Shown here: positions 1 through 64,000 of the stretch, one piece after another
How positions within the stretch are numbered: position 1 is the first letter of the stretch
Layout: every line of letters begins with the position of its first letter
Assembly: GCA_030750865.1 (NCBI GenBank)
Contig: JASMHE010000001.1
Span: 62,001-126,000, forward strand
Reading direction: 5' to 3'
Origin: Alphaproteobacteria bacterium
GTDB taxonomy: Bacteria > Pseudomonadota > Alphaproteobacteria > Micavibrionales > Micavibrionaceae
DNA: 64,000 bases
Translations under genes and position numbers: made by a program
Notes under the pieces: model-generated
What the model saw: the letters and a program-made list of their open reading frames with translations, nothing else
Told to the model about the DNA's origin: nothing
The model's database searches: none

Positions 1-253
1 ATTTTTGGCTCCATAAAATATCTCCCACGTTTATTCTTATTATTTTTATTGTTATTTAAGGCGCAATATTTACCACGCCGAAGAATACGGAAACAAGTTT
101 TATATATACCGCACCGCAGCACAATAAGGCGCAGCGCGGCTTGCAGCAGTGATCGACAATGATCGACGGGGCATCATATCCGGCGCGCCATTTGTCTGGT
201 GATACGATCGGGCGGCGGGCTTTTTCCTCTATACAGCGGCGGCGTGAAAAATT
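1..253. other. Intergenic region upstream of ppsR
   Basis: No credible coding region is visible. The first 60 bases are AT-rich and the rest is GC-rich. I see no DnaA box close to consensus here. It presumably carries the promoter of the ppsR operon, but no -35/-10 pair stands out. Confidence 0.5.
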
Positions 254-1213
254 ATGATGACACACATGACAATATCCGACACACACATAAATGATACAAC
301 CCCCGATCCGGATGTGCCGCCCGCAAAGGAAGTCACCCTGCACCTTGTGTCCGATGCAACGGGCAGCACCCTGCAAGGGCTGGCGCGCGCCTGTGTCGCC
401 CAGTTTGAAAAAATCCATGTCGATGAAAAATTCTGGCCGCTGGTCCGCTCCGAAAAACAGCTCGACCGCGTCATACAGGATATCCAGAACAACCCCGGTC
501 CGGTTTTCTTTACACTGGTCGATCAGAAAATGCGCCGGAAGTTACGCAGCCAATGCGACAAAATCGGCGTGCCGTGTCTGCCGATCCTTGATCCGCTGAT
601 TAAGGCCATGTCATCCTATACGGGCGAACCGGCCATCGGCATTCCGGGACTGCAACACGCACTGGACGAAGAATATTTTTACCGTGTTGATGCGGTTGAT
701 TTCGCGCTGTCTTTTGATGACGGACAAAATTTCAACGGCATTGACGAAGCCGATGTCGTGCTGGTCGGCGTATCGCGCACATCGAAAACACCAACCTGTA
801 TTTATCTGGCGCGGCGCGGCATCAAGGCCGCCAATATTCCGTTCGTGTTACACGCCCCGCCGCCCGACCATATTCTGAAACTGAAACGGCCTGTTTTTGT
901 CGGCCTCACGGAAAACCCCGAACGTCTAGTGCAATTGCGTAAATCGCGCCTGCGCGCCGAAGAAGACGCACTCAGCCACAAACAAATGGCCGAAAACACC
1001 TATCTGGATATTGAAAAGGTCGAAGACGAGGTTAAAACCGCACGCCGCTTTTTCGCCAAACAGGGCTGGCCCGTGATTGATGTGACGCGCCGTTCTGTCG
1101 AGGAAACCGCCGCCGAAATCCAGATCATCTTACAGCGCACATTGGCCAAGCGCCGCAAAGCAGAACAGGCCGCCGCCGATGACGAGGAAACCGCCACACA
1201 AACATCATCATGA
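254..1213 (+). CDS. ppsR: Pyruvate, phosphate dikinase regulatory protein (PPSR, DUF299 kinase/phosphorylase)
   Basis: Bifunctional serine/threonine kinase and Pi-dependent phosphorylase that switches PEP synthase or pyruvate phosphate dikinase off and on. The N-terminus VTLHLVSDATGSTLQGLARA (residues about 26-45) and the P-loop-like GVSRTSKTPT (about residues 172-181) are hallmarks of the family. At 319 residues it is longer than the usual 270-280; the extra length is a charged, Ala/Glu-rich C-terminal tail. Three Met codons lie within the first five residues, so the exact start is uncertain. Its stop overlaps the region where maf begins. In Caulobacter and Rickettsia this gene borders the replication origin. 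Confidence 0.93.
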   Translation: MMTHMTISDTHINDTTPDPDVPPAKEVTLHLVSDATGSTLQGLARACVAQFEKIHVDEKFWPLVRSEKQLDRVIQDIQNNPGPVFFTLVDQKMRRKLRSQCDKIGVPCLPILDPLIKAMSSYTGEPAIGIPGLQHALDEEYFYRVDAVDFALSFDDGQNFNGIDEADVVLVGVSRTSKTPTCIYLARRGIKAANIPFVLHAPPPDHILKLKRPVFVGLTENPERLVQLRKSRLRAEEDALSHKQMAENTYLDIEKVEDEVKTARRFFAKQGWPVIDVTRRSVEETAAEIQIILQRTLAKRRKAEQAAADDEETATQTSS

Positions 1214-1225
1214 TTGATACGCCCC

Positions 1226-1888
1226 ATGCCCGACATGCCCGACCCGACTGATTCCACCACCCCCGCAAATGCCACTTATGCCGCCGTTCCGCCGCTTATT
1301 CTGGCCTCGGCCAGCATGACGCGCAAACAGATGCTGGACCGCGCAGGTCTGCGCTTTGCGATCAAGCCTGCCGATATTGACGAAACCGATATAACGCACA
1401 ATATGCAGCAAAGAGGGGAAAGCCATTATTCAATTGTTTCAATGCTTTCCATGAAAAAAGCGCATCATATTGCAGGGCAAAACCCCGATGCGCTGGTCAT
1501 CGGATCAGACCAGATTCTGGTGCATGATAACCGCATTCTGCACAAATCCCCCGACAGGGAATCCGCCGCGCAAAAACTGCGGAACCTGATGGGTAAAACG
1601 CACCATCTGATTTCCGCCGTCACGGTCATGCGGGGCGATGATGTATTATGGTCGCATACGGAATCGGCCGCGCTGACAATGCGCACCCTTGATGATGCCA
1701 CGCTTGAATCCTATCTTGATCGCGCAGGGGCGGGCCTGATGCGATCCGTCGGTGCCTATGAACTCGAAGGACACGGCGCATGGCTGTTTGAAAAAGTCGA
1801 CGGCGATTTCTTTACCATTCTCGGCATGCCGCTTTTACCGCTGTTGGGCTTTTTGGGCACGGACTATATGGCAACAAGCACGGACTAA
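1226..1888 (+). CDS. maf: Maf-family nucleoside triphosphate pyrophosphatase (YceF-like)
   Basis: House-cleaning pyrophosphatase that hydrolyses non-canonical or methylated NTPs to NMPs. The N-terminal signature LILASASMTRKQML holds the Ser and Arg that grip the phosphates. The VIGSDQ motif holds the catalytic Asp, and GSDQ rather than GADT points to the YceF (m7GTP) subgroup. The gene follows ppsR almost without a gap. A TTG at 1214 and an ATG at 1235 are alternative starts; ATG 1226 was chosen as a compromise because no clear Shine-Dalgarno decides. aroE follows 23 bases downstream, so ppsR-maf-aroE is probably one transcript. Confidence 0.88.
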   Translation: MPDMPDPTDSTTPANATYAAVPPLILASASMTRKQMLDRAGLRFAIKPADIDETDITHNMQQRGESHYSIVSMLSMKKAHHIAGQNPDALVIGSDQILVHDNRILHKSPDRESAAQKLRNLMGKTHHLISAVTVMRGDDVLWSHTESAALTMRTLDDATLESYLDRAGAGLMRSVGAYELEGHGAWLFEKVDGDFFTILGMPLLPLLGFLGTDYMATSTD

Positions 1889-1911
1889 CATAAAAACGGG
1901 ACGGATTTGAC

Positions 1912-2778
1912 ATGCAAGACAGTTTTATCAAAGCAGGCGTTATCGGTTATCCGGTGAAACATTCCAAATCGCCGTTGTTGCACGAACACTGGATAACCCG
2001 CCATCAAAAACAAGGCGCTTATAACGCAATCGAAGTGCCGCCGGAAAAGCTTGAAAATATGGTGCAGGATTTGATCGATCGCGGCTATGCGGGGTTCAAC
2101 ATCACCTTGCCGCACAAACAGACAATCATGCATCTTTGCACCGATATTGACGATACGGCCCGCGCCGTCGGGGCGGTCAACACCGTTATCATCGAAGACG
2201 GCCGTTTATATGGCCGCAATACCGATGTTTTCGGCTTTCTTGAAAATATCCGCGCCGCCCATCCCGATTTTGCGTTTACCGGTATTCATGCCCTTGTGCT
2301 GGGGGCTGGGGGCGCGGCGCGCGCTGTCATTTACGGTTTGATTGACGCGGGTGCAAAGCAGATCACGATTACAAACCGCACCCGTGCAAAGGCCGACGAT
2401 ATCGCCGCAAGCTTTGCCGATCTGGCCGCGCAGCATGACTGCCGCCTTAGCGTGCTGGACTGGGACGACAGGGACTCCGGCGATGCGGGCGCGGCGCCCG
2501 CTGAAACAGACCTGCTGGTCAACACAACATCGCTTGGCATGACAGGCAAGCCGTCTTTGTCTTATGATGTGAATGCGCTTCCGTCATCGGCAATGGTGTG
2601 CGATATTGTTTATGCGCCGCTTTATACGGATTTGCTCAGCGATGCCCGTGCGCGCGGATTGCGCATCACGACCGGCATCGGCATGTTGTTGCATCAGGCA
2701 AAGCCGGCCTTTGCGGCGTGGTTCGGTGTGATGCCGGATGTTGACGATCTGCTGGAACAGAAGATACTGAAGGCATAA
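1912..2778 (+). CDS. aroE: Shikimate dehydrogenase
   Basis: NADPH-dependent reduction of 3-dehydroshikimate in aromatic amino acid synthesis. Substrate-binding S-K-S-P (residues 18-21), the catalytic-lysine motif NITLPHK (Lys69), GAVNTV, the dinucleotide-binding LGAGGAARAV and NTTSLGM are all present. The length of 288 residues is normal. It lies in the ppsR-maf-aroE-coaE order found near alphaproteobacterial origins. Confidence 0.96.
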   Translation: MQDSFIKAGVIGYPVKHSKSPLLHEHWITRHQKQGAYNAIEVPPEKLENMVQDLIDRGYAGFNITLPHKQTIMHLCTDIDDTARAVGAVNTVIIEDGRLYGRNTDVFGFLENIRAAHPDFAFTGIHALVLGAGGAARAVIYGLIDAGAKQITITNRTRAKADDIAASFADLAAQHDCRLSVLDWDDRDSGDAGAAPAETDLLVNTTSLGMTGKPSLSYDVNALPSSAMVCDIVYAPLYTDLLSDARARGLRITTGIGMLLHQAKPAFAAWFGVMPDVDDLLEQKILKA

Positions 2779-2903
2779 CAGCAAAAATAAACACGCCACA
2801 ACCGCAGCATAAACACATTTGCCGTACAGATAACGACACAAACAGCAACCCGCGCAGGGAAAAGAACAGATAGAATATAAAGGAATAAAGGAGACCCGCA
2901 ATC

Positions 2904-3563
2904 ATGGCACATCCCGTTATTATCGGTCTGACAGGCTCGATCGCTATGGGCAAAAGCACCGCAGCCGATATGTTGCGGAATATGGGCATTCCCGTTCATT
3001 GTTCGGATGATGCGGCCCATGACATTATGGCCAAAGGGGGTGCGGGCTATCACGCTATTCTGGCCGCGTTTTCAGATGTTGAAAATCTGCTGGATGATGC
3101 CGGCGAGATTGACCGCAAAGGGGCGCTTGGCCCGTTTATTTATACCCATCCCGAGCGCAAAACACAGCTCGAAGATATCATCCATCCGCTTGTGCGCGAT
3201 GCCCAGCAGGATTTCATCCGCAATGCAGGGCAAAAAGGCGCTGATATTGTCGTGCTCGATATTCCGCTTTTATTCGAAACAGGGGCGGAAAACCGCATGG
3301 ATGGCGTGATTTGCGTGACAGCCCCCGCCCACATCCAGCGCCAGCGCGTTTTCGCCCGCGATAACACCCATATGACCGAAGAAAAATTCCAAAAGATTCT
3401 GGCCGCACAAATGCCCGATGCCGAAAAACGGCAATTATCCGATTATGTGGTATCAACCGCACTGGGTCTGGGGGATACGCGCAAGCAACTTGAAACCGTT
3501 ATCAAAGACATTCGCGCCAATATTAATGTGATCCGCAATGCGCCCAAGCTTGACCATCACTGA
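2904..3563 (+). CDS. coaE: Dephospho-CoA kinase
   Basis: Catalyses the last step of coenzyme A synthesis, phosphorylating the 3'-hydroxyl of dephospho-CoA. The P-loop GSIAMGKST is at residues 11-19, followed by the family's C-S-D-D stretch and DIPLLFETG. Length is 219 residues. A good Shine-Dalgarno (AAAGGAGA, from about 2886) precedes the ATG. The 125 bp before it is A/C-rich spacer with no gene. Confidence 0.95.
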   Translation: MAHPVIIGLTGSIAMGKSTAADMLRNMGIPVHCSDDAAHDIMAKGGAGYHAILAAFSDVENLLDDAGEIDRKGALGPFIYTHPERKTQLEDIIHPLVRDAQQDFIRNAGQKGADIVVLDIPLLFETGAENRMDGVICVTAPAHIQRQRVFARDNTHMTEEKFQKILAAQMPDAEKRQLSDYVVSTALGLGDTRKQLETVIKDIRANINVIRNAPKLDHH

Positions 3564-3664
3564 ACGCACGGCGCAGCGCGGCGCGATAACACCGCATCTT
3601 CACCGCCGCACGGCAAGACACGACGACATAAACCAACCCCTAACCCCGTTCTTGTTCTGACATT

Positions 3665-4315
3665 ATGCCTGATCCTGCTTTTGATAATTTTACAGCCAAT
3701 TTCCTGCTATTTTGTGTTGTCATGTTCGGTGCCAGCCTGTTCCCCGGCCCTTCATTTCTGCTGACATTTCGAAATGGGTTGAAATATTCATCCCGCATCG
3801 GTATTGCCGGTGCTATCGGGCTTGGTTTCGGGCTTTTACCGAACGTGCTGGCTTCTATTCTGGGGGTGGCCGCCCTGATCCATTCATCGGATATGCTGTA
3901 TGATCTGGTGCGCTATGCGGGGGCGGCATTTTTGATGCTGCTCGGCATACAGAGCCTGTTTTTTGCCCATGCAAAAACGGCGGCTAAAATGCCGGCCCTG
4001 AAACATGAACGGCAACCCGATCCGTCCTTGAAACGCGCCTTTATCGAAGGATTTTTAACAAACGCCACCAATCCCAAAGGCATTTTGTTTTTTGTGGCTG
4101 TTTTCACGCAATTTGTCACCGCAGAAACGGTTTTGTGGCAAAAAGCCGCCTATGGCACGGCCAGTTTTCTGATCGAAATGATATGGTTTTGCTGTCTTAC
4201 CCTGATACTACACCATCCGGCCCTTGATAAATTTACGGCCTTTTTCATGAAATATATTGACCGTCTATGCGGTTTCCTGTTTTTCTGTCTTGCTCTTAAA
4301 TTACTGATTGCGTAA
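3665..4315 (+). CDS. LysE/RhtB-family amino acid exporter
   Basis: Inner-membrane protein of 216 residues with about six hydrophobic segments. The N-terminal FGASLFPGPSFLLTFRNGL is the LysE/RhtB signature (a P-G-P motif in the first helix region). The family exports amino acids or derivatives by proton antiport; the substrate cannot be read from the sequence. It sits between coaE and a glutamine amidotransferase and is an addition to the usual ancestral order. Confidence 0.88.
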   Translation: MPDPAFDNFTANFLLFCVVMFGASLFPGPSFLLTFRNGLKYSSRIGIAGAIGLGFGLLPNVLASILGVAALIHSSDMLYDLVRYAGAAFLMLLGIQSLFFAHAKTAAKMPALKHERQPDPSLKRAFIEGFLTNATNPKGILFFVAVFTQFVTAETVLWQKAAYGTASFLIEMIWFCCLTLILHHPALDKFTAFFMKYIDRLCGFLFFCLALKLLIA

Positions 4316-4403
4316 ACAAATAAATAACCTTCAATCCGTAATATATAAAAACAAAACAATAAGAACAGGCCGATAAGGCCGCATGTAATAGAGGAACAAC
4401 CGC

Positions 4404-5117
4404 ATGAAAGTTACTGTCTTCCAGCACAATAGCACAGGCGCTGCAAGCCGTATCGGTGACCTTCTGGAAAAGAAAGGCGCCACGGTTAACGCTATTCATT
4501 GCTATCACGAGGATTTTTCCGATTTCGACCCGTACGAACCCGACCTTCTGATCAGCATGGGCGGACCGGCCGGTGTGTATCAATCCCATCTCTATCCGTT
4601 TTTGGACGAGGAACTGAAATTCCTTGAAAAACGGATCGAAGCCGACCTGCCGACACTGGGCATCTGCCTCGGCGCACAGCTGCTTGCGAAAACACTGGGC
4701 GCGGAATGCTTTATCGGCACGCGCGGCTTTGAATTCGGCTGGCATGACCTACGCGTCACCAAACAAGGCATGTTAACACCGATCAAACATTTCAGCGGCG
4801 CGGAAACCAGCATGTTCCATTCGCACAGCGACACATTTGACTTACCGGCAGGGGCAACCTTGCTGGCCTCGTCCGCGCTGTATGAAAACCAGATTTTCAG
4901 CTACGGCAAAAATATTCTGGCGATGCAATGCCATCCCGAAATGACCGAACGTCAGGTCCACAACCTGCTGGTCAACATGGCCGGACACAGCACCGTGATC
5001 GAAGCCTTTGATGTCAAGAAATTCAAACGCGAAATGACAACGAATTATCCCAAGCTGGTCAAACAAACAGAGCTTTTCCTGCAGGATTGGCTTGAACTGA
5101 CGGGGCTGGCATCCTAA
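4404..5117 (+). CDS. Class I glutamine amidotransferase-like protein (stand-alone)
   Basis: A 237-residue stand-alone class I GATase domain of the GMP-synthase/YfeJ type. The triad is visible: the nucleophile Cys in GICLGAQLLAK, then His and Glu in QCHPEMTE. Such proteins take ammonia from glutamine or act as gamma-glutamyl hydrolases; no partner synthetase is adjacent, so the substrate is unknown. GAGGAA lies 9-14 bases before the ATG. It ends 9 bases before dnaQ and is likely co-transcribed with it. Confidence 0.85.
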   Translation: MKVTVFQHNSTGAASRIGDLLEKKGATVNAIHCYHEDFSDFDPYEPDLLISMGGPAGVYQSHLYPFLDEELKFLEKRIEADLPTLGICLGAQLLAKTLGAECFIGTRGFEFGWHDLRVTKQGMLTPIKHFSGAETSMFHSHSDTFDLPAGATLLASSALYENQIFSYGKNILAMQCHPEMTERQVHNLLVNMAGHSTVIEAFDVKKFKREMTTNYPKLVKQTELFLQDWLELTGLAS

Positions 5118-5126
5118 ACTTCTCCC

Positions 5127-5852
5127 ATGCGCGAGATTGTATTCGATACGGAAACAACCGGTATGGATCCGGAAACAGGCGACCGATTGGTTGAAATCGG
5201 CTGTGTTGAAGTCGTCAACCAGTTGCCGACGGGCCGTACATATCATCAATATATCAATCCCGAACGCGATATTCCCGCCGATGCCATAGCCGTGCACGGC
5301 ATTACCAACGAGTTTGTGAAAGACAAACCTGTCTTTTCGCAGGTCTATAGCGATTTTCTCGACTTCATCGGCACAGACAGCAAGTTGGTGGCGCATAACG
5401 CCGAATTCGATATGAAATTCGTCAATGCCGAACTGAAAATGGTCGGATTCCCCAGCATTGACCGCAAACGGGTTGTTGACAGTCTGAAAATCGCGCGGCA
5501 AAAATTCCCCGGCGCGCCCGCATCGCTTGATGCGCTGTGCCGTCGCTTTGAAATCGACCTCAGCAGCCGTGAACTGCACGGCGCGCTTTTGGATGCCCAG
5601 CTTCTGGCCGATGTTTATCTGGAACTGATGGGCGGGCGGCAACACGGTCTTGGTCTGGCCAAAGAACAGGAAGAAAACGCGAAAAATGTTCTGGGCGCAC
5701 TGGCTGAAAAACAGCGTCCACAGCGTGATCCGCGCCCGCACGCCGCCACAGACGAAGAACTCGCAGCCCATGCCGCCCTGTGCGAAAAACTGACCGAACC
5801 GCTTTGGGGCATCGCAGACGCAAAAAAGGCAAAAACAGAGTCTGCGGATTAA
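5127..5852 (+). CDS. dnaQ: DNA polymerase III epsilon subunit (3'-5' proofreading exonuclease)
   Basis: Proofreading subunit of the replicative polymerase core. All three exonuclease motifs are intact: Exo I FDTETTGM (Asp7, Glu9), Exo II HNAEFD (Asp95), Exo III H151-x4-D156, which makes it a DEDDh enzyme. The tail after residue 170 is charged and Gln/Glu-rich and presumably binds the alpha subunit. Length is 241 residues. Its place between coaE and secB matches other Alphaproteobacteria. Confidence 0.96.
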   Translation: MREIVFDTETTGMDPETGDRLVEIGCVEVVNQLPTGRTYHQYINPERDIPADAIAVHGITNEFVKDKPVFSQVYSDFLDFIGTDSKLVAHNAEFDMKFVNAELKMVGFPSIDRKRVVDSLKIARQKFPGAPASLDALCRRFEIDLSSRELHGALLDAQLLADVYLELMGGRQHGLGLAKEQEENAKNVLGALAEKQRPQRDPRPHAATDEELAAHAALCEKLTEPLWGIADAKKAKTESAD

Positions 5853-5978
5853 GGGCTTGTTTTCTCACAATTTCTATAGGATTATAGGGGATCAGGGCAT
5901 CGTGAATATGTCCTATCATAAGGTTCTTTTAAAGCTTTTCTGCTATGATTTAAGGATAATACATCAAGGGGCACAATA

Positions 5979-6797
5979 ATGAAAAACAAGATGACACGCA
6001 CAACTTGCAACGAATCCGGCTTCTCCCTCGTGGAATTGGCCGTCGTTATCATCATCATCGGTCTGTTGATTGGCGGCGTTCTGAAGGGACAGCAGCTGAT
6101 TGAAGGCACGAAAGTGACAGCCACAATCACGGAAATCAAAAACATTCAGGCCGCGTATAAAGCGTTCAAAAGCGCCTACGGTCTTCCCGCAGGGGATCTG
6201 CCCGATGCCACCGTGCGTCTTGCTAACTGTAGTGCCGGCGCAACATCCTGCGAAGACGGCAATGGTGACGGCATTATCGGCGGTGCCGGTGTCGGCGCAG
6301 CCGCAGGGGCGGGCATTGTCAATTTCTGGGAAGGTGACAATTTCGCAATCGGTGACGAGAATACGCAATTCTGGAAACATCTGTCGCTGGCCGGCATGAT
6401 CACGGGCGTTCAGGCCAATGCCGATCTGGTCGCATGGGGTGAAAGTCACCCTGCCTCCAGTATTCGCGGCGGCTACACCATTGCGCAGACACGCTGTGCG
6501 GTTGACGGCGCCGTTGGCGGTGCAACATGTAACGCCAGCCCCGAAGGTTTGACACTGCGTCTGCAAAACTGTCTTGATACATGCCCCGGCAATAATATCG
6601 AGATGGGCATCGGCCGCGCACCAATGAGCCCGAAACAAGCCGAAATGATTGACGCCAAAATGGATGACGGCATCCCGAATATGGGCAAGGTGCGCTCTAT
6701 GGGACCAGGGAATGGCGGCGTTGTCGATCAGTGCGAGGTCGAATATAACGGCGGCGAAAGTAAAGACTGTACAATGGGCTTTATCACACCGCGCTAA
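5979..6797 (+). CDS. Type IV prepilin / type II pseudopilin-like protein
   Basis: Residues about 10-35 form a class III signal: a basic leader, the cleavage site G|FSLVELAVV with the conserved Glu at +5, then a long hydrophobic helix. Prepilin peptidase would cleave and N-methylate it for assembly into a pilus or pseudopilus. The 272-residue protein has a large Gly/Ala-rich C-terminal head with several cysteines and an acidic DGNGDGII loop (about residue 90) that resembles a calcium-binding loop. GGGG lies about 10 bases before the ATG. No pilus assembly genes are nearby; it interrupts the usual dnaQ-secB adjacency. Confidence 0.85.
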   Translation: MKNKMTRTTCNESGFSLVELAVVIIIIGLLIGGVLKGQQLIEGTKVTATITEIKNIQAAYKAFKSAYGLPAGDLPDATVRLANCSAGATSCEDGNGDGIIGGAGVGAAAGAGIVNFWEGDNFAIGDENTQFWKHLSLAGMITGVQANADLVAWGESHPASSIRGGYTIAQTRCAVDGAVGGATCNASPEGLTLRLQNCLDTCPGNNIEMGIGRAPMSPKQAEMIDAKMDDGIPNMGKVRSMGPGNGGVVDQCEVEYNGGESKDCTMGFITPR

Positions 6798-6867
6798 TAT
6801 AAACGGCGTAATGGCTGTCCGCTCTGACGGGCGGGCTCACCGCGCCCTTCAATCTCTCTAATCACGA

Positions 6868-6901
6868 AAAAAGCGCCACAGATTTGTGGCGCTTTGTTTT
6901 T
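6868..6901. terminator. Bidirectional intrinsic terminator between the prepilin gene and secB
   Basis: An 11-bp perfect stem (AAAGCGCCACA at 6870-6880 pairing with TGTGGCGCTTT at 6885-6895), a 4-base loop, a T-rich run on the right and an A-run on the left. It can end both the plus-strand prepilin transcript and the minus-strand secB transcript. Confidence 0.9.
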
Positions 6902-6932
6902 GTCTGTAATTCCATGAACGGATCAGAATGGC

Positions 6933-7577
6933 TTATCCCGCGTTTTGTGCGGCGGCGCTCTCGTCTTGTTCGCCTTGCTGGGCCTGCTGCGCTTTGCGCT
7001 GTTTATACAGGTTCACAAAATTGACCGGTGCCAGATAAAGCGGCGTGAAGCCCGATTGCGCTGTCAATGTGGCAATCAGCTGTCTGATGAACGGGAAGGA
7101 ATAGCGCGGCAATTCCGTCAGCAAGAACTGCTCCAGCTCTTCTTCCGACAATGTGTCCGGCTCTGAAATAATACAGCTTGTGCCATGTTGCAATTCAATC
7201 AGGAATACCAGATTGTCTTCGCGCTTGGCGGTCACCTTCACCATTGTCACAACTTCGTAAAAAGCGCGGCCCTCTTTTTCGCTCAGCTTTCGATACGCCA
7301 AACCGAAATTCACATTCAGCTCGGGCTGTTTTTGGCCCGGCATGATCGACAAAGGCGCGCGCGGGCTTTCAAACGATAAATCCTTGATATATTGCCCCTG
7401 AATAACAGCAGGAAAGTCATGCGGTGTATCGCCGCCATGCAACGGACCGGATGCTGTTTCGTCAGATGCGGCTTTATCAGATGCGACAGCCGCATCCTGT
7501 GCGGCCTTGTCTTCTGTTGTCTGCGCTTCGACTTTGCTGTTGTCTGTGCTTGTGTCGTCTTTTTTCTTCTTCGCCAT
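6933..7577 (-). CDS. secB: Protein-export chaperone SecB with long N-terminal extension
   Basis: Tetrameric cytosolic chaperone that keeps preproteins unfolded and hands them to SecA. The core starts with GQYIKDLSFESPRAP, continues with ELNVNF and ends with the typical F-x3-LIA-x2-T-x3-GF and LAPVNFVNLY. The total of 214 residues exceeds the usual 150-165: about 60 residues of Lys, Asp, Ala and Thr-rich, probably disordered sequence precede the core. AGAGG lies 8 bases upstream of the ATG and supports the long form. Converges with the prepilin gene. Confidence 0.94.
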   Translation of the reverse strand: MAKKKKDDTSTDNSKVEAQTTEDKAAQDAAVASDKAASDETASGPLHGGDTPHDFPAVIQGQYIKDLSFESPRAPLSIMPGQKQPELNVNFGLAYRKLSEKEGRAFYEVVTMVKVTAKREDNLVFLIELQHGTSCIISEPDTLSEEELEQFLLTELPRYSFPFIRQLIATLTAQSGFTPLYLAPVNFVNLYKQRKAQQAQQGEQDESAAAQNAG

Positions 7578-7684
7578 AGGGCAACCTCTGTTATGTCATG
7601 TTGTCGTGGTTATATGCGGTGTATCCCGCTGAAATGCTCGGAAAAGTATTCATGATCGCGGCCCTGATCTCAAGGCTGTTTTCC

Positions 7685-8203
7685 CTATTCCAGCAGATCA
7701 TCCCCTTTTTTCTCGGATTTGTCTGCTTTGCGGTCACGGTCAACGACCTCGTAATCAACGTCGATCGGATCATCACCCGCCGGATCCTGCTTGAAATAAT
7801 CGCGCGGATTGCGACGCCCCTCGCCTTCTGCGCCATATGCCCCGCCGAAAAAGCGGATCTGGATGTGATGCAGGGCAAAACCGCGCAACACGGCCCGTAT
7901 CGGTGGCACAAGCAGAATAAACCCAACCGTATCTGTGAAAAAACCGGGCGTAATCAGCATCAAACCGGCCACCAACAAACACACCCCGTCAAACATCTCC
8001 TGTACAGGCAGATCATGCTGTTCCATCGCTTTTCTGGCTGAAAACAGGGTTTCCAGCCCCTGATACCGCACCAATACAGACCCGACCACAGCTGTTGCAA
8101 AACACAGTAACAACGTGTTCAGCACCCCGACTTCCTCGCCGACGGAAATAAATAAACCGATCTCGATTAACGGTATAATAAGGAATATAATGAAGAATAA
8201 CAT
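7685..8203 (-). CDS. fxsA: FxsA family membrane protein
   Basis: Small inner-membrane protein with hydrophobic segments at the N-terminus (FFIIFLIIPLIEIGLFI) and at LLVAGLMLITPGFFTDTVGF; the latter is the FxsA signature (L-x2-PGF-x-TD-x2-G). E. coli FxsA relates to exclusion of phage T7; the ordinary role is unknown. A charged Asp/Glu/Lys-rich tail follows. A GTG at 8230 would add nine residues; ATG 8203 fits the family start better. Its neighbours secB and timA are conserved in the class. Confidence 0.88.
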   Translation of the reverse strand: MLFFIIFLIIPLIEIGLFISVGEEVGVLNTLLLCFATAVVGSVLVRYQGLETLFSARKAMEQHDLPVQEMFDGVCLLVAGLMLITPGFFTDTVGFILLVPPIRAVLRGFALHHIQIRFFGGAYGAEGEGRRNPRDYFKQDPAGDDPIDVDYEVVDRDRKADKSEKKGDDLLE

Positions 8204-8305
8204 AAGGGGCTCTTGATTTTTAAGGTTCACAGATAAAATACTATAGATCGTATAAGTATTATATATTACGATACATCTCAGATATCAAAGGGTAAAGGAA
8301 ACAAC

Positions 8306-9043
8306 GTGTCAGCAGATATTATACTTTATGCATTGGTCGCAGGCGGACTGGTTTACTGGCTGAAAAGCATTCTCGGTGAACGGCACGGCGAAGAGAACGA
8401 TCGCCCGAACCCCTTTACCAACATCAAAGAAGAAACGGAAAAGCGCGCTGCGCCATCATCACCGCACGGGAACGTCGTTGATAACGTCACCCCTGTCGAA
8501 GAAGTCGGTCCGTCTCTTGAAAAACACATGAAAATCGAACATACCGCCGAAAAAGGGCTGGATGCCATTGCGCGAATTGACCGCAATTTCGCCGCAGACA
8601 AATTTATGAAGGCCGCCCAGAACGCCTTTACAATCATTATCGAGTCTTTCGGCGAAGGCGACCGCGACACATTGAAACATTTGCTGAGCCCGAATGTCTT
8701 CAAAGCCTTTGAAAAAGCCATTACCCAGCGGGACAAACAAAACCAGACCGCCGAGGTCGAGGTACAAGCCATTCGTGAAATGGATATGCTGGATGCATGG
8801 ACCGAAAGCAAGATGGGCTTTATCAAAGTGCGTTTTGTAGCCGATGAAACAAACGTGTTGAAAGATGAAAACGGTAAAATTCTCGAAGGCAGCGCCAACC
8901 GCGCCTCTGAAACCGTTGATGTCTGGACGTTCGGCCGTGATCTGCGCAGCAATAATCCGGCATGGCTTGTTTATGAAACACGCGATGATGATGCCGCCGA
9001 CAGCGATCACAAAACCGTTCCCGATACCAAGAAAAAGAAATAA
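8306..9043 (+). CDS. timA: Tim44/TimA family membrane-anchored adaptor protein
   Basis: Alphaproteobacterial homologue of the mitochondrial import motor anchor Tim44. One N-terminal transmembrane segment (about residues 3-19), a charged linker, then the Tim44-like domain (about 95-225; DKFMKAAQNAFTIIIESF through RSNNPAWLVYETRDD). GTG start with AAAGGAA 5-11 bases upstream. Divergent from fxsA; mltA follows. The class often has an smr gene after mltA; none is seen here. Confidence 0.9.
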   Translation: MSADIILYALVAGGLVYWLKSILGERHGEENDRPNPFTNIKEETEKRAAPSSPHGNVVDNVTPVEEVGPSLEKHMKIEHTAEKGLDAIARIDRNFAADKFMKAAQNAFTIIIESFGEGDRDTLKHLLSPNVFKAFEKAITQRDKQNQTAEVEVQAIREMDMLDAWTESKMGFIKVRFVADETNVLKDENGKILEGSANRASETVDVWTFGRDLRSNNPAWLVYETRDDDAADSDHKTVPDTKKKK

Positions 9044-9220
9044 CGCACAGCACCTGCCAATAGATTCTCTGCAATGCTTGTCCATTTTGCCCCTGCGGTA
9101 AAAGACAACCCTACATGCCGTCACGACAAATATCAGGATACGTTTCTATCGTGGCTTGTCCGGCCGCGACAAACCTTTTAAATTCATAATATGACCGTTC
9201 ACTTTCATCAGGATATGACC

Positions 9221-10465
9221 ATGCCGCGTTCTCTCTTCCCTTTCTGTGCCGATATTGCCTTTACCCCACTCAAACATGTGTCACTTTGCTTGCTTGTTTT
9301 GCTGTGTGCGGCATGTGGTCATGTCAGCGAAGATGTTGATGAACAGCCGCTTGTGTTGAAAAAGGCCTCTTTCGGACAATTACCGGACTGGGACAAAGAC
9401 AATCATCAAGCCTTTTTGGCCGCGCTGGAAAAATCATGTGACCGCATTGTCAAAAAACCCGCCACCGCATCACTTGGGGCTGACGGCTTTGCCGGCACAT
9501 ATGGCGACTGGCAACCGGTATGCCGTCTTGTGAATGACGGGCAGGTTACAGATGCCAAAGCCTTTGTCGAAATGCATTTCACACCGTGGAAAGCCGCCGC
9601 TGCAGGGGCAGGCGACACAGGCCTGTTTACCGGATATTACGAACCGTCACTGCGCGGCGCGCATATTAAAACAGGCCCATATCAATATCCACTGCGGGCT
9701 TTGCCAGATGATCTGGTGATGGTTGATCTCGGCCAGTTCCGCGATGATTTGAAAGGCCGCCGTATTGCCGGCCGCGTCAATGGCAGCCGCCTGCGCCCCT
9801 ACGAAGATCGCGCCGCCATTACGGCCGGGGGCTTGCCCGCCGCACAGGACAACCCGATCGTCTGGGTCGATAGTCCCGTTGATGCCTTTTTCCTGCATAT
9901 TCAGGGGTCCGGCCGCGTTCTTTTGCCGGACGGCAGTGATCTGCGTGTCGGGTATGCCGGTCAGAACGGTCACCCTTACTATGCCATCGGACGCGAGCTA
10001 ATCGCGCGCGGCCATCTTGAACAGGACGAGGTGTCATTGCAAACAATCCGCGCCTGGCTCGAAGCAAACCCCGATCAAGCCAATGACATCATGTTTACAA
10101 ACCGCTCATATGTCTTTTTCCGCGAACTGGACACAGGCGGGCCGCTCGGCGGGGAAGGGGTGATCTTAACCCCCGAACGCTCACTGGCTGTTGACCGCTC
10201 CAAAATTCCATACGGCATTCCGCTGTGGGTTGATATCAAACCGCCAACCGAAAACGAAGCGCCGCTGCGCCGTTTGATGGTTGCGCAGGATACGGGCGGC
10301 GCTATTCGCGGCGCGGTGCGCGGTGATGTATTCTGGGGCTATGGCGATCGCGCCGAATATATGGCCGGACACATGAAATCCGAAGGGCGTTACTGGCTGT
10401 TATTGCCAAAAGCGGTGGACCCGCATCTCGCGAGCAGCGGCGACACAAAGATTGCCGCCCGTTAA
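9221..10465 (+). CDS. mltA: Membrane-bound lytic murein transglycosylase A (lipoprotein)
   Basis: Outer-membrane lipoprotein that cleaves peptidoglycan between MurNAc and GlcNAc to 1,6-anhydro products. The lipobox L-C-A-A-C lies about 32 residues after the chosen start. MltA-domain motifs include GLFTGYYEPSLRG, FFLHIQGSGRV and MFTNRSYVFF. The 3D domain has AQDTGGAIRG and GDVFWG, whose Asp corresponds to the catalytic Asp of E. coli MltA. ATG 9221 is preferred because an AGGA sits 8 bases upstream; ATG 9191 and 9215 are in frame. Confidence 0.93.
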   Translation: MPRSLFPFCADIAFTPLKHVSLCLLVLLCAACGHVSEDVDEQPLVLKKASFGQLPDWDKDNHQAFLAALEKSCDRIVKKPATASLGADGFAGTYGDWQPVCRLVNDGQVTDAKAFVEMHFTPWKAAAAGAGDTGLFTGYYEPSLRGAHIKTGPYQYPLRALPDDLVMVDLGQFRDDLKGRRIAGRVNGSRLRPYEDRAAITAGGLPAAQDNPIVWVDSPVDAFFLHIQGSGRVLLPDGSDLRVGYAGQNGHPYYAIGRELIARGHLEQDEVSLQTIRAWLEANPDQANDIMFTNRSYVFFRELDTGGPLGGEGVILTPERSLAVDRSKIPYGIPLWVDIKPPTENEAPLRRLMVAQDTGGAIRGAVRGDVFWGYGDRAEYMAGHMKSEGRYWLLLPKAVDPHLASSGDTKIAAR

Positions 10466-10910
10466 CGCGCCCGTCATTCCACATTCCATCTGTAACACCG
10501 GCCGCCATCACCACCGATCCTCCTTTTCGGCCTTCATCCCCGGTCTTCATCCTCGGCCCTTATCTTCAGTCCTTATCTTCAGCCTTCACGCCAGAGAACA
10601 GCGGCTGAAACCCGTTCGACGCATCCAAACACTCTGCCGCCCCATGCCCCCATGAAAAACGCCTTATAAAAAGCGCCCTATAATGAGACGACCATAAAGA
10701 GGCGACAGGGACAGATCGCAACACGGCCCCATATATTAATCATGTATCAATCCGGTAACACGCCACCGCCGATTATAAACGTCGCCCCGCTCATGCCTCC
10801 CCTATCCATCCTTGCCGCACGCCGCTATACCGGCCATGACACCCGCAACATCCCGCGCGGCCATGAAAACACCCGTCCATAGCCATACTCCATAGCCATA
10901 CCGCGCATAA
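10466..10910. other. Gene-free stretch after mltA
   Basis: No convincing gene. The plus strand is strikingly C-rich and G-poor (29 C against 9 G in bases 10501-10560). It contains the five-unit 13-bp array listed separately. Small ORFs here have compositions dictated by the repeats and I do not support them. Confidence 0.6.
10528..10592. repeat. Degenerate 13-bp tandem array, five units
   Basis: Five head-to-tail 13-mers beginning C-G-G or C-A-G and centred on CTTCAT/CTTATC: 10528-10540, 10541-10553, 10554-10566, 10567-10579 and 10580-10592. Neighbouring units differ at a few positions only. No function can be read from it. Confidence 0.8.
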
Positions 10911-10938
10911 AAAAGCCGCGATATACGCGGCTTTTCAA
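10911..10938 (-). terminator. Intrinsic terminator of the acidic membrane protein gene
   Basis: Perfect 10-bp stem AAAAGCCGCG (10911-10920) and CGCGGCTTTT (10926-10935) with loop ATATA. Read on the minus strand, the stem runs into six consecutive T residues. It lies about 30 bases past the stop of the minus-strand gene that ends at 10969. Confidence 0.85.
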
Positions 10939-10968
10939 AATCTTTGATAGAAACGAATAAACGAAGAT

Positions 10969-11328
10969 TTACTCTTCTGTTTGTTCCTCATCAGCAGGTG
11001 TCGCTGGTGTATCTTCTTCGTCCTCTGATGTGTCTTCATCCGTCACGGATACAGGTGTCTGCTCATCTTCCGTGTCAGCTGCGTCATCGCCACCTGCGGC
11101 AGGTGCGATACCGGCCAGTTCTTCAACATTAATACCGGCCAGAACACTATTGATTTCGTCTTGTGTCGGTGTTTGTTTCTTTTCTTTTTTAGCCGTCACA
11201 GTCGTACCAAATTGTTTCACGTCCTTTTCCCAGGATTCAGGTGTTTTTGTTGACTGGCCGTTATGCAGCAATGTGCCAACGAACAACAATGTCAAAACAC
11301 TCATCACAACAACTTCAAACTTTTTCAT
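10969..11328 (-). CDS. Small acidic membrane-anchored protein, unknown function
   Basis: 119 residues. Residues 5-22 form one hydrophobic segment (FEVVVMSVLTLLFVGTLL), which could be a membrane anchor or an uncleaved signal. The second half is extremely rich in Asp, Glu, Thr and Pro and probably disordered. Ordered residues lie between (about 45-75, TQDEINSVLAGINVEELAGI). An AAGAG stands upstream of the ATG and a terminator follows, which supports a real gene. I do not recognise the family. Confidence 0.65.
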   Translation of the reverse strand: MKKFEVVVMSVLTLLFVGTLLHNGQSTKTPESWEKDVKQFGTTVTAKKEKKQTPTQDEINSVLAGINVEELAGIAPAAGGDDAADTEDEQTPVSVTDEDTSEDEEDTPATPADEEQTEE

Positions 11329-11461
11329 TTTCGCACTCTTATATGTTTGTCGGTTTTATTTTTGTTTTGCAGCTTTTTACTTGTCATAAAAATTATGGTG
11401 TTTTTATAACAAGATTCGTCTTCGAATAAAATAAAAATCTATAACTGATTGATATTCAATA

Positions 11462-11593
11462 TTATTCTGCGGCGCCTTCAATGGCTTCGCCTGCTTTTTG
11501 AATATCACGACCAGCGCCTTCCATTGTTTCACATGCACTCAAAGAGGCGACTAACAACAGAACCGTTACACACCGAAAAATAACTGATTTCAT
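11462..11593 (-). CDS. Entericidin-like small lipoprotein
   Basis: A 43-residue peptide: a basic start, a hydrophobic stretch VTVLLLVASL, the lipobox L-S-A-C (Cys21), then ETMEGAGRDIQKAGEAIEGA. The part after the cysteine closely matches the entericidin A/B pattern (C-N-T-x3-G-x-G-x-DI-x3-G-x-AIE). Entericidins are tiny membrane lipoproteins linked to stress or programmed lysis; the role here is inferred from family only. The mature part is a short amphipathic helix. Confidence 0.85.
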   Translation of the reverse strand: MKSVIFRCVTVLLLVASLSACETMEGAGRDIQKAGEAIEGAAE

Positions 11594-11897
11594 AGGATTA
11601 TCCCCGTTTCACTTTATGTTTCAAATCACACTTACATAGCTGTTACACAGCTGTGATGCACATATTATGGGCCGCGCCTCACATGCTTCGAAGAAAATTA
11701 CAGAATGTCCGGCAAAGATACAACAGAAATTATTGTTTTATTGACCGGCGACGGATCACCGCGCACAAACCGGCACAAAATGACACACCGCAGCGGCACA
11801 AAGAAAAAGACGACCAACATCGTTGATCGCCTTTTCCCGGTTTACAAACCTGACAGGAATGATACGGCCAGCGCCGCACCATCCTAAATCTTATACA
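11594..11897. other. Intergenic region upstream of the entericidin gene
   Basis: Contains a 10-bp perfect palindrome CACAGCTGTG at 11646-11655, about 55 bases upstream of the entericidin start, with a second AGCTGT copy beside it; it may be an operator. A 60-codon plus-strand ORF (11705-11887) has no ribosome binding site and no recognisable features, so I do not call it. Confidence 0.45.
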
Positions 11898-13004
11898 TCA
11901 TACATCAGACCAGTTTTCACGCATTTCCCCATGCGGGAAAATCTTTTGCGCCAGATCACGGTTGCGGAACGGCACGTCATTTACGCGCGTCACTTTCAGA
12001 TCGTAAATAATCTGGAACAAATGCGCCTGATTGATCGGATCATTCAATCCGGCAAAATAAGGATCGCGGCGAATGCGGCCGCCCAAGCCTTCCAGATAAA
12101 TCACGCCGCCCGGCAAACGGGACAAATCCTCGATCCGGTCTTTGGTCAGAACAGAATCCCCGAACGGGCTTTCACCATCGCGGGATAAAATCAGATCATC
12201 CAGCATTTCCAGTGTTTCGTGGTCACACGCATCAACACGCTGGTCGTCTTCATGCCAGACACGAAATGCCTGTGCCAGCGCACGCCCGTCAAATAATGCG
12301 CGCGGATCGCGTTCCAGATAATGTGAAAAGGCCAGCGCCATATCGCCTTCTTCGGTGCCGATAATGTGACGCCAAATGTCGGAAAATCCTTCGCCGCGCA
12401 ATTCCCATGCAACCAGAACGGCGAATGTGTCACAATCGGCCGCGCGCACGCGTTCCAACAGCAATACTTCTTCCGCGCCAAACTCCAGCGCCGTGGCGGC
12501 AAAACGGTTTTCATGCCACAAATCGCGCATGGCCCGTACCATATTCAACAGCAAATCATTGCGGAAAAAGGCCGAATGCCCCAGCGATGTTGCCGTCATT
12601 GCATAATTATCAAGTGTAATAATGTGATTGTCCGTATCGATGTGATAGCCGTTATTGTGCAGACTTTCAGTGACAATCGCCCAATCTTCTTTCAAAATGG
12701 CTTTTGCAATCAAACGTGCTGATGGTGATTTACCAAGCACAGCCGCAACCCATGCAAAAACATCTTCATCTGTACGAAAATCAAATGGCTGCGTATTAAT
12801 CTGTTCGACGCTGATATCATCATCGCCATCAAACATTGCTGTCAAAAGCAGGGCATCATCCGCATCGGCGCGATGGTCTGCCAGCGATTCCGTCAGATCG
12901 AAATAGGATTTTGTATCAGCGGCGCTGTCCGCACCGGTTGCAACCCCGCGACGGGCCTGCAACGCTTTGTCTGATATTGTCCGTGACTTCCAGCCTGATT
13001 TCAT
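11898..13004 (-). CDS. DUF6782-like protein with degenerate metallopeptidase motif (paralogue 2 of pair)
   Basis: 368 residues. The centre reads RNDLLLNMVRAMRDLWHEN, then LLLERVRAADCDTFAVLVAWELRG. This layout recalls the DUF6782 putative metallopeptidase family, where a His-Glu-x2-His helix is followed by an R-x-EAD-A region and AWEL. The zinc helix here reads VRAMRDLW, so the metal ligands are absent. The start was set at 13004 because GGAGGT lies a few bases upstream and the preceding gene stops at 13021; an in-frame extension to 13265 would overlap that gene. Family name is from memory; the degenerate motif is seen directly. Confidence 0.7.
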   Translation of the reverse strand: MKSGWKSRTISDKALQARRGVATGADSAADTKSYFDLTESLADHRADADDALLLTAMFDGDDDISVEQINTQPFDFRTDEDVFAWVAAVLGKSPSARLIAKAILKEDWAIVTESLHNNGYHIDTDNHIITLDNYAMTATSLGHSAFFRNDLLLNMVRAMRDLWHENRFAATALEFGAEEVLLLERVRAADCDTFAVLVAWELRGEGFSDIWRHIIGTEEGDMALAFSHYLERDPRALFDGRALAQAFRVWHEDDQRVDACDHETLEMLDDLILSRDGESPFGDSVLTKDRIEDLSRLPGGVIYLEGLGGRIRRDPYFAGLNDPINQAHLFQIIYDLKVTRVNDVPFRNRDLAQKIFPHGEMRENWSDV

Positions 13005-13020
13005 CGTGTGACCTCCGGCA

Positions 13021-14310
13021 CTATCGCTGTTCTGAAACGCGGATTGCGCTTCTGAACTCTTGGAATGAGATAATATCGGCTTTGCGCTTTTTCCCGTTTT
13101 CGGACGGTTTTGACCCAAATTTTCTGTGAATTGATTTATGGTCGGCGTTTTGTCCGCTTTGCGGAAGCTGAATGACTTCTGATGTTTGTTCATGATTGCT
13201 AAACTTGCTTTTATTTGTGTTGATATTCTGGGCAGATTGATCCCCGCCCTTGTTGATATCTTCACGACCTTGCAAGTTGCGTTCCGCTTCGCTGAATGTG
13301 CGCTCGAATTTGATAAACCATAGGAAATTCGCGTTAGAGCGGTCCCTTACATCGGTAAAAACACTGTCGGCCATGATGGTCGATAAGTAAGGCGACAGGT
13401 AATTTTTGCCGTAAGGCATGCTGCCGAGTGCCTGAACAACATCGGATGCCACCTGACGTGATGTGTCTTCATCTTGGAACGAGAATGTATTCTGATGTGA
13501 AAGCATCGCCTGAATTAATGTGCGATCTTCTTGCTGACAACGGTTTGACAGGAACCATGCCTCGAAAGACGAGCTCATTGCATTGCCGTTATCCAGATTT
13601 CTGAAATCTGTGTGGGCATCGCGTGCCATTGCACGGGCCACATCCGACATAGAAGAATCTTCCAGACGAATCCAGACAGATTTATGCCCGGCCAGCTGTA
13701 ATTCCCAGCCAATCCGTACCGTCATCACAGCCAGATCGGCAATTTGTGCACGGTTCACCAAAATAGCGTGATCCGGATGGAATTTCAGCGGATCAATCAA
13801 CGCCCCTTCGCGGTGTTGCCAGACACGTCTTAATTCACGCGCTGTCAATAAAAGCTGGTCTTCGGCCGGCATATCCGGACGCACGAAAATTGTGTTTGCA
13901 CGGCGATCATAAACGCTGTCTTTAATCTGTTTGCTGAAAACAAGTGCCGTATCATGTGCTTCGGCGATATCCAGAAATGCGCCGGCCAAACGGCTTTTAC
14001 GCAGCGCCTCTGTCAGTTCTTCGATTTTTGTATAAGATCCCGCATGTGAAATCTGATTGCCGTGCGGCAATAATGCCGTAAACATATCAAAGGCAAATTC
14101 TTCCGTGCAATCATCTGTTTCAACAATATCTGCTTCTGCGCCGGATTGGTCGGCCGCAAGCAATGTAAATTCCGTACCTTCTTCTTCGAACTCTTCTTCA
14201 TAGTCCATATAGAATAATGGCTGGTCGCTGATAATCGTACAGATCACCGGCTGGTAATTGTTGATCGCGTAAGCCATGCGACATGAAGGTGTTAAAGTTG
14301 GTGTATCCAT
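13021..14310 (-). CDS. DUF6782-like protein with degenerate metallopeptidase motif (paralogue 1 of pair)
   Basis: 429 residues, first gene of a two-gene operon; the downstream paralogue begins 16 bases after its stop. The core EDQLLLTARELRRVWQHREG, then ILVNRAQIADLAVMTVRIGWEL, aligns with the neighbour and with the DUF6782 pattern. HExxH is replaced by RELRR, keeping one Glu. The N-terminus is acidic (FYMDYEEEFEEEG) and the last 100 residues are polar and probably disordered. GGGGAA precedes the ATG. Probably not an active protease. Function unknown. Confidence 0.7.
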   Translation of the reverse strand: MDTPTLTPSCRMAYAINNYQPVICTIISDQPLFYMDYEEEFEEEGTEFTLLAADQSGAEADIVETDDCTEEFAFDMFTALLPHGNQISHAGSYTKIEELTEALRKSRLAGAFLDIAEAHDTALVFSKQIKDSVYDRRANTIFVRPDMPAEDQLLLTARELRRVWQHREGALIDPLKFHPDHAILVNRAQIADLAVMTVRIGWELQLAGHKSVWIRLEDSSMSDVARAMARDAHTDFRNLDNGNAMSSSFEAWFLSNRCQQEDRTLIQAMLSHQNTFSFQDEDTSRQVASDVVQALGSMPYGKNYLSPYLSTIMADSVFTDVRDRSNANFLWFIKFERTFSEAERNLQGREDINKGGDQSAQNINTNKSKFSNHEQTSEVIQLPQSGQNADHKSIHRKFGSKPSENGKKRKADIISFQEFRSAIRVSEQR

Positions 14311-14769
14311 TTTTATTCCCCAAATTTCGTTTGTGCTGACTGAACCTTATTTTTAAACCCCGCAAATAAGGTTTTTGTCAGGCCGAAAAAACGTGGATAT
14401 GCCCTTTCGACAATTACCATTATGACGGCAGAGTATTAACGCTTTGCTACCAAAAGATTGCTTTTTATCCTTTTTTTGAAGAAAGTTCGGAAATGGCAGT
14501 TTTCTGCGGTTATTTGTAAAAAAAGCCTTAAGAAAATCTGAACAGAAAATGAAGATTTGGAGAGTGTTAAACACCCCTTAAAACGTTATGAAAAAAGATC
14601 GCAAAATGATCCCTGACTTATGGGAATAGAACGCCGAAAAATGGAAATAAAAATGAAATTTTTTTAGCGGTGGTTCGCAAGGCGGTATTATTCGCCGGAT
14701 TTCGGCCGCCGTTTTCAAAGCTGTTTTTTTTAAAGGTGTTTGTGTTTTCTTTTTCTTTTATTGGCTTTT
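14311..14769. other. Gene-free AT-rich stretch
   Basis: No credible gene. It holds a hairpin close to the start of the minus-strand operon (listed separately) and T- and A-rich runs around 14650-14770. The promoter of the paralogue pair is expected here, but no clear -35/-10 pair was found. Confidence 0.5.
14343..14373. promoter_or_regulatory. Perfect 10-bp inverted repeat upstream of the paralogue operon
   Basis: AACCTTATTT (14343-14352) and AAATAAGGTT (14364-14373) around an 11-base loop. It lies 33-63 bases upstream of the minus-strand ATG at 14310. It may be an operator, a 5'-UTR hairpin, or a weak plus-strand terminator, since a short T-run follows. Confidence 0.5.
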
Positions 14770-15396
14770 TTATTGGCCGAGCAAATCATCCATGACCGGA
14801 ATTTTTTCAATCAACAGCTCTTCGTTTTGCATCATGACCTGACCGGTTTTATCAACCTGTATATCGGCGCTGAATAATGACCCGCGATAAGCAAAACAAG
14901 CCGCCAGTGTAAAACCGCCATCTTTTTCGTCTGTCACCCGCAACGGTTCCAGCATATCGCCCAGCGCTTTGCGGCCCGCGGGCGTGGGATCATCTTTCCA
15001 TTTCATGTCATCGGACGATTCAACAATGATAAAACTGCCCTTTGCCCCTTTGACATACTGGAAAAAGAAACGGACATAAGCCGATACATTATGAACATCA
15101 ATATCAATCGGCAGCCGTTCGTTTAAAGCGTAAATCGGCGCGCTGGTCCAATCAAGAACGACAACATCTTTTTTCTTTTCGCTGAATAATACAATGCGCG
15201 TCACATACGGCACTTGTTCACGGTCTGTAATTTCCAGCAATTTATAGCCGGGGTAAAAAGACGGCTCATACGATAAAACCGTTGTTGTGTCGGCATTAAA
15301 ATCCTGCCCGTCCAGATGCGGATTGGCATGATCCAGTAAATCGCGTTTGCGTTTGCCTTCTGTTTTTTTGAATGCTTCTTTTGAAATTAAAGCCAT
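14770..15396 (-). CDS. Conserved-looking protein of unknown function next to the proposed origin
   Basis: 208 residues, no signal peptide or membrane segment. It begins ALISKEAFKKTEGKRKRDLL and alternates hydrophobic and charged stretches as in a soluble alpha/beta protein (VTRIVLFSEKKKDVVVLDWT, AYVRFFFQYVKGAKGSFIIV). It is the gene immediately left of the proposed oriC and reads away from it. I do not recognise the family; coding is supported by length and by composition typical of a folded protein. Confidence 0.65.
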   Translation of the reverse strand: MALISKEAFKKTEGKRKRDLLDHANPHLDGQDFNADTTTVLSYEPSFYPGYKLLEITDREQVPYVTRIVLFSEKKKDVVVLDWTSAPIYALNERLPIDIDVHNVSAYVRFFFQYVKGAKGSFIIVESSDDMKWKDDPTPAGRKALGDMLEPLRVTDEKDGGFTLAACFAYRGSLFSADIQVDKTGQVMMQNEELLIEKIPVMDDLLGQ

Positions 15397-16113
15397 GATT
15401 ATTCCTGTAACCGCTTCTATTTCCTACTTTTTAGCATATTTTGATGTGAAAGACAGCCCTAAATGGCAAAGACCGCATCACGCCGCGCCCACATAACCGA
15501 TCACAAAATACAAAGACGATAAAAAGATTTGAAGACCTGATAGCGGCATTTATCATGGAGCAATATATAAAAACATATCAGAACGGGCCGAATCGATTCG
15601 CATTATGCACCGTTTTTATACGAAAAAAGATCACCACAGCATGTGTGTATCCATGTGCGTAACTCTTGGTGAAAATATGGGGTAAGTGCCAAAGTCGAGT
15701 TATACAGATTCTGGTCTATTTTTTTAGACAGAGCTAATCCCTGTGTGTAACCGAAATACATTCTATACATATGGTTTTAGAACAAAGACGGGCGAATCGT
15801 GGGTTCATATTAGGTTTGGCAAAAATCGAATCTGTGAACGAATCTCTGTATAACTGTTAATCCCCGATTCCCACAGGACCAACTATCTACAAAAACCTTT
15901 TAAATAATTCTTTTTATTTTTATTGGGTGTGCTTAGATGGCGATCTTCGAATGATAGTCTGGCAATGAAAAAGGCTATTTCGAAATGGTAAAGAATTGGT
16001 TAAAACCGTGACAAAGACCTGCATGAAAATCCGTGCAGAACAGAAAACGGGAAATGTGTGAAAGCACAAGAAAACCAGATACGAGAAAATCAAACGTGAA
16101 ACGAGAGACGAAC
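15397..16113. other. oriC: Candidate origin of replication (oriC) upstream of hemE
   Basis: A 717-bp non-coding, AT-rich region. DnaA-box-like 9-mers differing by one base from TTATNCACA: TTATGCACC (15603-15611), TTATACAGA (15700-15708) and the same box inverted (15845-15853); a weaker one lies at 15644-15652. A very AT-rich tract (15892-15925) could be the unwinding element. TAAA-N7-TTAA at 15989-16003 is one base off a CtrA site. Caulobacter and Rickettsia place oriC next to hemE. Strand composition flips here. Inference from combined evidence; there is no perfect DnaA box. Confidence 0.65.
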
Positions 16114-17148
16114 ATGAAACCGATATTGGATGTTTTAAACGGTCACACACCTTCCGTGCCGCCGGTCTGGATGATGCGGCAAGCCGGTCGTTATCTGCCC
16201 GAATACATGGAACTACGCGGCAAAGCAGGCAGCTTTCTGGATCTGGTTTATAATCCGGATTTCGCGGCCGAAGTAACCATGCAACCCATCCGCCGTTTCG
16301 GAATGGATGCGGCAATCCTGTTTTCCGATATTCTGGTTATTCCCCAGGCGCTGGGACAGGGGCTTGCTTTCAAGGCGGGCGAAGGTCCGGTTTTGCCGCC
16401 TGTCCGTACATCCGAAGATTTTCAGGGATTTTATGATGTCGATATTCATAAAACGCTGTCACCGATTTACCAGACCATCAAAAATGTGCGCACGATGTTG
16501 CGTGATGAAGGCTACGATCAAACGGCGCTGATCGGGTTTGCCGGTGCGCCGTGGACAGTGGCGTGTTACATGGTCGAAGGACGCGGCAGCCGTGATTTTA
16601 TCAATACAAAACGCTGGGCTTACGCCGATCCAGACGGGTTTGATGCGTTGATCGATCTGGTCACACAGGCCACGGCCGATTATCTGATCGCGCAGGCCGA
16701 TGCAGGCGCCGAAGCGTTAAAGCTGTTTGACAGTTGGGCGGGTATTCTGGATGAAATGCTGTTTGAACGTTATGTGATTGGTCCTGCACAGAAGATTATG
16801 GCGGCGATCCGTGCCAAACATCCCGATATCCCGGTTATCGGTTTTCCGCGTGGCGGCGGGGTGATGTATCCGCGTTACGTGAGGCAAACAGGCGTCAGCG
16901 CCGTTGCGCTGGACCAGACATTGCCTGCGGACTGGGCGGCAGATCATGTACAAACGCTTTGTCCGGTGCAAGGCAATCTTGAACCGTTTTGTTTGCTGGC
17001 CGGTGGCACAGCGCTTGAAAAAGAAGTAAAACGTATTAAATCTGTGCTTGGCGAAGGGCCGTTTATTTTTAATCTCGGGCATGGCATACACAAGGAAACA
17101 CCGATCGCACATGTCGAAAAAATGTTGGACGTTCTGCGTGAAGATTAA
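16114..17148 (+). CDS. hemE: Uroporphyrinogen decarboxylase
   Basis: Decarboxylates uroporphyrinogen III to coproporphyrinogen III in heme synthesis. The signature P-x-WMMRQAGRYLPEY lies near the N-terminus and GFAGAPWTVACYMVEG in the middle. The start ATG 16114 gives 344 residues, the family norm; an in-frame ATG at 16033 would add 27 Lys/Arg-rich residues inside the proposed origin and is rejected. hemH follows 53 bases downstream, forming a heme operon next to oriC. Confidence 0.96.
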   Translation: MKPILDVLNGHTPSVPPVWMMRQAGRYLPEYMELRGKAGSFLDLVYNPDFAAEVTMQPIRRFGMDAAILFSDILVIPQALGQGLAFKAGEGPVLPPVRTSEDFQGFYDVDIHKTLSPIYQTIKNVRTMLRDEGYDQTALIGFAGAPWTVACYMVEGRGSRDFINTKRWAYADPDGFDALIDLVTQATADYLIAQADAGAEALKLFDSWAGILDEMLFERYVIGPAQKIMAAIRAKHPDIPVIGFPRGGGVMYPRYVRQTGVSAVALDQTLPADWAADHVQTLCPVQGNLEPFCLLAGGTALEKEVKRIKSVLGEGPFIFNLGHGIHKETPIAHVEKMLDVLRED

Positions 17149-17201
17149 ACAGCAAAACAAAAATATAACGAATTATCATTCATCAAGTGGAATTTATAAA
17201 A

Positions 17202-18416
17202 ATGAGTAAGCGTCAAACAAAGACCAAAAACACAAAAGCAGCGCAAAATAAAAAAACGCAGGCCAAACAAAACGGCCAGAACAGCGAAAAACAAGCCGGT
17301 GAAAAAGTCGCCGTGGTTCTGTTTAATCTGGGCGGACCGGATTCCAAACAATCCATTAAACCGTTTTTGTTTAATTTCTTCATGGATAAAAATATCATCC
17401 GCGCCCCGATTTTTGTGCGCTATCCACTGGCCAAACTGATCTCCATTCGCCGGAGCAAACGCGAGGCGGGCGAAAGTTATAACGAGCTGGGGGATAAATC
17501 ACCGCTTTTGGAAAATTCCCAAGAGCAAGCCGCCGCCCTTGAAAAAAAGCTGAATGCGAAAAAAAGCGATCCGAACGAATATCGCGTTCATATCTGCATG
17601 CGTTACTGGCATCCGATGGCCGATGATGTGGCGGCAAAGGTGCGCGATGAAAAGCCGGACCGTGTGATGTTGTTGCCGCTTTATCCGCAATTTTCAACCA
17701 CGACGACACGATCATCCCTACAGGTCTGGAACAAAGCGGCGGAAAAGACAGGATTAAACGCCCCGACATCGATGCTGTGCTGTTATCCGCTTGATGATGG
17801 CTATATCAAGGCATCGGCCCAGAATGTGAAAAAACAGTATGACAAAGCCGTTAAACAATCCGGCCAGAAAAAACCGCGTATTTTGTTTTCCGCACACGGC
17901 CTGCCCGAAGACATCATTACAGATGGCGACCCCTATCAATGGCAATGCGAACAATCTGCCAAAGCGATTGTGAAATATTTGCGCGATCATTACGGTATGA
18001 AAGGGCTTGATTGGGCGATTTGTTATCAAAGCCGCGTCGGTCCGAAAAAATGGATCGGCCCCAGCACCGAAGATGAATTAAAACGCGCGGCCAAAGATCA
18101 AAAAGCCGTTGTGATTTATCCGCATGCGTTCACACAAGAGCATGTCGAAACGCTGGTCGAGATTGAAATCGAATATCGCGAAGAAGCCGAGAAAATGGGT
18201 CTGCCTTATATGATCCGTGTACCGACGGTCAGCACCTCTGCGGCCTTTATCAACGGTCTTGCCAAAATGGTGACCGATTATACGGACGCAGAAGACTTGC
18301 TCGGCCCGGCCCGTACAAAAACGGGGAATATTTCCCGCGCAAAACAAGGGTCTATTTGCCCGAAATCCTTCAAACGCTGTTGCGCCCGATCTTGTGGTGT
18401 GCGACAGTCAGCATAG
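17202..18416 (+). CDS. hemH: Ferrochelatase
   Basis: Inserts Fe(II) into protoporphyrin IX. The catalytic His is in SAHGLP (about residue 232) and the acidic partner region is TQEHVETLVEIEIEY. N-terminal family motif: VVLFNLGGPDS. The 404-residue form has a Lys/Gln-rich N-terminal extension of about 40 residues. The C-terminal tail holds four cysteines (C386, C393, C394, C398), a pattern that could be part of a [2Fe-2S] site as in Caulobacter ferrochelatase. A GTG at 17187 is an alternative start. Confidence 0.94.
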   Translation: MSKRQTKTKNTKAAQNKKTQAKQNGQNSEKQAGEKVAVVLFNLGGPDSKQSIKPFLFNFFMDKNIIRAPIFVRYPLAKLISIRRSKREAGESYNELGDKSPLLENSQEQAAALEKKLNAKKSDPNEYRVHICMRYWHPMADDVAAKVRDEKPDRVMLLPLYPQFSTTTTRSSLQVWNKAAEKTGLNAPTSMLCCYPLDDGYIKASAQNVKKQYDKAVKQSGQKKPRILFSAHGLPEDIITDGDPYQWQCEQSAKAIVKYLRDHYGMKGLDWAICYQSRVGPKKWIGPSTEDELKRAAKDQKAVVIYPHAFTQEHVETLVEIEIEYREEAEKMGLPYMIRVPTVSTSAAFINGLAKMVTDYTDAEDLLGPARTKTGNISRAKQGSICPKSFKRCCARSCGVRQSA

Positions 18417-18492
18417 GTTTGAACAGTAAATTATAACAGCAAACTATATTTGATTTGCACAGTGATAAACGGTGATAAGCAAGGAGACAAAC

Positions 18493-19191
18493 ATGCCTGA
18501 TATCGATATTACAACAGACAAAGGGGAACAATTCGGTGCGTATCTGGCTTTGCCGGACGGGGACGGAAAAGCGCCTGTTGTTGTGATGATTCAGGAAATC
18601 TTCGGCGTGAATGCGGAGATGCGCCGCAAATGTGATGAAATGGCCGAAAAAGGGTATATTGCTGTGTGTCCCGATTTGTTCTGGCGCATTAAACCCGGTA
18701 TTCAGCTGACGGATAAAACAGATGCGGAATGGGAACAAGCCTTTGATTTATTTGGAAAATTTGATCCTGACAAGGGCACGGAAGATATTCAGGCCACGAT
18801 TGATGAATTGCGCGGCCATGACCGTTCAAACGGCAAAGTCGGCGCGGTCGGATATTGTCTTGGTGGCCAGCTTGCCTATATGACGGCAACCCGCACCGAT
18901 GCTGATTGTTCTGTCGGATATTACGGCGTGCGCATTAATGAAATGCTGGACGAAGCAGGCAATATCAAAAAGCCGCTGATGCTTCACATCGCAGGCAAAG
19001 ATGAATTTGTACCGCCCGAGGCACAGAATGCGATCATCGATGCCCTTGCGGGACATCCGCTGGCAACAACGCATCATTATCCTGAAAACGACCATGCCTT
19101 TGCCCGTTTTGGCGGCGCGCATTATGACGAAGAATCCGCCAATCTGGCCAATAACCGCACAGCGGCATTTCTGGAACAGCATCTGCAGTAA
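18493..19191 (+). CDS. Dienelactone hydrolase family protein
   Basis: Alpha/beta hydrolase with a cysteine nucleophile in GYCLGGQ, Asp in AGKDEFVPP and His in ENDHAFAR; QEIFGVN near the N-terminus holds the conserved Glu. Such enzymes open lactones or cleave related esters; the natural substrate here is unknown. A GGAG lies 7 bases before ATG 18493, which decides against the upstream start at 18472. It follows hemH by 76 bases and may be co-transcribed. Confidence 0.88.
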   Translation: MPDIDITTDKGEQFGAYLALPDGDGKAPVVVMIQEIFGVNAEMRRKCDEMAEKGYIAVCPDLFWRIKPGIQLTDKTDAEWEQAFDLFGKFDPDKGTEDIQATIDELRGHDRSNGKVGAVGYCLGGQLAYMTATRTDADCSVGYYGVRINEMLDEAGNIKKPLMLHIAGKDEFVPPEAQNAIIDALAGHPLATTHHYPENDHAFARFGGAHYDEESANLANNRTAAFLEQHLQ

Positions 19192-19580
19192 TCAACGCCC
19201 CTGAAAGATCAATGGCGGCGGCCAGTGCGAAGTGCTATTAAATGCCAAGCGCTATGATGTGTCAGGTGCTCTATGTAGGTGTAATCGCCGCATTCTCTGC
19301 GCACCTTATTATTATACGTGATCGCCCCTTCTATGGTTCCCTTCGCCGGTTGTGTCGTGCTGTTGTGTTATGGCGTTATCTTATGGATGGGCCGCATATC
19401 ATCCGTAAAACCATCATAAAATTATTCTGAAACCATTCCTGCGTGATCTATGCGGATTCCCATACTGTGCCTACCGTGCGATAACGGATCGTCACAGATC
19501 GTCACAGATCATCGGGGCAAGGTGCAAATAATATGGGGGTGTCACGGATGTGAAGGGCCGTTCTGTTACGTGTACATCTT
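19192..19580. other. Gene-free stretch with a 10-bp direct repeat
   Basis: No supported gene. GATCGTCACA occurs twice in tandem (19487-19496, 19497-19506), followed by a diverged third copy (19507-19516). The stretch is G/T-rich on the plus strand, unlike spacers left of the proposed origin. Confidence 0.5.
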
Positions 19581-21071
19581 TTACTGAGATGTTTCTGGCG
19601 CGTCTGTTTCTGTCAGTGTTTCAGGCGTCCGCGATAAAATATCGGCGGCCAGATTTTCAGCCCAATGTTCGTCCAATGTGTGTTCATCGCGTTTTTGTTC
19701 AGCCGGCTTTTGGCCATTCTGTCCTTGCCTGTCATCTTGCCCTGCCGCGCTGTTCGGGGCGGGCGTATATTGCGGTGTGGCCGGATTATCTTCAATATTT
19801 TCAATGATGGATTGGCTGTTTTCCTGCAGCAATTTTTGCATCTTTTGTGCATAGGGGCAGGATTGACCACTGCCGTTCGAGGTCGGCAGTTCCACGCTTT
19901 TCATGTCGGTATAGGTGATAAAGGCTTCGTGCCAGTGCAATGTATCCTGCGGCATGTAATCGCGGATTGTTTTATTTAGCGTGCCGTCCTGTGACAGATT
20001 GAATAAATGATTATCGATAATATATTTCAGCGCATGATCACCGGCAGGCAGAATAAAGCTCATCCCGCAAAAGGTAAACGGATTGCGCTGCGCCTTCAGC
20101 GGCGCACTATCATGCGATTTATTATAACATTCCAGATTGTAATAGGATTCGATCGCGGCATCAAAGCGGTCCGTATCAACATCTGCCAGTGCGTCGGGGC
20201 TTGGGGTGAATTGTGCGGATTGCAGATTTTCATAGCGCGAATTCTTGATCGCCCCCAGATCACCGACGATTGATTCCGGCGGATGCGTAATGTGTATATC
20301 CGCCCCGTCATTTTCCGGCAGCGTATCTTTTGAAATCACATAAAGGGGAACATGCATAAAGGCCTGTGAATACAGCGTTGCTTGTATGTTGGCGCTGGTG
20401 CCGATGCACGATCCACTGCATAGCGCATCATAACGGTCTTGCTGGATGTCTTCGGACGGGCTTTGGTCTGTACTGGCCTCGACCCATTCGATGGTCATGC
20501 CGAGTTTGTGGGCGATCTGCCGTATGATGTCATAGCTATAGCCGGACATCTCGCCCGTTTCCTCATTGATTTGGAAGGCGGCCGACCAGGGCTGATAGCC
20601 GCAGCGTAAGACTTTGGTTTCCAGCGGTGAGATTGGCGCTGAATCGAGCAAGGCTTTGGCCTCTTTCCATTCTTTGCTTGGTTCTGCGCCGGGGTCTGCT
20701 TGTATCTGTTCCGGTATATTTGCGGGCAAGCTATCGGCGGATGTGTCGGTCTGTCCGTTTTCTCCCGTATTTGATCCTGTATTTTCCCCTGTGCTTGTAT
20801 CCGTGTTCGTTTCTGTATCTGCCGAAGCTTCCGTTCCGGCTTCGGCTTCTGTTTCGGTATTCGCGTCCGGTTTCGCCTCTGTGTTTGCGGCAGGCGCGTC
20901 TGCGTCCGTATCACTGACGGCGCTATATGTGGGTTCTGTATTTTGTATTGGCGGCGTGGTGTTTTGCGTCTCGGCCGAATAAAGCGGCGTGACGTGTGTA
21001 TTGACGATCGTGAACGAGATAAGCAGCGCCGAAATCAGCGAAACTGTGAAATTTTTCAAAAATTGCCGCAT
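19581..21071 (-). CDS. Periplasmic solute-binding (SBP_bac_3-like) protein with low-complexity linker
   Basis: 496 residues. A signal peptide (residues about 1-33, cleaved near YSA-ET) is followed by roughly 90 residues almost entirely of Thr, Glu, Asp, Asn, Ala and Gly with TETE/TGENTG periodicity. Residues about 155-400 look like family 3 binding proteins of polar amino acid ABC transporters (LRCGYQPWSAAF, GEMSGYSYDIIRQIAHKLG, RYDALCSG). Several cysteines are present. A second polar tail rich in Gln and Pro ends the protein. No permease or ATPase is adjacent, so it may be a sensor or scavenging receptor. Confidence 0.78.
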   Translation of the reverse strand: MRQFLKNFTVSLISALLISFTIVNTHVTPLYSAETQNTTPPIQNTEPTYSAVSDTDADAPAANTEAKPDANTETEAEAGTEASADTETNTDTSTGENTGSNTGENGQTDTSADSLPANIPEQIQADPGAEPSKEWKEAKALLDSAPISPLETKVLRCGYQPWSAAFQINEETGEMSGYSYDIIRQIAHKLGMTIEWVEASTDQSPSEDIQQDRYDALCSGSCIGTSANIQATLYSQAFMHVPLYVISKDTLPENDGADIHITHPPESIVGDLGAIKNSRYENLQSAQFTPSPDALADVDTDRFDAAIESYYNLECYNKSHDSAPLKAQRNPFTFCGMSFILPAGDHALKYIIDNHLFNLSQDGTLNKTIRDYMPQDTLHWHEAFITYTDMKSVELPTSNGSGQSCPYAQKMQKLLQENSQSIIENIEDNPATPQYTPAPNSAAGQDDRQGQNGQKPAEQKRDEHTLDEHWAENLAADILSRTPETLTETDAPETSQ

Positions 21072-21190
21072 GAATATTGCCTTGTGACACTGCCTTTACA
21101 CATAAAACCTTCTCTCCAAAGTATAGGCGGAGAAAGTTAAGTAAACGCAAAGATTATCTGCGGGTTTGCCGGATTCTTGCGAATTCTTCG

Positions 21191-22447
21191 TTACTGATTC
21201 ATAGACTGGAAGAAATCGTCGTTGTTCTTCGTGTCTTTCATCTTGGTTTGAAGGAATTCGACGGCTTCGACCGTACCCATCGGGTTGAGAATACGACGCA
21301 GCACCCACATTTTGGAAAGAACATCTTTGCCGACAAGCAGTTCTTCTTTCCGCGTGCCGGATTTTTGAATATCGATGGACGGGTAAACGCGCTTGTCTGA
21401 CAATTTGCGGTCCAGAACGATTTCGGCGTTGCCTGTACCCTTGAATTCTTCGAAAATCACTTCGTCCATGCGTGAACCGGTGTCAATCAGGGCTGTCGCA
21501 ATAATGGTCAACGATCCGCCTTGTTCAACGTTACGGGCCGCACCAAAGAAACGTTTCGGGCGTTGCAGGGCGTTTGCATCCACACCACCTGTCAGAACCT
21601 TACCTGAGCTTGGTACAACCGTGTTATAAGCACGGGCAAGACGTGTAATCGAGTCCAGCAGGATAATCACATCACGCTTGTGTTCGACAAGGCGTTTTGC
21701 TTTTTCCATGACCATTTCGGCAACCTGCACGTGGCGGGCGGCTGGTTCATCGAATGTTGATGAGACAACTTCACCGCGGACAGAGCGGGCCATGTCGGTC
21801 ACCTCTTCCGGACGTTCGTCAATCAACAGAACGATCAGATAGGCATCGGGATGGTTTGTTGAGATAGATTGCGCGATATCCTGCAACATCACTGTTTTAC
21901 CGGTCCGTGGCGGAGCCACAACCAGCGCACGTTGACCGAAACCGATTGGCGACACCAGCTCGATAATGCGCTGTGTCATCATTTTCTTGGTCGGGTCATC
22001 ATATTCCAGTTTGATTTTACGTTCCGGATAAAGCGGTGTCAGGTTATCGAAATTAATGCGGTGTTTGATGCGGTCCGGTGTTTCACCATTGATCGACCCG
22101 ACACGCAACAGCGCAAAATAGCGTTCTGAATCTTTCGGGGCGCGGATTTCGCCTTCGACGATATCCCCTGTGCGCAGACCAAAGCGGCGGACTTGTGATG
22201 GTGAGACATAAATGTCGTCCGGTCCGGGCAAATAATTTTCTTCGGGTGAACGCAGGAAGCCAAAACCGTCTTGCAGGACTTCCAGCACCCCTGTGCCTGA
22301 AATCGGCACATCCTGTTCGGCCAGTTCTTTTAAAATGGCGAACATCATGTCTTGTTTGCGCATGGAGTTACAATTCTCGATTCCCAACTCTTCGGCAAAA
22401 GCCAGAAGCTCGGCTGGTGATCTTGTTTTTAAATCCTGCAAATTCAT
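21191..22447 (-). CDS. rho: Transcription termination factor Rho
   Basis: Hexameric RNA-dependent ATPase that ends transcription. Start [20 protein letters not shown] is the Rho N-terminal domain. Then come the RNA-binding cold-shock-like fold ([15 protein letters not shown]), Walker A APPRTGKT, Walker [17 protein letters not shown] and the Q-loop/R-loop region. 418 residues is the normal minimal length without insertions. Located between the hemE-hemH group and hemJ, as in related genomes. Confidence 0.97.
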
Positions 22448-23045
22448 GGAATGTTATCCTGTGTTGTTTATTTCTTTAAAATGTTCATTGCGTGAATGAT
22501 GTGAATGGGAATCTCGATGGGGTTATAATGTTTGCGTTTTGAAGCTTTGCAAAATTATGACAGGGCTTTTTCTTGGCTGTCTTATCTCTTATCTCGGTAT
22601 CATTAATGATGTTGATTAACTTTATGTCTAGTTAAAAACTCCTGCTCAAAGAGCGGGCGACCCATGTCGCGAAAAATTTGAAAATTTCTGGAGTTTTCTC
22701 AAAAGATACTTCCCATATACAAGGGTTATGGAAGCAAGTCAAGCTCTTTTTGATGCTTTTTATGGGTGCTTTCGGCCTTTTGGGCGGGAAGCTCCCTTCT
22801 TTTTTGTCTTATCCTCTTCTCTCTTTTGCATCTTCGCCTCCTTTCTCTGCTGGGGGCGCGAAAGACCACCTTTTCCATTTTCTCCCTGCTGCGCCTTCTG
22901 TTTTCTTCTATGTCCTCCTGTTTCCTTCTGCGTCCCTGTTTTCTCCCAGCGCTTCGATGGCGCTTAGGCATACTTTGGATTGCAAAACGGGCGCGGTTAT
23001 GTTAAGTGATGGGAAAAGCATAAAAAAACAGGGACGGGTATTACC
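22448..23045. other. Rho upstream region with long polypyrimidine segment
   Basis: Divergent promoters for rho (minus) and the gene at 23046 (plus) are expected here. From about 22736 to 22965 the plus strand is overwhelmingly C and T. A 123-codon plus-strand ORF exists but its hydrophobic protein is a by-product of the pyrimidine bias. Such C/U-rich, G-poor RNA would suit Rho loading on a plus-strand transcript. Confidence 0.55.
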
Positions 23046-23696
23046 ATGACAATCACCAGCGAATTTATTCCCGTGGAAGAACGCACAGCGCGTGATTATT
23101 GGGCGATTGATAAAATCACCGATGCATTTATTCTCTCCGGTCAGTTTAATAAAGCATCCGAGGTCAGCGCGCGCCGCTTTACGAATTTTTTGGAAGAACA
23201 CGGCTTCTATGATGCTGAATGTGTGCGTTTATCCGCCCATATGAATGCCATTCTGGATTATATCGAAACCTTGTCTGATGATGAACGCGATCAAGTCCAC
23301 GCCGATCTTGAAAATTACAAGCAGGCCGCCGGTATTTTCGGGGCTTATGTGCCGCAGCCGGGTATGCTGCATCATGAATCCCTGACCCGCGTGCAATATG
23401 AATCGGTTGAATTGCTGTCCAAAGTCTTCTTGCGTGACGGTTTGCTGGAAACGATTTCGGATTACCGCGATACTTTGATGCGCAATATCATGACGCAGGC
23501 CGATGTGCCCGCCGATGACATCGACAAAATCATGTTTCATATGAACGGTCTGGCGGCCTTTTTAGCGGATATTGAAAATGACGACCCGCACAAGCTGGCT
23601 TTTTATCAGGATATTCATGCGGGCTTGTCCGTGACGGAAGATTTGCCCCAAACACAGCCCGGTCCGGGCCTGTATCCCGGCCCTGTTCCTGATTAA
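23046..23696 (+). CDS. Hypothetical helical protein
   Basis: 216 residues, soluble, acidic and mainly alpha-helical in appearance (FTNFLEEHGFYDAECVRLSAH..., ILDYIETLSDDERDQVHADL). No signal peptide or membrane segment. The C-terminus is Pro/Gly-rich (QTQPGPGLYPGPVPD). I do not recognise it. It sits between rho and hemJ and has the codon pattern of neighbouring genes. Confidence 0.65.
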   Translation: MTITSEFIPVEERTARDYWAIDKITDAFILSGQFNKASEVSARRFTNFLEEHGFYDAECVRLSAHMNAILDYIETLSDDERDQVHADLENYKQAAGIFGAYVPQPGMLHHESLTRVQYESVELLSKVFLRDGLLETISDYRDTLMRNIMTQADVPADDIDKIMFHMNGLAAFLADIENDDPHKLAFYQDIHAGLSVTEDLPQTQPGPGLYPGPVPD

Positions 23697-23730
23697 GGCG
23701 TCCCCGAATAAAATCCGGATGAAACGTTCT

Positions 23731-24177
23731 CTAGAACGGCTCGGCGATGGCCATGATGACGATAATAATCATCAACACTGTCGGGGCTTCGTTCCACCAG
23801 CGGTAAAATTTATCGCCGCGTGTGTTTTCATCCCGTTCGAATGTTTTGCGCCACCGCGCAAAGACCATATGCAGAACCGACATCAAAACAACAAGGGTCA
23901 ATTTCGCGTGAAACCATCCGAAGCTGAATAATGTTGTGTTGGCCACAATCATCAAAATCCCGAAAATCCAGCTGGCGATCATGGCCGGATTCATAATGAA
24001 GCGCAGTAATTTGCGTTCCATAATCTTGAATTGTTCGGAAACGTCTGATCCGGCTTTTGCATCGGCATGATACACAAAAAGTCGCGGCAGATATAACAGC
24101 CCCGCCATCCATGACATAACGGCAATCACGTGCAGGGCTTTGATCCAGTTATAATATTCAAATAAAAAATCAGACAT
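23731..24177 (-). CDS. hemJ: Protoporphyrinogen oxidase HemJ
   Basis: Integral membrane enzyme that oxidises protoporphyrinogen IX, replacing HemG/HemY in many Alphaproteobacteria. The N-terminus WIKALHVIAVMSWMAGLLYLP carries the conserved His; LPRLFVYH follows, then KLLRFIMNPAM and the end WWNEAP. 148 residues with four transmembrane segments. The chosen ATG follows GAAGGAAAG by a few bases; an upstream start would add 13 residues. It completes the heme genes near the origin. Confidence 0.93.
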   Translation of the reverse strand: MSDFLFEYYNWIKALHVIAVMSWMAGLLYLPRLFVYHADAKAGSDVSEQFKIMERKLLRFIMNPAMIASWIFGILMIVANTTLFSFGWFHAKLTLVVLMSVLHMVFARWRKTFERDENTRGDKFYRWWNEAPTVLMIIIVIMAIAEPF

Positions 24178-24324
24178 TTTCTTTCCTTCGGTGGTTGCCG
24201 CAATATTAAAATGCAACAGATTTATCGACGCTCTTACACATATGCTATGATATGGCGCTATTGTATGGTGTAATATATGGCGAACCGTAAGAAAAGGCCA
24301 GATTGCTATTTGTAAATAAATGTC

Positions 24325-24996
24325 ATGACATCTTCACATCAACATACATCACCGCAACAGACATTGCCCCAAATCGATATTTACTGCGAACGAGTCTTCG
24401 CAGGACTGTTTGACGAGCCGCTGAATTTGCTGAGTAATCTGGCGTTCATGATTGCGGCTGTGTTGCTGTTTGTCATGGCGCGCCGTCACAACATCAGCGC
24501 GCCCGCGCCTTATGTTCTGATTGTGCTGATTTTTATCATTGGTATCGGGTCGGCCTTATTCCACAGTTTTGCAACCGTCTGGTCGAAATTCGCGGATGTG
24601 ATTCCGATCCTGATTTTCCAGCTGGCCTTTATCGTGACCTATGCCCGCAATATTATGGGGCGCGGCCCGTTCTGCATCATCGGATTTCTGGTGCTGTTTA
24701 CCGGATTGTCCGTCGGGACCGGCACATTGCCTTATGACTGGCTGAATGGGTCACTGGGCTACGCGCCTGCGCTTTTCTTTGTGCTGGGGTTTGGTGTCGA
24801 TCATTGGCGCAAACACCGTACAGAACCGTTTGTGCTTCTGCTCGCGGCGGTTATATTTGTGGTGTCGCTGACATTTCGCTCCATTGATATGACGGTCTGT
24901 GCGGCGCTGCCGGTCGGGGTGCATTATATGTGGCATATTTTAAATGCCGCCGTGCTTTATTTGTCGGTGCGGGCCGTGCTTGTGAATATGAAATAG
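24325..24996 (+). CDS. Ceramidase-like (CREST superfamily) membrane hydrolase
   Basis: 223 residues with seven hydrophobic segments. The motif set fits alkaline ceramidases and the CREST superfamily: CERV near the start, NLAFMIAA, GIGSALFHSFAT (Ser and first His), FADVIPI (Asp), and HYMWHILNA with two His at the end, which together would hold a zinc ion. The substrate in bacteria is unknown; lipid amide hydrolysis is an inference. Divergent from hemJ. Confidence 0.8.
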   Translation: MTSSHQHTSPQQTLPQIDIYCERVFAGLFDEPLNLLSNLAFMIAAVLLFVMARRHNISAPAPYVLIVLIFIIGIGSALFHSFATVWSKFADVIPILIFQLAFIVTYARNIMGRGPFCIIGFLVLFTGLSVGTGTLPYDWLNGSLGYAPALFFVLGFGVDHWRKHRTEPFVLLLAAVIFVVSLTFRSIDMTVCAALPVGVHYMWHILNAAVLYLSVRAVLVNMK

Positions 24997-25147
24997 CGCC
25001 GTTTTGCGCATGGTTGCGCGCCTGTTTCAGGATGTTGTCGGGCTTTCAGATCGGCCACAGGTCGCTCTCTACTTGTGCCCCGCCCGTTTCAAGGTCCGCC
25101 CGTTCCGGATGTGATCCGCACATGATCAGCGCGTTCTCTGCCCGTGA

Positions 25148-25480
25148 TCAGCTTTGGGCTTGATCGGTTTTTTCCAGTGCCTTTTTGTATCCTTTATGCG
25201 GCTCTTTTTCCAAAAAGCGCGCCACGCGGCCGATGGTGGTCGTGCTGACACCGGTCAGGCCGTTAATATCACGATAGGACAAATCACCGCGGGCCAGCAA
25301 ACGGGCGATCAGCCAGCGTTCGGCCAGCGCGTTCAGTTCCTGCGGCGTGCACAAATCAATCATCAGAGCTTTCATGTCTTCGGTCGTTTCCGCCGTCATC
25401 AACGCCTGACACAGGGCGCTTTCGGCATTTTCCAAAATAATCGCTTTGATTGCATCTGAATGCTTGTCTTTTAAGGCCAT
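25148..25480 (-). CDS. YerC/TrpR-like DNA-binding regulator
   Basis: About 110 residues. The central stretch CTPQELNALAERWLIARLL followed by GDLSYRDINGLTGVSTTTIGRVARFL is the Trp-repressor-like helix-turn-helix of the YerC/YecD family. This family lacks a known effector in most bacteria. Start 25480 has AAGAGG 12 bases upstream; an ATG at 25492 would abut that site. It reads opposite to the DUF6489 and mnmE genes. Confidence 0.85.
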   Translation of the reverse strand: MALKDKHSDAIKAIILENAESALCQALMTAETTEDMKALMIDLCTPQELNALAERWLIARLLARGDLSYRDINGLTGVSTTTIGRVARFLEKEPHKGYKKALEKTDQAQS

Positions 25481-25716
25481 TTGCTGTTTCATCCTCTTAG
25501 AGCGTTCCTCGTTTCACGGGCAATACGTTGATGCGGCACTTATTGTACATCTGTACACGATATGTGGCGCGTCCTTTGGTTTGATTGCAAAACGATCATC
25601 GCTCTACTGTATTATTTTTATTTTCAACACTGTTTTAGTGTATTAACACAGTGTAACACCAAATTCAAGATTTTTGAAAAAACGAAAGCGATCATGCTTT
25701 CGGGAAAGAGGCGGAC

Positions 25717-25986
25717 ATGAAAGTTACATTTAATATCGATTGCACACCTGAAGAAGCGCGGCAATTTCTGGGGCTGCCAAATGTTGCGGTCATTCAGGAA
25801 AAAATGATGCAGGATCTGGAAGACAAAATGCGCGAGAATATCCAGAGCCTTGATCCCGAAACCTTTGTGAAGACCTGGATGCCGATGACGATGCAAAGCA
25901 TGACGGACATGCAAAAATTATTCTGGGCGCAAATGGGCGTGACTGTGCCTGAATCGGACACAGACAAAAAAGACGATACGAAATAA
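25717..25986 (+). CDS. DUF6489 family protein
   Basis: 89 residues. The N-terminus KVTFNIDCTPEEARQFLGLP is the mark of DUF6489, a small alphaproteobacterial family of unknown role. The middle is a Met- and Gln-rich amphipathic helix (QEKMMQDLEDKMREN, FVKTWMPMTMQSM) that recalls phasin-like helices. It lies 24 bases before mnmE and is probably co-transcribed. Confidence 0.85.
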   Translation: MKVTFNIDCTPEEARQFLGLPNVAVIQEKMMQDLEDKMRENIQSLDPETFVKTWMPMTMQSMTDMQKLFWAQMGVTVPESDTDKKDDTK

Positions 25987-26010
25987 CACAAAGAAGGCGC
26001 GCGGGTTCAG

Positions 26011-27402
26011 ATGGCGGTTGATACGATATATGCATTGGCAACACCCCCTGGCCGTTCGGGCGTGGCGGTGGTGCGCGTGTCCGGTCCGGCGGCGCTGGCG
26101 GGACTGTGCCGTTTATCCGGCCGTCCGGAATCCGCTTTTGCGCCGCGTCAGGCTGTTTTGTGCCGTTTAACGGATCATGTTTCACGTGAAACAATCGACA
26201 AAGCGTTGACGCTTTATTTTGCGGCGCCCGCCAGTTTTACAGGCGAAGATGTGGTGGAATATCACGTGCATGGCGGGCAAGCCGTTATTCAGGCGCTTTT
26301 GAGTGCGCTGTCTGCAATGGATGGCTATCGTATGGCCGATCCGGGGGAATTTACGCGCCGCGCTTTTGAAAATAACAAAATGGATTTGACCGAGGCCGAA
26401 GCGATTGCCGATCTGATTGATGCGGAAACTGTGGCGCAGAAAAATCAGGCGCTCGATCAATTGGGTGGCGTGCTATCCCGCCTGTATGATGATTGGCGCG
26501 AACGGCTGACCAAATCCCTTGCTTATCTGGAAGCTGATATTGATTTTGCCGATGATGATATGCCTGATGGTGTGTCGTCACAGGTTCTGCCCGTTCTGCA
26601 GGATTTGCGGGCGCAAATTGCCGACCATTTGTCGGATAACCGGCGCGGTGAACGGTTGCGGGACGGCATCCAGATTGCGGTGATCGGCGCGCCGAATGCG
26701 GGGAAGTCCAGTCTGGTAAATGCATTGGCACAGCGCGATGTGGCGATTGTTTCCGAACATGCCGGCACGACGCGTGATGTGATCGAAGTGCATCTCGATT
26801 TGGGCGGATATCCGGTTATTCTGGCAGACACAGCCGGATTGCGGCCGGATCAGCTCGGCTCCGATAGCGGCCATGATCTGATTGAAAGCGAGGGCATAAA
26901 ACGGGCGCTCGACCGCGCACAAAATGCCGATCTGCGCTTATTGTTATTTGATGCCTCTGCCTATCCTGATCTGGATGCGCACACGGCTGCATTGGTGAAT
27001 GACAATGCCGTGATTGCCTTGAATAAAACAGATGCACTACACGCAGACCAAGCGGACCGCGCAGCGCTTTGCAAAACGGTCGGAGCGCAGTTTGGCGGGC
27101 GCGATGTGTGCGCTCTGTCGGTCAATACGGGTGACGGGATAAAAGAGTTGCTCGGTGTCATGGAAGACCGTATTGCGACGATGATCGGCGCGCGGGAAAT
27201 GCCATCCCTCACCCGTCGTCGCCACCGCGAAGCACTGGAAGAATGCGCTGTTTCACTCGACCGCGCGCTTGCGGGTGATATGCCCGAATTGATCGCCGAA
27301 GATGTGCGGCTTGCCGTGCGGGCACTGGGCCGCATTACGGGCCGCGTCGATGTCGAAGATTTGCTGGATGTGATTTTCCGTGATTTCTGTCTAGGAAAAT
27401 AA
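26011..27402 (+). CDS. mnmE: tRNA uridine-5-carboxymethylaminomethyl(34) synthesis GTPase MnmE
   Basis: With MnmG it installs the cmnm5 group on U34 of tRNAs. The N-terminal formyl-THF-binding domain starts DTIYALATPPGRSGVAVVRV. The G domain has GAPNAGKSS (about residue 226), TAGLR and NKTD; the C-terminal C-L-G-K (Cys460) is the conserved motif. 463 residues. A perfect parS site is embedded at 26178-26193. Confidence 0.97.
   Translation: MAVDTIYALATPPGRSGVAVVRVSGPAALAGLCRLSGRPESAFAPRQAVLCRLTDHVSRETIDKALTLYFAAPASFTGEDVVEYHVHGGQAVIQALLSALSAMDGYRMADPGEFTRRAFENNKMDLTEAEAIADLIDAETVAQKNQALDQLGGVLSRLYDDWRERLTKSLAYLEADIDFADDDMPDGVSSQVLPVLQDLRAQIADHLSDNRRGERLRDGIQIAVIGAPNAGKSSLVNALAQRDVAIVSEHAGTTRDVIEVHLDLGGYPVILADTAGLRPDQLGSDSGHDLIESEGIKRALDRAQNADLRLLLFDASAYPDLDAHTAALVNDNAVIALNKTDALHADQADRAALCKTVGAQFGGRDVCALSVNTGDGIKELLGVMEDRIATMIGAREMPSLTRRRHREALEECAVSLDRALAGDMPELIAEDVRLAVRALGRITGRVDVEDLLDVIFRDFCLGK
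26178..26193. promoter_or_regulatory. parS: parS centromere site 1 (inside mnmE)
   Basis: Perfect 16-bp palindrome TGTTTCACGTGAAACA, the consensus bound by chromosomal ParB. In mnmE's frame it encodes Val-Ser-Arg-Glu-Thr. About 10 kb from the proposed oriC and 4.5 kb before parA. Confidence 0.93.
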
Positions 27403-27641
27403 GCGCGGCCTCCTCATCTTTGCCTGTTATGGCTTGTCCTGTCGTGGATTTTCTTGTGTCGTTCTTCTTGTGTTTGCGTGGCTGCCCCCTTGCTTTTGTG
27501 TTTTCATGTTCTGCACAGTCCCAATGTTCTTTCACACACCCTGTTTCTGCGCCCTCTTCCCTATTATTTTTCTGGTATTGGGCGGGGGTTTTCATGTATA
27601 ACCTCTGGCGTGTATAAAACAGGAAAACAGGCGTAGGAAAA

Positions 27642-29567
27642 ATGAACGCGCAGACGCAAACAGAGCAGACAGAAACAGATTTTGACGTCATCGTTGTCGG
27701 TGGCGGGCATGCGGGCTGCGAAGCGGCGGCTGCGGCGGCGCGCAGTGGTGCAAAAACAGCGCTGTTGACGCATAAGCTTGAAACAATCGGTGTCATGTCC
27801 TGTAATCCGGCGATTGGCGGTCTGGGTAAAGGCCATTTGGTGCGCGAAATTGATGCGCTGGATGGTGTTATGGGCCGCGTGATTGACCGTGCGGGTATTC
27901 AATTCCGCATGTTGAATGCATCCAAAGGTCCGGCGGTGCGCGGGCCGCGTGCGCAGGCAGACCGCAAGCTTTACCGCGAAGCAATGCAGGATATTTTGTC
28001 TGATTATCCGAACCTGACCCTGATTGAAGGGGCGGCTGATGATTTGATCCTTGATGCGGATACAGGAGCGGTGACAGGCTTGAAAACAATGGATGGCCGC
28101 GCTTTTGCCTGTGATGCGGTGGTGTTGACGACCGGCACATTCTTGCGCGGTATTATTCATCGCGGTGAAGAAAAAATTCCCGCCGGACGTGTGGGCGAAG
28201 CGCCGACGATTGGTCTGGCTGAAACGCTGGAACGTCTTGAATTTCCGCTTGGCCGCTTGAAAACGGGCACACCGGCGCGTCTGGATGGCCGCACAATCGA
28301 CTGGGGCCAGTTACAGGAACAGCCGGGCGATGATCCGCCTGTGCCGTTTTCTTTTCTGACGGACAAAGTCGATGTGCCGCAGATATGCTGTCACATCACC
28401 CATACGAATGCCCAGACGCATCAGGCGATCCGCGATAATATTGACCGCGCGCCGATGTATTCCGGCCAGATTACAGGCACGGGGCCGCGCTACTGTCCGT
28501 CTATCGAAGATAAGATCATGCGCTTTGCCGATAAGGAGCGTCACCAGATTTTCCTCGAGCCGGAGGGGCTGGACGATTACACGGTCTATCCGAACGGGAT
28601 TTCAACCTCCCTGCCCGTTGATGTGCAGGAAGCCATGATCCGCTCCATCGCCGGTCTTGAAAAGGTTGAGGTCATCGAATGGGGTTATGCGATTGAATAT
28701 GATTATTGCGATCCGCGTGATTTGCGGCTGACAATGGAGTCAAAGCGTCTGCCGGGGCTTTATCTCGCGGGCCAGATTAACGGAACCACAGGATATGAAG
28801 AAGCCGGCGCGCAAGGGCTGATGGCCGGTATCAATGCTGCACTGGCCGTCAAAGCGGCGCAAAACGGCACGGAAGCCACGCCGTTTGTTCTGGACCGTTC
28901 CGAAGCCTATATCGGGGTGTTGTTGGATGATTTGACAACACGCGGTGCGCCGGAGCCCTACCGCATGTTTACAAGCCGTGCGGAATATCGTCTTTGGTTG
29001 CGCGCGGATAATGCCGATCAGCGCTTAACACCGCGCGGTCTGGCCGTAGGCTGCATTGGTGAGGAACGCGCCCGTGTTTGGGCGGCAAAAGCAGCCGCGC
29101 TGGACGCTGCGCGCGCAATGGTTAAAACATTGAATGCGACACCAAATGCCCTGATCAAATATGATTTACAGGTCAATCAGGACGGACAGCGCCGCACCGC
29201 ATTTGATTTATTGCGGTATCCGACGATCGGCTGGGATGATCTGTGCGAGATATGGCCCGAACTGAATGATATTGATGTCGCAATCGTCGAACAAATCGAG
29301 ATTGATGCGCTGTATGCAGGCTATCTGGAGCGTCACGAAGCCGATATCAGAGCGTTTAAAAAAGACGAGGCGCTCGCCCTGCCCGAAGACCTTGATTATG
29401 CCGAGGTTGGCAGCTTGTCGAACGAAATCCGCCAGAAACTTGAGCTGGCCAAGCCGCCGACATTGGGCGCGGCATCCCGTATTCCGGGGGTCACACCTGC
29501 GGCCGTGGTGTCGCTGTTACGCTATGTGAAGCGGTTGAACCGTGACGAGGATAAAAAACGTGCCTAA
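27642..29567 (+). CDS. mnmG: tRNA uridine-5-carboxymethylaminomethyl(34) synthesis enzyme MnmG
   Basis: FAD-dependent partner of MnmE. The Rossmann motif [12 protein letters not shown] is at about residues 15-26; signatures include [36 protein letters not shown] and [20 protein letters not shown]. 641 residues, slightly longer than the common 620-630. The start has AGGA upstream. A 239-bp pyrimidine-rich spacer separates it from mnmE. Confidence 0.97.
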
Positions 29568-30522
29568 TTCATCCCCGCACCCGCATATGAGTGATCGTGA
29601 TATAGACGGGATACTGACGGAGCGTGTCGCGATATGTGCTGATGCAGGTATTGCTGTTTCACGTGAAACAATGGCACAGCTTTTTCTGTATGAACAGCTT
29701 CTGATCAAGTGGCAGGCCGCCATTAATCTGGTGAGCCGCAAAACGATTGATGATGTCTGGCAGCGCCACATCCTCGATTCTTTACAGCTTTTAAAATATT
29801 TACCTCCTACCCCTGATGTTGATGCCGACACCAGTGCCGGAAATGAGGATGCGGACGTTATGACGTCCGCCGATGCCGTCGCGGAAACCGATAACACCGC
29901 ACCGGATAAAATTGTGCTGGCCGATATTGGCAGCGGTGCCGGATTTCCCGGTTTGGTGCTGGCGATTGCACGGCCGGATATTGCGGTGCATCTGATTGAA
30001 TCCGATCAGAAAAAATGTAGTTTCTTGCGCACTGTTTCACGTGAAACACGATGCACGAATGTCACAGTGCATACGGCGCGTATCGAGGCTGTTTTCAACA
30101 CAGAGGCCGTCGCGGAACCCGCAGATCAGGCGGCGAAAGCCAGTATCGGCGTTGCGGGTGATACGAAGACAGGTGACGTGACGCAGAAAGATATTGAGAC
30201 TGATGTACAGAGCGGCGCAGAGAAAAATGCCGCCGCACAGCGCGCAGGCGATACGGCCAGTGGCCCGCATGGCGAAGACGGCCCGTTTGTGCCTACGATT
30301 GTAACGGCCCGCGCGCTGGCTGCATTGGAAGATTTATGCGCTTACACCGCTCCGCTTTTGCGGGTCAATCCCGCATTATCAATGTTGCTGCTGAAAGGCA
30401 GGCAATGCGGCACGGAATTGGTGAATGCGGCCATGACATACGATATTATATCGGATATGCATGAGAGCCTGACAGATGAAGATGGCGTCATTTTGCACAT
30501 CAAATCATTCGAGCGCCGCTGA
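29560..30522 (+). CDS. rsmG: 16S rRNA (guanine(527)-N7)-methyltransferase RsmG with two insertions
   Basis: SAM-dependent methyltransferase modifying G527 of 16S rRNA. Core motifs are LINLVS-like [18 protein letters not shown], motif [12 protein letters not shown] and VTARALAAL. About 320 residues against the usual 205-220: one low-complexity Asp/Ala insert precedes motif I and a second of about 65 residues (Ala, Thr, Asp, Gly-rich) precedes VTARALA. GTG 29560 is preferred because GAGG lies about 9 bases upstream; it overlaps mnmG by 8 bases. Two parS sites lie within it. Confidence 0.93.
29655..29670. promoter_or_regulatory. parS: parS centromere site 2 (inside rsmG)
   Basis: Perfect TGTTTCACGTGAAACA, encoding Val-Ser-Arg-Glu-Thr in rsmG's frame near residue 33. 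About 1 kb before parA. Confidence 0.93.
30033..30048. promoter_or_regulatory. parS: parS centromere site 3 (inside rsmG)
   Basis: Third perfect TGTTTCACGTGAAACA, again encoding Val-Ser-Arg-Glu-Thr. It lies 378 bases after site 2 and about 60 bases before the large low-complexity insert of rsmG. Confidence 0.93.
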
Positions 30523-30573
30523 AATCATAAAATGGCCTGATTGTGCATAAATCGAGGCTTATCGATCTTTTTC

Positions 30574-30602
30574 TTGACCTTTTTCATATGAATCTATAAT
30601 AA
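30574..30602 (+). promoter_or_regulatory. Predicted promoter of parA
   Basis: TTGACC (30574-30579), then TATAAT at 30595-30600 (15-bp spacer) or TAATAA at 30597-30602 (17-bp spacer). It ends 36 bases before the parA ATG, so parA need not depend on readthrough from rsmG. Confidence 0.65.
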
Positions 30603-30638
30603 TTGAAATCAATATTTTTGATGCAGGAGGTCTAGAAC

Positions 30639-31496
30639 ATGTCCGGACAACGATCAATAACAGGATCAACATCGCAAGCGACGCCAAAAACGGGGAAAAT
30701 GCCGCGTATTTTGTCTGTTGCGAACCAAAAAGGCGGTGTTGGCAAGACAACGACAGCGGTGAATTTATCGACGGCGCTGGCCGCTGTGGGCAAAAAAGTG
30801 CTTTTGGTGGACCTTGATCCGCAGGGGAATGCCTCGACAGGGTTTGGTATTCGCCGCGCATCCCTGCATGCCAGCACATATGATGTTTTGTTCGGCGAAG
30901 CCGATATTCTGGATGTCGCGCAGGAAACAAAAGTGCCGCGTTTGAGCGTAGCCCCCTCTTCGGTGCATTTGTCCGGTGCCGAGATCGAGCTTGTGACCGA
31001 AGAACGCCGCGAATTCCGCCTGCGGGATGCGTTGCGCCGCCCGATGCCGTATGATTATGTGATTATTGATTGTCCCCCTTCTTTGAACTTATTGACGCTG
31101 AACGCGCTTGTTTGCACAGACTCGGTTGTTGTGCCGCTACAGTGCGAGTTTTTTGCGCTGGAGGGGCTGTCACAATTAACAAAGACGATCGAGCGCGTCC
31201 GCAAGGCGTATAACCCCGATTTATCAATCCACGGCGTGTTGCTGACGATGTTTGACCGCCGCAATAACTTGTCACGCATGGTTGCGGGTGATGTGCGGGA
31301 TTATTTTGGTGATGTCGTGTATGACACGGTCATTCCGCGTAATGTACGTGTCTCTGAAGCGCCGTCACACGGCCTTCCCGCGATTGTGTATGATATGAAC
31401 TGCCCCGGTGCGAAAGCCTATATTCATCTTGCGCGGGAAATTTTAAAACGTGAAAAAGTGATGCTGGCGGCGGAAACGCCGCGCGATGCGGCTTAA
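30639..31496 (+). CDS. parA: Chromosome partitioning ATPase ParA
   Basis: Deviant Walker A ATPase that moves ParB-parS complexes. KGGVGKTT is at residues 31-38 (signature Lys31), Walker A' and B include VDLDPQGNASTG and DYVIIDCPPSLN. 285 residues with about 20 extra polar residues at the N-terminus. AGGAGG lies 10 bases upstream of the ATG. Confidence 0.97.
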   Translation: MSGQRSITGSTSQATPKTGKMPRILSVANQKGGVGKTTTAVNLSTALAAVGKKVLLVDLDPQGNASTGFGIRRASLHASTYDVLFGEADILDVAQETKVPRLSVAPSSVHLSGAEIELVTEERREFRLRDALRRPMPYDYVIIDCPPSLNLLTLNALVCTDSVVVPLQCEFFALEGLSQLTKTIERVRKAYNPDLSIHGVLLTMFDRRNNLSRMVAGDVRDYFGDVVYDTVIPRNVRVSEAPSHGLPAIVYDMNCPGAKAYIHLAREILKREKVMLAAETPRDAA

Positions 31497-31816
31497 AGGC
31501 GCCATGACCGGCGCTGGTGGGTGGCGATTTGGTATTCTGTAGCAGCAAACTGGCACAGCGGCAGGCGAGGAGGTGATGACTGTCTATCGTCTAATGCGGT
31601 GGTAAGCGTGGGCGCAAAGCAGACAGGAAATGTTTGTTAGCGGTGGATAGGAGCTGGCACAGACAGGACGCGGACACGAAAAACAGGCAAGTGAGAAGCG
31701 ATGAGAGGTAAGAGAGACGGGGTTGCAGATGACGGAATGCGCTGCGCTGGATGATAAGATAGAATACGAAGCAATAGGATAACGAGAGAAAAACACCAAG
31801 CGAAACAAGGACCAAA
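31497..31816. other. Purine-rich spacer between parA and parB
   Basis: 320 bases without a gene; parA and parB usually almost touch. From about 31625 the plus strand is strongly A/G-rich, with ACAGG recurring. Open frames on the minus strand here look like composition artefacts. Confidence 0.55.
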
Positions 31817-32806
31817 ATGGAAGCGAAGAAAGCAATGGCTGACGAAAAGACATACGAAAAGGACACTTATAAAAAGCCCGATCCGAAAAAACGTCTCGGA
31901 CGTGGTCTGAATGCGTTGTTTGAGGACGATAAAGAGCCGTTTGGCGGCGGTGATGATGCGACTGCCACGGCGCAGGGCGGCGATCAGCAATCACGCGCGG
32001 CAACGGGCAAGGCCGTGCAGACATTGGGACTTGACCAACTTGAGCCGGGGGCTTTCCAGCCGCGCCGCCATATGGATCAGGACCATATCAAGGAACTGGC
32101 TGAATCCATTGCCGTTCACGGCATTTTGCAGCCGATTATTGTGCGCCCGAAAGCCGGTTTTGATAAGCAGTACGAGATTATTGCCGGTGAACGCCGCTGG
32201 CGCGCCGCTCAATATGCGCAATTGCACGAAGTGCCTGTGTTGGTTCGGTCGCTGAGCGATATTGAAGCGCTGGAATTCGGTTTGATCGAGAATTTACAGC
32301 GTGAAGACTTAAATGCGCTGGAAGAAGCGCTTGGTTACCGTCAATTAATTGACGAGTTCGGCCATACACAGGAAAAAGTTGCGGCTGCGCTCGGTAAAAG
32401 CCGCAGTCACATTGCCAATATGATGCGTTTATTGCTGTTGCCTGTTGCCGTGCAGGATATGGTGCGCGATCATCAGTTATCTGCCGGTCATGCGCGGGCG
32501 CTGATTACCGCCGAACAGCCTGAAAAACTGGCCAAGCTGGTTGTGAAAGACAATCTGAGCGTCCGCGAAACGGAACGGCTGGTGTCCGGACAAAGCGGAA
32601 AGTCAAAAAATGCAGGTAAATCAAGTGGTAAGCCATCGTCACACTATGAAAAAGATGTGGATACGATTGCGCTGGAAAAAGAATTAACCGACAAAATCGG
32701 TATGAAAGTCACGATTGATATGAAGCCAAGCGGTACAGGCGCGGGCGCAATCAAGATCGACTTCAAAAATCTTGACCAGCTTGATGATATTCTGGGCCGT
32801 CTCTAA
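31817..32806 (+). CDS. parB: Chromosome partitioning protein ParB
   Basis: CTP-dependent DNA clamp that loads at parS. The N-terminal ParA-stimulating segment KKRLGRGLNALF is at about residues 25-35. The CTP-binding GERRWRAAQ follows the EIIAGE segment. The helix-turn-helix GHTQEKVAAALGKSRSHIANMMRLL recognises parS. The C-terminal dimerisation domain follows a Lys/Ser/Gly-rich linker. 329 residues. AAGGA precedes the ATG. Confidence 0.96.
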   Translation: MEAKKAMADEKTYEKDTYKKPDPKKRLGRGLNALFEDDKEPFGGGDDATATAQGGDQQSRAATGKAVQTLGLDQLEPGAFQPRRHMDQDHIKELAESIAVHGILQPIIVRPKAGFDKQYEIIAGERRWRAAQYAQLHEVPVLVRSLSDIEALEFGLIENLQREDLNALEEALGYRQLIDEFGHTQEKVAAALGKSRSHIANMMRLLLLPVAVQDMVRDHQLSAGHARALITAEQPEKLAKLVVKDNLSVRETERLVSGQSGKSKNAGKSSGKPSSHYEKDVDTIALEKELTDKIGMKVTIDMKPSGTGAGAIKIDFKNLDQLDDILGRL

Positions 32807-32932
32807 TTTTCGGACATAACAGACGAGGCGCGGTCATTGATTATGCGTGGTGTATGCATAATGGTGACCAAAATCGTGTCGTTTTGTCTGTGCAATCTTT
32901 ATATGTGCGAAAGGCAGCATGTTTGCTGTGTT

Positions 32933-33538
32933 TTACAGGGTTGGCGTGGATAATGCGGTTGATGCGCCGAGGGTTTGCAGGCATGTAATGCGCTGTTTAT
33001 GCTCGCGTTTTTCTTTGACCTCCGCATAGTGCGTTGAATTGGTGAAGTGATTACCCATATCCGGAGCCAGATATCCTTTTGTCAGGCTATTGATAATATC
33101 AAAAAACGCGCCGTGCATGTTTTGATCCATCAAATGGCCGGTGAGGCCGCCGCTCAGTATTTTCAGGATATTATCCGGATCGCTAAAGTCCGTATCCAGT
33201 GTGGCGTGGGCAAATTCATTGCCGACACTGGCCGGGCTTGATGGGCTTTGCGCTGTGGCCGGATCAATATCGTCAATATCTGTGATGTGGTCGGTTATGG
33301 CCGCATCATCGTCAAAATCATCAAGTAGATTCAAGCGGTTAAACGTTAGGCGGATATGACTGCTGCTATTCATCAGCGTGTCTTGCCAGGGGCGGGGCAA
33401 CGTAGCGGGCAGGCGTTCTGCGGCGCTGAGCGGTCCTGTCAGGAGGCTGTCGATATCGACCGCATCATTATAACGCGTCAAAAGCCATCCGCTTTCTTGC
33501 TGCTGTTCACTGTCTTGCCCGTTTTGTGGGGTGTTCAT
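32933..33538 (-). CDS. Hypothetical acidic protein
   Basis: 201 residues, soluble, acidic, no signal or membrane segment. The first half is polar (Gln, Asp, Ser), with ITDHITDIDDIDPATAQSPS typical of disordered sequence; a hydrophobic part at ILKILSGGLTGHLMDQNMHG may fold. I do not recognise it. Converges with parB. Confidence 0.5.
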   Translation of the reverse strand: MNTPQNGQDSEQQQESGWLLTRYNDAVDIDSLLTGPLSAAERLPATLPRPWQDTLMNSSSHIRLTFNRLNLLDDFDDDAAITDHITDIDDIDPATAQSPSSPASVGNEFAHATLDTDFSDPDNILKILSGGLTGHLMDQNMHGAFFDIINSLTKGYLAPDMGNHFTNSTHYAEVKEKREHKQRITCLQTLGASTALSTPTL

Positions 33539-33911
33539 TGTATATCCCGCCTCTTTTAAACCGATATTCGGCCCTTCCTTTATACAAAAGAATATTTAAG
33601 ATCTGCTTAAAGCGGCGGCGCGTTCGATAGCGGTGTGAATGGTTTCTGAGTGCGGATGACAGGAGATTGTCGGTGTTGTTTTACCGCCATGTGATGTTGG
33701 TGTGTTGTTAGAAGGCGGTAATATGCCGTGATTTGCCGCGACGGGATAAGGCGTGGAGTCGTCACCTGACTGCAGAGGAAGAGGGGCGTCGCGGTGGAAA
33801 CGGGGTGGTGAACAAGCGATGTGGTGCGGATTGGGGCGGGGCAGGTCAGCCCAAATCAGATCAACGCAGGTCACATCAACGCAGGTCGGATCAACCCAGA
33901 TCAGATGCCGA
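33539..33911. other. Gene-free stretch downstream of holA
   Basis: No supported gene. It contains the four-unit 15-bp array listed separately. Short frames here are repeat-driven (for example runs of DQRRS-like residues) and are not called. Confidence 0.55.
33843..33902. repeat. 15-bp tandem array, four units
   Basis: Units at 33843-33857 (diverged), 33858-33872, 33873-33887 and 33888-33902, sharing the core ATCAACGCAGGTC. Units 2 and 3 differ at two positions. It ends nine bases before the holA stop codon. Confidence 0.85.
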
Positions 33912-34964
33912 TTAACGGCTGATAGAGAGAATGGCTTGTGCGCAGAGTGTACGCACAGGGGTGCCGGATTGTTTTGTTTGAGCTTCGAGCGCGGATAAAC
34001 GCGATAAAACCATGCCTAATTTCGGCAGCGACCAGCGCTGAAGCTGGTTTTTATAAGCGGGCTGTAATTTAAAGAAGACCGGCGGGGAAATGGATTTCAT
34101 GGCTTCGTCCGCCGATGCACCTGATTGCATAAGCGACTTTGTAAGATGTAAGCGACGAAAGTGATTTTGTAAGGCCCGCAAAATTGCGATTTCAGGCACG
34201 CCTTCATCCAATAATGAGTCAAAGAAACGGATGGCTTTGTCGGTTTGCGCGCCGGCAACGCTATAGATCAGATCATCCATTGTTTTATCGCCGCCACTGC
34301 CGCAGCAAGCCTGTACGTCTGCAAGTGAAATTTTCCCGAGATTCTGCTGGATAGGCGCGTCTTCAAGCCCATCATAATCGGCCGGAACACCCATATAGGT
34401 AATGAGCTTTTGCAGCTCGTTTCGGGCGCGGGCCCGATCCCCGACAATGTTGACCGATAGCCACAATGTCGCATCTTGGTCGATGACATAGCCCGCATGT
34501 TTGACCGTCTCGCGGATCAGAGATGACAGGTCGCGTTCATTTTCGACATAGCAAGGCACGGTGGCCGCATTTTTGGCTTTTTCACAAAGGCCACGCAGAG
34601 GACTGCGCGGGCCGAGCTCGCCGGATTCGATGATGACCAGATTTTGATCATTCGGGGCGACCAGATAGTCTTTGACCAGCGGGGCAATTTTGTCGCCGCC
34701 GCCTGTGATGCGGATCAAACGGCCGCCGCCCATCATGGACATGGCATTGGCTTCGTCGCTGAGGCGCGCCGGATCGTCCAGAAGCGAGTCTTCGGACAAT
34801 GTGACTGCATTAAACGGATCGTTCAAATCGGCGACAACGGTTTTGCCCATTGTTTTAACGCGTTCACGCATCAACCCGTCATCCGGTCCATAGACCAGAA
34901 TAACGCGCGCCGCCGGATTCGGCGATTTTACGAACGGTTCAATATCACGAAATGAAAGCTTCAT
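33912..34964 (-). CDS. holA: DNA polymerase III delta subunit
   Basis: Clamp-loader subunit that opens the beta clamp. The N-terminus MKLSFRDIEPFVKSPNPAARVILVYGPDDGL matches alphaproteobacterial HolA (AAA+-like fold without Walker activity; GPD at the former P-loop). The family's AMSMMGGGRLIRI is present. 350 residues is normal. In related genomes it follows lptE directly; here metB and a small gene lie between. Confidence 0.93.
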   Translation of the reverse strand: MKLSFRDIEPFVKSPNPAARVILVYGPDDGLMRERVKTMGKTVVADLNDPFNAVTLSEDSLLDDPARLSDEANAMSMMGGGRLIRITGGGDKIAPLVKDYLVAPNDQNLVIIESGELGPRSPLRGLCEKAKNAATVPCYVENERDLSSLIRETVKHAGYVIDQDATLWLSVNIVGDRARARNELQKLITYMGVPADYDGLEDAPIQQNLGKISLADVQACCGSGGDKTMDDLIYSVAGAQTDKAIRFFDSLLDEGVPEIAILRALQNHFRRLHLTKSLMQSGASADEAMKSISPPVFFKLQPAYKNQLQRWSLPKLGMVLSRLSALEAQTKQSGTPVRTLCAQAILSISR

Positions 34965-35408
34965 AAGACAATCATAAAACAGGGCGCGCCAAAGAGAAAC
35001 GCCCTATCCGAAATTGCCAACAGATCGTTTTTATTATTGGCGTTATCATCCGTGGCGGTATTGACGTCTTGAAATATGAGAGCAGCCAACTGCGCCGCGT
35101 ATTGTCAACAGAAACCCCAAACCGATTGCTGCGCCAAGTGCTTCGGTTTTCATTGTTTACGCGTAATGTTCGAGGGGAGGGCGTTTTCCGCATGAAGATA
35201 CGGATAAACAGCCGACGATCAAGCAACATCTAGCGCTGTGACGGTTAGTGTTAATGCGCCCGAAGCGTGCCATATTTTCACTTGGTAAGAGCGTGTGGTC
35301 ATGTCGGTGCTTTTTTGTGTCTATTTTTTGTAGATTTTCTAAATTCACTTTTGGGGGAAGGGCTGTTAAAGTGGGTTTCCTGATTGTGCGGTATTTGAAG
35401 TAAAGTGT
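34965..35408. other. Region between holA and metB
   Basis: Divergent promoters for holA and metB are expected. I looked for a SAM-II type riboswitch before metB and did not find the consensus. The only possible coding feature is the 35-codon frame listed next. Confidence 0.5.
35046..35153 (-). CDS. Possible 35-residue hydrophobic peptide
   Basis: An ATG-to-TGA frame encoding MKTEALGAAIGLGFLLTIRG followed by a basic tail. The hydrophobic first half resembles a small membrane protein. There is no clear Shine-Dalgarno and no known family match, so it may be chance. Confidence 0.25.
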   Translation of the reverse strand: MKTEALGAAIGLGFLLTIRGAVGCSHISRRQYRHG

Positions 35409-36611
35409 GTGATGACAGAAAAAGACAGAAAAAACCGGAAAGACCGAGAAGCATTAACCCCCGCAACGAAAGCGGCGCGGGCCGGTATAGCGCAAGACCC
35501 TGTGTTTGGCGCGGTGATGCCGCCGCTTTATCAATCAACCAATTATGAATTCCGTCAATATGGCGTTGTGCCGCGTTATGATTATGCGCGCGGCGGAAAC
35601 CCGACCAACACGCTGGTGGCCGAGGCCATCGCCGCAATGGAAGGGGCCGATGTGGCCGGCGGGGCCGGTGCGATCATGACGGCATCTGGCATGGCGGCGC
35701 TTGATCTGGTGTTTAACGTGCTGGATAAAGATGATCTGCTGTTGGCGCCGCATGATTGTTATGGCGGGACATACCGTTTGATCCGCGCAAAACGCGATAA
35801 AGGGCATTACAAGGCCGATTTTATCGATCAGACGAGCAAAAGCGCACTGGATGCGGCCTTTGCCAAAAAACCGAAATTGGTGCTGGTGGAAACGCCGAGT
35901 AATCCGCTGATGCGGCTGACGGATATTGCGGATATTGTCGCGCGGGCCAAAGCGTGCGGCGCGCTGGTGGTGGTCGATAACACCTTTATGTCACCGATTT
36001 TGCAAAGCCCGATTGCGCTGGGCGCGGATTTTGTCGTGCATTCAACAACAAAATATATGAACGGCCATAGTGATGTGGTCGGCGGCTGTGTGGTCAGTAC
36101 TACAGCGGAATTGCAGGAACACATGCGCTGGTGGTGTAATTGTATCGGGTATAATGCGGCCGCCCATGAAAGCCATATGTTATTGCGGGGCGTGCGGACG
36201 CTGGGTGTACGTATCATGCATCAGCAGAAATCCGCGCAGAAAATCGCGGCGTTTTTGCAGGGCCATGATGCGGTATCGCATGTTTATTATCCGGGGCTTG
36301 AGACGCATCCGGATTATGCGCTGATGCAGCGCCAGCAGAAAGGGCCGGGTGCGATGCTGAGCTTTGAGCTGGCAGGCGGTGAACAGGCGGTCGAAGCGTT
36401 TGTCAAAGCGCTCGATATTTTCACATTGGCGGAATCGCTTGGCGGGTTCGAAAGTCTGGTCTGTCACCCTGCGACGATGACACACCGCGCAATGGGGCCG
36501 GAGGCACTGGCCGAAGCCGGTGTATCGCGGGGTCTGCTGCGCATTTCGGCCGGATTGGAAGATGTGGATGATCTGCTGCAGGCTTTAGGCATCGCGCTGG
36601 ATGCGGTTTAG
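35409..36611 (+). CDS. metB: Cystathionine gamma-synthase
   Basis: PLP enzyme of methionine synthesis joining cysteine to an activated homoserine. Very close to E. coli MetB in DLLLAPHDCYGGTYRL, KPKLVLVETPSNPL and HSTTKYMNGHSDVVGG (PLP lysine K215). LLRISAGLEDVDDLLQAL closes the protein. 400 residues. A cystathionine beta-lyase or O-acetylhomoserine sulfhydrylase activity cannot be excluded from motifs alone. It has no methionine-pathway neighbour. Confidence 0.88.
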   Translation: MMTEKDRKNRKDREALTPATKAARAGIAQDPVFGAVMPPLYQSTNYEFRQYGVVPRYDYARGGNPTNTLVAEAIAAMEGADVAGGAGAIMTASGMAALDLVFNVLDKDDLLLAPHDCYGGTYRLIRAKRDKGHYKADFIDQTSKSALDAAFAKKPKLVLVETPSNPLMRLTDIADIVARAKACGALVVVDNTFMSPILQSPIALGADFVVHSTTKYMNGHSDVVGGCVVSTTAELQEHMRWWCNCIGYNAAAHESHMLLRGVRTLGVRIMHQQKSAQKIAAFLQGHDAVSHVYYPGLETHPDYALMQRQQKGPGAMLSFELAGGEQAVEAFVKALDIFTLAESLGGFESLVCHPATMTHRAMGPEALAEAGVSRGLLRISAGLEDVDDLLQALGIALDAV

Positions 36612-36804
36612 GCATCATTTTACCGTTATAACCGCAGATATATTACTGTATTTGCATGGTGTGTGAGGCGTGCGCGTGCCATGCGCGCGTGATGATCGTG
36701 TTACGGTGTATTGTGCGTGAGCGCGTTATGTTAAGAATTTGACTTCATATTTGTTTCCCGCTAATTTCAGAGCTTAAATCTTCATAGGGACAGGAGGGGT
36801 GATC

Positions 36805-37065
36805 ATGTCAGAAGAAAGTTACGGCGAATATCTTGTTGTTTTCAAAACGCTCGCAGGACCTGCGCGGGGGACTGTATCCTGGGCGGCGTTTGATGATGAA
36901 GAGGCGTTCGAGGCATTTTATGCAAGCGATATGGAAGATGATTCCGGCCGCAAAGTATCGGACGTGTATGACGTTATTGAAAAAGGCGTAAGCGAAGAGG
37001 TTGCGATCCATCACGTACGAATGCATAGCCCGGAATATTCCTATAGCAGTCCGTCATTCGGATAA
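36805..37065 (+). CDS. Small acidic protein, unknown function
   Basis: 86 residues: starts SEESYGEYLVVFKTLAGP, with a Glu/Asp/Phe-rich centre (FDDEEAFEAFYASDMEDD) and a Ser/Tyr-rich end. An excellent GGAGGGG seven bases before ATG 36805 makes it a likely real gene. No family recognised. It converges with lptE. Confidence 0.7.
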   Translation: MSEESYGEYLVVFKTLAGPARGTVSWAAFDDEEAFEAFYASDMEDDSGRKVSDVYDVIEKGVSEEVAIHHVRMHSPEYSYSSPSFG

Positions 37066-37098
37066 TCCGGCGGATCATCGGGTTTTACTATTTACAAA

Positions 37099-37611
37099 CT
37101 ATTCTTTGAAATGTAGCGCGAGGTGACGCTCGATCTGCTCTGCCAGATCCTGCACGGCATTGTCATGCGCGTCACGTTCGGATACGCGGGTTGTAAATTG
37201 GCTTTCCAAAATGTTGTAACTGCTGACGGCGGTGACGTTCCGGTGCATAATGTTTTCGCCGGTGTCCGTATCAATCAGATCAAAAGAGACACGCAGACGA
37301 ATCTGGCGGCGCGTAGCATCGGCCGTTTTGGTGCGGTCAAGGTCGTTGCGGCGTTCATCGATGCGGCTTGCCTGTAATCTGTAACGCGGGTTTGACGGGT
37401 AGCCGTGCGTATAAAAACGGTCAATCAGCAAATTGCGCAACATTTGCCCGTCACGGTCGGGAATAAGGGCGATATCAATTTGTGCAAGGGTGCTGCGGAC
37501 GGATTCCGAATTGGCGGATTTACCGTAGATGGGTGTGAAACCGCAGGCCGTCAGGGTGCTGAGGCCTATCAGTGCCGTACACAGAACAAGGATGGTGCGG
37601 AGCTGTTTCAT
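37099..37611 (-). CDS. lptE: LPS-assembly lipoprotein LptE
   Basis: Outer-membrane lipoprotein that plugs LptD and delivers LPS to the surface. The lipobox L-T-A-C is followed directly by GFTPIYG, the family hallmark. 170 residues. Its ATG overlaps the leuS stop by four bases, a translationally coupled pair typical of the class. Confidence 0.93.
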
Positions 37612-40184
37612 CCGGCCACCACCACGTTTACAATGCGGCCCGGCACGACGATCACTTTTTTGATGTCTTTGCCGTCGGTGAATTTCATGACACCCGGATC
37701 GGACAGGGCAATTTGTTCGGTCGTATCTTTGTCGGCATCGCTTGGCAATGTGATGGTCGCGCGGACTTTGCCGTTGACCTGCACGCCGATTGAAATCGTA
37801 TCCTGTTTCATCAGCGATTCATCGGCCTCTGGCCACGGCGTGTGGGTCAGCAATGTGTCGTGCCCGAGCAATGACCACAATTCTTCGGCCAGATGGGGGG
37901 CCATCGGGTTAATACAGCGCACAAAAATTTCGATCACTTCACGCAAGGCCCATCTGTCGGCATCATCGGATGGCTTGAAGCTTTGGATATTGTTGGACAG
38001 GCCGCGCAAGATGGCGACGGCTTTGTTCATGTGGAAGTCATCAATATGTTTAGCGACATCAATCACGGCCTTGTGCGCTTCGCGGCGTAAATCAAGGGCT
38101 GCATCGCTGAAATCAGATGGCGCATCTGTTCCTGCGGCGGGCAGATCGGACAGCACATCGGTGACCAGCTTGTGCAAGCGGTTCACATAGCGCCATGCGC
38201 CTTCGATCCCGCTTTCTGTCCATTCCAGATCGCGCTCCGGCGGGGAATCGGACAAGATAAACAGGCGCGCGGCATCGGCGCCGTACGTGTCCAGAATATC
38301 TTGCGGGTCAATTACGTTCTTCTTGGATTTTGACATTTTGATCGACGGGCCGACTGTGACCGGTTTGCCTGTTTCGGCATGGACGGCGTTGCCATCATCA
38401 CCGGTTTCAACATCGGTCGGGAAGACCCATTTGCCCGCATCATCCTGATAGGTTTCATGCGTGACCATGCCTTGTGTAAACAGGCCTTTGAACGGTTCAT
38501 CGACATTCAGATAGCCGCAATCGCGCAGGGCTTTTGTAAAGAAACGGGAATAAAGCAAGTGCAGGACCGCATGTTCAACACCGCCGATATATTGATCGAC
38601 CGGCAACCAGTGATCGGCAAGATTTTTGTCAAAGGCGACATCGTCATTTTTCGGATCGCAATAGCGCGCGAAATACCAGCTTGATTCAAAGAACGTATCG
38701 AAGGTGTCTGTTTCGCGCTGGGCGTCCTTGCCGCATTCAGGGCATGTTGTGTTCTTCCATGTCGGATGGTGGTAAAGCGGGTTGCCGGGTTTGTCGAATG
38801 TCACATCACGCGGCAATTCGACGGGCAGCTGATCGTCCGGAACGGGTACAATGTCGCAATCATCACAATGCACAAACGGAATAGGGCAGCCCCAGAAACG
38901 CTGGCGGGACACGCCCCAATCGCGCAGGCGGTATTGCGTTGTGCCAAAGCCCGCTTCTTTGTCTTCGATGGCGGCGATAATCTTTTTCTTTGCGTCTTCA
39001 ACAGACAGGCCATCCAGAAAATCGGAATTGGCCAGCACGCCGTCACCGGAATAGGCTTCGCCGTCCAGATCAAAATCGGCCGCTTCCGTGCCTTCGGGAA
39101 TAACAACGGGCGTGATGTCCAGATCATATTTCACCGCGAAATCATAGTCGCGCTGGTCGTGGGCGGGTACGCCGTAAATCGCGCCCGTGCCGTAATCCAT
39201 CAAGATGAAGTTGGCGATATAGACGGGCAATGTCTTGCCCGCGATAAAGGGATGCTTGGCGCGCACGCCCGTATCAAAGCCCAGCTTTTCGGCTTGTTCG
39301 ATGGCGGCCTCGGATGTACCTGTGGCCTGACATTGTTTGATGAAGTCATCATAGCCGTCAATATTGCCGCCCAGTGTTTTGGACAGCGGGTGATCCGGCG
39401 CGATGGCGACGAAAGAGGCGCCGAAGATCGTGTCGGGGCGCGTTGTATAAATTTCGATTGTCTCGTCAGCGCCTTCCAAATCCCATTTCATTTGCAAGCC
39501 GCGTGATTTGCCGATCCAGTTTTCCTGCATGATGCGGACCTTTTCAGGCCAGCGCGGCAGATTTTGAAGTTCGGCCAGCAGTTCATCGGCATAATCGGTG
39601 ATTTTCAAAAACCACTGGTTCAGTGTTTTGCGCTCAACAGGGGCGCCGGACCGCCAGCCTTTGCCGTCAACGACTTGTTCGTTGGCCAGCACTGTATTTT
39701 CGACAGGGTCCCAGTTCACGATGGATTCTTTGCGGTAGGCGAGGCCTTTTTTATAAAAATCGAGGAACATTTTCTGTTCATGTTTGTAATAATCGGGATC
39801 GCAGGTTGCGACCTCGCGATTCCAGTCGATCGACAGCCCCATCGAGTCAAGCTGCACCCGCATTTGCGCAATATTTTCTTTGGTCCAGTCGGCAGGGTGG
39901 GCGTTATTTTCGATCGCGGCATTTTCGGCAGGCAGGCCGAATGCATCCCAGCCCATCGGGTGAATGACATTATACCCTTTGGCGGTGCGGTAACGCGCCA
40001 CAACATCGCCGAGCGTATAGTTGCGCACATGGCCGACATGAATGCGGCCTGACGGATACGGAAACATTTCAAGCACGTAATATTTGGGCTTGTCACTATC
40101 ATCCGGTGCGACAAAAGCGCTGCTTTCAAGCCATTTTGAACGCCATTTTTCTTCGGATTCTTTGATGTTGTAACGTTCTGACAT
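37608..40184 (-). CDS. leuS: Leucyl-tRNA synthetase
   Basis: Class I synthetase charging tRNA-Leu. HIGH signature [20 protein letters not shown] near residue 45 and KMSKS signature [13 protein letters not shown] around residue 620. The CP1 editing domain lies between. 858 residues, normal for bacteria. Operon order DUF3576 gene, leuS, lptE on the minus strand. Confidence 0.97.
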
Positions 40185-40235
40185 GTCTGATCACCCGTTT
40201 ACGTATAAATATTGTTAAATATTGTTGCCTGCTGA

Positions 40236-40814
40236 TTATTTTTTGGCGTTATCCGCAACGCGCATGCGGCGGGCGCGAGTCAGGATTGTGTCTTCCAGCT
40301 TGCGGGCCGTGTCTTTGCTTGGTGTGACGTTTGCCCATTCACCGCCGCGGCGGGCCTGTTCGAACAATTTGACCTCCACCCCGTCAGAGCGCAACTCGCG
40401 CGAGAAGATAAAGACGTTGATTTTAAACCGTGTGTCCGGTTTTTCATCCGGTGTGTACCAATCGGTGATGATGACACCGCCGAACGGATCGGCACTGGCC
40501 AGCGGCATGAAAGAGACAGTGTCCAGCGAGGCACGCCACAAATAGCTGTTGATCGCCATGCCGCCGATACGGCCATTGCCGTCTTCGTCTCCATTTTCTT
40601 TGTTGCCGAGCAAACGAAGACCGCCGTCACCAAAAATACTTGGCGGCTGTTCGTAAATATCTTCGGTGGCGGTGCGGTCTGCCCCTGTCGGATATTTCGC
40701 TTCGCTTTCAACACTGCCGCAGCCTGATAATGCAATCAGTCCGCATAGCCCCGTCATCAGAACGCCGTAATGCAGTGGTGTTGTCCAAGTTTTTTTCAAG
40801 CCGGTCATGTCCAT
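40236..40814 (-). CDS. DUF3576 family lipoprotein
   Basis: 192 residues with a signal peptide ending in the lipobox L-S-G-C. The body contains INSYLWRASLDTVSFMPLASADPFGGVIITDW, characteristic of DUF3576 (WRASLDTLSFMP). Found just upstream of leuS in many Alphaproteobacteria; probably an outer-membrane lipoprotein, function unknown. Confidence 0.9.
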   Translation of the reverse strand: MDMTGLKKTWTTPLHYGVLMTGLCGLIALSGCGSVESEAKYPTGADRTATEDIYEQPPSIFGDGGLRLLGNKENGDEDGNGRIGGMAINSYLWRASLDTVSFMPLASADPFGGVIITDWYTPDEKPDTRFKINVFIFSRELRSDGVEVKLFEQARRGGEWANVTPSKDTARKLEDTILTRARRMRVADNAKK

Positions 40815-41015
40815 TTCCGTATCCTATATATATTAATGTCATCAATGGTATTTTATTTCATGATATTTATAATGTGTTTTGCGGGGGCGTGCCACGCATT
40901 ATCATAAAATTGTAACCTGATTTTGTGAATAGCACGGCGGGGCATATATCTCAAGCACTACCAACAGCAGGAGGACGGCTTTTCCAACGCAGCGTACGCG
41001 GTGATGCGGATATGT
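40815..41015. other. Upstream part of the porin regulatory region
   Basis: Part of a 400-bp gap between the DUF3576 gene and the porin. AT-rich, no gene seen. The porin promoter and its upstream direct repeat are listed next. Confidence 0.5.
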
Positions 41016-41100
41016 ATGTGACATTTTTGCAACATATGAAATTAAAAATGTGACATTTTGGCACGAATTCCGTTGACCGGAGTCTGAAATAATGAATAAT
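41016..41100 (+). promoter_or_regulatory. Porin promoter with upstream 12-bp direct repeat
   Basis: TTGACC (41073-41078), a 16-bp spacer and AATAAT (41095-41100) form a likely promoter, giving a leader of about 100 nt. Upstream, ATGTGACATTTT occurs twice exactly, at 41016-41027 and 41048-41059, offset by 32 bp (about three helical turns). This looks like a paired regulator site. Confidence 0.6.
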
Positions 41101-41215
41101 CGGTTGCAGTCATGTCGTGATGGCATGGTTACCCAAAAGCATCCAATCCTGGATACTTTGTTCAACTTAACTAACTAGTCTAGCAACTCAGGTTGCAAAA
41201 ACTGGAGGAATGAAA

Positions 41216-42334
41216 ATGAAAAAACTACTTATTGGTACAGCCGCTGTTGCGCTTGGCCTTTCACTTGCTGCTCCTGCAAAAGCAGAAGGTGTAAAGCTTG
41301 ACGTAGCCGGTCACTTTAAAGGTTACGCAGTATGGAACGATCAGGATCAAGGCAACTTGGCTGCAGGTCAAGACGTTCGTGAACTTGACATCCTGCGCGA
41401 AACAGAAATCCACTTCACAGGCGAAACAACTTTGGACAACGGTCTGACAGTTGGTGCGCACGTTGAAACAGATCTTGAAAACGGTAATGCTGGTACATTC
41501 CAGACAGACGAATCATACGCTTACTTCTCAGGCGCATGGGGTCGTGTAAACTTCGGTGAAGAAGACGGCGCTGCTTACTTGCTGCAAGTTGCTGCTCCTT
41601 CTGCTGACTCAAACGTTGACGGCATCCGTTCATACGTTGATGGCGTAAACACTACAGCACAAAACATCTTGGGCACTACTGATCTGGAAGTTGACTACGA
41701 TCAGGAAGTTTCTGCGAAAGATTCAAAAGTCACATACATCACACCTGTATTCTCTGGCTTCCAAGCTGGTCTTTCATACACACCTGAAATTGACGGTGTT
41801 GTTCAGGATACAGATGGTCCTTCAATCGACGGTAACACAGGCGATGATTACGGTGACGTAATTGATCTTGCTGTTCGTTACGAAGGCATGTTCGAAGAAG
41901 TTGGATTCGCATTCGGTTTCGGTTACACAACAGCTGATCTGGAAGCAAACCCTTCAACAGCAACTCTTGACGATCGTGAAGCATGGAACGCTGGTCTTGA
42001 CCTTGACTTCGGCCCAATCGGCGCTGGTGTTGTTTATAAAGAAGATGACTTCGGTGATAACTCTGCTGCAGGGTTTGACGACGAAGAAATCTGGGTACTT
42101 GGTGTTGACTACACAACTGGTCCATACAAACTCGGTGCATCTTACCTCAACGCTGATAACTTCGGTGGCGTAGCTGATGATGAAGTTGAACGTTATGCAG
42201 CTGGTGTGACATACACATACGGCCCAGGCATGACATTCCGCGGCTCTCTGAACTTCCTTGAGACAGACGACGGCGGTTCAACTGACGATGCTGACGCAAC
42301 AACACTGTTGTTGGGTACACAAATCAACTTCTAA
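41216..42334 (+). CDS. Outer-membrane porin
   Basis: A 372-residue porin: signal peptide KKLLIGTAAVALGLSLAAPAKA-type cut after AKA, then repeated amphipathic beta strands (GVKLDVAGHFKGYAVW; ETEIHFTGETTLDNGLTVGAHVE) ending in the terminal aromatic INF, the outer-membrane assembly signal. It resembles the alphaproteobacterial Gram-negative porin family. GGAGG lies 7 bases before ATG 41216; ATG 41210 is too close to it. Codon use is biased to GCT, GGT, CGT and TTC-type codons unlike its neighbours, indicating very high expression. Confidence 0.93.
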   Translation: MKKLLIGTAAVALGLSLAAPAKAEGVKLDVAGHFKGYAVWNDQDQGNLAAGQDVRELDILRETEIHFTGETTLDNGLTVGAHVETDLENGNAGTFQTDESYAYFSGAWGRVNFGEEDGAAYLLQVAAPSADSNVDGIRSYVDGVNTTAQNILGTTDLEVDYDQEVSAKDSKVTYITPVFSGFQAGLSYTPEIDGVVQDTDGPSIDGNTGDDYGDVIDLAVRYEGMFEEVGFAFGFGYTTADLEANPSTATLDDREAWNAGLDLDFGPIGAGVVYKEDDFGDNSAAGFDDEEIWVLGVDYTTGPYKLGASYLNADNFGGVADDEVERYAAGVTYTYGPGMTFRGSLNFLETDDGGSTDDADATTLLLGTQINF

Positions 42335-42360
42335 TCGTAAGATTAGTTAGTCGAAATTAT

Positions 42361-42397
42361 GAAAGGCGCAGGCATTTCCTGCGCCTTTCTTTTTTTG
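42361..42397 (+). terminator. Intrinsic terminator of the porin gene
   Basis: A 12-bp perfect stem (42361-42372 with 42378-42389, GAAAGGCGCAGG and its complement), 5-base loop and seven T residues. A smaller hairpin CTAATC-GTAA-GATTAG overlaps the stop codon at 42331-42346. Confidence 0.95.
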
Positions 42398-42495
42398 CCT
42401 GATGTGATGTCTGATGTGTTTGGGGACATGCCTGATATATGTTGATGTTTCTGCGCTTCCGATAGTTGCGGGGGCTTCCATCGTCTTTTGCGCCC

Positions 42496-42555
42496 CGTGT
42501 TCTGCCGTGTGTTCCGCCGCGTGTTCTGCCGCGTGTTCCGCCGCGTGTTCCGCCG
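42496..42555. repeat. 12-bp tandem array, five units
   Basis: Five units of CGTGTTCYGCCG at 42496, 42508, 42520, 42532 and 42544 with at most two differences each. It lies in the porin-hemC gap and leads directly into a terminator hairpin. Confidence 0.88.
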
Positions 42556-42577
42556 CGTTTTGAACGCGGTTTTTTTA
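42553..42577 (+). terminator. Intrinsic terminator following the 12-bp array
   Basis: Stem CCGCGTT (42553-42559) and AACGCGG (42563-42569) with a 3-base loop, followed by seven T residues. It is the second terminator after the porin, 165 bases beyond the first, and could end an unannotated transcript covering the array. Confidence 0.8.
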
Positions 42578-42718
42578 TATGTGTTTTGATGCGTATGCGG
42601 ATGTGGGGCATAAGCGGCTATCCTTTCGTTCGGATGCTTGACTTAGCGGTCTATAGGGCTTAAGCAGGAAGGGATTATTACAAAGCAGAATGATCCCGTG
42701 ACAGACGGTGTATGATAA

Positions 42719-43675
42719 ATGACAAAAACAATCAAAATAGGAACGCGCGGATCGGCGCTGGCACTGGTGCAGGCAGAAATGGTTTGCGCCGGTTTTCGTG
42801 AGCACCACCCCGATGTGGCCTGCGAGATTGTTGAAATCAGAACATCCGGTGACTGGAAGCCCGAACATGGCGAAACACGTTTGTCCGAAGCCGATGGCGG
42901 CAAGGGATTGTTTGCCAAAGAAATCGAAGCCGCGCTGATACGCGGCGATATCGATTGCGCCGTTCATTCCATGAAAGATATGCCCGCAGGACTGCCGGAC
43001 GGACTGATACTGGATTGTGTTCTGCCGCGCGCCGATGTACGCGATGCCGTTATTTTGAACGGACGCTGGCGGGGCCGCGTTGATTCACTGGATGCCTTGC
43101 CCAAAGATACGGTCGTTGCGACATCAAGCACGCGCCGCGCGGCATTTGTGTTGAATAAACGGCCCGATTTATCTGTGACGCCCATTCGCGGCAATGTTCC
43201 GACACGCATTGACAAGGTGCGCGGGCAGGATATGGCCGATGCGACCATTCTGGCTTATGCAGGGCTGGAACGTTTGCGGTTGCAGGATGATGTTGATTTT
43301 ATCTTGGACCCGCAGACCGATATGATTCCGGCCGCGTGTCAGGGGGCCGTCTGTATCGAGGTCCGCGAAGAAGACCGCGCGCTGCGCGATTTATTGAAGC
43401 CGTTAAATTGCCCCGAGTCTGATATTTGCGCGATGGCCGAACGGGCGGCGCTGCAAATTCTGGACGGGTCGTGTAAAACACCGATCGGGGCGTATGCCAT
43501 GCTGGACGGGCAGACGCTTGATCTGGTTGTGGCGGTCTTGTCATTGGACGGGACAGAGATTTACAAAGAGCAGATTACGGCTTCTGTCACCGGACGCGCC
43601 GATGCCATTGCCGCCGGCGCGGCATGCGGCCGTAAATTAAAGCAAGTGGTTCCCGATCATTGTCTGACATGTTAG
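42719..43675 (+). CDS. hemC: Porphobilinogen deaminase (hydroxymethylbilane synthase)
   Basis: Links four porphobilinogens into hydroxymethylbilane. KIGTRGSALALVQAE starts the fold, AVHSMKDMP and STRRAA follow, and the dipyrromethane cofactor Cys is in LDGSCKTPIGAY (C252). 318 residues. hemD follows after 13 bases. Confidence 0.96.
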   Translation: MTKTIKIGTRGSALALVQAEMVCAGFREHHPDVACEIVEIRTSGDWKPEHGETRLSEADGGKGLFAKEIEAALIRGDIDCAVHSMKDMPAGLPDGLILDCVLPRADVRDAVILNGRWRGRVDSLDALPKDTVVATSSTRRAAFVLNKRPDLSVTPIRGNVPTRIDKVRGQDMADATILAYAGLERLRLQDDVDFILDPQTDMIPAACQGAVCIEVREEDRALRDLLKPLNCPESDICAMAERAALQILDGSCKTPIGAYAMLDGQTLDLVVAVLSLDGTEIYKEQITASVTGRADAIAAGAACGRKLKQVVPDHCLTC

Positions 43676-43688
43676 AATTGAAGATGTT

Positions 43689-44558
43689 ATGTCTTTGCCA
43701 TCCGTTCTTATAACACGCCCGCTGTCAGAGGCGATTGATTTTGCCGGTGATCTGGAAGCCGCGCTGGATGTAAAATCCCATGTTGTTCCCTTATTAAATA
43801 TCCGTCCTGTGACCTATGGGCAGGGGTTTGATACGGCGGCTTATGCGCCGGATCGTTATGATGGTGTGATCTTGACCAGTGTGAATGCCGTGCGGCATTT
43901 CCGCCGTCACATTGCCGCCTATACCCATTTGAAAGCCTTTTGTGTCGGCCCGCGTACAGCGCATTTCGCGCGCGAGGCAGGCTTTACCGATATTGTGGTT
44001 TCCCCGTCAGGGAATGCAGACGGGCTGATTGATGTGCTGGCCGGAAACACGCCCTATATAGTGGATCGTCCGCCATCGTCCGCCGCCGCCGGACCGCAGG
44101 GCGATGATTTGCCGGATGAACCGCCGGATGCGGTATCGGATCAACCATCGGCAGATGCGCCGCGCAAGGAAAGCGGCCCGCGCCGTTATTTGTATTTGTG
44201 CGGGCAACATGTCAGCCGTGATATTCAGGGGCTGCTGGAGGATAAAGACCCGTCCGCGCAGGTTGATGTGCTGGTTGTGTATGAGGCCGCCGAAGCCACG
44301 TATGACCGCGCCGTACTGGAAGACTATATTCTGGGCGGCGAGATTGATATTTTGACGATTTTCTCGTCCCGTACGTCTTTGATTCTAAAAGATATAATTC
44401 TCCGCGAGCGTTATCAGGCAAGCCTTAGCACAATAAAACTCTTGTCAATTAGCGATTCAGTGGTAAAGTGCCTTCAGGATCTTCCCTGGCAGGATGTACG
44501 TGTCGCGTCGCGGCCGGACAGAGAGGGGATGATCGCCTTGATTGCAGAGTCCATTTAA
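43689..44558 (+). CDS. hemD: Uroporphyrinogen-III synthase with a low-complexity insert
   Basis: Cyclises hydroxymethylbilane to uroporphyrinogen III. N-terminal VLITRPLSEAIDFAGDLE, the mid motif VILTSVNAVRHF and the C-terminal ILTIFSSRTSLILKDI fit this poorly conserved family. The length of 289 residues exceeds the usual 230-260 because of about 40 Pro/Asp/Ala-rich residues (about 120-160) in the linker between the two lobes. Confidence 0.88.
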   Translation: MSLPSVLITRPLSEAIDFAGDLEAALDVKSHVVPLLNIRPVTYGQGFDTAAYAPDRYDGVILTSVNAVRHFRRHIAAYTHLKAFCVGPRTAHFAREAGFTDIVVSPSGNADGLIDVLAGNTPYIVDRPPSSAAAGPQGDDLPDEPPDAVSDQPSADAPRKESGPRRYLYLCGQHVSRDIQGLLEDKDPSAQVDVLVVYEAAEATYDRAVLEDYILGGEIDILTIFSSRTSLILKDIILRERYQASLSTIKLLSISDSVVKCLQDLPWQDVRVASRPDREGMIALIAESI

Positions 44559-44701
44559 ACTGTTTTTCACCAAAACATATCAGTAAAGCGTATTCTGCAA
44601 GCAGGTGAAGCACACGACATAGAGCGTATGCATCCGGCGGATAGAAACAGACGTACAACAACCCTGCAATAACGGGACAGCATGATAATGGGGACGAACC
44701 T

Positions 44702-47089
44702 ATGAGTACACAAAATTCAGGTCAGAATATCGACAATGCAACAGAAATTATCGAGCGTTTCGGCGGCATCCGTCCGATGGCAAAGAAAATCGGTGTCGCG
44801 GTGACGACGATTCAAGGCTGGAAAAAACGGGATTCGATTCCGGCAAACCGCAGAGGGCATCTGTTGAAAATGGCCGGTCTGCATGATGTTGATTTGTCTG
44901 ATTTGGTGCAGGGCGCTCCGCCCGTGGCCGGCGCAAGCGCGGAAACAGCAGGTGCAGGTGAGAATACAACCGCACAGCGCGGCGATACGGATACCCCGCG
45001 TGAGGCGGCGACACAGGACACGCATACACAAGACAAACAACAAGATACACAAGATGTGGGCGCGCAAGATATAGACGCGCAAAATGCCCGGACATCTGCC
45101 CCGACATCGCAGTCACAATCAAGTGCGCCGTCCGGATCGGAAACACGTCCGCAGTCAGGTTCACAATCAGGGGATGCGCCGTCACGGGATGTGCCGTTAT
45201 CGGCCCGGCCGGATGCCCCGCGTGAGGCAGCATCATCACAATCGTCATCATCTTCTGCACCGTCCGCACCATCACAGCAGCGTGCGGCGGCGTCTTCGCA
45301 TCGTCAGGAACGCACACAGCAGGGCGGCAACGGACAAGAGGGCAGACAAGGCAACAGACCGCGCAATACGGGCAGCCGTCAGGACCAAGCCCGTCGCCGT
45401 AACGCGGCCATGTTGAATGAAATGAACAAGGCCCAATCCATCATGAGTGGTAAGACAATGGTGGCATGGTCGGTCGGTCTGGTCATTGTGCTGGCGATCG
45501 TGGCGGCACTGTTGTTCTGGCCCGTGCAGAATGAAACAAAACAGAATGCGCGCCGCATTGCCGATCTGGATAATCAGGTCAATGCCGTGAAAGAAAAGCA
45601 GTCTTTGTTCCAGTCATTGGTGCCCGAAGATTTGAAAACACGGGTCGATAATGTGAAAAAGACAGCGCAGGATTTGCAAAATCAGGTACAAACCATCAAA
45701 ACGCAGACAAATGAATTGCGTGAAACGGCATCGATCCTGATGGATAGCGAAGCCGGATCGCTGACAGACCGTCTGGCGATGCTGGAATCACGTCTTGAAA
45801 CAATGTCACAAGGTACGGATATGGAATTGGTCATGGGGCGTATTGATGCGTTGCAGACCAACTTTGCAGGGCAGCAGAAATTACAGGATACGGTGGACGA
45901 GCTGGCCGTATTGTTCGCCAATACCAAAGGCCAATCCGGTCAAATGGCCGGTCAAATGGACAGCCAGCAGGCGCAAAGCGCGATTGCGTCCATGATGGGC
46001 GGCGATCCGCAGCAAAGCAGTGCGGTAACAAATGGCGCGGCAGACACAGCCGCCGCAACGGATGCACCGGAAACGGTTGAAGAGGCACTGGCCGAAGCGC
46101 AAGAGGGTGACGGCGCGTTATCGGAAACATTGCATGGCGTGTCCAAAACGGATTTGAAGGCGGCCGCATATTTGATCGGGCTGAGTAAATTCCGCCAGAC
46201 AACACGCCGCAGCAAGACACCACTGACCGAAGATCTGGATTTGATTTACCGGATGGTGGATGAAGATGATACCGAATTGCGCGCCGCGATTGAACGTTTG
46301 GCACCGCAGGCAGAGCGCGGCGTTTTAACGCCCGACGGTTTGTCTGGCCAGTTCAAAGGGCTTGCCGGTGATATTGTTGTATCGTCGTTGAAGGGAGAAG
46401 ATATCTCTTTGAAAGATCGCGCCAATGCACGCTTGCATGATGTGCTGAAGGTGGAAAAAGACGGCGAGATGCTGACCGGTACAGACACGCAGGTGACGGT
46501 TGAACGCGCACAGGCCTATCTGGATGAAGGCAACATCGAAGCGGCGCTGGCCGAATTGAAAACACTGGATGGTGCGGCCGCCGAAGAAGCCGCCCCGTTC
46601 ATGGAAGAAGCCGAAATGACATTGGCTGCACAACAAGTGCAGGCTTTGCTGGGTGATAAAATCTTATCGCACTTTGGCGGCGGTTTGCCGGGTGGCGCTC
46701 TGTCGGGGAATGGCGGCGCGTCCACTGCGCCCGTGTCAGCCGATTTCAGCACCGAAGATTTGCCGTTCCAGACAGTGGACGGTTTGATCGGCACAGTGCA
46801 GCGCGGCACATCCATGCAGAACAAAGTCCTGCGTGATGATGAGTCCGGCGTCAGTATTTTGCCACGCGGACAAAATCTGCCTGTCGATTTGAAGAGCATG
46901 TTGCCCGGTAGCATGGGCGGATCGCAGCCGATCCGTCTGCCGACCGCGACAGACCCCGCTTATCAAAATCAAAACCAGACAGCGCCGCAACAGACACAGC
47001 CGCAAACACAGCAGCAGCCGTCAGGCGACAATACAATGTCTGTGACACCGGCCACGCCTGCGACACCAACGCAGGATTCTGCGCAATGA
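44702..47089 (+). CDS. Mic60/mitofilin-like membrane protein with N-terminal helix-turn-helix
   Basis: 795 residues. Residues about 15-55 (FGGIRPMAKKIGVAVTTIQG, then W-K-K-R-D-S-I-P) look like a Cro/YdaS-type helix-turn-helix. Residues 70-230 are disordered (Gln, Ser, Pro, Thr). One transmembrane helix lies at about 254-275 (MVAWSVGLVIVLAIVAALLF), then a coiled coil (about 280-390) and a mitofilin-like C-terminal part with AQAYLDEGNIEAALAELKTL. Alphaproteobacterial mic60 (COG4223) characteristically follows hemD and shapes intracytoplasmic or envelope membranes. Placement and architecture support this; the helix-turn-helix is unusual. Confidence 0.75.
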   Translation: MSTQNSGQNIDNATEIIERFGGIRPMAKKIGVAVTTIQGWKKRDSIPANRRGHLLKMAGLHDVDLSDLVQGAPPVAGASAETAGAGENTTAQRGDTDTPREAATQDTHTQDKQQDTQDVGAQDIDAQNARTSAPTSQSQSSAPSGSETRPQSGSQSGDAPSRDVPLSARPDAPREAASSQSSSSSAPSAPSQQRAAASSHRQERTQQGGNGQEGRQGNRPRNTGSRQDQARRRNAAMLNEMNKAQSIMSGKTMVAWSVGLVIVLAIVAALLFWPVQNETKQNARRIADLDNQVNAVKEKQSLFQSLVPEDLKTRVDNVKKTAQDLQNQVQTIKTQTNELRETASILMDSEAGSLTDRLAMLESRLETMSQGTDMELVMGRIDALQTNFAGQQKLQDTVDELAVLFANTKGQSGQMAGQMDSQQAQSAIASMMGGDPQQSSAVTNGAADTAAATDAPETVEEALAEAQEGDGALSETLHGVSKTDLKAAAYLIGLSKFRQTTRRSKTPLTEDLDLIYRMVDEDDTELRAAIERLAPQAERGVLTPDGLSGQFKGLAGDIVVSSLKGEDISLKDRANARLHDVLKVEKDGEMLTGTDTQVTVERAQAYLDEGNIEAALAELKTLDGAAAEEAAPFMEEAEMTLAAQQVQALLGDKILSHFGGGLPGGALSGNGGASTAPVSADFSTEDLPFQTVDGLIGTVQRGTSMQNKVLRDDESGVSILPRGQNLPVDLKSMLPGSMGGSQPIRLPTATDPAYQNQNQTAPQQTQPQTQQQPSGDNTMSVTPATPATPTQDSAQ

Positions 47090-47475
47090 AATTGAAAGAG
47101 ATCGAGGGCACATATTCGATTTTACGATATGCGCCGGATGAGAAGATTCCGGACTGGGTCTATCAAAGCGGTTTTCTTTCCGTATCCCGTACCGACGAGG
47201 AATTGTCCATTGTCTGTGATGCGGATGCGGTGCAAGGCGCACAAGGCACAGGAGGGGCTCAAGACCGCGAAGATGACTGGAAATGCCTGAAGGTGCAAGG
47301 CCCGCTCGACTTTTCTTTGACGGGTATTTTGTCGTCAATCGCATCGCCGCTGGCAGATGCCAAAATCAGTATCTTTGCGATTTCAACGTTCGATACGGAT
47401 TATGTGATGCTGAAAAGCGATCATCTCGGCACGGCAAAACAGACTCTGCGGACCGCCGGGTTTGACGTTGTATAA
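47086..47475 (+). CDS. ACT-domain (CASTOR/ACT_7-like) protein
   Basis: 129 residues. The start LKEIEGTYSILRYAPDEKIPDW and the end ISIFAISTFDTDYVMLKSDHLG are typical of the tandem-ACT family (PF13840 type) that binds amino acids. A polar insert (about residues 45-60, QGAQGTGGAQDRED) is present. Its ATG overlaps the preceding stop by four bases, so it is translationally coupled to the Mic60-like gene. Confidence 0.87.
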   Translation: MKLKEIEGTYSILRYAPDEKIPDWVYQSGFLSVSRTDEELSIVCDADAVQGAQGTGGAQDREDDWKCLKVQGPLDFSLTGILSSIASPLADAKISIFAISTFDTDYVMLKSDHLGTAKQTLRTAGFDVV

Positions 47476-47806
47476 GGTTTGATGTTGTGTAATAAGGCGT
47501 TCTTACTGACCGGCATACGATCCGTTGGCCGATCCGTCGGCGCGTTATAAATCAGCACACCGTAAAACCGGAACACCTTATTTTTTTTATAACAAATTTC
47601 ATCTGTGTTCGCTGCGTGTCGGCGTGCGCGGTGGCGTGTGATGCGTTGCCTTCTCCGGACGCATAGATGTGCAAAAGCTATAGCCGTGCGGGCGATATAT
47701 GCGGGCATGGCACACGTGCGGGGATCACGCGTGTGTGAACCGTGTGTGATTTATATGCCGGAAGGCTGACGGCCGAAGGTTTTTGTCGCGGCGTGTGCGT
47801 GATGGG
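47476..47806. other. Gene-free G/T-rich stretch
   Basis: I see no gene, terminator or repeat of note. G and T clearly exceed C and A on the plus strand, in line with other spacers to the right of the proposed origin. Confidence 0.5.
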
Positions 47807-50617
47807 TCAGTCTTCCAGATCGTCGAGGAAGATTCCTGTGATGGCAAGATTGCTGAGAATCTGGCTGAAGTCACGGGCGGTTTGCATGAATGTCATTGGC
47901 TGCGGATCGGCCGGAACGACAATGGTTGATCCCGGCGGGATGAAGACCTTGTTATGATTCCATGACCCGATGGCCAGCGGTTCGGCACTGCCGTCCGGAT
48001 AGAGGACGAAGGTACGGTTTTTATCGGCATCAAAGCTGTATCCGCCAGCCTCGGCCACGTAATCGGCCGCATCTTTATCATCGCGGAATTGCAATTCGGC
48101 CGGCGAGAGCACTTCACCGCTGACGCGGACCGTTAGCGGACGGCGTGGCACATAAATGCGATCACCTGTTTCCAGCAGGATATCAAGTTCGGGCTGTACA
48201 TCCAGCACGGCCGGATCGGCTTCGACCGTGATGCGGCCGACGGCGCGGATATTTTTCAGCTCGGCAATCAATTGTTGCATCATGGTCATTTGTGTCGGTG
48301 ATGGCGGGTCTTCGTTATGTGGATCGGTGGCCGTGGCCAGCGCCCGTTGCAATTCGCGGGCGGCGGCTTTGAAGCGGGATTCTTCGGCCCGCCGTGAACT
48401 TTCGCGGCTGAAAATCGTGCCATCGGCATAGGCTTCGTTCGTAAGACCGCCCGCGCGCTCCAGCAGGTCGGACAGCTTGTCCCCCGGCATCAGATCATAG
48501 CGCCCCGGATTGCGGACTTCGCCGACAATCTCGACCGCGTTTTCGGTGATCTTCTTGAATTTTTGTTTGATGTGCACGGAATCGCCGGCCGTCAGAATGA
48601 CATCTGCCGGATCGGTTTGCGCAAAATTGACGGTGGTGCGGCGCGTGCCGCTTTTGCCGCCGGTCTGGTCGCCTTCGCCGCTTTGGGCCGAGGTCAGTTC
48701 GATGTTGTTGACGCTGGCCTCAAGGGTCATGCCGCCAGCCACCGCGATGAGCTGTTCTAGGGATAGACCCGCCGCGACCGGAAACGCACCGCCGCGTCTG
48801 ACCGCGCCGCGAATAAAGGCCGTTCGTTCGCGCAGGAAATCAACCAGCACGTCATTATGGATGTAATCCTGATTATCGCTTTCATCGTAAAGCGGGCGGT
48901 TCATCTCATCAATATAGAGCTGCTTGCCTGCGGCGGGTTCCATTGATCCGAGTTCCACAGGGGTGCGGGCATAATCTTTTTCAATCTCTTTGCGCGGTTT
49001 TTGCAGATTTAAAATCTGGGTACGCGAAAACAGATGGACGATATCGCCGTCTTCAAGTTTGCGGTCGAATTTGTCTTGCAAGACTTGCAAGGGCGGGAAA
49101 TCAATATATTTTGCCGCCATGACATCATTATCCCAGCGTTCGATCACGCCGATCAACGGATAAATATCGCCGCCAAAGACCGATTCGCTGTTGATCAGGG
49201 CCGCAAGGCTTTTTGTTTTGGATAAATCATACAGGCCCGGTTTACGGGTGTGACCGGTCAGTTCGACTGTGCCTTTGCGTAGTTCTGTTGACGGGGTAAC
49301 GCGCAGAATACTGCCGTCCCCGAAAATCGGATCATAATGATTGCTGATTTCGCGGACATGTTCGGTGCCGTCGGTTGATAATGCAAATTGCATGAAACGG
49401 TTTTCACCGGGGTTTAACAGCCCGCCCGCCATTGTCAGGACATCATCAAGGGGCAGCGCGGGCGAGGCGTCTGTTTTGGTGTGGGCCACGCCGTGCACAA
49501 CGGGTTTGATTTCATAGATGCCGGGGCGTTTGACAGCGCCGCTGATGGCAAAGGTCGGCCCGATCGGCGGAACGATCAAACGGTCGCCATCGCGTAAATT
49601 CAGATCCATATGGGTGCTGCCGTGCATAAACAAACTATACAAATCAATGACGGTACTGCGGCCGTTGCGTACCAGTTTGATTTGCCGTAGCGATCCTGTT
49701 TTATCAATGCCGCCTGCGTCCATCAGAGCATCAATGACGGTGTGGAAAACGGTCATTGTTTTGCGGCCCGGATTTTCGACATGTCCCATGACCAGCACAT
49801 CGATTTGGCGCACGGCATCGAGCGAGACAAAAACATCGGTGTTGTAATAGCGGCTGACAAGATTTTGCAGCTGTTCGTGAACGTTGCCAAGCGGTCGTCC
49901 GGCGGCTGTGATCGGGGGTAAATCCTCGATAATCAATTGTCCGTTGCCGTGAATGACATATTGGCCGCTGGTTTGTCGTTGTCCGCGAAAAATGACGGTC
50001 AGGCGGTCGCCCGCGCCGAGAATAAAATCATCCTGCACTGTGCCGGATGGGACGCTGTAACGCGGGCTATCTTGCGCGGCGGCTGCCCCGTTATGGCGGT
50101 CGGCCGTGTTGCCGCCCGTGGCTTGCGGGCTGTGGATGGGGCTATCCGGCGTTGCAGGAGCAAGGCGGGTGATCTCTTGTTCAAACAAATCATAGCCGAA
50201 TTGGTGCAGCTCATCGACAATGCGCTGGGAGTAATAATCTTCGAGTTTGGACGGCGGCGGGGCCGAGGGTTCCAGCTTGTTCAACTGGCGGGCCAGTGCC
50301 TTCATTTCAGTCGGGCTGAGGGTATTGATCCGGTTCTGTAATTGATCATATTGCACATTTTGTGCGTGGCCGTCCTGCATCAAATGGCGGCGGCGGTCGC
50401 GCTCGGAGGCGAATTGATGGCGCTGGTTGGTGCGCTGGGGCTGGTCGTTGTCATAGCTGTGCCCTTTGGGCACATAGCCTTGTGTTTCAAGCCACGGCAC
50501 ATAGGTTTGCGGCAGAACATTGGGCTGGGCCTGTGCGGGCGTGCTTGCGATCAAGGCTGCAAGACCGAGCAGGCAAATAAAGCTGTAAAAAACAAAGTGT
50601 CGCATGAAGATGGACAA
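47807..50617 (-). CDS. SLBB-domain polysaccharide export protein
   Basis: 936 residues. Signal peptide (about 1-30, ending TPAQAQ). The polysaccharide export domain starts near residue 194 (DDFILGAGDRLTVIFRG), followed by at least four soluble-ligand-binding beta-grasp (SLBB) units, for example VLVMGHVENPGRKTM, FAISGAVKRPGIYEI and VEIVGEVRNPGRYDL. It resembles the capsule exporter Wza/OtnA families but is larger. No glycosyltransferase or chain-length regulator is nearby, so the polymer is unknown. Single-gene unit. Confidence 0.88.
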   Translation of the reverse strand: MSIFMRHFVFYSFICLLGLAALIASTPAQAQPNVLPQTYVPWLETQGYVPKGHSYDNDQPQRTNQRHQFASERDRRRHLMQDGHAQNVQYDQLQNRINTLSPTEMKALARQLNKLEPSAPPPSKLEDYYSQRIVDELHQFGYDLFEQEITRLAPATPDSPIHSPQATGGNTADRHNGAAAAQDSPRYSVPSGTVQDDFILGAGDRLTVIFRGQRQTSGQYVIHGNGQLIIEDLPPITAAGRPLGNVHEQLQNLVSRYYNTDVFVSLDAVRQIDVLVMGHVENPGRKTMTVFHTVIDALMDAGGIDKTGSLRQIKLVRNGRSTVIDLYSLFMHGSTHMDLNLRDGDRLIVPPIGPTFAISGAVKRPGIYEIKPVVHGVAHTKTDASPALPLDDVLTMAGGLLNPGENRFMQFALSTDGTEHVREISNHYDPIFGDGSILRVTPSTELRKGTVELTGHTRKPGLYDLSKTKSLAALINSESVFGGDIYPLIGVIERWDNDVMAAKYIDFPPLQVLQDKFDRKLEDGDIVHLFSRTQILNLQKPRKEIEKDYARTPVELGSMEPAAGKQLYIDEMNRPLYDESDNQDYIHNDVLVDFLRERTAFIRGAVRRGGAFPVAAGLSLEQLIAVAGGMTLEASVNNIELTSAQSGEGDQTGGKSGTRRTTVNFAQTDPADVILTAGDSVHIKQKFKKITENAVEIVGEVRNPGRYDLMPGDKLSDLLERAGGLTNEAYADGTIFSRESSRRAEESRFKAAARELQRALATATDPHNEDPPSPTQMTMMQQLIAELKNIRAVGRITVEADPAVLDVQPELDILLETGDRIYVPRRPLTVRVSGEVLSPAELQFRDDKDAADYVAEAGGYSFDADKNRTFVLYPDGSAEPLAIGSWNHNKVFIPPGSTIVVPADPQPMTFMQTARDFSQILSNLAITGIFLDDLED

Positions 50618-50810
50618 GCAAGAAAAAGTGTTAATGGAGGTGTTTGACTTGAATCAGTCAAAGCAAAGACTTATCTATTACACACCATCTATGGTACAAA
50701 AACAATAGAAAAAGCGCGGTATTTATGGTGTATTGCCTTGTTAGGGGGGCAATGAGGACTCTTGTGAGGGCTGCATTGCAGGTCGCATATCTATCAAATC
50801 GGGAAGGGTT

Positions 50811-51248
50811 ATGACTGTTCATCTGAAAAAACTGGCTGTGGGCTGTAAAACAATCGACGCATTATATGAGCGGCAATCCGTGCGTATCGTGGATTATCAC
50901 GGGCAGGATGCTGTCGGTATATGGACGCGCCATAAACCAAAACGCGAAGGCGAAGCGCTGGAAAATGGATCGCTTTATTGGGTGGTCAATGGTTCGATTG
51001 CTTGCCGTCAGACGATTTTGGGGTTTGAACGGGTTGAAGATGCCGAAGAGGGCACGTTTTGTCTGATTATGGTTGAGGCCGCGATTATACGGACCCTGCC
51101 TGAAAAACACCGCCCGTTTCAGGGGTGGCGGTATCTGCCTGCGGAAAAAGCGCCTGCCGATCGCGGGCCGTTTGTGCCGGGGGAAGCCGAAGAACAAGAC
51201 ATTCCCGCAGAGATGGAAGAGGATTTACGGCAAAGCGGGCTTTTGTAA
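50811..51248 (+). CDS. DUF1489 family protein
   Basis: 145 residues. Start TVHLKKLAVGCKTIDALYE and the central RHKPKREGEALENGSLYWVV are signatures of DUF1489, a conserved alphaproteobacterial family of unknown function. FQGWRYL near the end is also typical. Its 3' end overlaps the convergent cysteine hydrolase gene by 24 bases. Confidence 0.88.
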   Translation: MTVHLKKLAVGCKTIDALYERQSVRIVDYHGQDAVGIWTRHKPKREGEALENGSLYWVVNGSIACRQTILGFERVEDAEEGTFCLIMVEAAIIRTLPEKHRPFQGWRYLPAEKAPADRGPFVPGEAEEQDIPAEMEEDLRQSGLL

Positions 51249-52061
51249 GAGGGCGGGGTTCGGCCCGTCTTGTTGCCCGTTTTGTGATCCGTCTTGCTGT
51301 GCATTTGGTGCTGTGTTTTGTGATGACGCCGCCGTCGTATTTTCGCCATTGTCACCACCGCCCGCGATGCGGGCAAAAGCATGCCGCACGGCATGGGAAT
51401 CTGTAAAATTGACCCCGTTATTGCGTAAAAAATTGCGGGTATGACCCGCCACATGGGGCTTGCCGCCAAGTAAGTCATTGCTGACGCAATCATCCAGCAG
51501 ATGGAATGTGAAATCCTGTGACAGGGCAAAAGCATCGGCCAGCGTCTCTTGTATGCATACGGATAAATTAAAGCCTGACACGAGAATTTGCGGATTGCCC
51601 ATTGCGTGCAGCAGAGCGGCCAATCCGTTACCCGATGCGAAGGCCGAATTGGTTTGCTTGGCGTATAATATGTCTTTGTCTTCCGCCGCAATGTGATGCA
51701 GGCCGCCTTCGGCGTGCAGGATGCCATCGCCATGCTTGTCATTATAAATGATGAGCTGGGGCACATCGTAGCCGCGCAAGTCAGCCATCAGCGCGGCGAT
51801 GCGGGCGCTGACTTCTTCGGTATGCGCCGTGCCACGACAGCCATCGGCACAGGCGGCAAAGCGTTTTTGAACATCAACCACCATGTGAATGTAATGATGC
51901 GGCGCGCGGTTATCATTGGCGATGGTAAATGATGACAGATCGTAGCGATCCGGCGTGGTGTGTTCCTGTGCGGGTTCATCCCACATCATATAACGCTGCA
52001 ACGGCGGATTCCGTTTTGCGATGTTGCGCGCTGTTTTGTCTTTTCCGTTATACGAAGACAT
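51225..52061 (-). CDS. Isochorismatase-like cysteine hydrolase
   Basis: 278 residues. The triad of the isochorismatase/nicotinamidase fold is visible: Asp in VVDVQKRF, Lys in AKQTNSAF and Cys in LVSGFNLSVCIQETLADA. The substrate is not apparent. The C-terminus ends in a Gln/Asn-rich tail (TAAS through QQDGPN) of about 45 residues, beyond the fold. Confidence 0.83.
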   Translation of the reverse strand: MSSYNGKDKTARNIAKRNPPLQRYMMWDEPAQEHTTPDRYDLSSFTIANDNRAPHHYIHMVVDVQKRFAACADGCRGTAHTEEVSARIAALMADLRGYDVPQLIIYNDKHGDGILHAEGGLHHIAAEDKDILYAKQTNSAFASGNGLAALLHAMGNPQILVSGFNLSVCIQETLADAFALSQDFTFHLLDDCVSNDLLGGKPHVAGHTRNFLRNNGVNFTDSHAVRHAFARIAGGGDNGENTTAASSQNTAPNAQQDGSQNGQQDGPNPALLQKPALP

Positions 52062-52603
52062 GGTGCGGGTATCCTGTGTTTGTGTGGTTATTCTTTATAA
52101 TATGGCGCATACTATAGCTTATTTATTTACATAACGCAATAAGGTTATTCTGCAATAAGGTCGTTTTGGATGGTGTTTAGTATCTTTTCCAGTGTCCTTT
52201 TCAATGTCCTTTTCTGAGTTCTTTTCTGAACTCTTTTCCGAGCCTTTTTGTATGTGAGGGGGGGGGAGCTGTGAGGCCTTGCGCAGTATGGTGTTTGCGA
52301 TGGTGGCACATGGTGTATGACATAGGGCGCAGGGCTTGTGGTGATGGGCTGGGGCATGCGCGCGGTGGCGCTGGCCGCGCAGAGATGACCGTGCAGAAAT
52401 GGACGCATAGAGATGGGCGGGTTTATGACGATCGGCGATGGATCGGTTGATCGACCGGTGATGTTGCCGCTTGTGGCTTGGTGCGGGCAAGGCGCGTATT
52501 GGTCGTGTCCGTACGCGTGCAGGTGATCGTGCGTGCGATGTATGCCGCGTTTGTCTTTACTTTTGAGGTGCGTCGTGAGGGACGCGCGCGCTGTGTTCGG
52601 GGG
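52062..52603. other. Gene-free stretch with array and G tract
   Basis: Holds the 12-bp array (listed separately) and an uninterrupted run of nine G at 52258-52266. Open frames here are repeat-driven Lys/Arg-rich sequences and are not called. Confidence 0.55.
52179..52250. repeat. Degenerate 12-bp tandem array, six units
   Basis: Six 12-base units with the shared core CTTTTC: 52179, 52191, 52203, 52215, 52227 and 52239. Units 2 and 3 differ by one base. Pyrimidine-rich on the plus strand. Confidence 0.82.
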
Positions 52604-53563
52604 TTATGACCGGAACAAGCGCTGCAAACAATCGGCAATGAAATCAAACGCGGCGTCGGGGTTATTCAGATTGGTGACCAGTTCGGTCGGGGCGTGCGGG
52701 TCTTCGTCGCCGATAATCAGATTGCCGACTTCGGGGCTGGCCGGATCGGTATTGACCGAAAGGTGAACCCGTTTTGTGTCATATAATTCGGGGTGTGCCA
52801 GATAGCAGACCGTGTTTTCATCATGGATATACGCGCCGTTTTCACCAAAATTCTTTTGATCCAGATGTTCGGCCGCGCGCATGATGGTCGATAGGGTTTC
52901 CCCGTGCGGCGCGATCGATGTAATGCGGTGATGTTTATCCGGCGCGTAAAGCAGTTGATGTGTTGTGCTGAGCCCATGCAGGACCAGATTGACACCCGAT
53001 TTCAGGACGTAATCGGCGGCATCGGGATCCATATAAAAATTGAATTCGGCAAATTTTGTGATGTTGCCTTTGATATGCCCTTTGATGCCGGGGCCGCCAC
53101 CGCCACCCATAATGATCAGCTTTTCAATTTTAGATTTCAGATGCGGGGCGCGTTCCAGTACACGCGCCATGTTTGTCAGCGGTCCGGTCGGGCAGATCGT
53201 GATGGGGGCAGGGGCATTTTCCAGTGTTTCGATCAAAACATCAACGGCGTGACGCTCTTGCGGTTTGATTGCGGGCAGAGGCAGAACAGCGCCGCCAATG
53301 CCGTTTTCGCCGTGTGCGTCATCGCCGCCCTTTAACGGGGTGCGGAACGGTTTTTCGGCGCCTTTGTAAACGGGAATATCGGTACGTCCGCCAAGCGCCA
53401 GCGCGCGCAAGGCATTGTCAGCGGCCAGATCAAGCGGGACATTGCCGAAATTGCTGGTAATGGCGCGCAGGTCAAACAAATCGGGCCGCCCCAGAATCAT
53501 TAATGTGGTGATGAAATCATCGCCGCCGTGATCGCCGTCATGAATAAGGGTGCGTGCTGTCAT
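52604..53563 (-). CDS. Inosine/uridine-preferring nucleoside hydrolase family protein
   Basis: 319 residues. The calcium-binding N-terminal cluster reads HDGDHGGDDF, a variant of the usual DTDPGxDDA. PTGPLTNMARVLE and IIMGGGGGPGI follow, then EFNFYMDPDAA, all typical. It splits N-glycosidic bonds of nucleosides for salvage; specificity unknown. No nucleoside transporter nearby. Confidence 0.92.
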   Translation of the reverse strand: MTARTLIHDGDHGGDDFITTLMILGRPDLFDLRAITSNFGNVPLDLAADNALRALALGGRTDIPVYKGAEKPFRTPLKGGDDAHGENGIGGAVLPLPAIKPQERHAVDVLIETLENAPAPITICPTGPLTNMARVLERAPHLKSKIEKLIIMGGGGGPGIKGHIKGNITKFAEFNFYMDPDAADYVLKSGVNLVLHGLSTTHQLLYAPDKHHRITSIAPHGETLSTIMRAAEHLDQKNFGENGAYIHDENTVCYLAHPELYDTKRVHLSVNTDPASPEVGNLIIGDEDPHAPTELVTNLNNPDAAFDFIADCLQRLFRS

Positions 53564-53719
53564 TGGTTTGTCCTGATTATATTCTGTTCTGTTATGCCGC
53601 CATCCTATGGGTCCGGCGGGCGGGTGGCCTGTTCTTCTCTGTTTTATAGGTCTGTTTTATAGGCGTAGCTCTGTAGCGTCAAGACGGGTATCGAGACGCG
53701 CGGCCCAGACATTATCAAG

Positions 53720-53743
53720 AAATTACACTGTAATATGTAATTT
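53720..53743. promoter_or_regulatory. Nested inverted repeats, possible operator
   Basis: AAATTAC (53720-53726) and GTAATTT (53737-53743) form an outer inverted repeat; ATTAC-ACT-GTAAT (53722-53734) forms an inner one. They lie about 75 bases before the ATG at 53819. Further ATTAC copies occur at 53752 and 53787. Confidence 0.45.
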
Positions 53744-53818
53744 AATATAGACATTACGGAAAATTTAATATATGAACCGTGAGTACATTACATCATGTAC
53801 ACAGGCGGAGCTAAAGCG

Positions 53819-54274
53819 ATGAAAATTGCCGATTACTTTAATACACTGAACGTCCCCCAAATTATTTCCACCCTTGAAGATTTCCTCGACCATCCGGTGC
53901 GCGGCTCATATGAATGGTCCGGCGATGCAGGCGCGGTTGATATGTCTGCGGTTGCGCCGATTCTTGGCGATGAAAACGCACTCAAAGATATCATTACACG
54001 GTTGCAACGCGCTGACCGGACACTTTCGGAATTATCACCCGAAGGTGTGGATGCGGTGAAAGATATTCTGAAACGTCAACTGGATGCCGATGCGCTTTAC
54101 GGTCTTGCCAATATGGCGGCCACGCATGATTTCTTCCGTGACAATCCCGGTTTTTCTGCGGACGAACGCAAAAAAATTACGACCGTTGCGACCAATTTCG
54201 GGACTATATGTGATAAGACATATCGGGTTGCATCGGATGATACAAAACAATTCATGCATGCAAAGCTCGGATAA
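53819..54274 (+). CDS. Hypothetical helical protein
   Basis: 151 residues, soluble and largely helical (KIADYFNTLNVPQIISTLED; ALKDIITRLQRADRTLSELS). No known family recognised. The ATG at 53819 has GGAG eight bases upstream; a start at 53795 would add eight residues. The gene precedes the HAD phosphatase by 52 bases and may share its transcript. Confidence 0.65.
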   Translation: MKIADYFNTLNVPQIISTLEDFLDHPVRGSYEWSGDAGAVDMSAVAPILGDENALKDIITRLQRADRTLSELSPEGVDAVKDILKRQLDADALYGLANMAATHDFFRDNPGFSADERKKITTVATNFGTICDKTYRVASDDTKQFMHAKLG

Positions 54275-54326
54275 CAGAGCGCAAAAGCGAACAACAGAAC
54301 AGGGATACATATCGGGAGTATAAAGC

Positions 54327-55052
54327 ATGGTTGAGACAATCGACGTGAAGGCTGTTTTTGATCTGGACAATTGTCTGTATCAATATGACGAGAACGCCGA
54401 GGCGCTTTTCACTGAAGCCTACGCACAAACGCTGGAACATTTCGGGATTGAAGCATCGGAAGATTTTTCGAAAATCGTGAACCACAATATGATGTATGAT
54501 CATGATGCGATGCGTGAAATCTTCGCAGATTTGGGTGTGTGTTTCGATACATTTCACGATGTTGCGCATAAGTTCGCGATTGATATCTTTCGGGACCGCG
54601 TGTATGCGCCGCCGGGTCTGACGGAATTATTCAATGCGATTGCGCCGGAAAATAAGGTTATCCTGACGCACGGCTCACGCGCATGGAGTGAAGCCATGCT
54701 CACCAAGATTGGCGTGCGTCACACAATTCATGATGATCATATTTTGTCGATTGATCATGATGAGATTGCCGGACAGCGCAAAGATAAAAGTCCTGCGCCG
54801 TTTGAAATAGCCGCAGACAGGCTCGGCGCTCATCCGTCAGAGCTTGTGTTCTTTGATGATTTACCGGAAAATCATGTGCACGCCAATGCGCTGGGCATGC
54901 GCACTGTGCTGATCCATTGGGGCGAAGAAATCGCAGACGCGCTGGACCATATCACCGACAGCGTGCATGATGTGACCACATGGTTGAAAGCGCATCTCCA
55001 CCGCCAGAAAAAGACGGATGCGATTGATACGCCAAAGCCGCCACAACCGTAA
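54327..55052 (+). CDS. HAD-family pyrimidine 5'-nucleotidase-like phosphatase
   Basis: 241 residues. HAD motif I FDLDNCLY (Asp nucleophile and Asp+2), motif II THGS, motif III lysine around KDKSPAPFEIA and motif IV FFDDLPEN. FDLDNTLY-type starts are typical of the pyrimidine 5'-nucleotidase (PpsR/YjjG/SDT1) group. Length fits. The C-terminal 30 residues are polar. GGGAG precedes the ATG. Confidence 0.85.
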   Translation: MVETIDVKAVFDLDNCLYQYDENAEALFTEAYAQTLEHFGIEASEDFSKIVNHNMMYDHDAMREIFADLGVCFDTFHDVAHKFAIDIFRDRVYAPPGLTELFNAIAPENKVILTHGSRAWSEAMLTKIGVRHTIHDDHILSIDHDEIAGQRKDKSPAPFEIAADRLGAHPSELVFFDDLPENHVHANALGMRTVLIHWGEEIADALDHITDSVHDVTTWLKAHLHRQKKTDAIDTPKPPQP

Positions 55053-55255
55053 TTCGGCGGGGGCACGCGCGCTTGATTTGTGTTGTGCCGTCTGTGTCGC
55101 CCGTTCCGGCGTGTTGTGTTTGTGAGCCGCCGCAAATATCCCCTGTATAATAACGATCATCCTGAACAATGATGATCCCGTGACCCGAAAAGCATTCCGG
55201 CCCCGATAAAAACCGGAGCCGGAAGAATTGTTTTAGTTTCTGATGCTGTCAGTCT
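55053..55255. other. Intergenic region between HAD phosphatase and vWA gene
   Basis: Convergent genes meet here. An imperfect hairpin (CCGG runs at 55197-55223) might terminate the vWA transcript, but it lacks a clear T-run. Confidence 0.35.
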
Positions 55256-57907
55256 CTATTTCGAGCGGCAGCATGAGTATGTTGTCGAGTCATTCGCCGG
55301 TGAGAACTGCCAGTAAGAGTATGTCTCTGACGGTCCTTCATGTTCCGGATAGTTGCCGTCAACATAGTAACCGAAGCAACGTCCGTCGTTGGTCAGGGTC
55401 TGGGCCGCATGTCCGTCTTGCGGTGTGTAAACCCCGTCAGCGATCATCTTGTTGAGACACTGATCGGCTCCGGCCGTCGGTACACAGGCTCCGTCATCAC
55501 GTTCGTACCCTTCGCGGCATGTAAAGTCACAAGCCTTCTTGGTGTCGTTCGTGAAGCTGTAGTACGATGTCGTACCCGGATCACTGCTGAGCCATGTTTC
55601 AGGATCGTCTTCCGTCAGATAGCGCCAGCCACCATCGTGCGTTGTTTTCGCACTCCAGTACCCACCGTTACCGTGGAATTCCTCGATCGGTGCATTGATG
55701 CTCTGACAATTATTATAGACCCATTTCTCACATTTATTGTTACATGAGTCGCTGTTATTGCCATTGCCGTCATCACAGGCTTCGCTGCCTTCGCGTACAC
55801 CGTTACCGCATGTCTGGCGGAGATATGTACATTGTTCTGACGTTGCGCCGCCATTGATGCCTTCACAGACCCATGTGAAGCTGTCACCGCGATCTTTCAT
55901 GGCAGCAACACTACCGGCAATACAGGCTTCGCCCGGCAGAATATCGTCCGGTGAGCTATATTGATGGCCTGGCATTGTTGTCGCAAGACCGCATGTGCCG
56001 TCAATCGGTGCCGTATCACACCCAAGATCGATCAGACCTTCCATCAGCGATGCGGCCAGATTCGATGAGTTTGATGTAATCATCTTCTGTGAGAAGCGAT
56101 CGCCAAGACCGGCACTTCTGAATTTATCCTTATAGAAGTTTGCAGCGCCGCTTGTTGTCAGGGCAATCACCCGCACATTATGTTCGCGCATCTTGGCGGC
56201 GAGTGTGCTCATGGTGCCGTATTTGCCGCCTAAGTGTGATGTTGCATCCGTAATCATGACGATAACCATGCCGTCTTCTTTGTTAGTTTGCGGTGCAAAA
56301 TCATCGATCGTTCTGATCATGGCGTGAATCTGCGTTTCCGGATAGTCGCCGCCACCCCACGGGCTCAGGCTGCCATATGTGTTAAGCAGCGCGGCTTTTT
56401 GTGTGTCCAGATCGGTGAAACCGCGATCAATGCGGTAGCCGTATGGCGCTCCGAAGTCGGAGTAACTTGTAATACCGACATCCCAGCCTTTGAACAATGT
56501 GTTGTTGAACAGATATGTCAGGCCGTTTCGTGTATGTTGGATATCATCGCCGAAACTGCCGGATGTATCCTGCACGATCACCATTTTATCTGTGCTGAAC
56601 AAACGGTCACAGTTTTGACCTTGTACAAGACCTGTACAATAAGCTTTGGACGGGCCGACATCGGCATTACAGGTCCAGAACCACGGACCGCCGCCTGTAA
56701 CGCTTTGAACGGTCGAGTTCGCGCTACACAGATCACCACTATATGGAGACCCGCTTGTTGTCAGTTCGTCTTTGTTACGGAATTCTTGTAAGTGTGCCGC
56801 GCCGCACTGTGCTTCGCGGGAAACTTTGGCCTGACATGTTGCATCTTGGGCCAATGTAGAGCTTTGTGCGTCATGCCCGACGCCGCGACAGGTCCATGTA
56901 AAATATGTTTGTGCGCTGTTCATGACAGGCGTGGTCGGCACGCCGTAGGCGCACTGATATTGTTCGTCGATGTCACCTTTTGTGGCAAAGGCTTCGGTTG
57001 CTGCCTGACCGCACACGCCGTCAATTTTGTAATCGGCTTCGATGTGCACGTTTTCACAGACGTTGATTTTGGCCTTGTAACAGGCGTTATAAACCTCGAG
57101 CGGTTCTTGATCCATGAATTGCTTGAAGTCGCCGTAATTACCGGGCGGACCGCTTGGCATCATCATGTCGCGTGATCCGCTACTGCGTTTTAAATAACGC
57201 AGACGGTAATTTTCGCTGTGGCCCGGTGTCCCCAGATTTGAAAGACTGCTGCTGCCGAGTTTATCATATTCGAAATAACTTTTGACCGATGTGTCCAGTC
57301 TGAACATATCGTCGTCCGTATCACCATCAATGCCTGAGCCGAATGCACAGAACTCTTTTGACGATGGTGAGGAATATCCGCTGGACGGACATTGTGAAGA
57401 TGGCTCAATCGAGACTTCGTCTTTTGTCAGCAGTTTTGCGCCGACGATTTGCACGGGTGCTCCGCCGTTCAGCAAGTGGCCGGCACTATAGACATTGCGG
57501 ACCTTGATACTGTCCCAACAGGTTGCGTTCGGTGCGATGAATTTAATATCCCAGCCGCCGTTTTGGTTGGCCTCGTCATCACATTCCACCCAGACATCGC
57601 CCGGCGTGTTGGAAACGCCTTTGTCCAGAATCCAGTATTGCAGGCCCTGACGGTCCTGCGGTTTTTCGGCGTAATTATATTTAATGCGGGCGCGGTGATG
57701 TTCGTAACTGTAATCTTCGATCTCGATCGGGTTGCCCGAACCGCGTAAATAAGTCGGCGGCTTGTAATCATAGTCGTTCATCTTCGGCGGCGTGCGGTTG
57801 AAATCAGCACTGCGCGCTTCGGTCGGATATGTCGTTAGCACAATGACGGCAAGACAACATATGAATGTGAATATGCCTGCGTTCTGAATTGCTTTATGTG
57901 TCATCAT
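55256..57907 (-). CDS. Large secreted vWA-domain protein with cysteine-rich repeats
   Basis: 883 residues with an N-terminal signal (about 1-31). A 260-residue region is followed by two cysteine modules (starting near DGVCG, about 298, and EAQCG, about 365). Then comes a von Willebrand A domain (about 437-625) with MIDAS DTSGS and ITDATSH, a third cysteine module (DGTCG, about 636) and a DUF4215-like CGNGVREGSEACDDGNGNNS unit (about 700). The modules share C-G, a W-x-C and a final C. Likely an adhesin or surface-exposed binding protein; the ligand is unknown. Single gene, divergent from the rRNA operon. Confidence 0.82.
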   Translation of the reverse strand: MMTHKAIQNAGIFTFICCLAVIVLTTYPTEARSADFNRTPPKMNDYDYKPPTYLRGSGNPIEIEDYSYEHHRARIKYNYAEKPQDRQGLQYWILDKGVSNTPGDVWVECDDEANQNGGWDIKFIAPNATCWDSIKVRNVYSAGHLLNGGAPVQIVGAKLLTKDEVSIEPSSQCPSSGYSSPSSKEFCAFGSGIDGDTDDDMFRLDTSVKSYFEYDKLGSSSLSNLGTPGHSENYRLRYLKRSSGSRDMMMPSGPPGNYGDFKQFMDQEPLEVYNACYKAKINVCENVHIEADYKIDGVCGQAATEAFATKGDIDEQYQCAYGVPTTPVMNSAQTYFTWTCRGVGHDAQSSTLAQDATCQAKVSREAQCGAAHLQEFRNKDELTTSGSPYSGDLCSANSTVQSVTGGGPWFWTCNADVGPSKAYCTGLVQGQNCDRLFSTDKMVIVQDTSGSFGDDIQHTRNGLTYLFNNTLFKGWDVGITSYSDFGAPYGYRIDRGFTDLDTQKAALLNTYGSLSPWGGGDYPETQIHAMIRTIDDFAPQTNKEDGMVIVMITDATSHLGGKYGTMSTLAAKMREHNVRVIALTTSGAANFYKDKFRSAGLGDRFSQKMITSNSSNLAASLMEGLIDLGCDTAPIDGTCGLATTMPGHQYSSPDDILPGEACIAGSVAAMKDRGDSFTWVCEGINGGATSEQCTYLRQTCGNGVREGSEACDDGNGNNSDSCNNKCEKWVYNNCQSINAPIEEFHGNGGYWSAKTTHDGGWRYLTEDDPETWLSSDPGTTSYYSFTNDTKKACDFTCREGYERDDGACVPTAGADQCLNKMIADGVYTPQDGHAAQTLTNDGRCFGYYVDGNYPEHEGPSETYSYWQFSPANDSTTYSCCRSK

Positions 57908-58243
57908 AATTATACGCCCCGAAAATGTAGTTTAGTCCATTAATATATGGCAGTGATGTAAAACACCGCACTATTCCATTTATCAGTGTAGCATCAAATC
58001 CTTTTCAGAATCTTAACGCCGCGCCGATGCGGTGCATTATTATAGGGACAGAATGCTATTTAGAAAGAGTCTGTTTTTTAGCGTTCGGTTTTTTAGGGCG
58101 CTTCGGGCAGATTTTAATCATTTCGTAAGAAATTGTCTGTAGGGTCATAATTCTGCATATGGTCTTGTTTGTTTCTGAGCAAGCCTTACAGAACATTCTA
58201 TATAAAAAAGTGAAACTTTTTTGAAAAAAACGCAAAAAGATGT
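57908..58243. other. Intergenic region upstream of the rRNA promoters
   Basis: AT-rich, no gene. It contains the start region of the vWA gene transcript and A- and T-rich tracts just upstream of rRNA promoter P1 (58200-58240), which could act as an UP element. Confidence 0.5.
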
Positions 58244-58272
58244 TTGACTTTAAAAATTAGAACAGATATACA
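58244..58272 (+). promoter_or_regulatory. rRNA operon promoter P1
   Basis: TTGACT (58244-58249), 17-bp spacer, TATACA (58267-58272). A/T-rich DNA lies directly upstream. Confidence 0.75.
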
Positions 58273-58364
58273 ATGCGACCTCGGCACAGCGAAGCCCACT
58301 TGGTGAGCCTCTCCTGAACGGGACAGAGATCGAAAAAAAAGATTATTTTTCTTGTCGATTTTTG

Positions 58365-58393
58365 TTGACTCTGATCGTTGGTCTTAATATAAA
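58365..58393 (+). promoter_or_regulatory. rRNA operon promoter P2
   Basis: TTGACT (58365-58370), 17-bp spacer, TATAAA (58388-58393). 121 bases downstream of P1, giving tandem promoters as in many rRNA operons. Confidence 0.8.
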
Positions 58394-58463
58394 ACGGTCA
58401 TCGTCGAAAAAGATGGTTCGTATGTTTCTGTCAGATTTTATCTGTTGGATCAGTAGCCATCGC

Positions 58464-58482
58464 GGTTCTTGAACATCGTGAA
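58464..58482 (+). promoter_or_regulatory. boxA-like antitermination element in the rRNA leader
   Basis: GGTTCTTGAACATCGTGAA resembles the E. coli boxA TGCTCTTTAACA. A nearly identical element precedes the 23S gene at 60533-60551. Confidence 0.65.
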
Positions 58483-58498
58483 GAAAGAAAAGATACGC
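58483..58498 (+). repeat. 16S processing stem, 5' arm
   Basis: GAAAGAAAAGATACGC is the exact complement of 60266-60281 beyond the 16S gene. The arms would pair around pre-16S RNA and form an RNase III-type substrate. Confidence 0.8.
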
Positions 58499-58714
58499 AG
58501 ACAGCAGCGTTTATAGATGTGTTGATCACGTCAAAAACAAATACCTGCTGACTGTGTAATTGTTACTATAAGTTTAAGACAGTTTACTGTTTTAGACGAT
58601 ATAGCTATGACGCAAATAAGCAGGTCTCTTATATACTTTGAACTCATTTGTTCTTGGTGTTGGAGACATTATAAATGTCAATGACATTTTGATTCAAATG
58701 AGCTAGATGGAATC

Positions 58715-60217
<1,503 letters not shown>

Positions 60218-60265
60218 GTGTATTGGCATATCGCATATATTTCGATATATGAAGCGTTGCTGTCG

Positions 60266-60281
60266 GCGTATCTTTTCTTTC
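60266..60281 (+). repeat. 16S processing stem, 3' arm
   Basis: GCGTATCTTTTCTTTC, the exact reverse complement of 58483-58498. Confidence 0.8.
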
Positions 60282-60306
60282 GAAGAAGTAGAACCCTTTA
60301 TTATTA

Positions 60307-60383
<77 letters not shown>

Positions 60384-60403
60384 TCTTTTCTAAAAATGAG
60401 AAA

Positions 60404-60479
60404 GGGGCTATAGCTCAGCTGGGAGAGCGCCTGATTTGCATTCAGGAGGTCTGCGGTTCGATCCCGCATAGCTCCACCA
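60404..60479 (+). tRNA. tRNA-Ala (anticodon TGC)
   Basis: 76-nt cloverleaf with CCA encoded. Acceptor stem GGGGCTA/TAGCTCC shows the G3-U70 identity pair; the anticodon loop holds TGC. Confidence 0.98.
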
Positions 60480-60532
60480 TTTTTTCACTTAAGATCTTTA
60501 ATGAAGGTCTTAAATGAGAAAATAATTCTCTA

Positions 60533-60551
60533 GGTTCTTGTACATCGTGAA
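60533..60551 (+). promoter_or_regulatory. boxA-like antitermination element in the 16S-23S spacer
   Basis: GGTTCTTGTACATCGTGAA, differing by one base from the leader copy at 58464. E. coli operons also carry boxA both in the leader and in the spacer. Confidence 0.65.
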
Positions 60552-60561
60552 TAAGTAATGA
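60537..60561 (+). repeat. 23S-5S processing stem, 5' arm
   Basis: Pairs with 63828-63852 over about 25 bp with one mismatch. The arms enclose both 23S and 5S rather than 23S alone. Confidence 0.75.
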
Positions 60562-60776
60562 AATGAAATTGATATTAATTCAAATTCAATAGTTAGTTTT
60601 CTGTGTGGCAACACACAGTAAAGTTAAATTGATTTTGATTGTAAGATATCCAATGTCTGACTTAATAATAAACTGAGATCCAACTAGCGTGTTGGAACAT
60701 CGCAACTTTTCATACTCAACCTTCCTAAAGTTGGTTGATGTCTTGTAAGTGGCTTTGTTTCTGCGCGTGGTTAAAT

Positions 60777-63514
<2,738 letters not shown>

Positions 63515-63687
63515 TAGCTCGTACAGATTATTTATAATCTGTATAAACACGCGCAGGAACAAGTCCACTACGCTTTGTAGTGTGTTCCTTTGCTAATGGA
63601 TCTATTATTCAAGCAGACAAAATAGGAATAAATTATCACAGTAAATTATCAGTGAAATATCAATTTCGATTTTAGGTGGTTTTCAAT

Positions 63688-63805
63688 GACTTGGTGGCAA
63701 TAGCGGAGCTGAAACACTCCATCCCATCTCGAACTGGACAGTGAAAAACTCTAGCGCCGATGGTACTGCGGCTTAAGTCGTGGGAGAGTAGGTCGTTGCC
63801 AAGTC
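63688..63805 (+). rRNA. rrf: 5S ribosomal RNA
   Basis: About 118 nt. The terminal helix pairs GACTTGG with CCAAGTC. The loop region CCATCCCATCTCGAACTGG is typical. The flanks (GGTTTTCAA and TTGAAAACC) extend the stem. Confidence 0.96.
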
Positions 63806-63827
63806 TTTGAAAACCATCTGAAATCAT

Positions 63828-63852
63828 TCATTACTTATTCACCATGTACAAG
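63828..63852 (+). repeat. 23S-5S processing stem, 3' arm
   Basis: Reverse complement of 60537-60561 with one mismatch, located just past 5S. Confidence 0.75.
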
Positions 63853-63877
63853 ACATGTACAAAATCATAAAAAACAG

Positions 63878-63901
63878 CCGCCCTTCCGGGCGGTTTTTTT
63901 T
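63878..63901 (+). terminator. Intrinsic terminator of the rRNA operon
   Basis: Stem CCGCCC (63878-63883) and GGGCGG (63888-63893), loop TTCC, then eight T residues. Confidence 0.95.
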
Positions 63902-64000
63902 GTGCTTGATGGTCTTGTGTCATTTCTCCTGTGTTATTTTTGTTAGCCGTGTTGCGCTGCGCTCTTGTTGCGGCGTTTTATTGACGGTGACGTTCTGTGT
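63902..64000. other. Right edge of window
   Basis: G/T-rich sequence after the rRNA terminator. No gene, tRNA or repeat is visible. Confidence 0.4.

What the first reader, a model, noticed from the sequence alone, without database searches (positions are those of the whole stretch)
15397..16113. Candidate oriC upstream of hemE, supported by DnaA-like boxes and a strand-composition flip
Three 8/9 DnaA-box matches, two of them the same TTATACAGA in inverted orientation, lie beside an AT-rich tract. Independent support: spacers left of here (2779-2903, 3564-3664, 10466-10900, 15470-15540) are A/C-rich, while spacers to the right (36612-36780, 42400-42600, 47600-47800) are G/T-rich. By hand count, 10501-10560 has 29 C and 9 G; 36661-36720 has 25 G and 11 C. 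The hemE-side origin and nearby parABS match Caulobacter.
Basis: partly seen in the sequence, partly recalled or inferred. Interest (0 to 1): 0.72.

Follow-up and report, generated by a model that had tools for sequence, protein, structure and literature searches.

The report
Chromosome replication origin beside hemE

Summary
The whole 155-kb contig (the window plus 91 kb of flanks) has a single V-shaped GC-skew minimum at window base 15,511, inside the proposed interval. The 717-bp gap is AT-rich and has five 8/9 DnaA-box matches where shuffles give about one. The likely core is 15,845-15,924: inverted DnaA-like box, two tandem weak boxes, short GC spacer, CTA-type repeats, then a T/A-rich tract. 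A profile built from 37 other family members, without this genus, finds this spot and no other in the genome (E 3e-16; next E 2.3). It matches 130 of 142 genomes of the order. In a class sample, 64 of 67 checked hits lie 27-369 bp upstream of hemE. Where hemE is missing or has moved, the core stays in the rho/coaE/maf neighbourhood, and in one clear case at the skew minimum, so it is not a hemE leader. dnaA is on another contig with no skew turn. This is an ordinary alphaproteobacterial oriC resembling a basal unwinding system, with DnaA-trios too irregular here to meet the published strict rule.

The parts
15397..16113 (.). oriC region: intergenic gap between the divergent genes 14770-15396 (-) and hemE (+)
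   Evidence: 38.6% G+C against 51.0%; contains the GC-skew minimum 15,511; DnaA-like box enrichment
15831..15920 (+). conserved origin core (match to profile R1)
   Evidence: R1 built without this genome or its genus-mate: E 3e-16, 60 bits, next hit in the genome E 2.3
15845..15853 (-). DnaA-like box TTATACAGA at the head of the core; the family consensus near this place is TGTGNATAA, the reverse complement of TTATNCACA
15858..15866 (+). TAATCCCCG: weak DnaA box, resembling the Caulobacter W-box TCCCCA; ATCCCC nearly invariant in the family
   Evidence: W-box from PMC4285127
15867..15875 (+). ATTCCCACA: second tandem weak DnaA box (CACAG end conserved)
   Evidence: aligns with Bacillus AATCCACAGG
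15876..15880 (+). short GC-rich spacer GGACC
15881..15897 (+). DnaA-trio-like tract AACTATCTACAAAAACC (CTA-T-CTA; not three in register)
15898..15924 (+). T/A-rich tract (26 of 27 A/T), likely first-melted DNA (unwinding element)
   Evidence: read from sequence; T/A-rich at the same place in the relatives
15603..15611 (+). DnaA-like box TTATGCACC (8/9)
15654..15662 (-). DnaA-like box TTACGCACA (8/9)
15700..15708 (+). DnaA-like box TTATACAGA (8/9)
15742..15750 (-). DnaA-like box TTACACACA (8/9)
16114..17148 (+). hemE, uroporphyrinogen decarboxylase: right flank
   Evidence: PF01208, TIGR01464 387 bits, cut-off 303
14770..15396 (-). left flank gene, unknown family, conserved beside the origin in G001, G022, G051
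   Evidence: no Pfam/NCBIfam match; tblastn 43-48% identity
26178..26193 (.). parS, perfect 16-mer
29655..29670 (.). parS, perfect 16-mer
30033..30048 (.). parS, perfect 16-mer
30639..31496 (+). parA
   Evidence: PF13614, PF01656
31817..32806 (+). parB
   Evidence: PF02195, PF17762, PF23552

Best explanation
This gap is the chromosomal replication origin (oriC) of a Micavibrio-like alphaproteobacterium. Inferred mechanism: DnaA binds the scattered weak boxes at 15,603-15,853 and the tandem weak boxes at 15,858-15,875, oligomerises rightwards across the short GC spacer onto one strand of the CTA-type repeat tract, and melts the adjacent T/A-rich tract at 15,898-15,924 so that the helicase can be loaded; two forks then leave, one to each side. 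Shown here by sequence: the position, the skew turn, the conserved order of the elements, and an intact dnaA. Inferred: DnaA binding, direction of melting, and bidirectional start.
For: Skew minimum at 15,511 with 95% range 14.0-16.5 kb over 155 kb. Unique profile hit at 15,831-15,920 from a model that excluded this genus. Core in 130 of 142 genomes of the order at E <= 0.1 and in 114 of 289 of the class at E <= 0.01; 64 of 67 checked class hits are 27-369 bp upstream of hemE on the same strand. In two single-contig relatives (2,458,610 and 2,481,983 bp) the local skew minimum lies within 0.5 kb of the same place, and in the first the sampled skew changes sign again near 1.0-1.25 Mb. Five 8/9 boxes against about one expected; 2.66 per family member against 0.70 expected. 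The core aligns with the B. tequilensis site TTATCCACAAATCCACAGGCCCTACTATTACTTCTACTA, which begins less than 100 bp past the end of its dnaA match. In G407, where hemE was not found, the core (95.6 kb) is at the skew change-point (96.0 kb), between rho and coaE-dnaQ. dnaA is intact with both DnaA domains.
Against: No perfect TTATCCACA anywhere in the window, so the boxes are all weak by consensus. The DnaA-trio run in the window is not three in register. No full CtrA site. The TA skew minimum is about 4 kb off. No replication data were available.
Confidence: 0.95

Rival explanations
1. The conserved block is a promoter or leader element of hemE, and the origin lies elsewhere nearby.
For: In the class sample the block is nearly always 27-369 bp upstream of hemE in one orientation.
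Against: The block is present in genomes where no hemE was found (G407, G260, G031) and away from hemE in G294 and G163; in G294 it sits in the maf-aroE-coaE/rho cluster. It resembles the Bacillus origin core beside dnaA. The skew minimum of this contig coincides with the gap.
Confidence: 0.03
2. The origin is upstream of ppsR, beyond the left edge of the window, since ppsR (COG1806) flanks the origin in Caulobacter.
For: COG1806 is an origin-flanking gene in Caulobacter and Rickettsia (PMC1914354).
Against: Skew is negative throughout the 62 kb left of the window and does not turn there; no core match there; ppsR's position is explained by a ~10-kb inversion relative to the same-genus G001.
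Confidence: 0.01
3. The origin is next to dnaA, as in many bacteria.
For: Common arrangement outside the Alphaproteobacteria (general knowledge).
Against: dnaA is on contig C9, whose cumulative skew falls steadily through all 70 kb; no core match there.
Confidence: 0.01

Closest known systems
Caulobacter crescentus Cori and Rickettsia prowazekii oriC (hemE-COG1806 origins)
   Same: Beside hemE; AT-rich gap of similar size with weak DnaA boxes; ATCCCC element like the Caulobacter W-box; parABS nearby
   Different: COG1806 (ppsR) is 14-15 kb away; no full CtrA TTAAN7TTAA site; three other genes lie next to the origin on the left
Basal unwinding system (BUS) of Bacillus subtilis type
   Same: Tandem DnaA boxes, short GC spacer, CTA repeats, T/A-rich tract, in that order; CACAGG and CTA blocks align directly with a Bacillus sequence
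   Different: Boxes weak; CTA repeats broken by a single base in this genome (CTA-T-CTA); not beside dnaA
Micavibrio aeruginosavorus ARL-13 chromosome (PMC3189940)
   Same: The paper reports two clear GC-skew transitions; its 2,481,983-bp length equals that of G051, whose record begins at hemE and whose local skew minimum is at the same core
   Different: The paper text found here does not name the origin sequence; the ppsR-mltA block runs in the opposite orientation

Membership tests
Bacterial chromosomal oriC (DnaA type) | Turn of strand composition at the site | tested here: met
   GC-skew minimum 15,511 over 155 kb
Bacterial chromosomal oriC (DnaA type) | Cluster of DnaA boxes above chance | tested here: met
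   Five 8/9 against 0.98 expected, 0 of 300 shuffles; no 9/9 box
Bacterial chromosomal oriC (DnaA type) | AT-rich unwinding region next to the boxes | tested here: met
   15,898-15,924 is 26 of 27 A/T by reading; gap 38.6% G+C
Bacterial chromosomal oriC (DnaA type) | Replication starts there; DnaA binds and melts it | not testable with these tools
   Needs sequencing of growing cells and purified DnaA
Alphaproteobacterial hemE-COG1806 origin | hemE flanks the gap | tested here: met
   hemE 16114-17148
Alphaproteobacterial hemE-COG1806 origin | COG1806 (ppsR) flanks the other side | tested here: not met
   ppsR at 254-1213, displaced by inserted genes and an inversion
Alphaproteobacterial hemE-COG1806 origin | CtrA sites TTAAN7TTAA | tested here: not met
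   None in 15397-16113 with spacers 6-8
Alphaproteobacterial hemE-COG1806 origin | IHF site | not tested
   No consensus scan was made
Basal unwinding system (BUS) | DnaA box (often tandem) followed within 16 bp by trios | tested here: inconclusive
   TAATCCCCG and ATTCCCACA each match TTATCCACA at 6 of 9 only; homologous by alignment with relatives that have better boxes
Basal unwinding system (BUS) | At least three trios in register (3'-NAN-5') | tested here: not met
   Longest run in the window is 1; 19 of 50 family members have 3 or more at the homologous place
Basal unwinding system (BUS) | DnaA-dependent strand separation | not testable with these tools
   Biochemical assay needed

The most novel reading that the evidence does not exclude
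The 90-bp core is an ancestral, directional origin-unwinding module of the Alphaproteobacteria with its own consensus (TGTGNATAA ... GGGATAA ... ATCCCC ... CACAGGCCCTACTA ... AAAACCTTTTTAAAAATA). It follows the origin even where hemE is lost or moved, and in some lineages, including this one, it works with DnaA-trios interrupted by single bases.
Probability: 0.5. Interest if true: 0.42.

Novelty: new member of a known kind. Interest (0 to 1): 0.28.

Why it matters
It fixes the origin of a little-studied Micavibrio-like lineage to within about 100 bp and supplies a profile that can locate origins in draft alphaproteobacterial genomes without needing hemE or a closed chromosome. The interrupted CTA repeats make it possible to test how much irregularity DnaA-trios can tolerate.

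Tried and rejected
A direct DNA search in the genus found only the genus-mate's core, so relatives were gathered through hemE. CtrA full sites: none. The dnaA contig as alternative origin: rejected. The hemE-leader rival was tested on genomes where core and hemE are apart; skew was informative only in G407, and flat or weak around the core in G294, G163 and G260. Literature searches for a published class-wide consensus of this core found none in the held library, which does not show that none exists; DoriC/Ori-Finder work has scanned many alphaproteobacterial origins for BUS elements (PMC8287927, PMC10225481).

Full report
Observation. The gap 15397-16113 lies between a leftward gene of unknown family (14770-15396) and hemE (16114-17148). 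It is 38.6% G+C in a 51.0% window. It holds five 8/9 matches to TTATNCACA, where dinucleotide shuffles give 0.98 on average and none of 300 gives five. There is no exact TTATCCACA or TTATACACA in the window.

Skew. The window is bases 62,001-126,000 of a 155,183-bp contig. Over the whole contig the cumulative GC skew has one clean V with its minimum at window 15,511; the change-point is 15,500 and a block bootstrap gives 14.0-16.5 kb. The TA skew is noisy and its minimum is at 19,248. dnaA is on another contig, which shows a steady fall of skew over 70 kb.

Core. The genus-mate G001 shares a block at 15,815-15,939. Upstream of hemE, 50 members of the family were lined up; nearly all show the same order of elements: a DnaA-like box on the minus strand (family consensus TGTGNATAA), GGGATAA, ATCCCC, CACAGG, CCTACTA, AAAACC and a T/A-rich tract. 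A sequence profile from 37 of them, leaving out this genome and G001, finds one place in this genome, 15,831-15,920, at E 3e-16, with the next match at E 2.3. It finds matches in 130 of 142 genomes of the order at E <= 0.1 (this set includes the 37 it was built from) and in 114 of 289 in a class-wide sample at E <= 0.01. Of 67 class hits for which hemE coordinates were listed, 64 lie 27-369 bp upstream of hemE on the same strand, median 74.

Not a hemE leader. In G407 no hemE was found; the core lies between rho and coaE-dnaQ, and the skew change-point (96.0 kb) is at the core (95.6 kb). In G294 the core is 914 kb from hemE, between maf-aroE-coaE and rho-mnmE. G260 and G031 also have the core without a hemE hit. 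Skew around the core was uninformative in G294, G163 and G260, so this argument rests on gene neighbourhood plus one clear skew case. Gene names in G407 and G294 were read from the translations by eye.

Mechanism. The order of elements matches the basal unwinding system: tandem DnaA boxes, short spacer, DnaA-trios, A/T-rich DNA (PMC8287927). The corresponding Bacillus tequilensis sequence, TTATCCACAAATCCACAGGCCCTACTATTACTTCTACTATT, lies just after dnaA and aligns block for block. In this genome the boxes are weak (TAATCCCCG, ATTCCCACA) and the CTA repeats are interrupted (CTA-T-CTA); the published rule of three trios in register is not met here, though it is in 19 of 50 family members. CTA/TTA triplets are still twice as frequent as expected at that place across the family (3.25 against 1.59). 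I therefore say that it works like a BUS, as an inference, and do not file it as a strict member. The ATCCCC element resembles the Caulobacter W-box TCCCCA (PMC4285127).

Relation to known origins. Caulobacter and Rickettsia origins lie between hemE and COG1806/ppsR (PMC1914354). Here ppsR is at 254-1213. In G001, G022 and G051 ppsR is next to the two DUF6782 genes, 4-5 kb from the origin, and the block ppsR to mltA runs the other way, so this genome carries a ~10-kb inversion. Two single-contig relatives (2,458,610 and 2,481,983 bp; the latter equals the published length of M. aeruginosavorus ARL-13, PMC3189940) have records beginning at hemE and local skew minima within 0.5 kb of the same core.

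Regulation. No full CtrA site is present. GANTC, the CcrM methylation site in Caulobacter (general knowledge), occurs 7 times in 717 bp against 2.5 in shuffles (28 of 2000 reach 7), and 184 times against 56 in the relatives; the genome encodes GcrA and one N6/N4 DNA methyltransferase. Methylation control of this origin is a reasonable guess, not shown.

Verdict. Both observation and interpretation stand. The site is an ordinary alphaproteobacterial oriC, now placed to about 80-100 bp. The added value is the class-wide core profile and its independence from hemE.

Noticed in passing
window 254-10465: Block ppsR-maf-aroE-coaE-...-dnaQ-...-mltA is inverted relative to the same-genus G001 and to G022/G051, so these genes run toward the origin here.
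   Followed up: partly
window 15590-15870: GANTC sites are enriched in the origin gap (7; 2.5 expected) and in 49 relatives (184; 56 expected); GcrA and an N6/N4 methyltransferase are encoded.
   Followed up: partly
L114:10085-10171 (G294), L126 (G163): Two genomes of one family carry the origin core far from hemE; in G294 it sits between maf-aroE-coaE and rho, as if hemE had moved away.
   Followed up: partly
L120:9602-9685 (G407): A genome without a detectable hemE keeps the core between rho and coaE, at its local skew change-point.
   Followed up: partly
window 11898-14310: Two neighbouring DUF6782 putative metallopeptidase genes sit beside the origin and are conserved there in relatives.
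   Followed up: no
window 14770-15396: Origin-flanking gene of unknown family, no Pfam or NCBIfam match, conserved at this place in the relatives checked.
   Followed up: no

Follow-up and report, generated by a model that had tools for sequence, protein, structure and literature searches.

A Mic60 homologue with a Cro-type helix-turn-helix head, and CGTAC sites clustered beside its gene, in Alphaproteobacteria

Mic60 is the major MICOS protein, and its homologues in Alphaproteobacteria make it central to the origin of cristae, according to PMC12136173. In the same paper, a role in membrane bending and internal membranes is reported for other alphaproteobacterial Mic60 proteins, and the bacterial protein is treated there as a membrane shaper. 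Human MIC60 has been reported to contact mitochondrial DNA and its transcription factors, including TFAM (PMC4303897). The protein considered here resembles alphaproteobacterial Mic60 (COG4223) in its hemC-hemD-mic60 position, its single membrane helix, its coiled coil and its mitofilin domain, but carries in addition an N-terminal helix-turn-helix (HTH), with CGTACG sites beside its gene.

DNA-binding heads on proteins that have another job, or that reside in the membrane, are familiar from trigger enzymes and membrane-bound one-component regulators such as PutA, CadC and ToxR; unlike in these, the partner here is a homologue of a cristae organiser, and the head is of the Cro type instead of winged. 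The Cro proteins of phages (P22, N15, Xfaso 1) share the fold and helix arrangement of the head, but they are free small repressors, whereas here the head is fused to a membrane protein and has a different recognition helix. RacA likewise combines an HTH head with a coiled coil, although its profile match (E 0.33) is below what would establish homology of the heads, and it is not known to have a membrane helix or a mitofilin domain. The head is an above-cut-off member of NF046037 (carph-isopro), a family without assigned function which is elsewhere found on metabolic enzymes and here on a membrane shaper. A literature search, largely of open-access papers, returned no paper on the carph-isopro name, on Mic60 together with a helix-turn-helix in Alphaproteobacteria, or on mitofilin together with uroporphyrinogen-III synthase; wider queries brought up work on Mic60 and membranes. 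The domain and Mic60 are each known separately; the association of HTH-Mic60 with CGTAC sites is a new result.

The window, i.e. the whole stretch of 64,000 nucleotides that was analysed, comes from a genome of 2.19 Mb in 14 contigs. On its forward strand hemC (42719..43675) and hemD (43689..44558) precede a gene at 44702..47089 which encodes a protein of 795 residues, and the same neighbourhood was found in relatives; the placement of this gene at the mic60 (COG4223) position after hemC-hemD by a preliminary description of the sequence was correct. The transmembrane, coiled-coil and mitofilin-like layout it had proposed was also borne out. In a Pfam scan, Mitofilin (PF09731) matched residues 502-650 (46205..46651, forward strand) at 49.3 bits against a cut-off of 27.4 (E 5e-13), and a profile built from 55 full-length relatives matched the solved MIC60-MIC19 structure 7pv1 (E 3.4e-7); mitofilin was absent among the matches listed by Foldseek for the full-length model, although the sequence profile did find 7pv1. 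The product is a true Mic60 homologue of the COG4223 type.

In the full-length AlphaFold2 model, the HTH was predicted at pLDDT 95-98, and most of residues 459-659 was confident. Three helices (226-300, 309-347 and 388-431) were modelled; the first, a long one, contains the membrane segment, and homologue hydropathy and the model together gave a single membrane helix followed by a coiled coil. The membrane helix was placed from the sequence at approximately residues 253-273 (45458..45520, forward strand), the same position as in homologues. Between head and membrane helix, residues 82-225 (44945..45376, forward strand) form a linker that is nearly all disordered, with pLDDT under 50 almost throughout. 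The preliminary description had joined the two parts through 160 disordered residues; the disorder was confirmed, but the gap from HTH to membrane helix is about 185 residues here, as compared with 38-177 (median 75) in 122 homologues.

The head itself was recognized by NCBIfam, in which NF046037 matched residues 15-66 at 58.3 bits against a cut-off of 38 (E 6e-16); together with the model and the Cro folds, this delimits a Cro/YdaS-type HTH at residues 13-66 (44738..44899, forward strand), so that the Cro/YdaS identity previously proposed for the first 55 residues was right and its extent was not. Pfam P22_Cro and YdaS_toxin matched weakly, under their cut-offs. For the head, AlphaFold2 modelled helices at residues 13-20, 23-30, 34-43 and 48-60 in a Cro-type fold. 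The top match of this fold was N15 Cro, with Z 6.8 across 61 residues and Z 6.4 for the DNA-bound structure; values of 6 to 7 are moderate for so small a domain. A profile of the head gave weak matches to phage Cro in the PDB (3bd1 and 1rzs, E 0.03-0.05), and one PHROGs family of phage regulators matched 47 of 48 heads.

Conservation is concentrated in this domain. When 48 heads were aligned, 11 of 63 columns were invariant: G, G, R and P leading up to helix 2 and into its first turn, the Q, G, W and R of the recognition helix, and P, R and A after it; an alignment of 81 heads retained 16 invariant residues. In full-length alignments nearly all invariant residues fell in the head, with only 2-3 elsewhere, the start methionine excluded. 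The recognition helix (residues 34-43, VTTIQGWKKR; 44801..44830, forward strand) is near invariant among homologues. The preliminary description had staked its reading on a mitofilin-related C-terminus and on DNA-contact residues kept across homologues; both were found. The head seems to be a functional domain for sequence-specific DNA binding, because its recognition helix lies in the best conserved part and because its presence tracks clusters of CGTAC(G), as described below.

The protein of the window is not alone in carrying the head. A search of 58 relatives, a number that counts the genome of the window itself, gave a match in 53, and the HTH was present on 47 of the 52 Mic60 proteins extracted from order relatives; for two of the five HTH-less proteins, those of G009 and G041, the genome has an HTH match on a different contig. 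Among 80 head-bearing loci from relatives, 78 encode mitofilin in the same frame and the other 2 end at a contig edge. In some order relatives hemD is included as well, giving one chain of HemD, HTH, membrane helix and mitofilin. Named relatives of the head were missed by a single-sequence search and found by an alignment-based one, and most are in metagenome assemblies titled Alphaproteobacteria bacterium or Micavibrio.

A survey of 385 genomes of the class detected NF046037 in 115 (over the cut-off in 73) and mitofilin in 186. The two occur in one frame in at least 48 of the 385 genomes (44 fetched loci plus 4 order genomes of the sample), and HemD is fused to them in 12 of the 44 loci. The head recurs on COG4223-type proteins and persists in many families of the class. 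Loci for comparison were fetched non-randomly, down the lists, from 80 NF046037 places and 60 HTH-less mitofilin matches; the 44 loci are those with mitofilin in the same frame as the HTH, 61 (two from one locus) have mitofilin without HTH, and a set of 50 HTH-Mic60 loci was made up of the 44 plus six loci at the hem position in which no mitofilin domain was detected. The distribution of the HTH over the 112 rows of a HemC tree was patchy, with 20 changes where shuffling gave a mean of 38, a signal too weak for a call of gain or loss.

The motif CGTAC was first spotted by eye in the order set and then tested in the class set, which had not been used for its discovery. Both CGTAC and GTACG were counted, so that a palindrome CGTACG scores two, whereas cluster counts took each GTAC once. 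At least two matches within 450 bp upstream were present in 35 of 44 HTH-Mic60 class loci, as opposed to 2 of 61 HTH-less loci (Fisher 4e-17). When no word was given beforehand, the top 5-mer of the class upstream stretches was CGTAC (161 observed, 10.4 expected) and the top 6-mer was CGTACG. Density reached 5 to 8 per kb immediately before the head in HTH genomes, against 0.2-0.7 along HTH-less loci. In the 50 HTH-Mic60 loci there were 33 clusters of at least four sites in 400 bp, 27 of them, in as many loci, lying in the 700 bp before the head, and the remaining 6 mostly overlapping this stretch or sitting just past it; across 548 kb of HTH-less loci there were no such clusters. Distances from site to site were spread evenly over the three reading frames, and therefore an amino-acid motif does not account for the sites.

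Presence of the head goes with CGTAC clusters beside mic60, with exceptions: about a fifth of the HTH-Mic60 loci are without sites. At 11 of the 50 class loci no more than one match was present; the recognition helix is broken in two of these and intact in the other nine. The phylogenetic independence of the association is poorly resolved; in a paired comparison, starred branches of the HemC tree supplied 2 independent pairs, a number insufficient for testing.

Within the order, density was 4.1 sites per kb upstream in the relatives' loci and 0.6-0.8 elsewhere. In a second order set at least one site was present in 36 of 46 HTH loci and none in 10 (G022, G023 and G024 among them), and none was found at the five HTH-less order mic60 genes, for three of which the full upstream stretch was present. 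A word search of the order upstream stretches gave strong repeated words across the 3' end of hemD, which resolved to a promoter-like element, CTTGTG-N17-TAGAGT, present in 49 of 80 relatives' loci and in none of the control stretches of the same loci. GTAC was found at fixed offsets from the end of this element, most commonly +2, +28, +26 and -99; order sites often overlap hemD coding sequence, and some of their phasing may therefore reflect common descent. Two further words, GATGAAAC and ATTGAAAC, were enriched before hemC and considered as a regulatory repeat; this candidate was dropped when, read as codons, they were taken for the beginning of the coding sequence of a divergent tsaD.

In the window a promoter-like CTTGTC-N17-TAAAGT lies in the 3' end of hemD (44441..44469, forward strand), matching the place of the relatives' element. 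Four GTAC sites accompany it: CCGTACT in hemD (44313..44316), CCGTACG at offset -99 from the -10-like hexamer (44371..44374), TGTACG at offset +26 (44496..44499), both offsets being favoured in relatives, and ACGTACA in the hemD-mic60 interval (44653..44656). In the window alone a scan for promoter-like elements did not rise above shuffles (2 found, mean 1.0), and the weight therefore rests on the comparison with relatives. A second cluster of 4 GTAC sites is located away from mic60, at 55505-55795.

The head persists together with its DNA word, which lies next to the gene, and shares a chain with a membrane helix; the plainest reading of this arrangement is self-regulation. We consider it probable, on sequence evidence, that the protein is a membrane-anchored, sequence-specific DNA-binding Mic60 which regulates its own gene. 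An inner-membrane Mic60 would expose an N-terminal DNA-binding head to the cytoplasm, and this head would read the palindrome CGTACG, with GTAC as its core, at candidate sites of the hemD-mic60 junction that surround the promoter-like element of the hemD 3' end. Binding of these sites by the membrane-held Mic60 oligomer would tune transcription of mic60, perhaps along with that of the adjoining hem genes, and the bound state would also hold the mic60 locus at the membrane. The HemD-HTH-Mic60 chains put the head on the same side as a cytoplasmic enzyme, from which we infer its cytoplasmic location; in these fusions the sites fall inside one open frame, which needs no separate promoter, and one has to assume an internal start or a different use of the sites. 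This very head presumably makes the physical contact with CGTACG, and a signal may be passed to it from the periplasmic mitofilin part. That the regulation is repression is our guess.

Because the evidence on the sites is one of association, and because some HTH-Mic60 loci with an intact helix are without them, the CGTAC clusters could belong to another, co-occurring regulator while the head does a different job, such as binding protein; HTH heads of membrane proteins can make protein contacts, and the head of RodZ reportedly binds MreB. We regard this as improbable; the association of the head with DNA sites speaks, indirectly, against a RodZ-like contact with protein in place of DNA. In NnrDE, an unrelated enzyme which in one family of the class carries a head with TT[VI]QGW, GTAC was located no more than 75 bp before the start in 9 of 9 genomes (two of the nine were confirmed by scan, the others assigned from match and length). 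Conversely, 21 of 23 proteins whose heads have other helices had no CGTAC or GTACG upstream (CarA, crotonyl-CoA reductase, PyrB, HisZ, ArgB, CoaBC and four others); the 23 rows exclude SerA (L255) and two NnrDE, and include three small stand-alone proteins (L288-L290) and L281, the enzyme part of which was not scanned. Mic60 loci with a broken recognition helix (L268 and L275) had no site at either. Counter to this pattern, the SerA of G119 (L255) has the TTVQGW helix and no CGTAC upstream. At L090, where mic60 lies behind dnaA with no hemD near, the promoter-like element is non-coding and retains GTAC at +2 and +26. It is also very unlikely that the head is the functionless remnant of a prophage Cro domain joined to Mic60 by chance, as might be suspected from its nearest folds, which are those of phage Cro, and from the phage regulators that match most heads; against such decay, the head is the most conserved part of the protein, is carried by nearly all Mic60 proteins of the order and has been retained in many families of the class.

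A different role would be that of an anchor. The head would then serve mainly to fix the chromosome, either by the mic60 locus or by some other region, to membrane sites that Mic60 organises, much as RacA attaches the Bacillus chromosome to the pole. A DNA-binding head on a membrane protein would suit such a role, as would the several sites per locus, some of which lie inside hemD, 200-350 bp before the head, an uncommon arrangement for a simple operator; the RacA head was among the PDB matches of the head profile (5i41), parA and parB lie 13 kb from mic60 in the window, and the mic60 of L090 adjoins dnaA. The preliminary description had put the gene near the origin and suggested that the protein could tether the chromosome to the membrane. 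As to position, parA, parB and mnmG are indeed within the window, but dnaA belongs to a different contig. Between mic60 and parB the distance varied, being 13-713 kb in 12 HTH genomes as against 110-1457 kb in 9 HTH-less genomes, where single contigs were treated as circles and genomes with the genes on separate contigs or without a ParB match were excluded; HTH genomes were not closer, and conserved placement near the origin or parS, as would be looked for in a RacA-like protein, was not found among the 12. Distances from mic60 to dnaA varied widely too, and since neither distance differed between HTH and HTH-less genomes, the origin tether was rejected.

Nor was a dense set of sites found elsewhere on the chromosome. 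Places with three CGTAC numbered 0-10 per genome in 20 HTH genomes and 0-7 in 6 HTH-less genomes, and in several HTH genomes they included the mic60 region; those clusters elsewhere that were read lay largely in ordinary coding or rRNA-like sequence. A genome-wide regulon was likewise set aside, as the search of these 26 genomes and 20 further places gave, in our reading, mostly coincidences of this kind, with no second HTH gene beside any of the places read. An anchoring role as the main function is, on these grounds, unlikely. The variable parB distance and the concentration of sites at mic60 fit better with self-regulation, to which tethering of the own locus would be an unavoidable by-product.

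For a Mic60 that regulates its own gene, a DNA-binding head with a named target word provides a testable link between membrane architecture and gene control. It could be the bacterial equivalent of what is reported for human MIC60, which contacts mitochondrial DNA and its transcription factors (PMC4303897). More tentatively, and with considerable doubt, the ancestor-type Mic60 in a large part of the Alphaproteobacteria may be both membrane shaper and DNA-reading regulator; its mitofilin part would sense the state of the inner membrane or of periplasmic partners and relay it across the membrane to a CGTACG-binding head that adjusts mic60 and the heme genes and keeps their locus at the membrane. 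If a DNA-reading Mic60 is real and ancient within the class, the human contacts would have a bacterial precursor in it.

Outside Mic60, NF046037 was found on CarA, LeuA, SerA, NnrDE, PyrB, ArgB, HisZ, CoaBC and crotonyl-CoA reductase; some members of these enzyme groups were scanned with Pfam and NCBIfam, and the rest were grouped by head sequence, length and family code. Inverted repeats preceded 13 of 22 other HTH-enzyme fusions, where 7.2 were expected, a difference which is suggestive only. The same domain on biosynthetic enzymes, in some cases with inverted repeats near the start, fits a portable self-regulating head, and its occurrence on so many of them suggests a little-noticed class of self-regulating alphaproteobacterial proteins. 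The family name carph-isopro presumably joins carbamoyl-phosphate and isopropylmalate.

The NF046037 domain that forms the N-terminal head of the window's Mic60 was found in the same N-terminal position on unrelated enzymes at loci fetched from other genomes (L242, L246, L255, L237, L261, L274, L276, L277, L284, L285 and L353). The enzymes joined to it are CarA, a crotonyl-CoA reductase-like dehydrogenase, SerA, NnrDE, aspartate carbamoyltransferase, HisZ, ArgB and CoaBC; LeuA also carries the head, and was found outside the class. Several of these fusions have palindromes in common 5' of the start codon; TGGGAA-N5-TTCCCA precedes the start in three of four CarA fusions, and TTCAT-N5-ATGAA does so in 3/5 HisZ fusions. 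When the head of NnrDE is of the TT[VI]QGW recognition-helix type, GTAC sites, the putative target of the Mic60 head, lie immediately 5' of the start codon in all nine genomes (9/9), which represent one family (L400-L408).

Besides the GTAC cluster upstream of mic60, the window contains another one, comprising four GTAC sites, at 55505-55795. A 75-bp segment of another locus (L391, 2937-3011), from a genome that has an HTH-Mic60, holds five such sites; a single ORF of at least 150 aa lies nearby, and a search of this locus for an HTH gene found none.

In two relatives, the HTH match (G041:C56:27052-27234 and G009:C47) falls on another contig than the Mic60 match, one of these off-contig HTH matches sitting in a 74-aa open frame; contig breaks or split genes probably account for them. 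In a genome without hemD near mic60 (L090, 1516-3200), mic60 is immediately downstream of dnaA. In the window, a small gene encoding ACT_7 and A9CJY8-like_N domains (47086-47475) follows mic60, its start overlapping the mic60 stop codon (ATGA), and the minus strand at 47807-50617 codes for a polysaccharide export protein of 936 aa that contains several SLBB domains.
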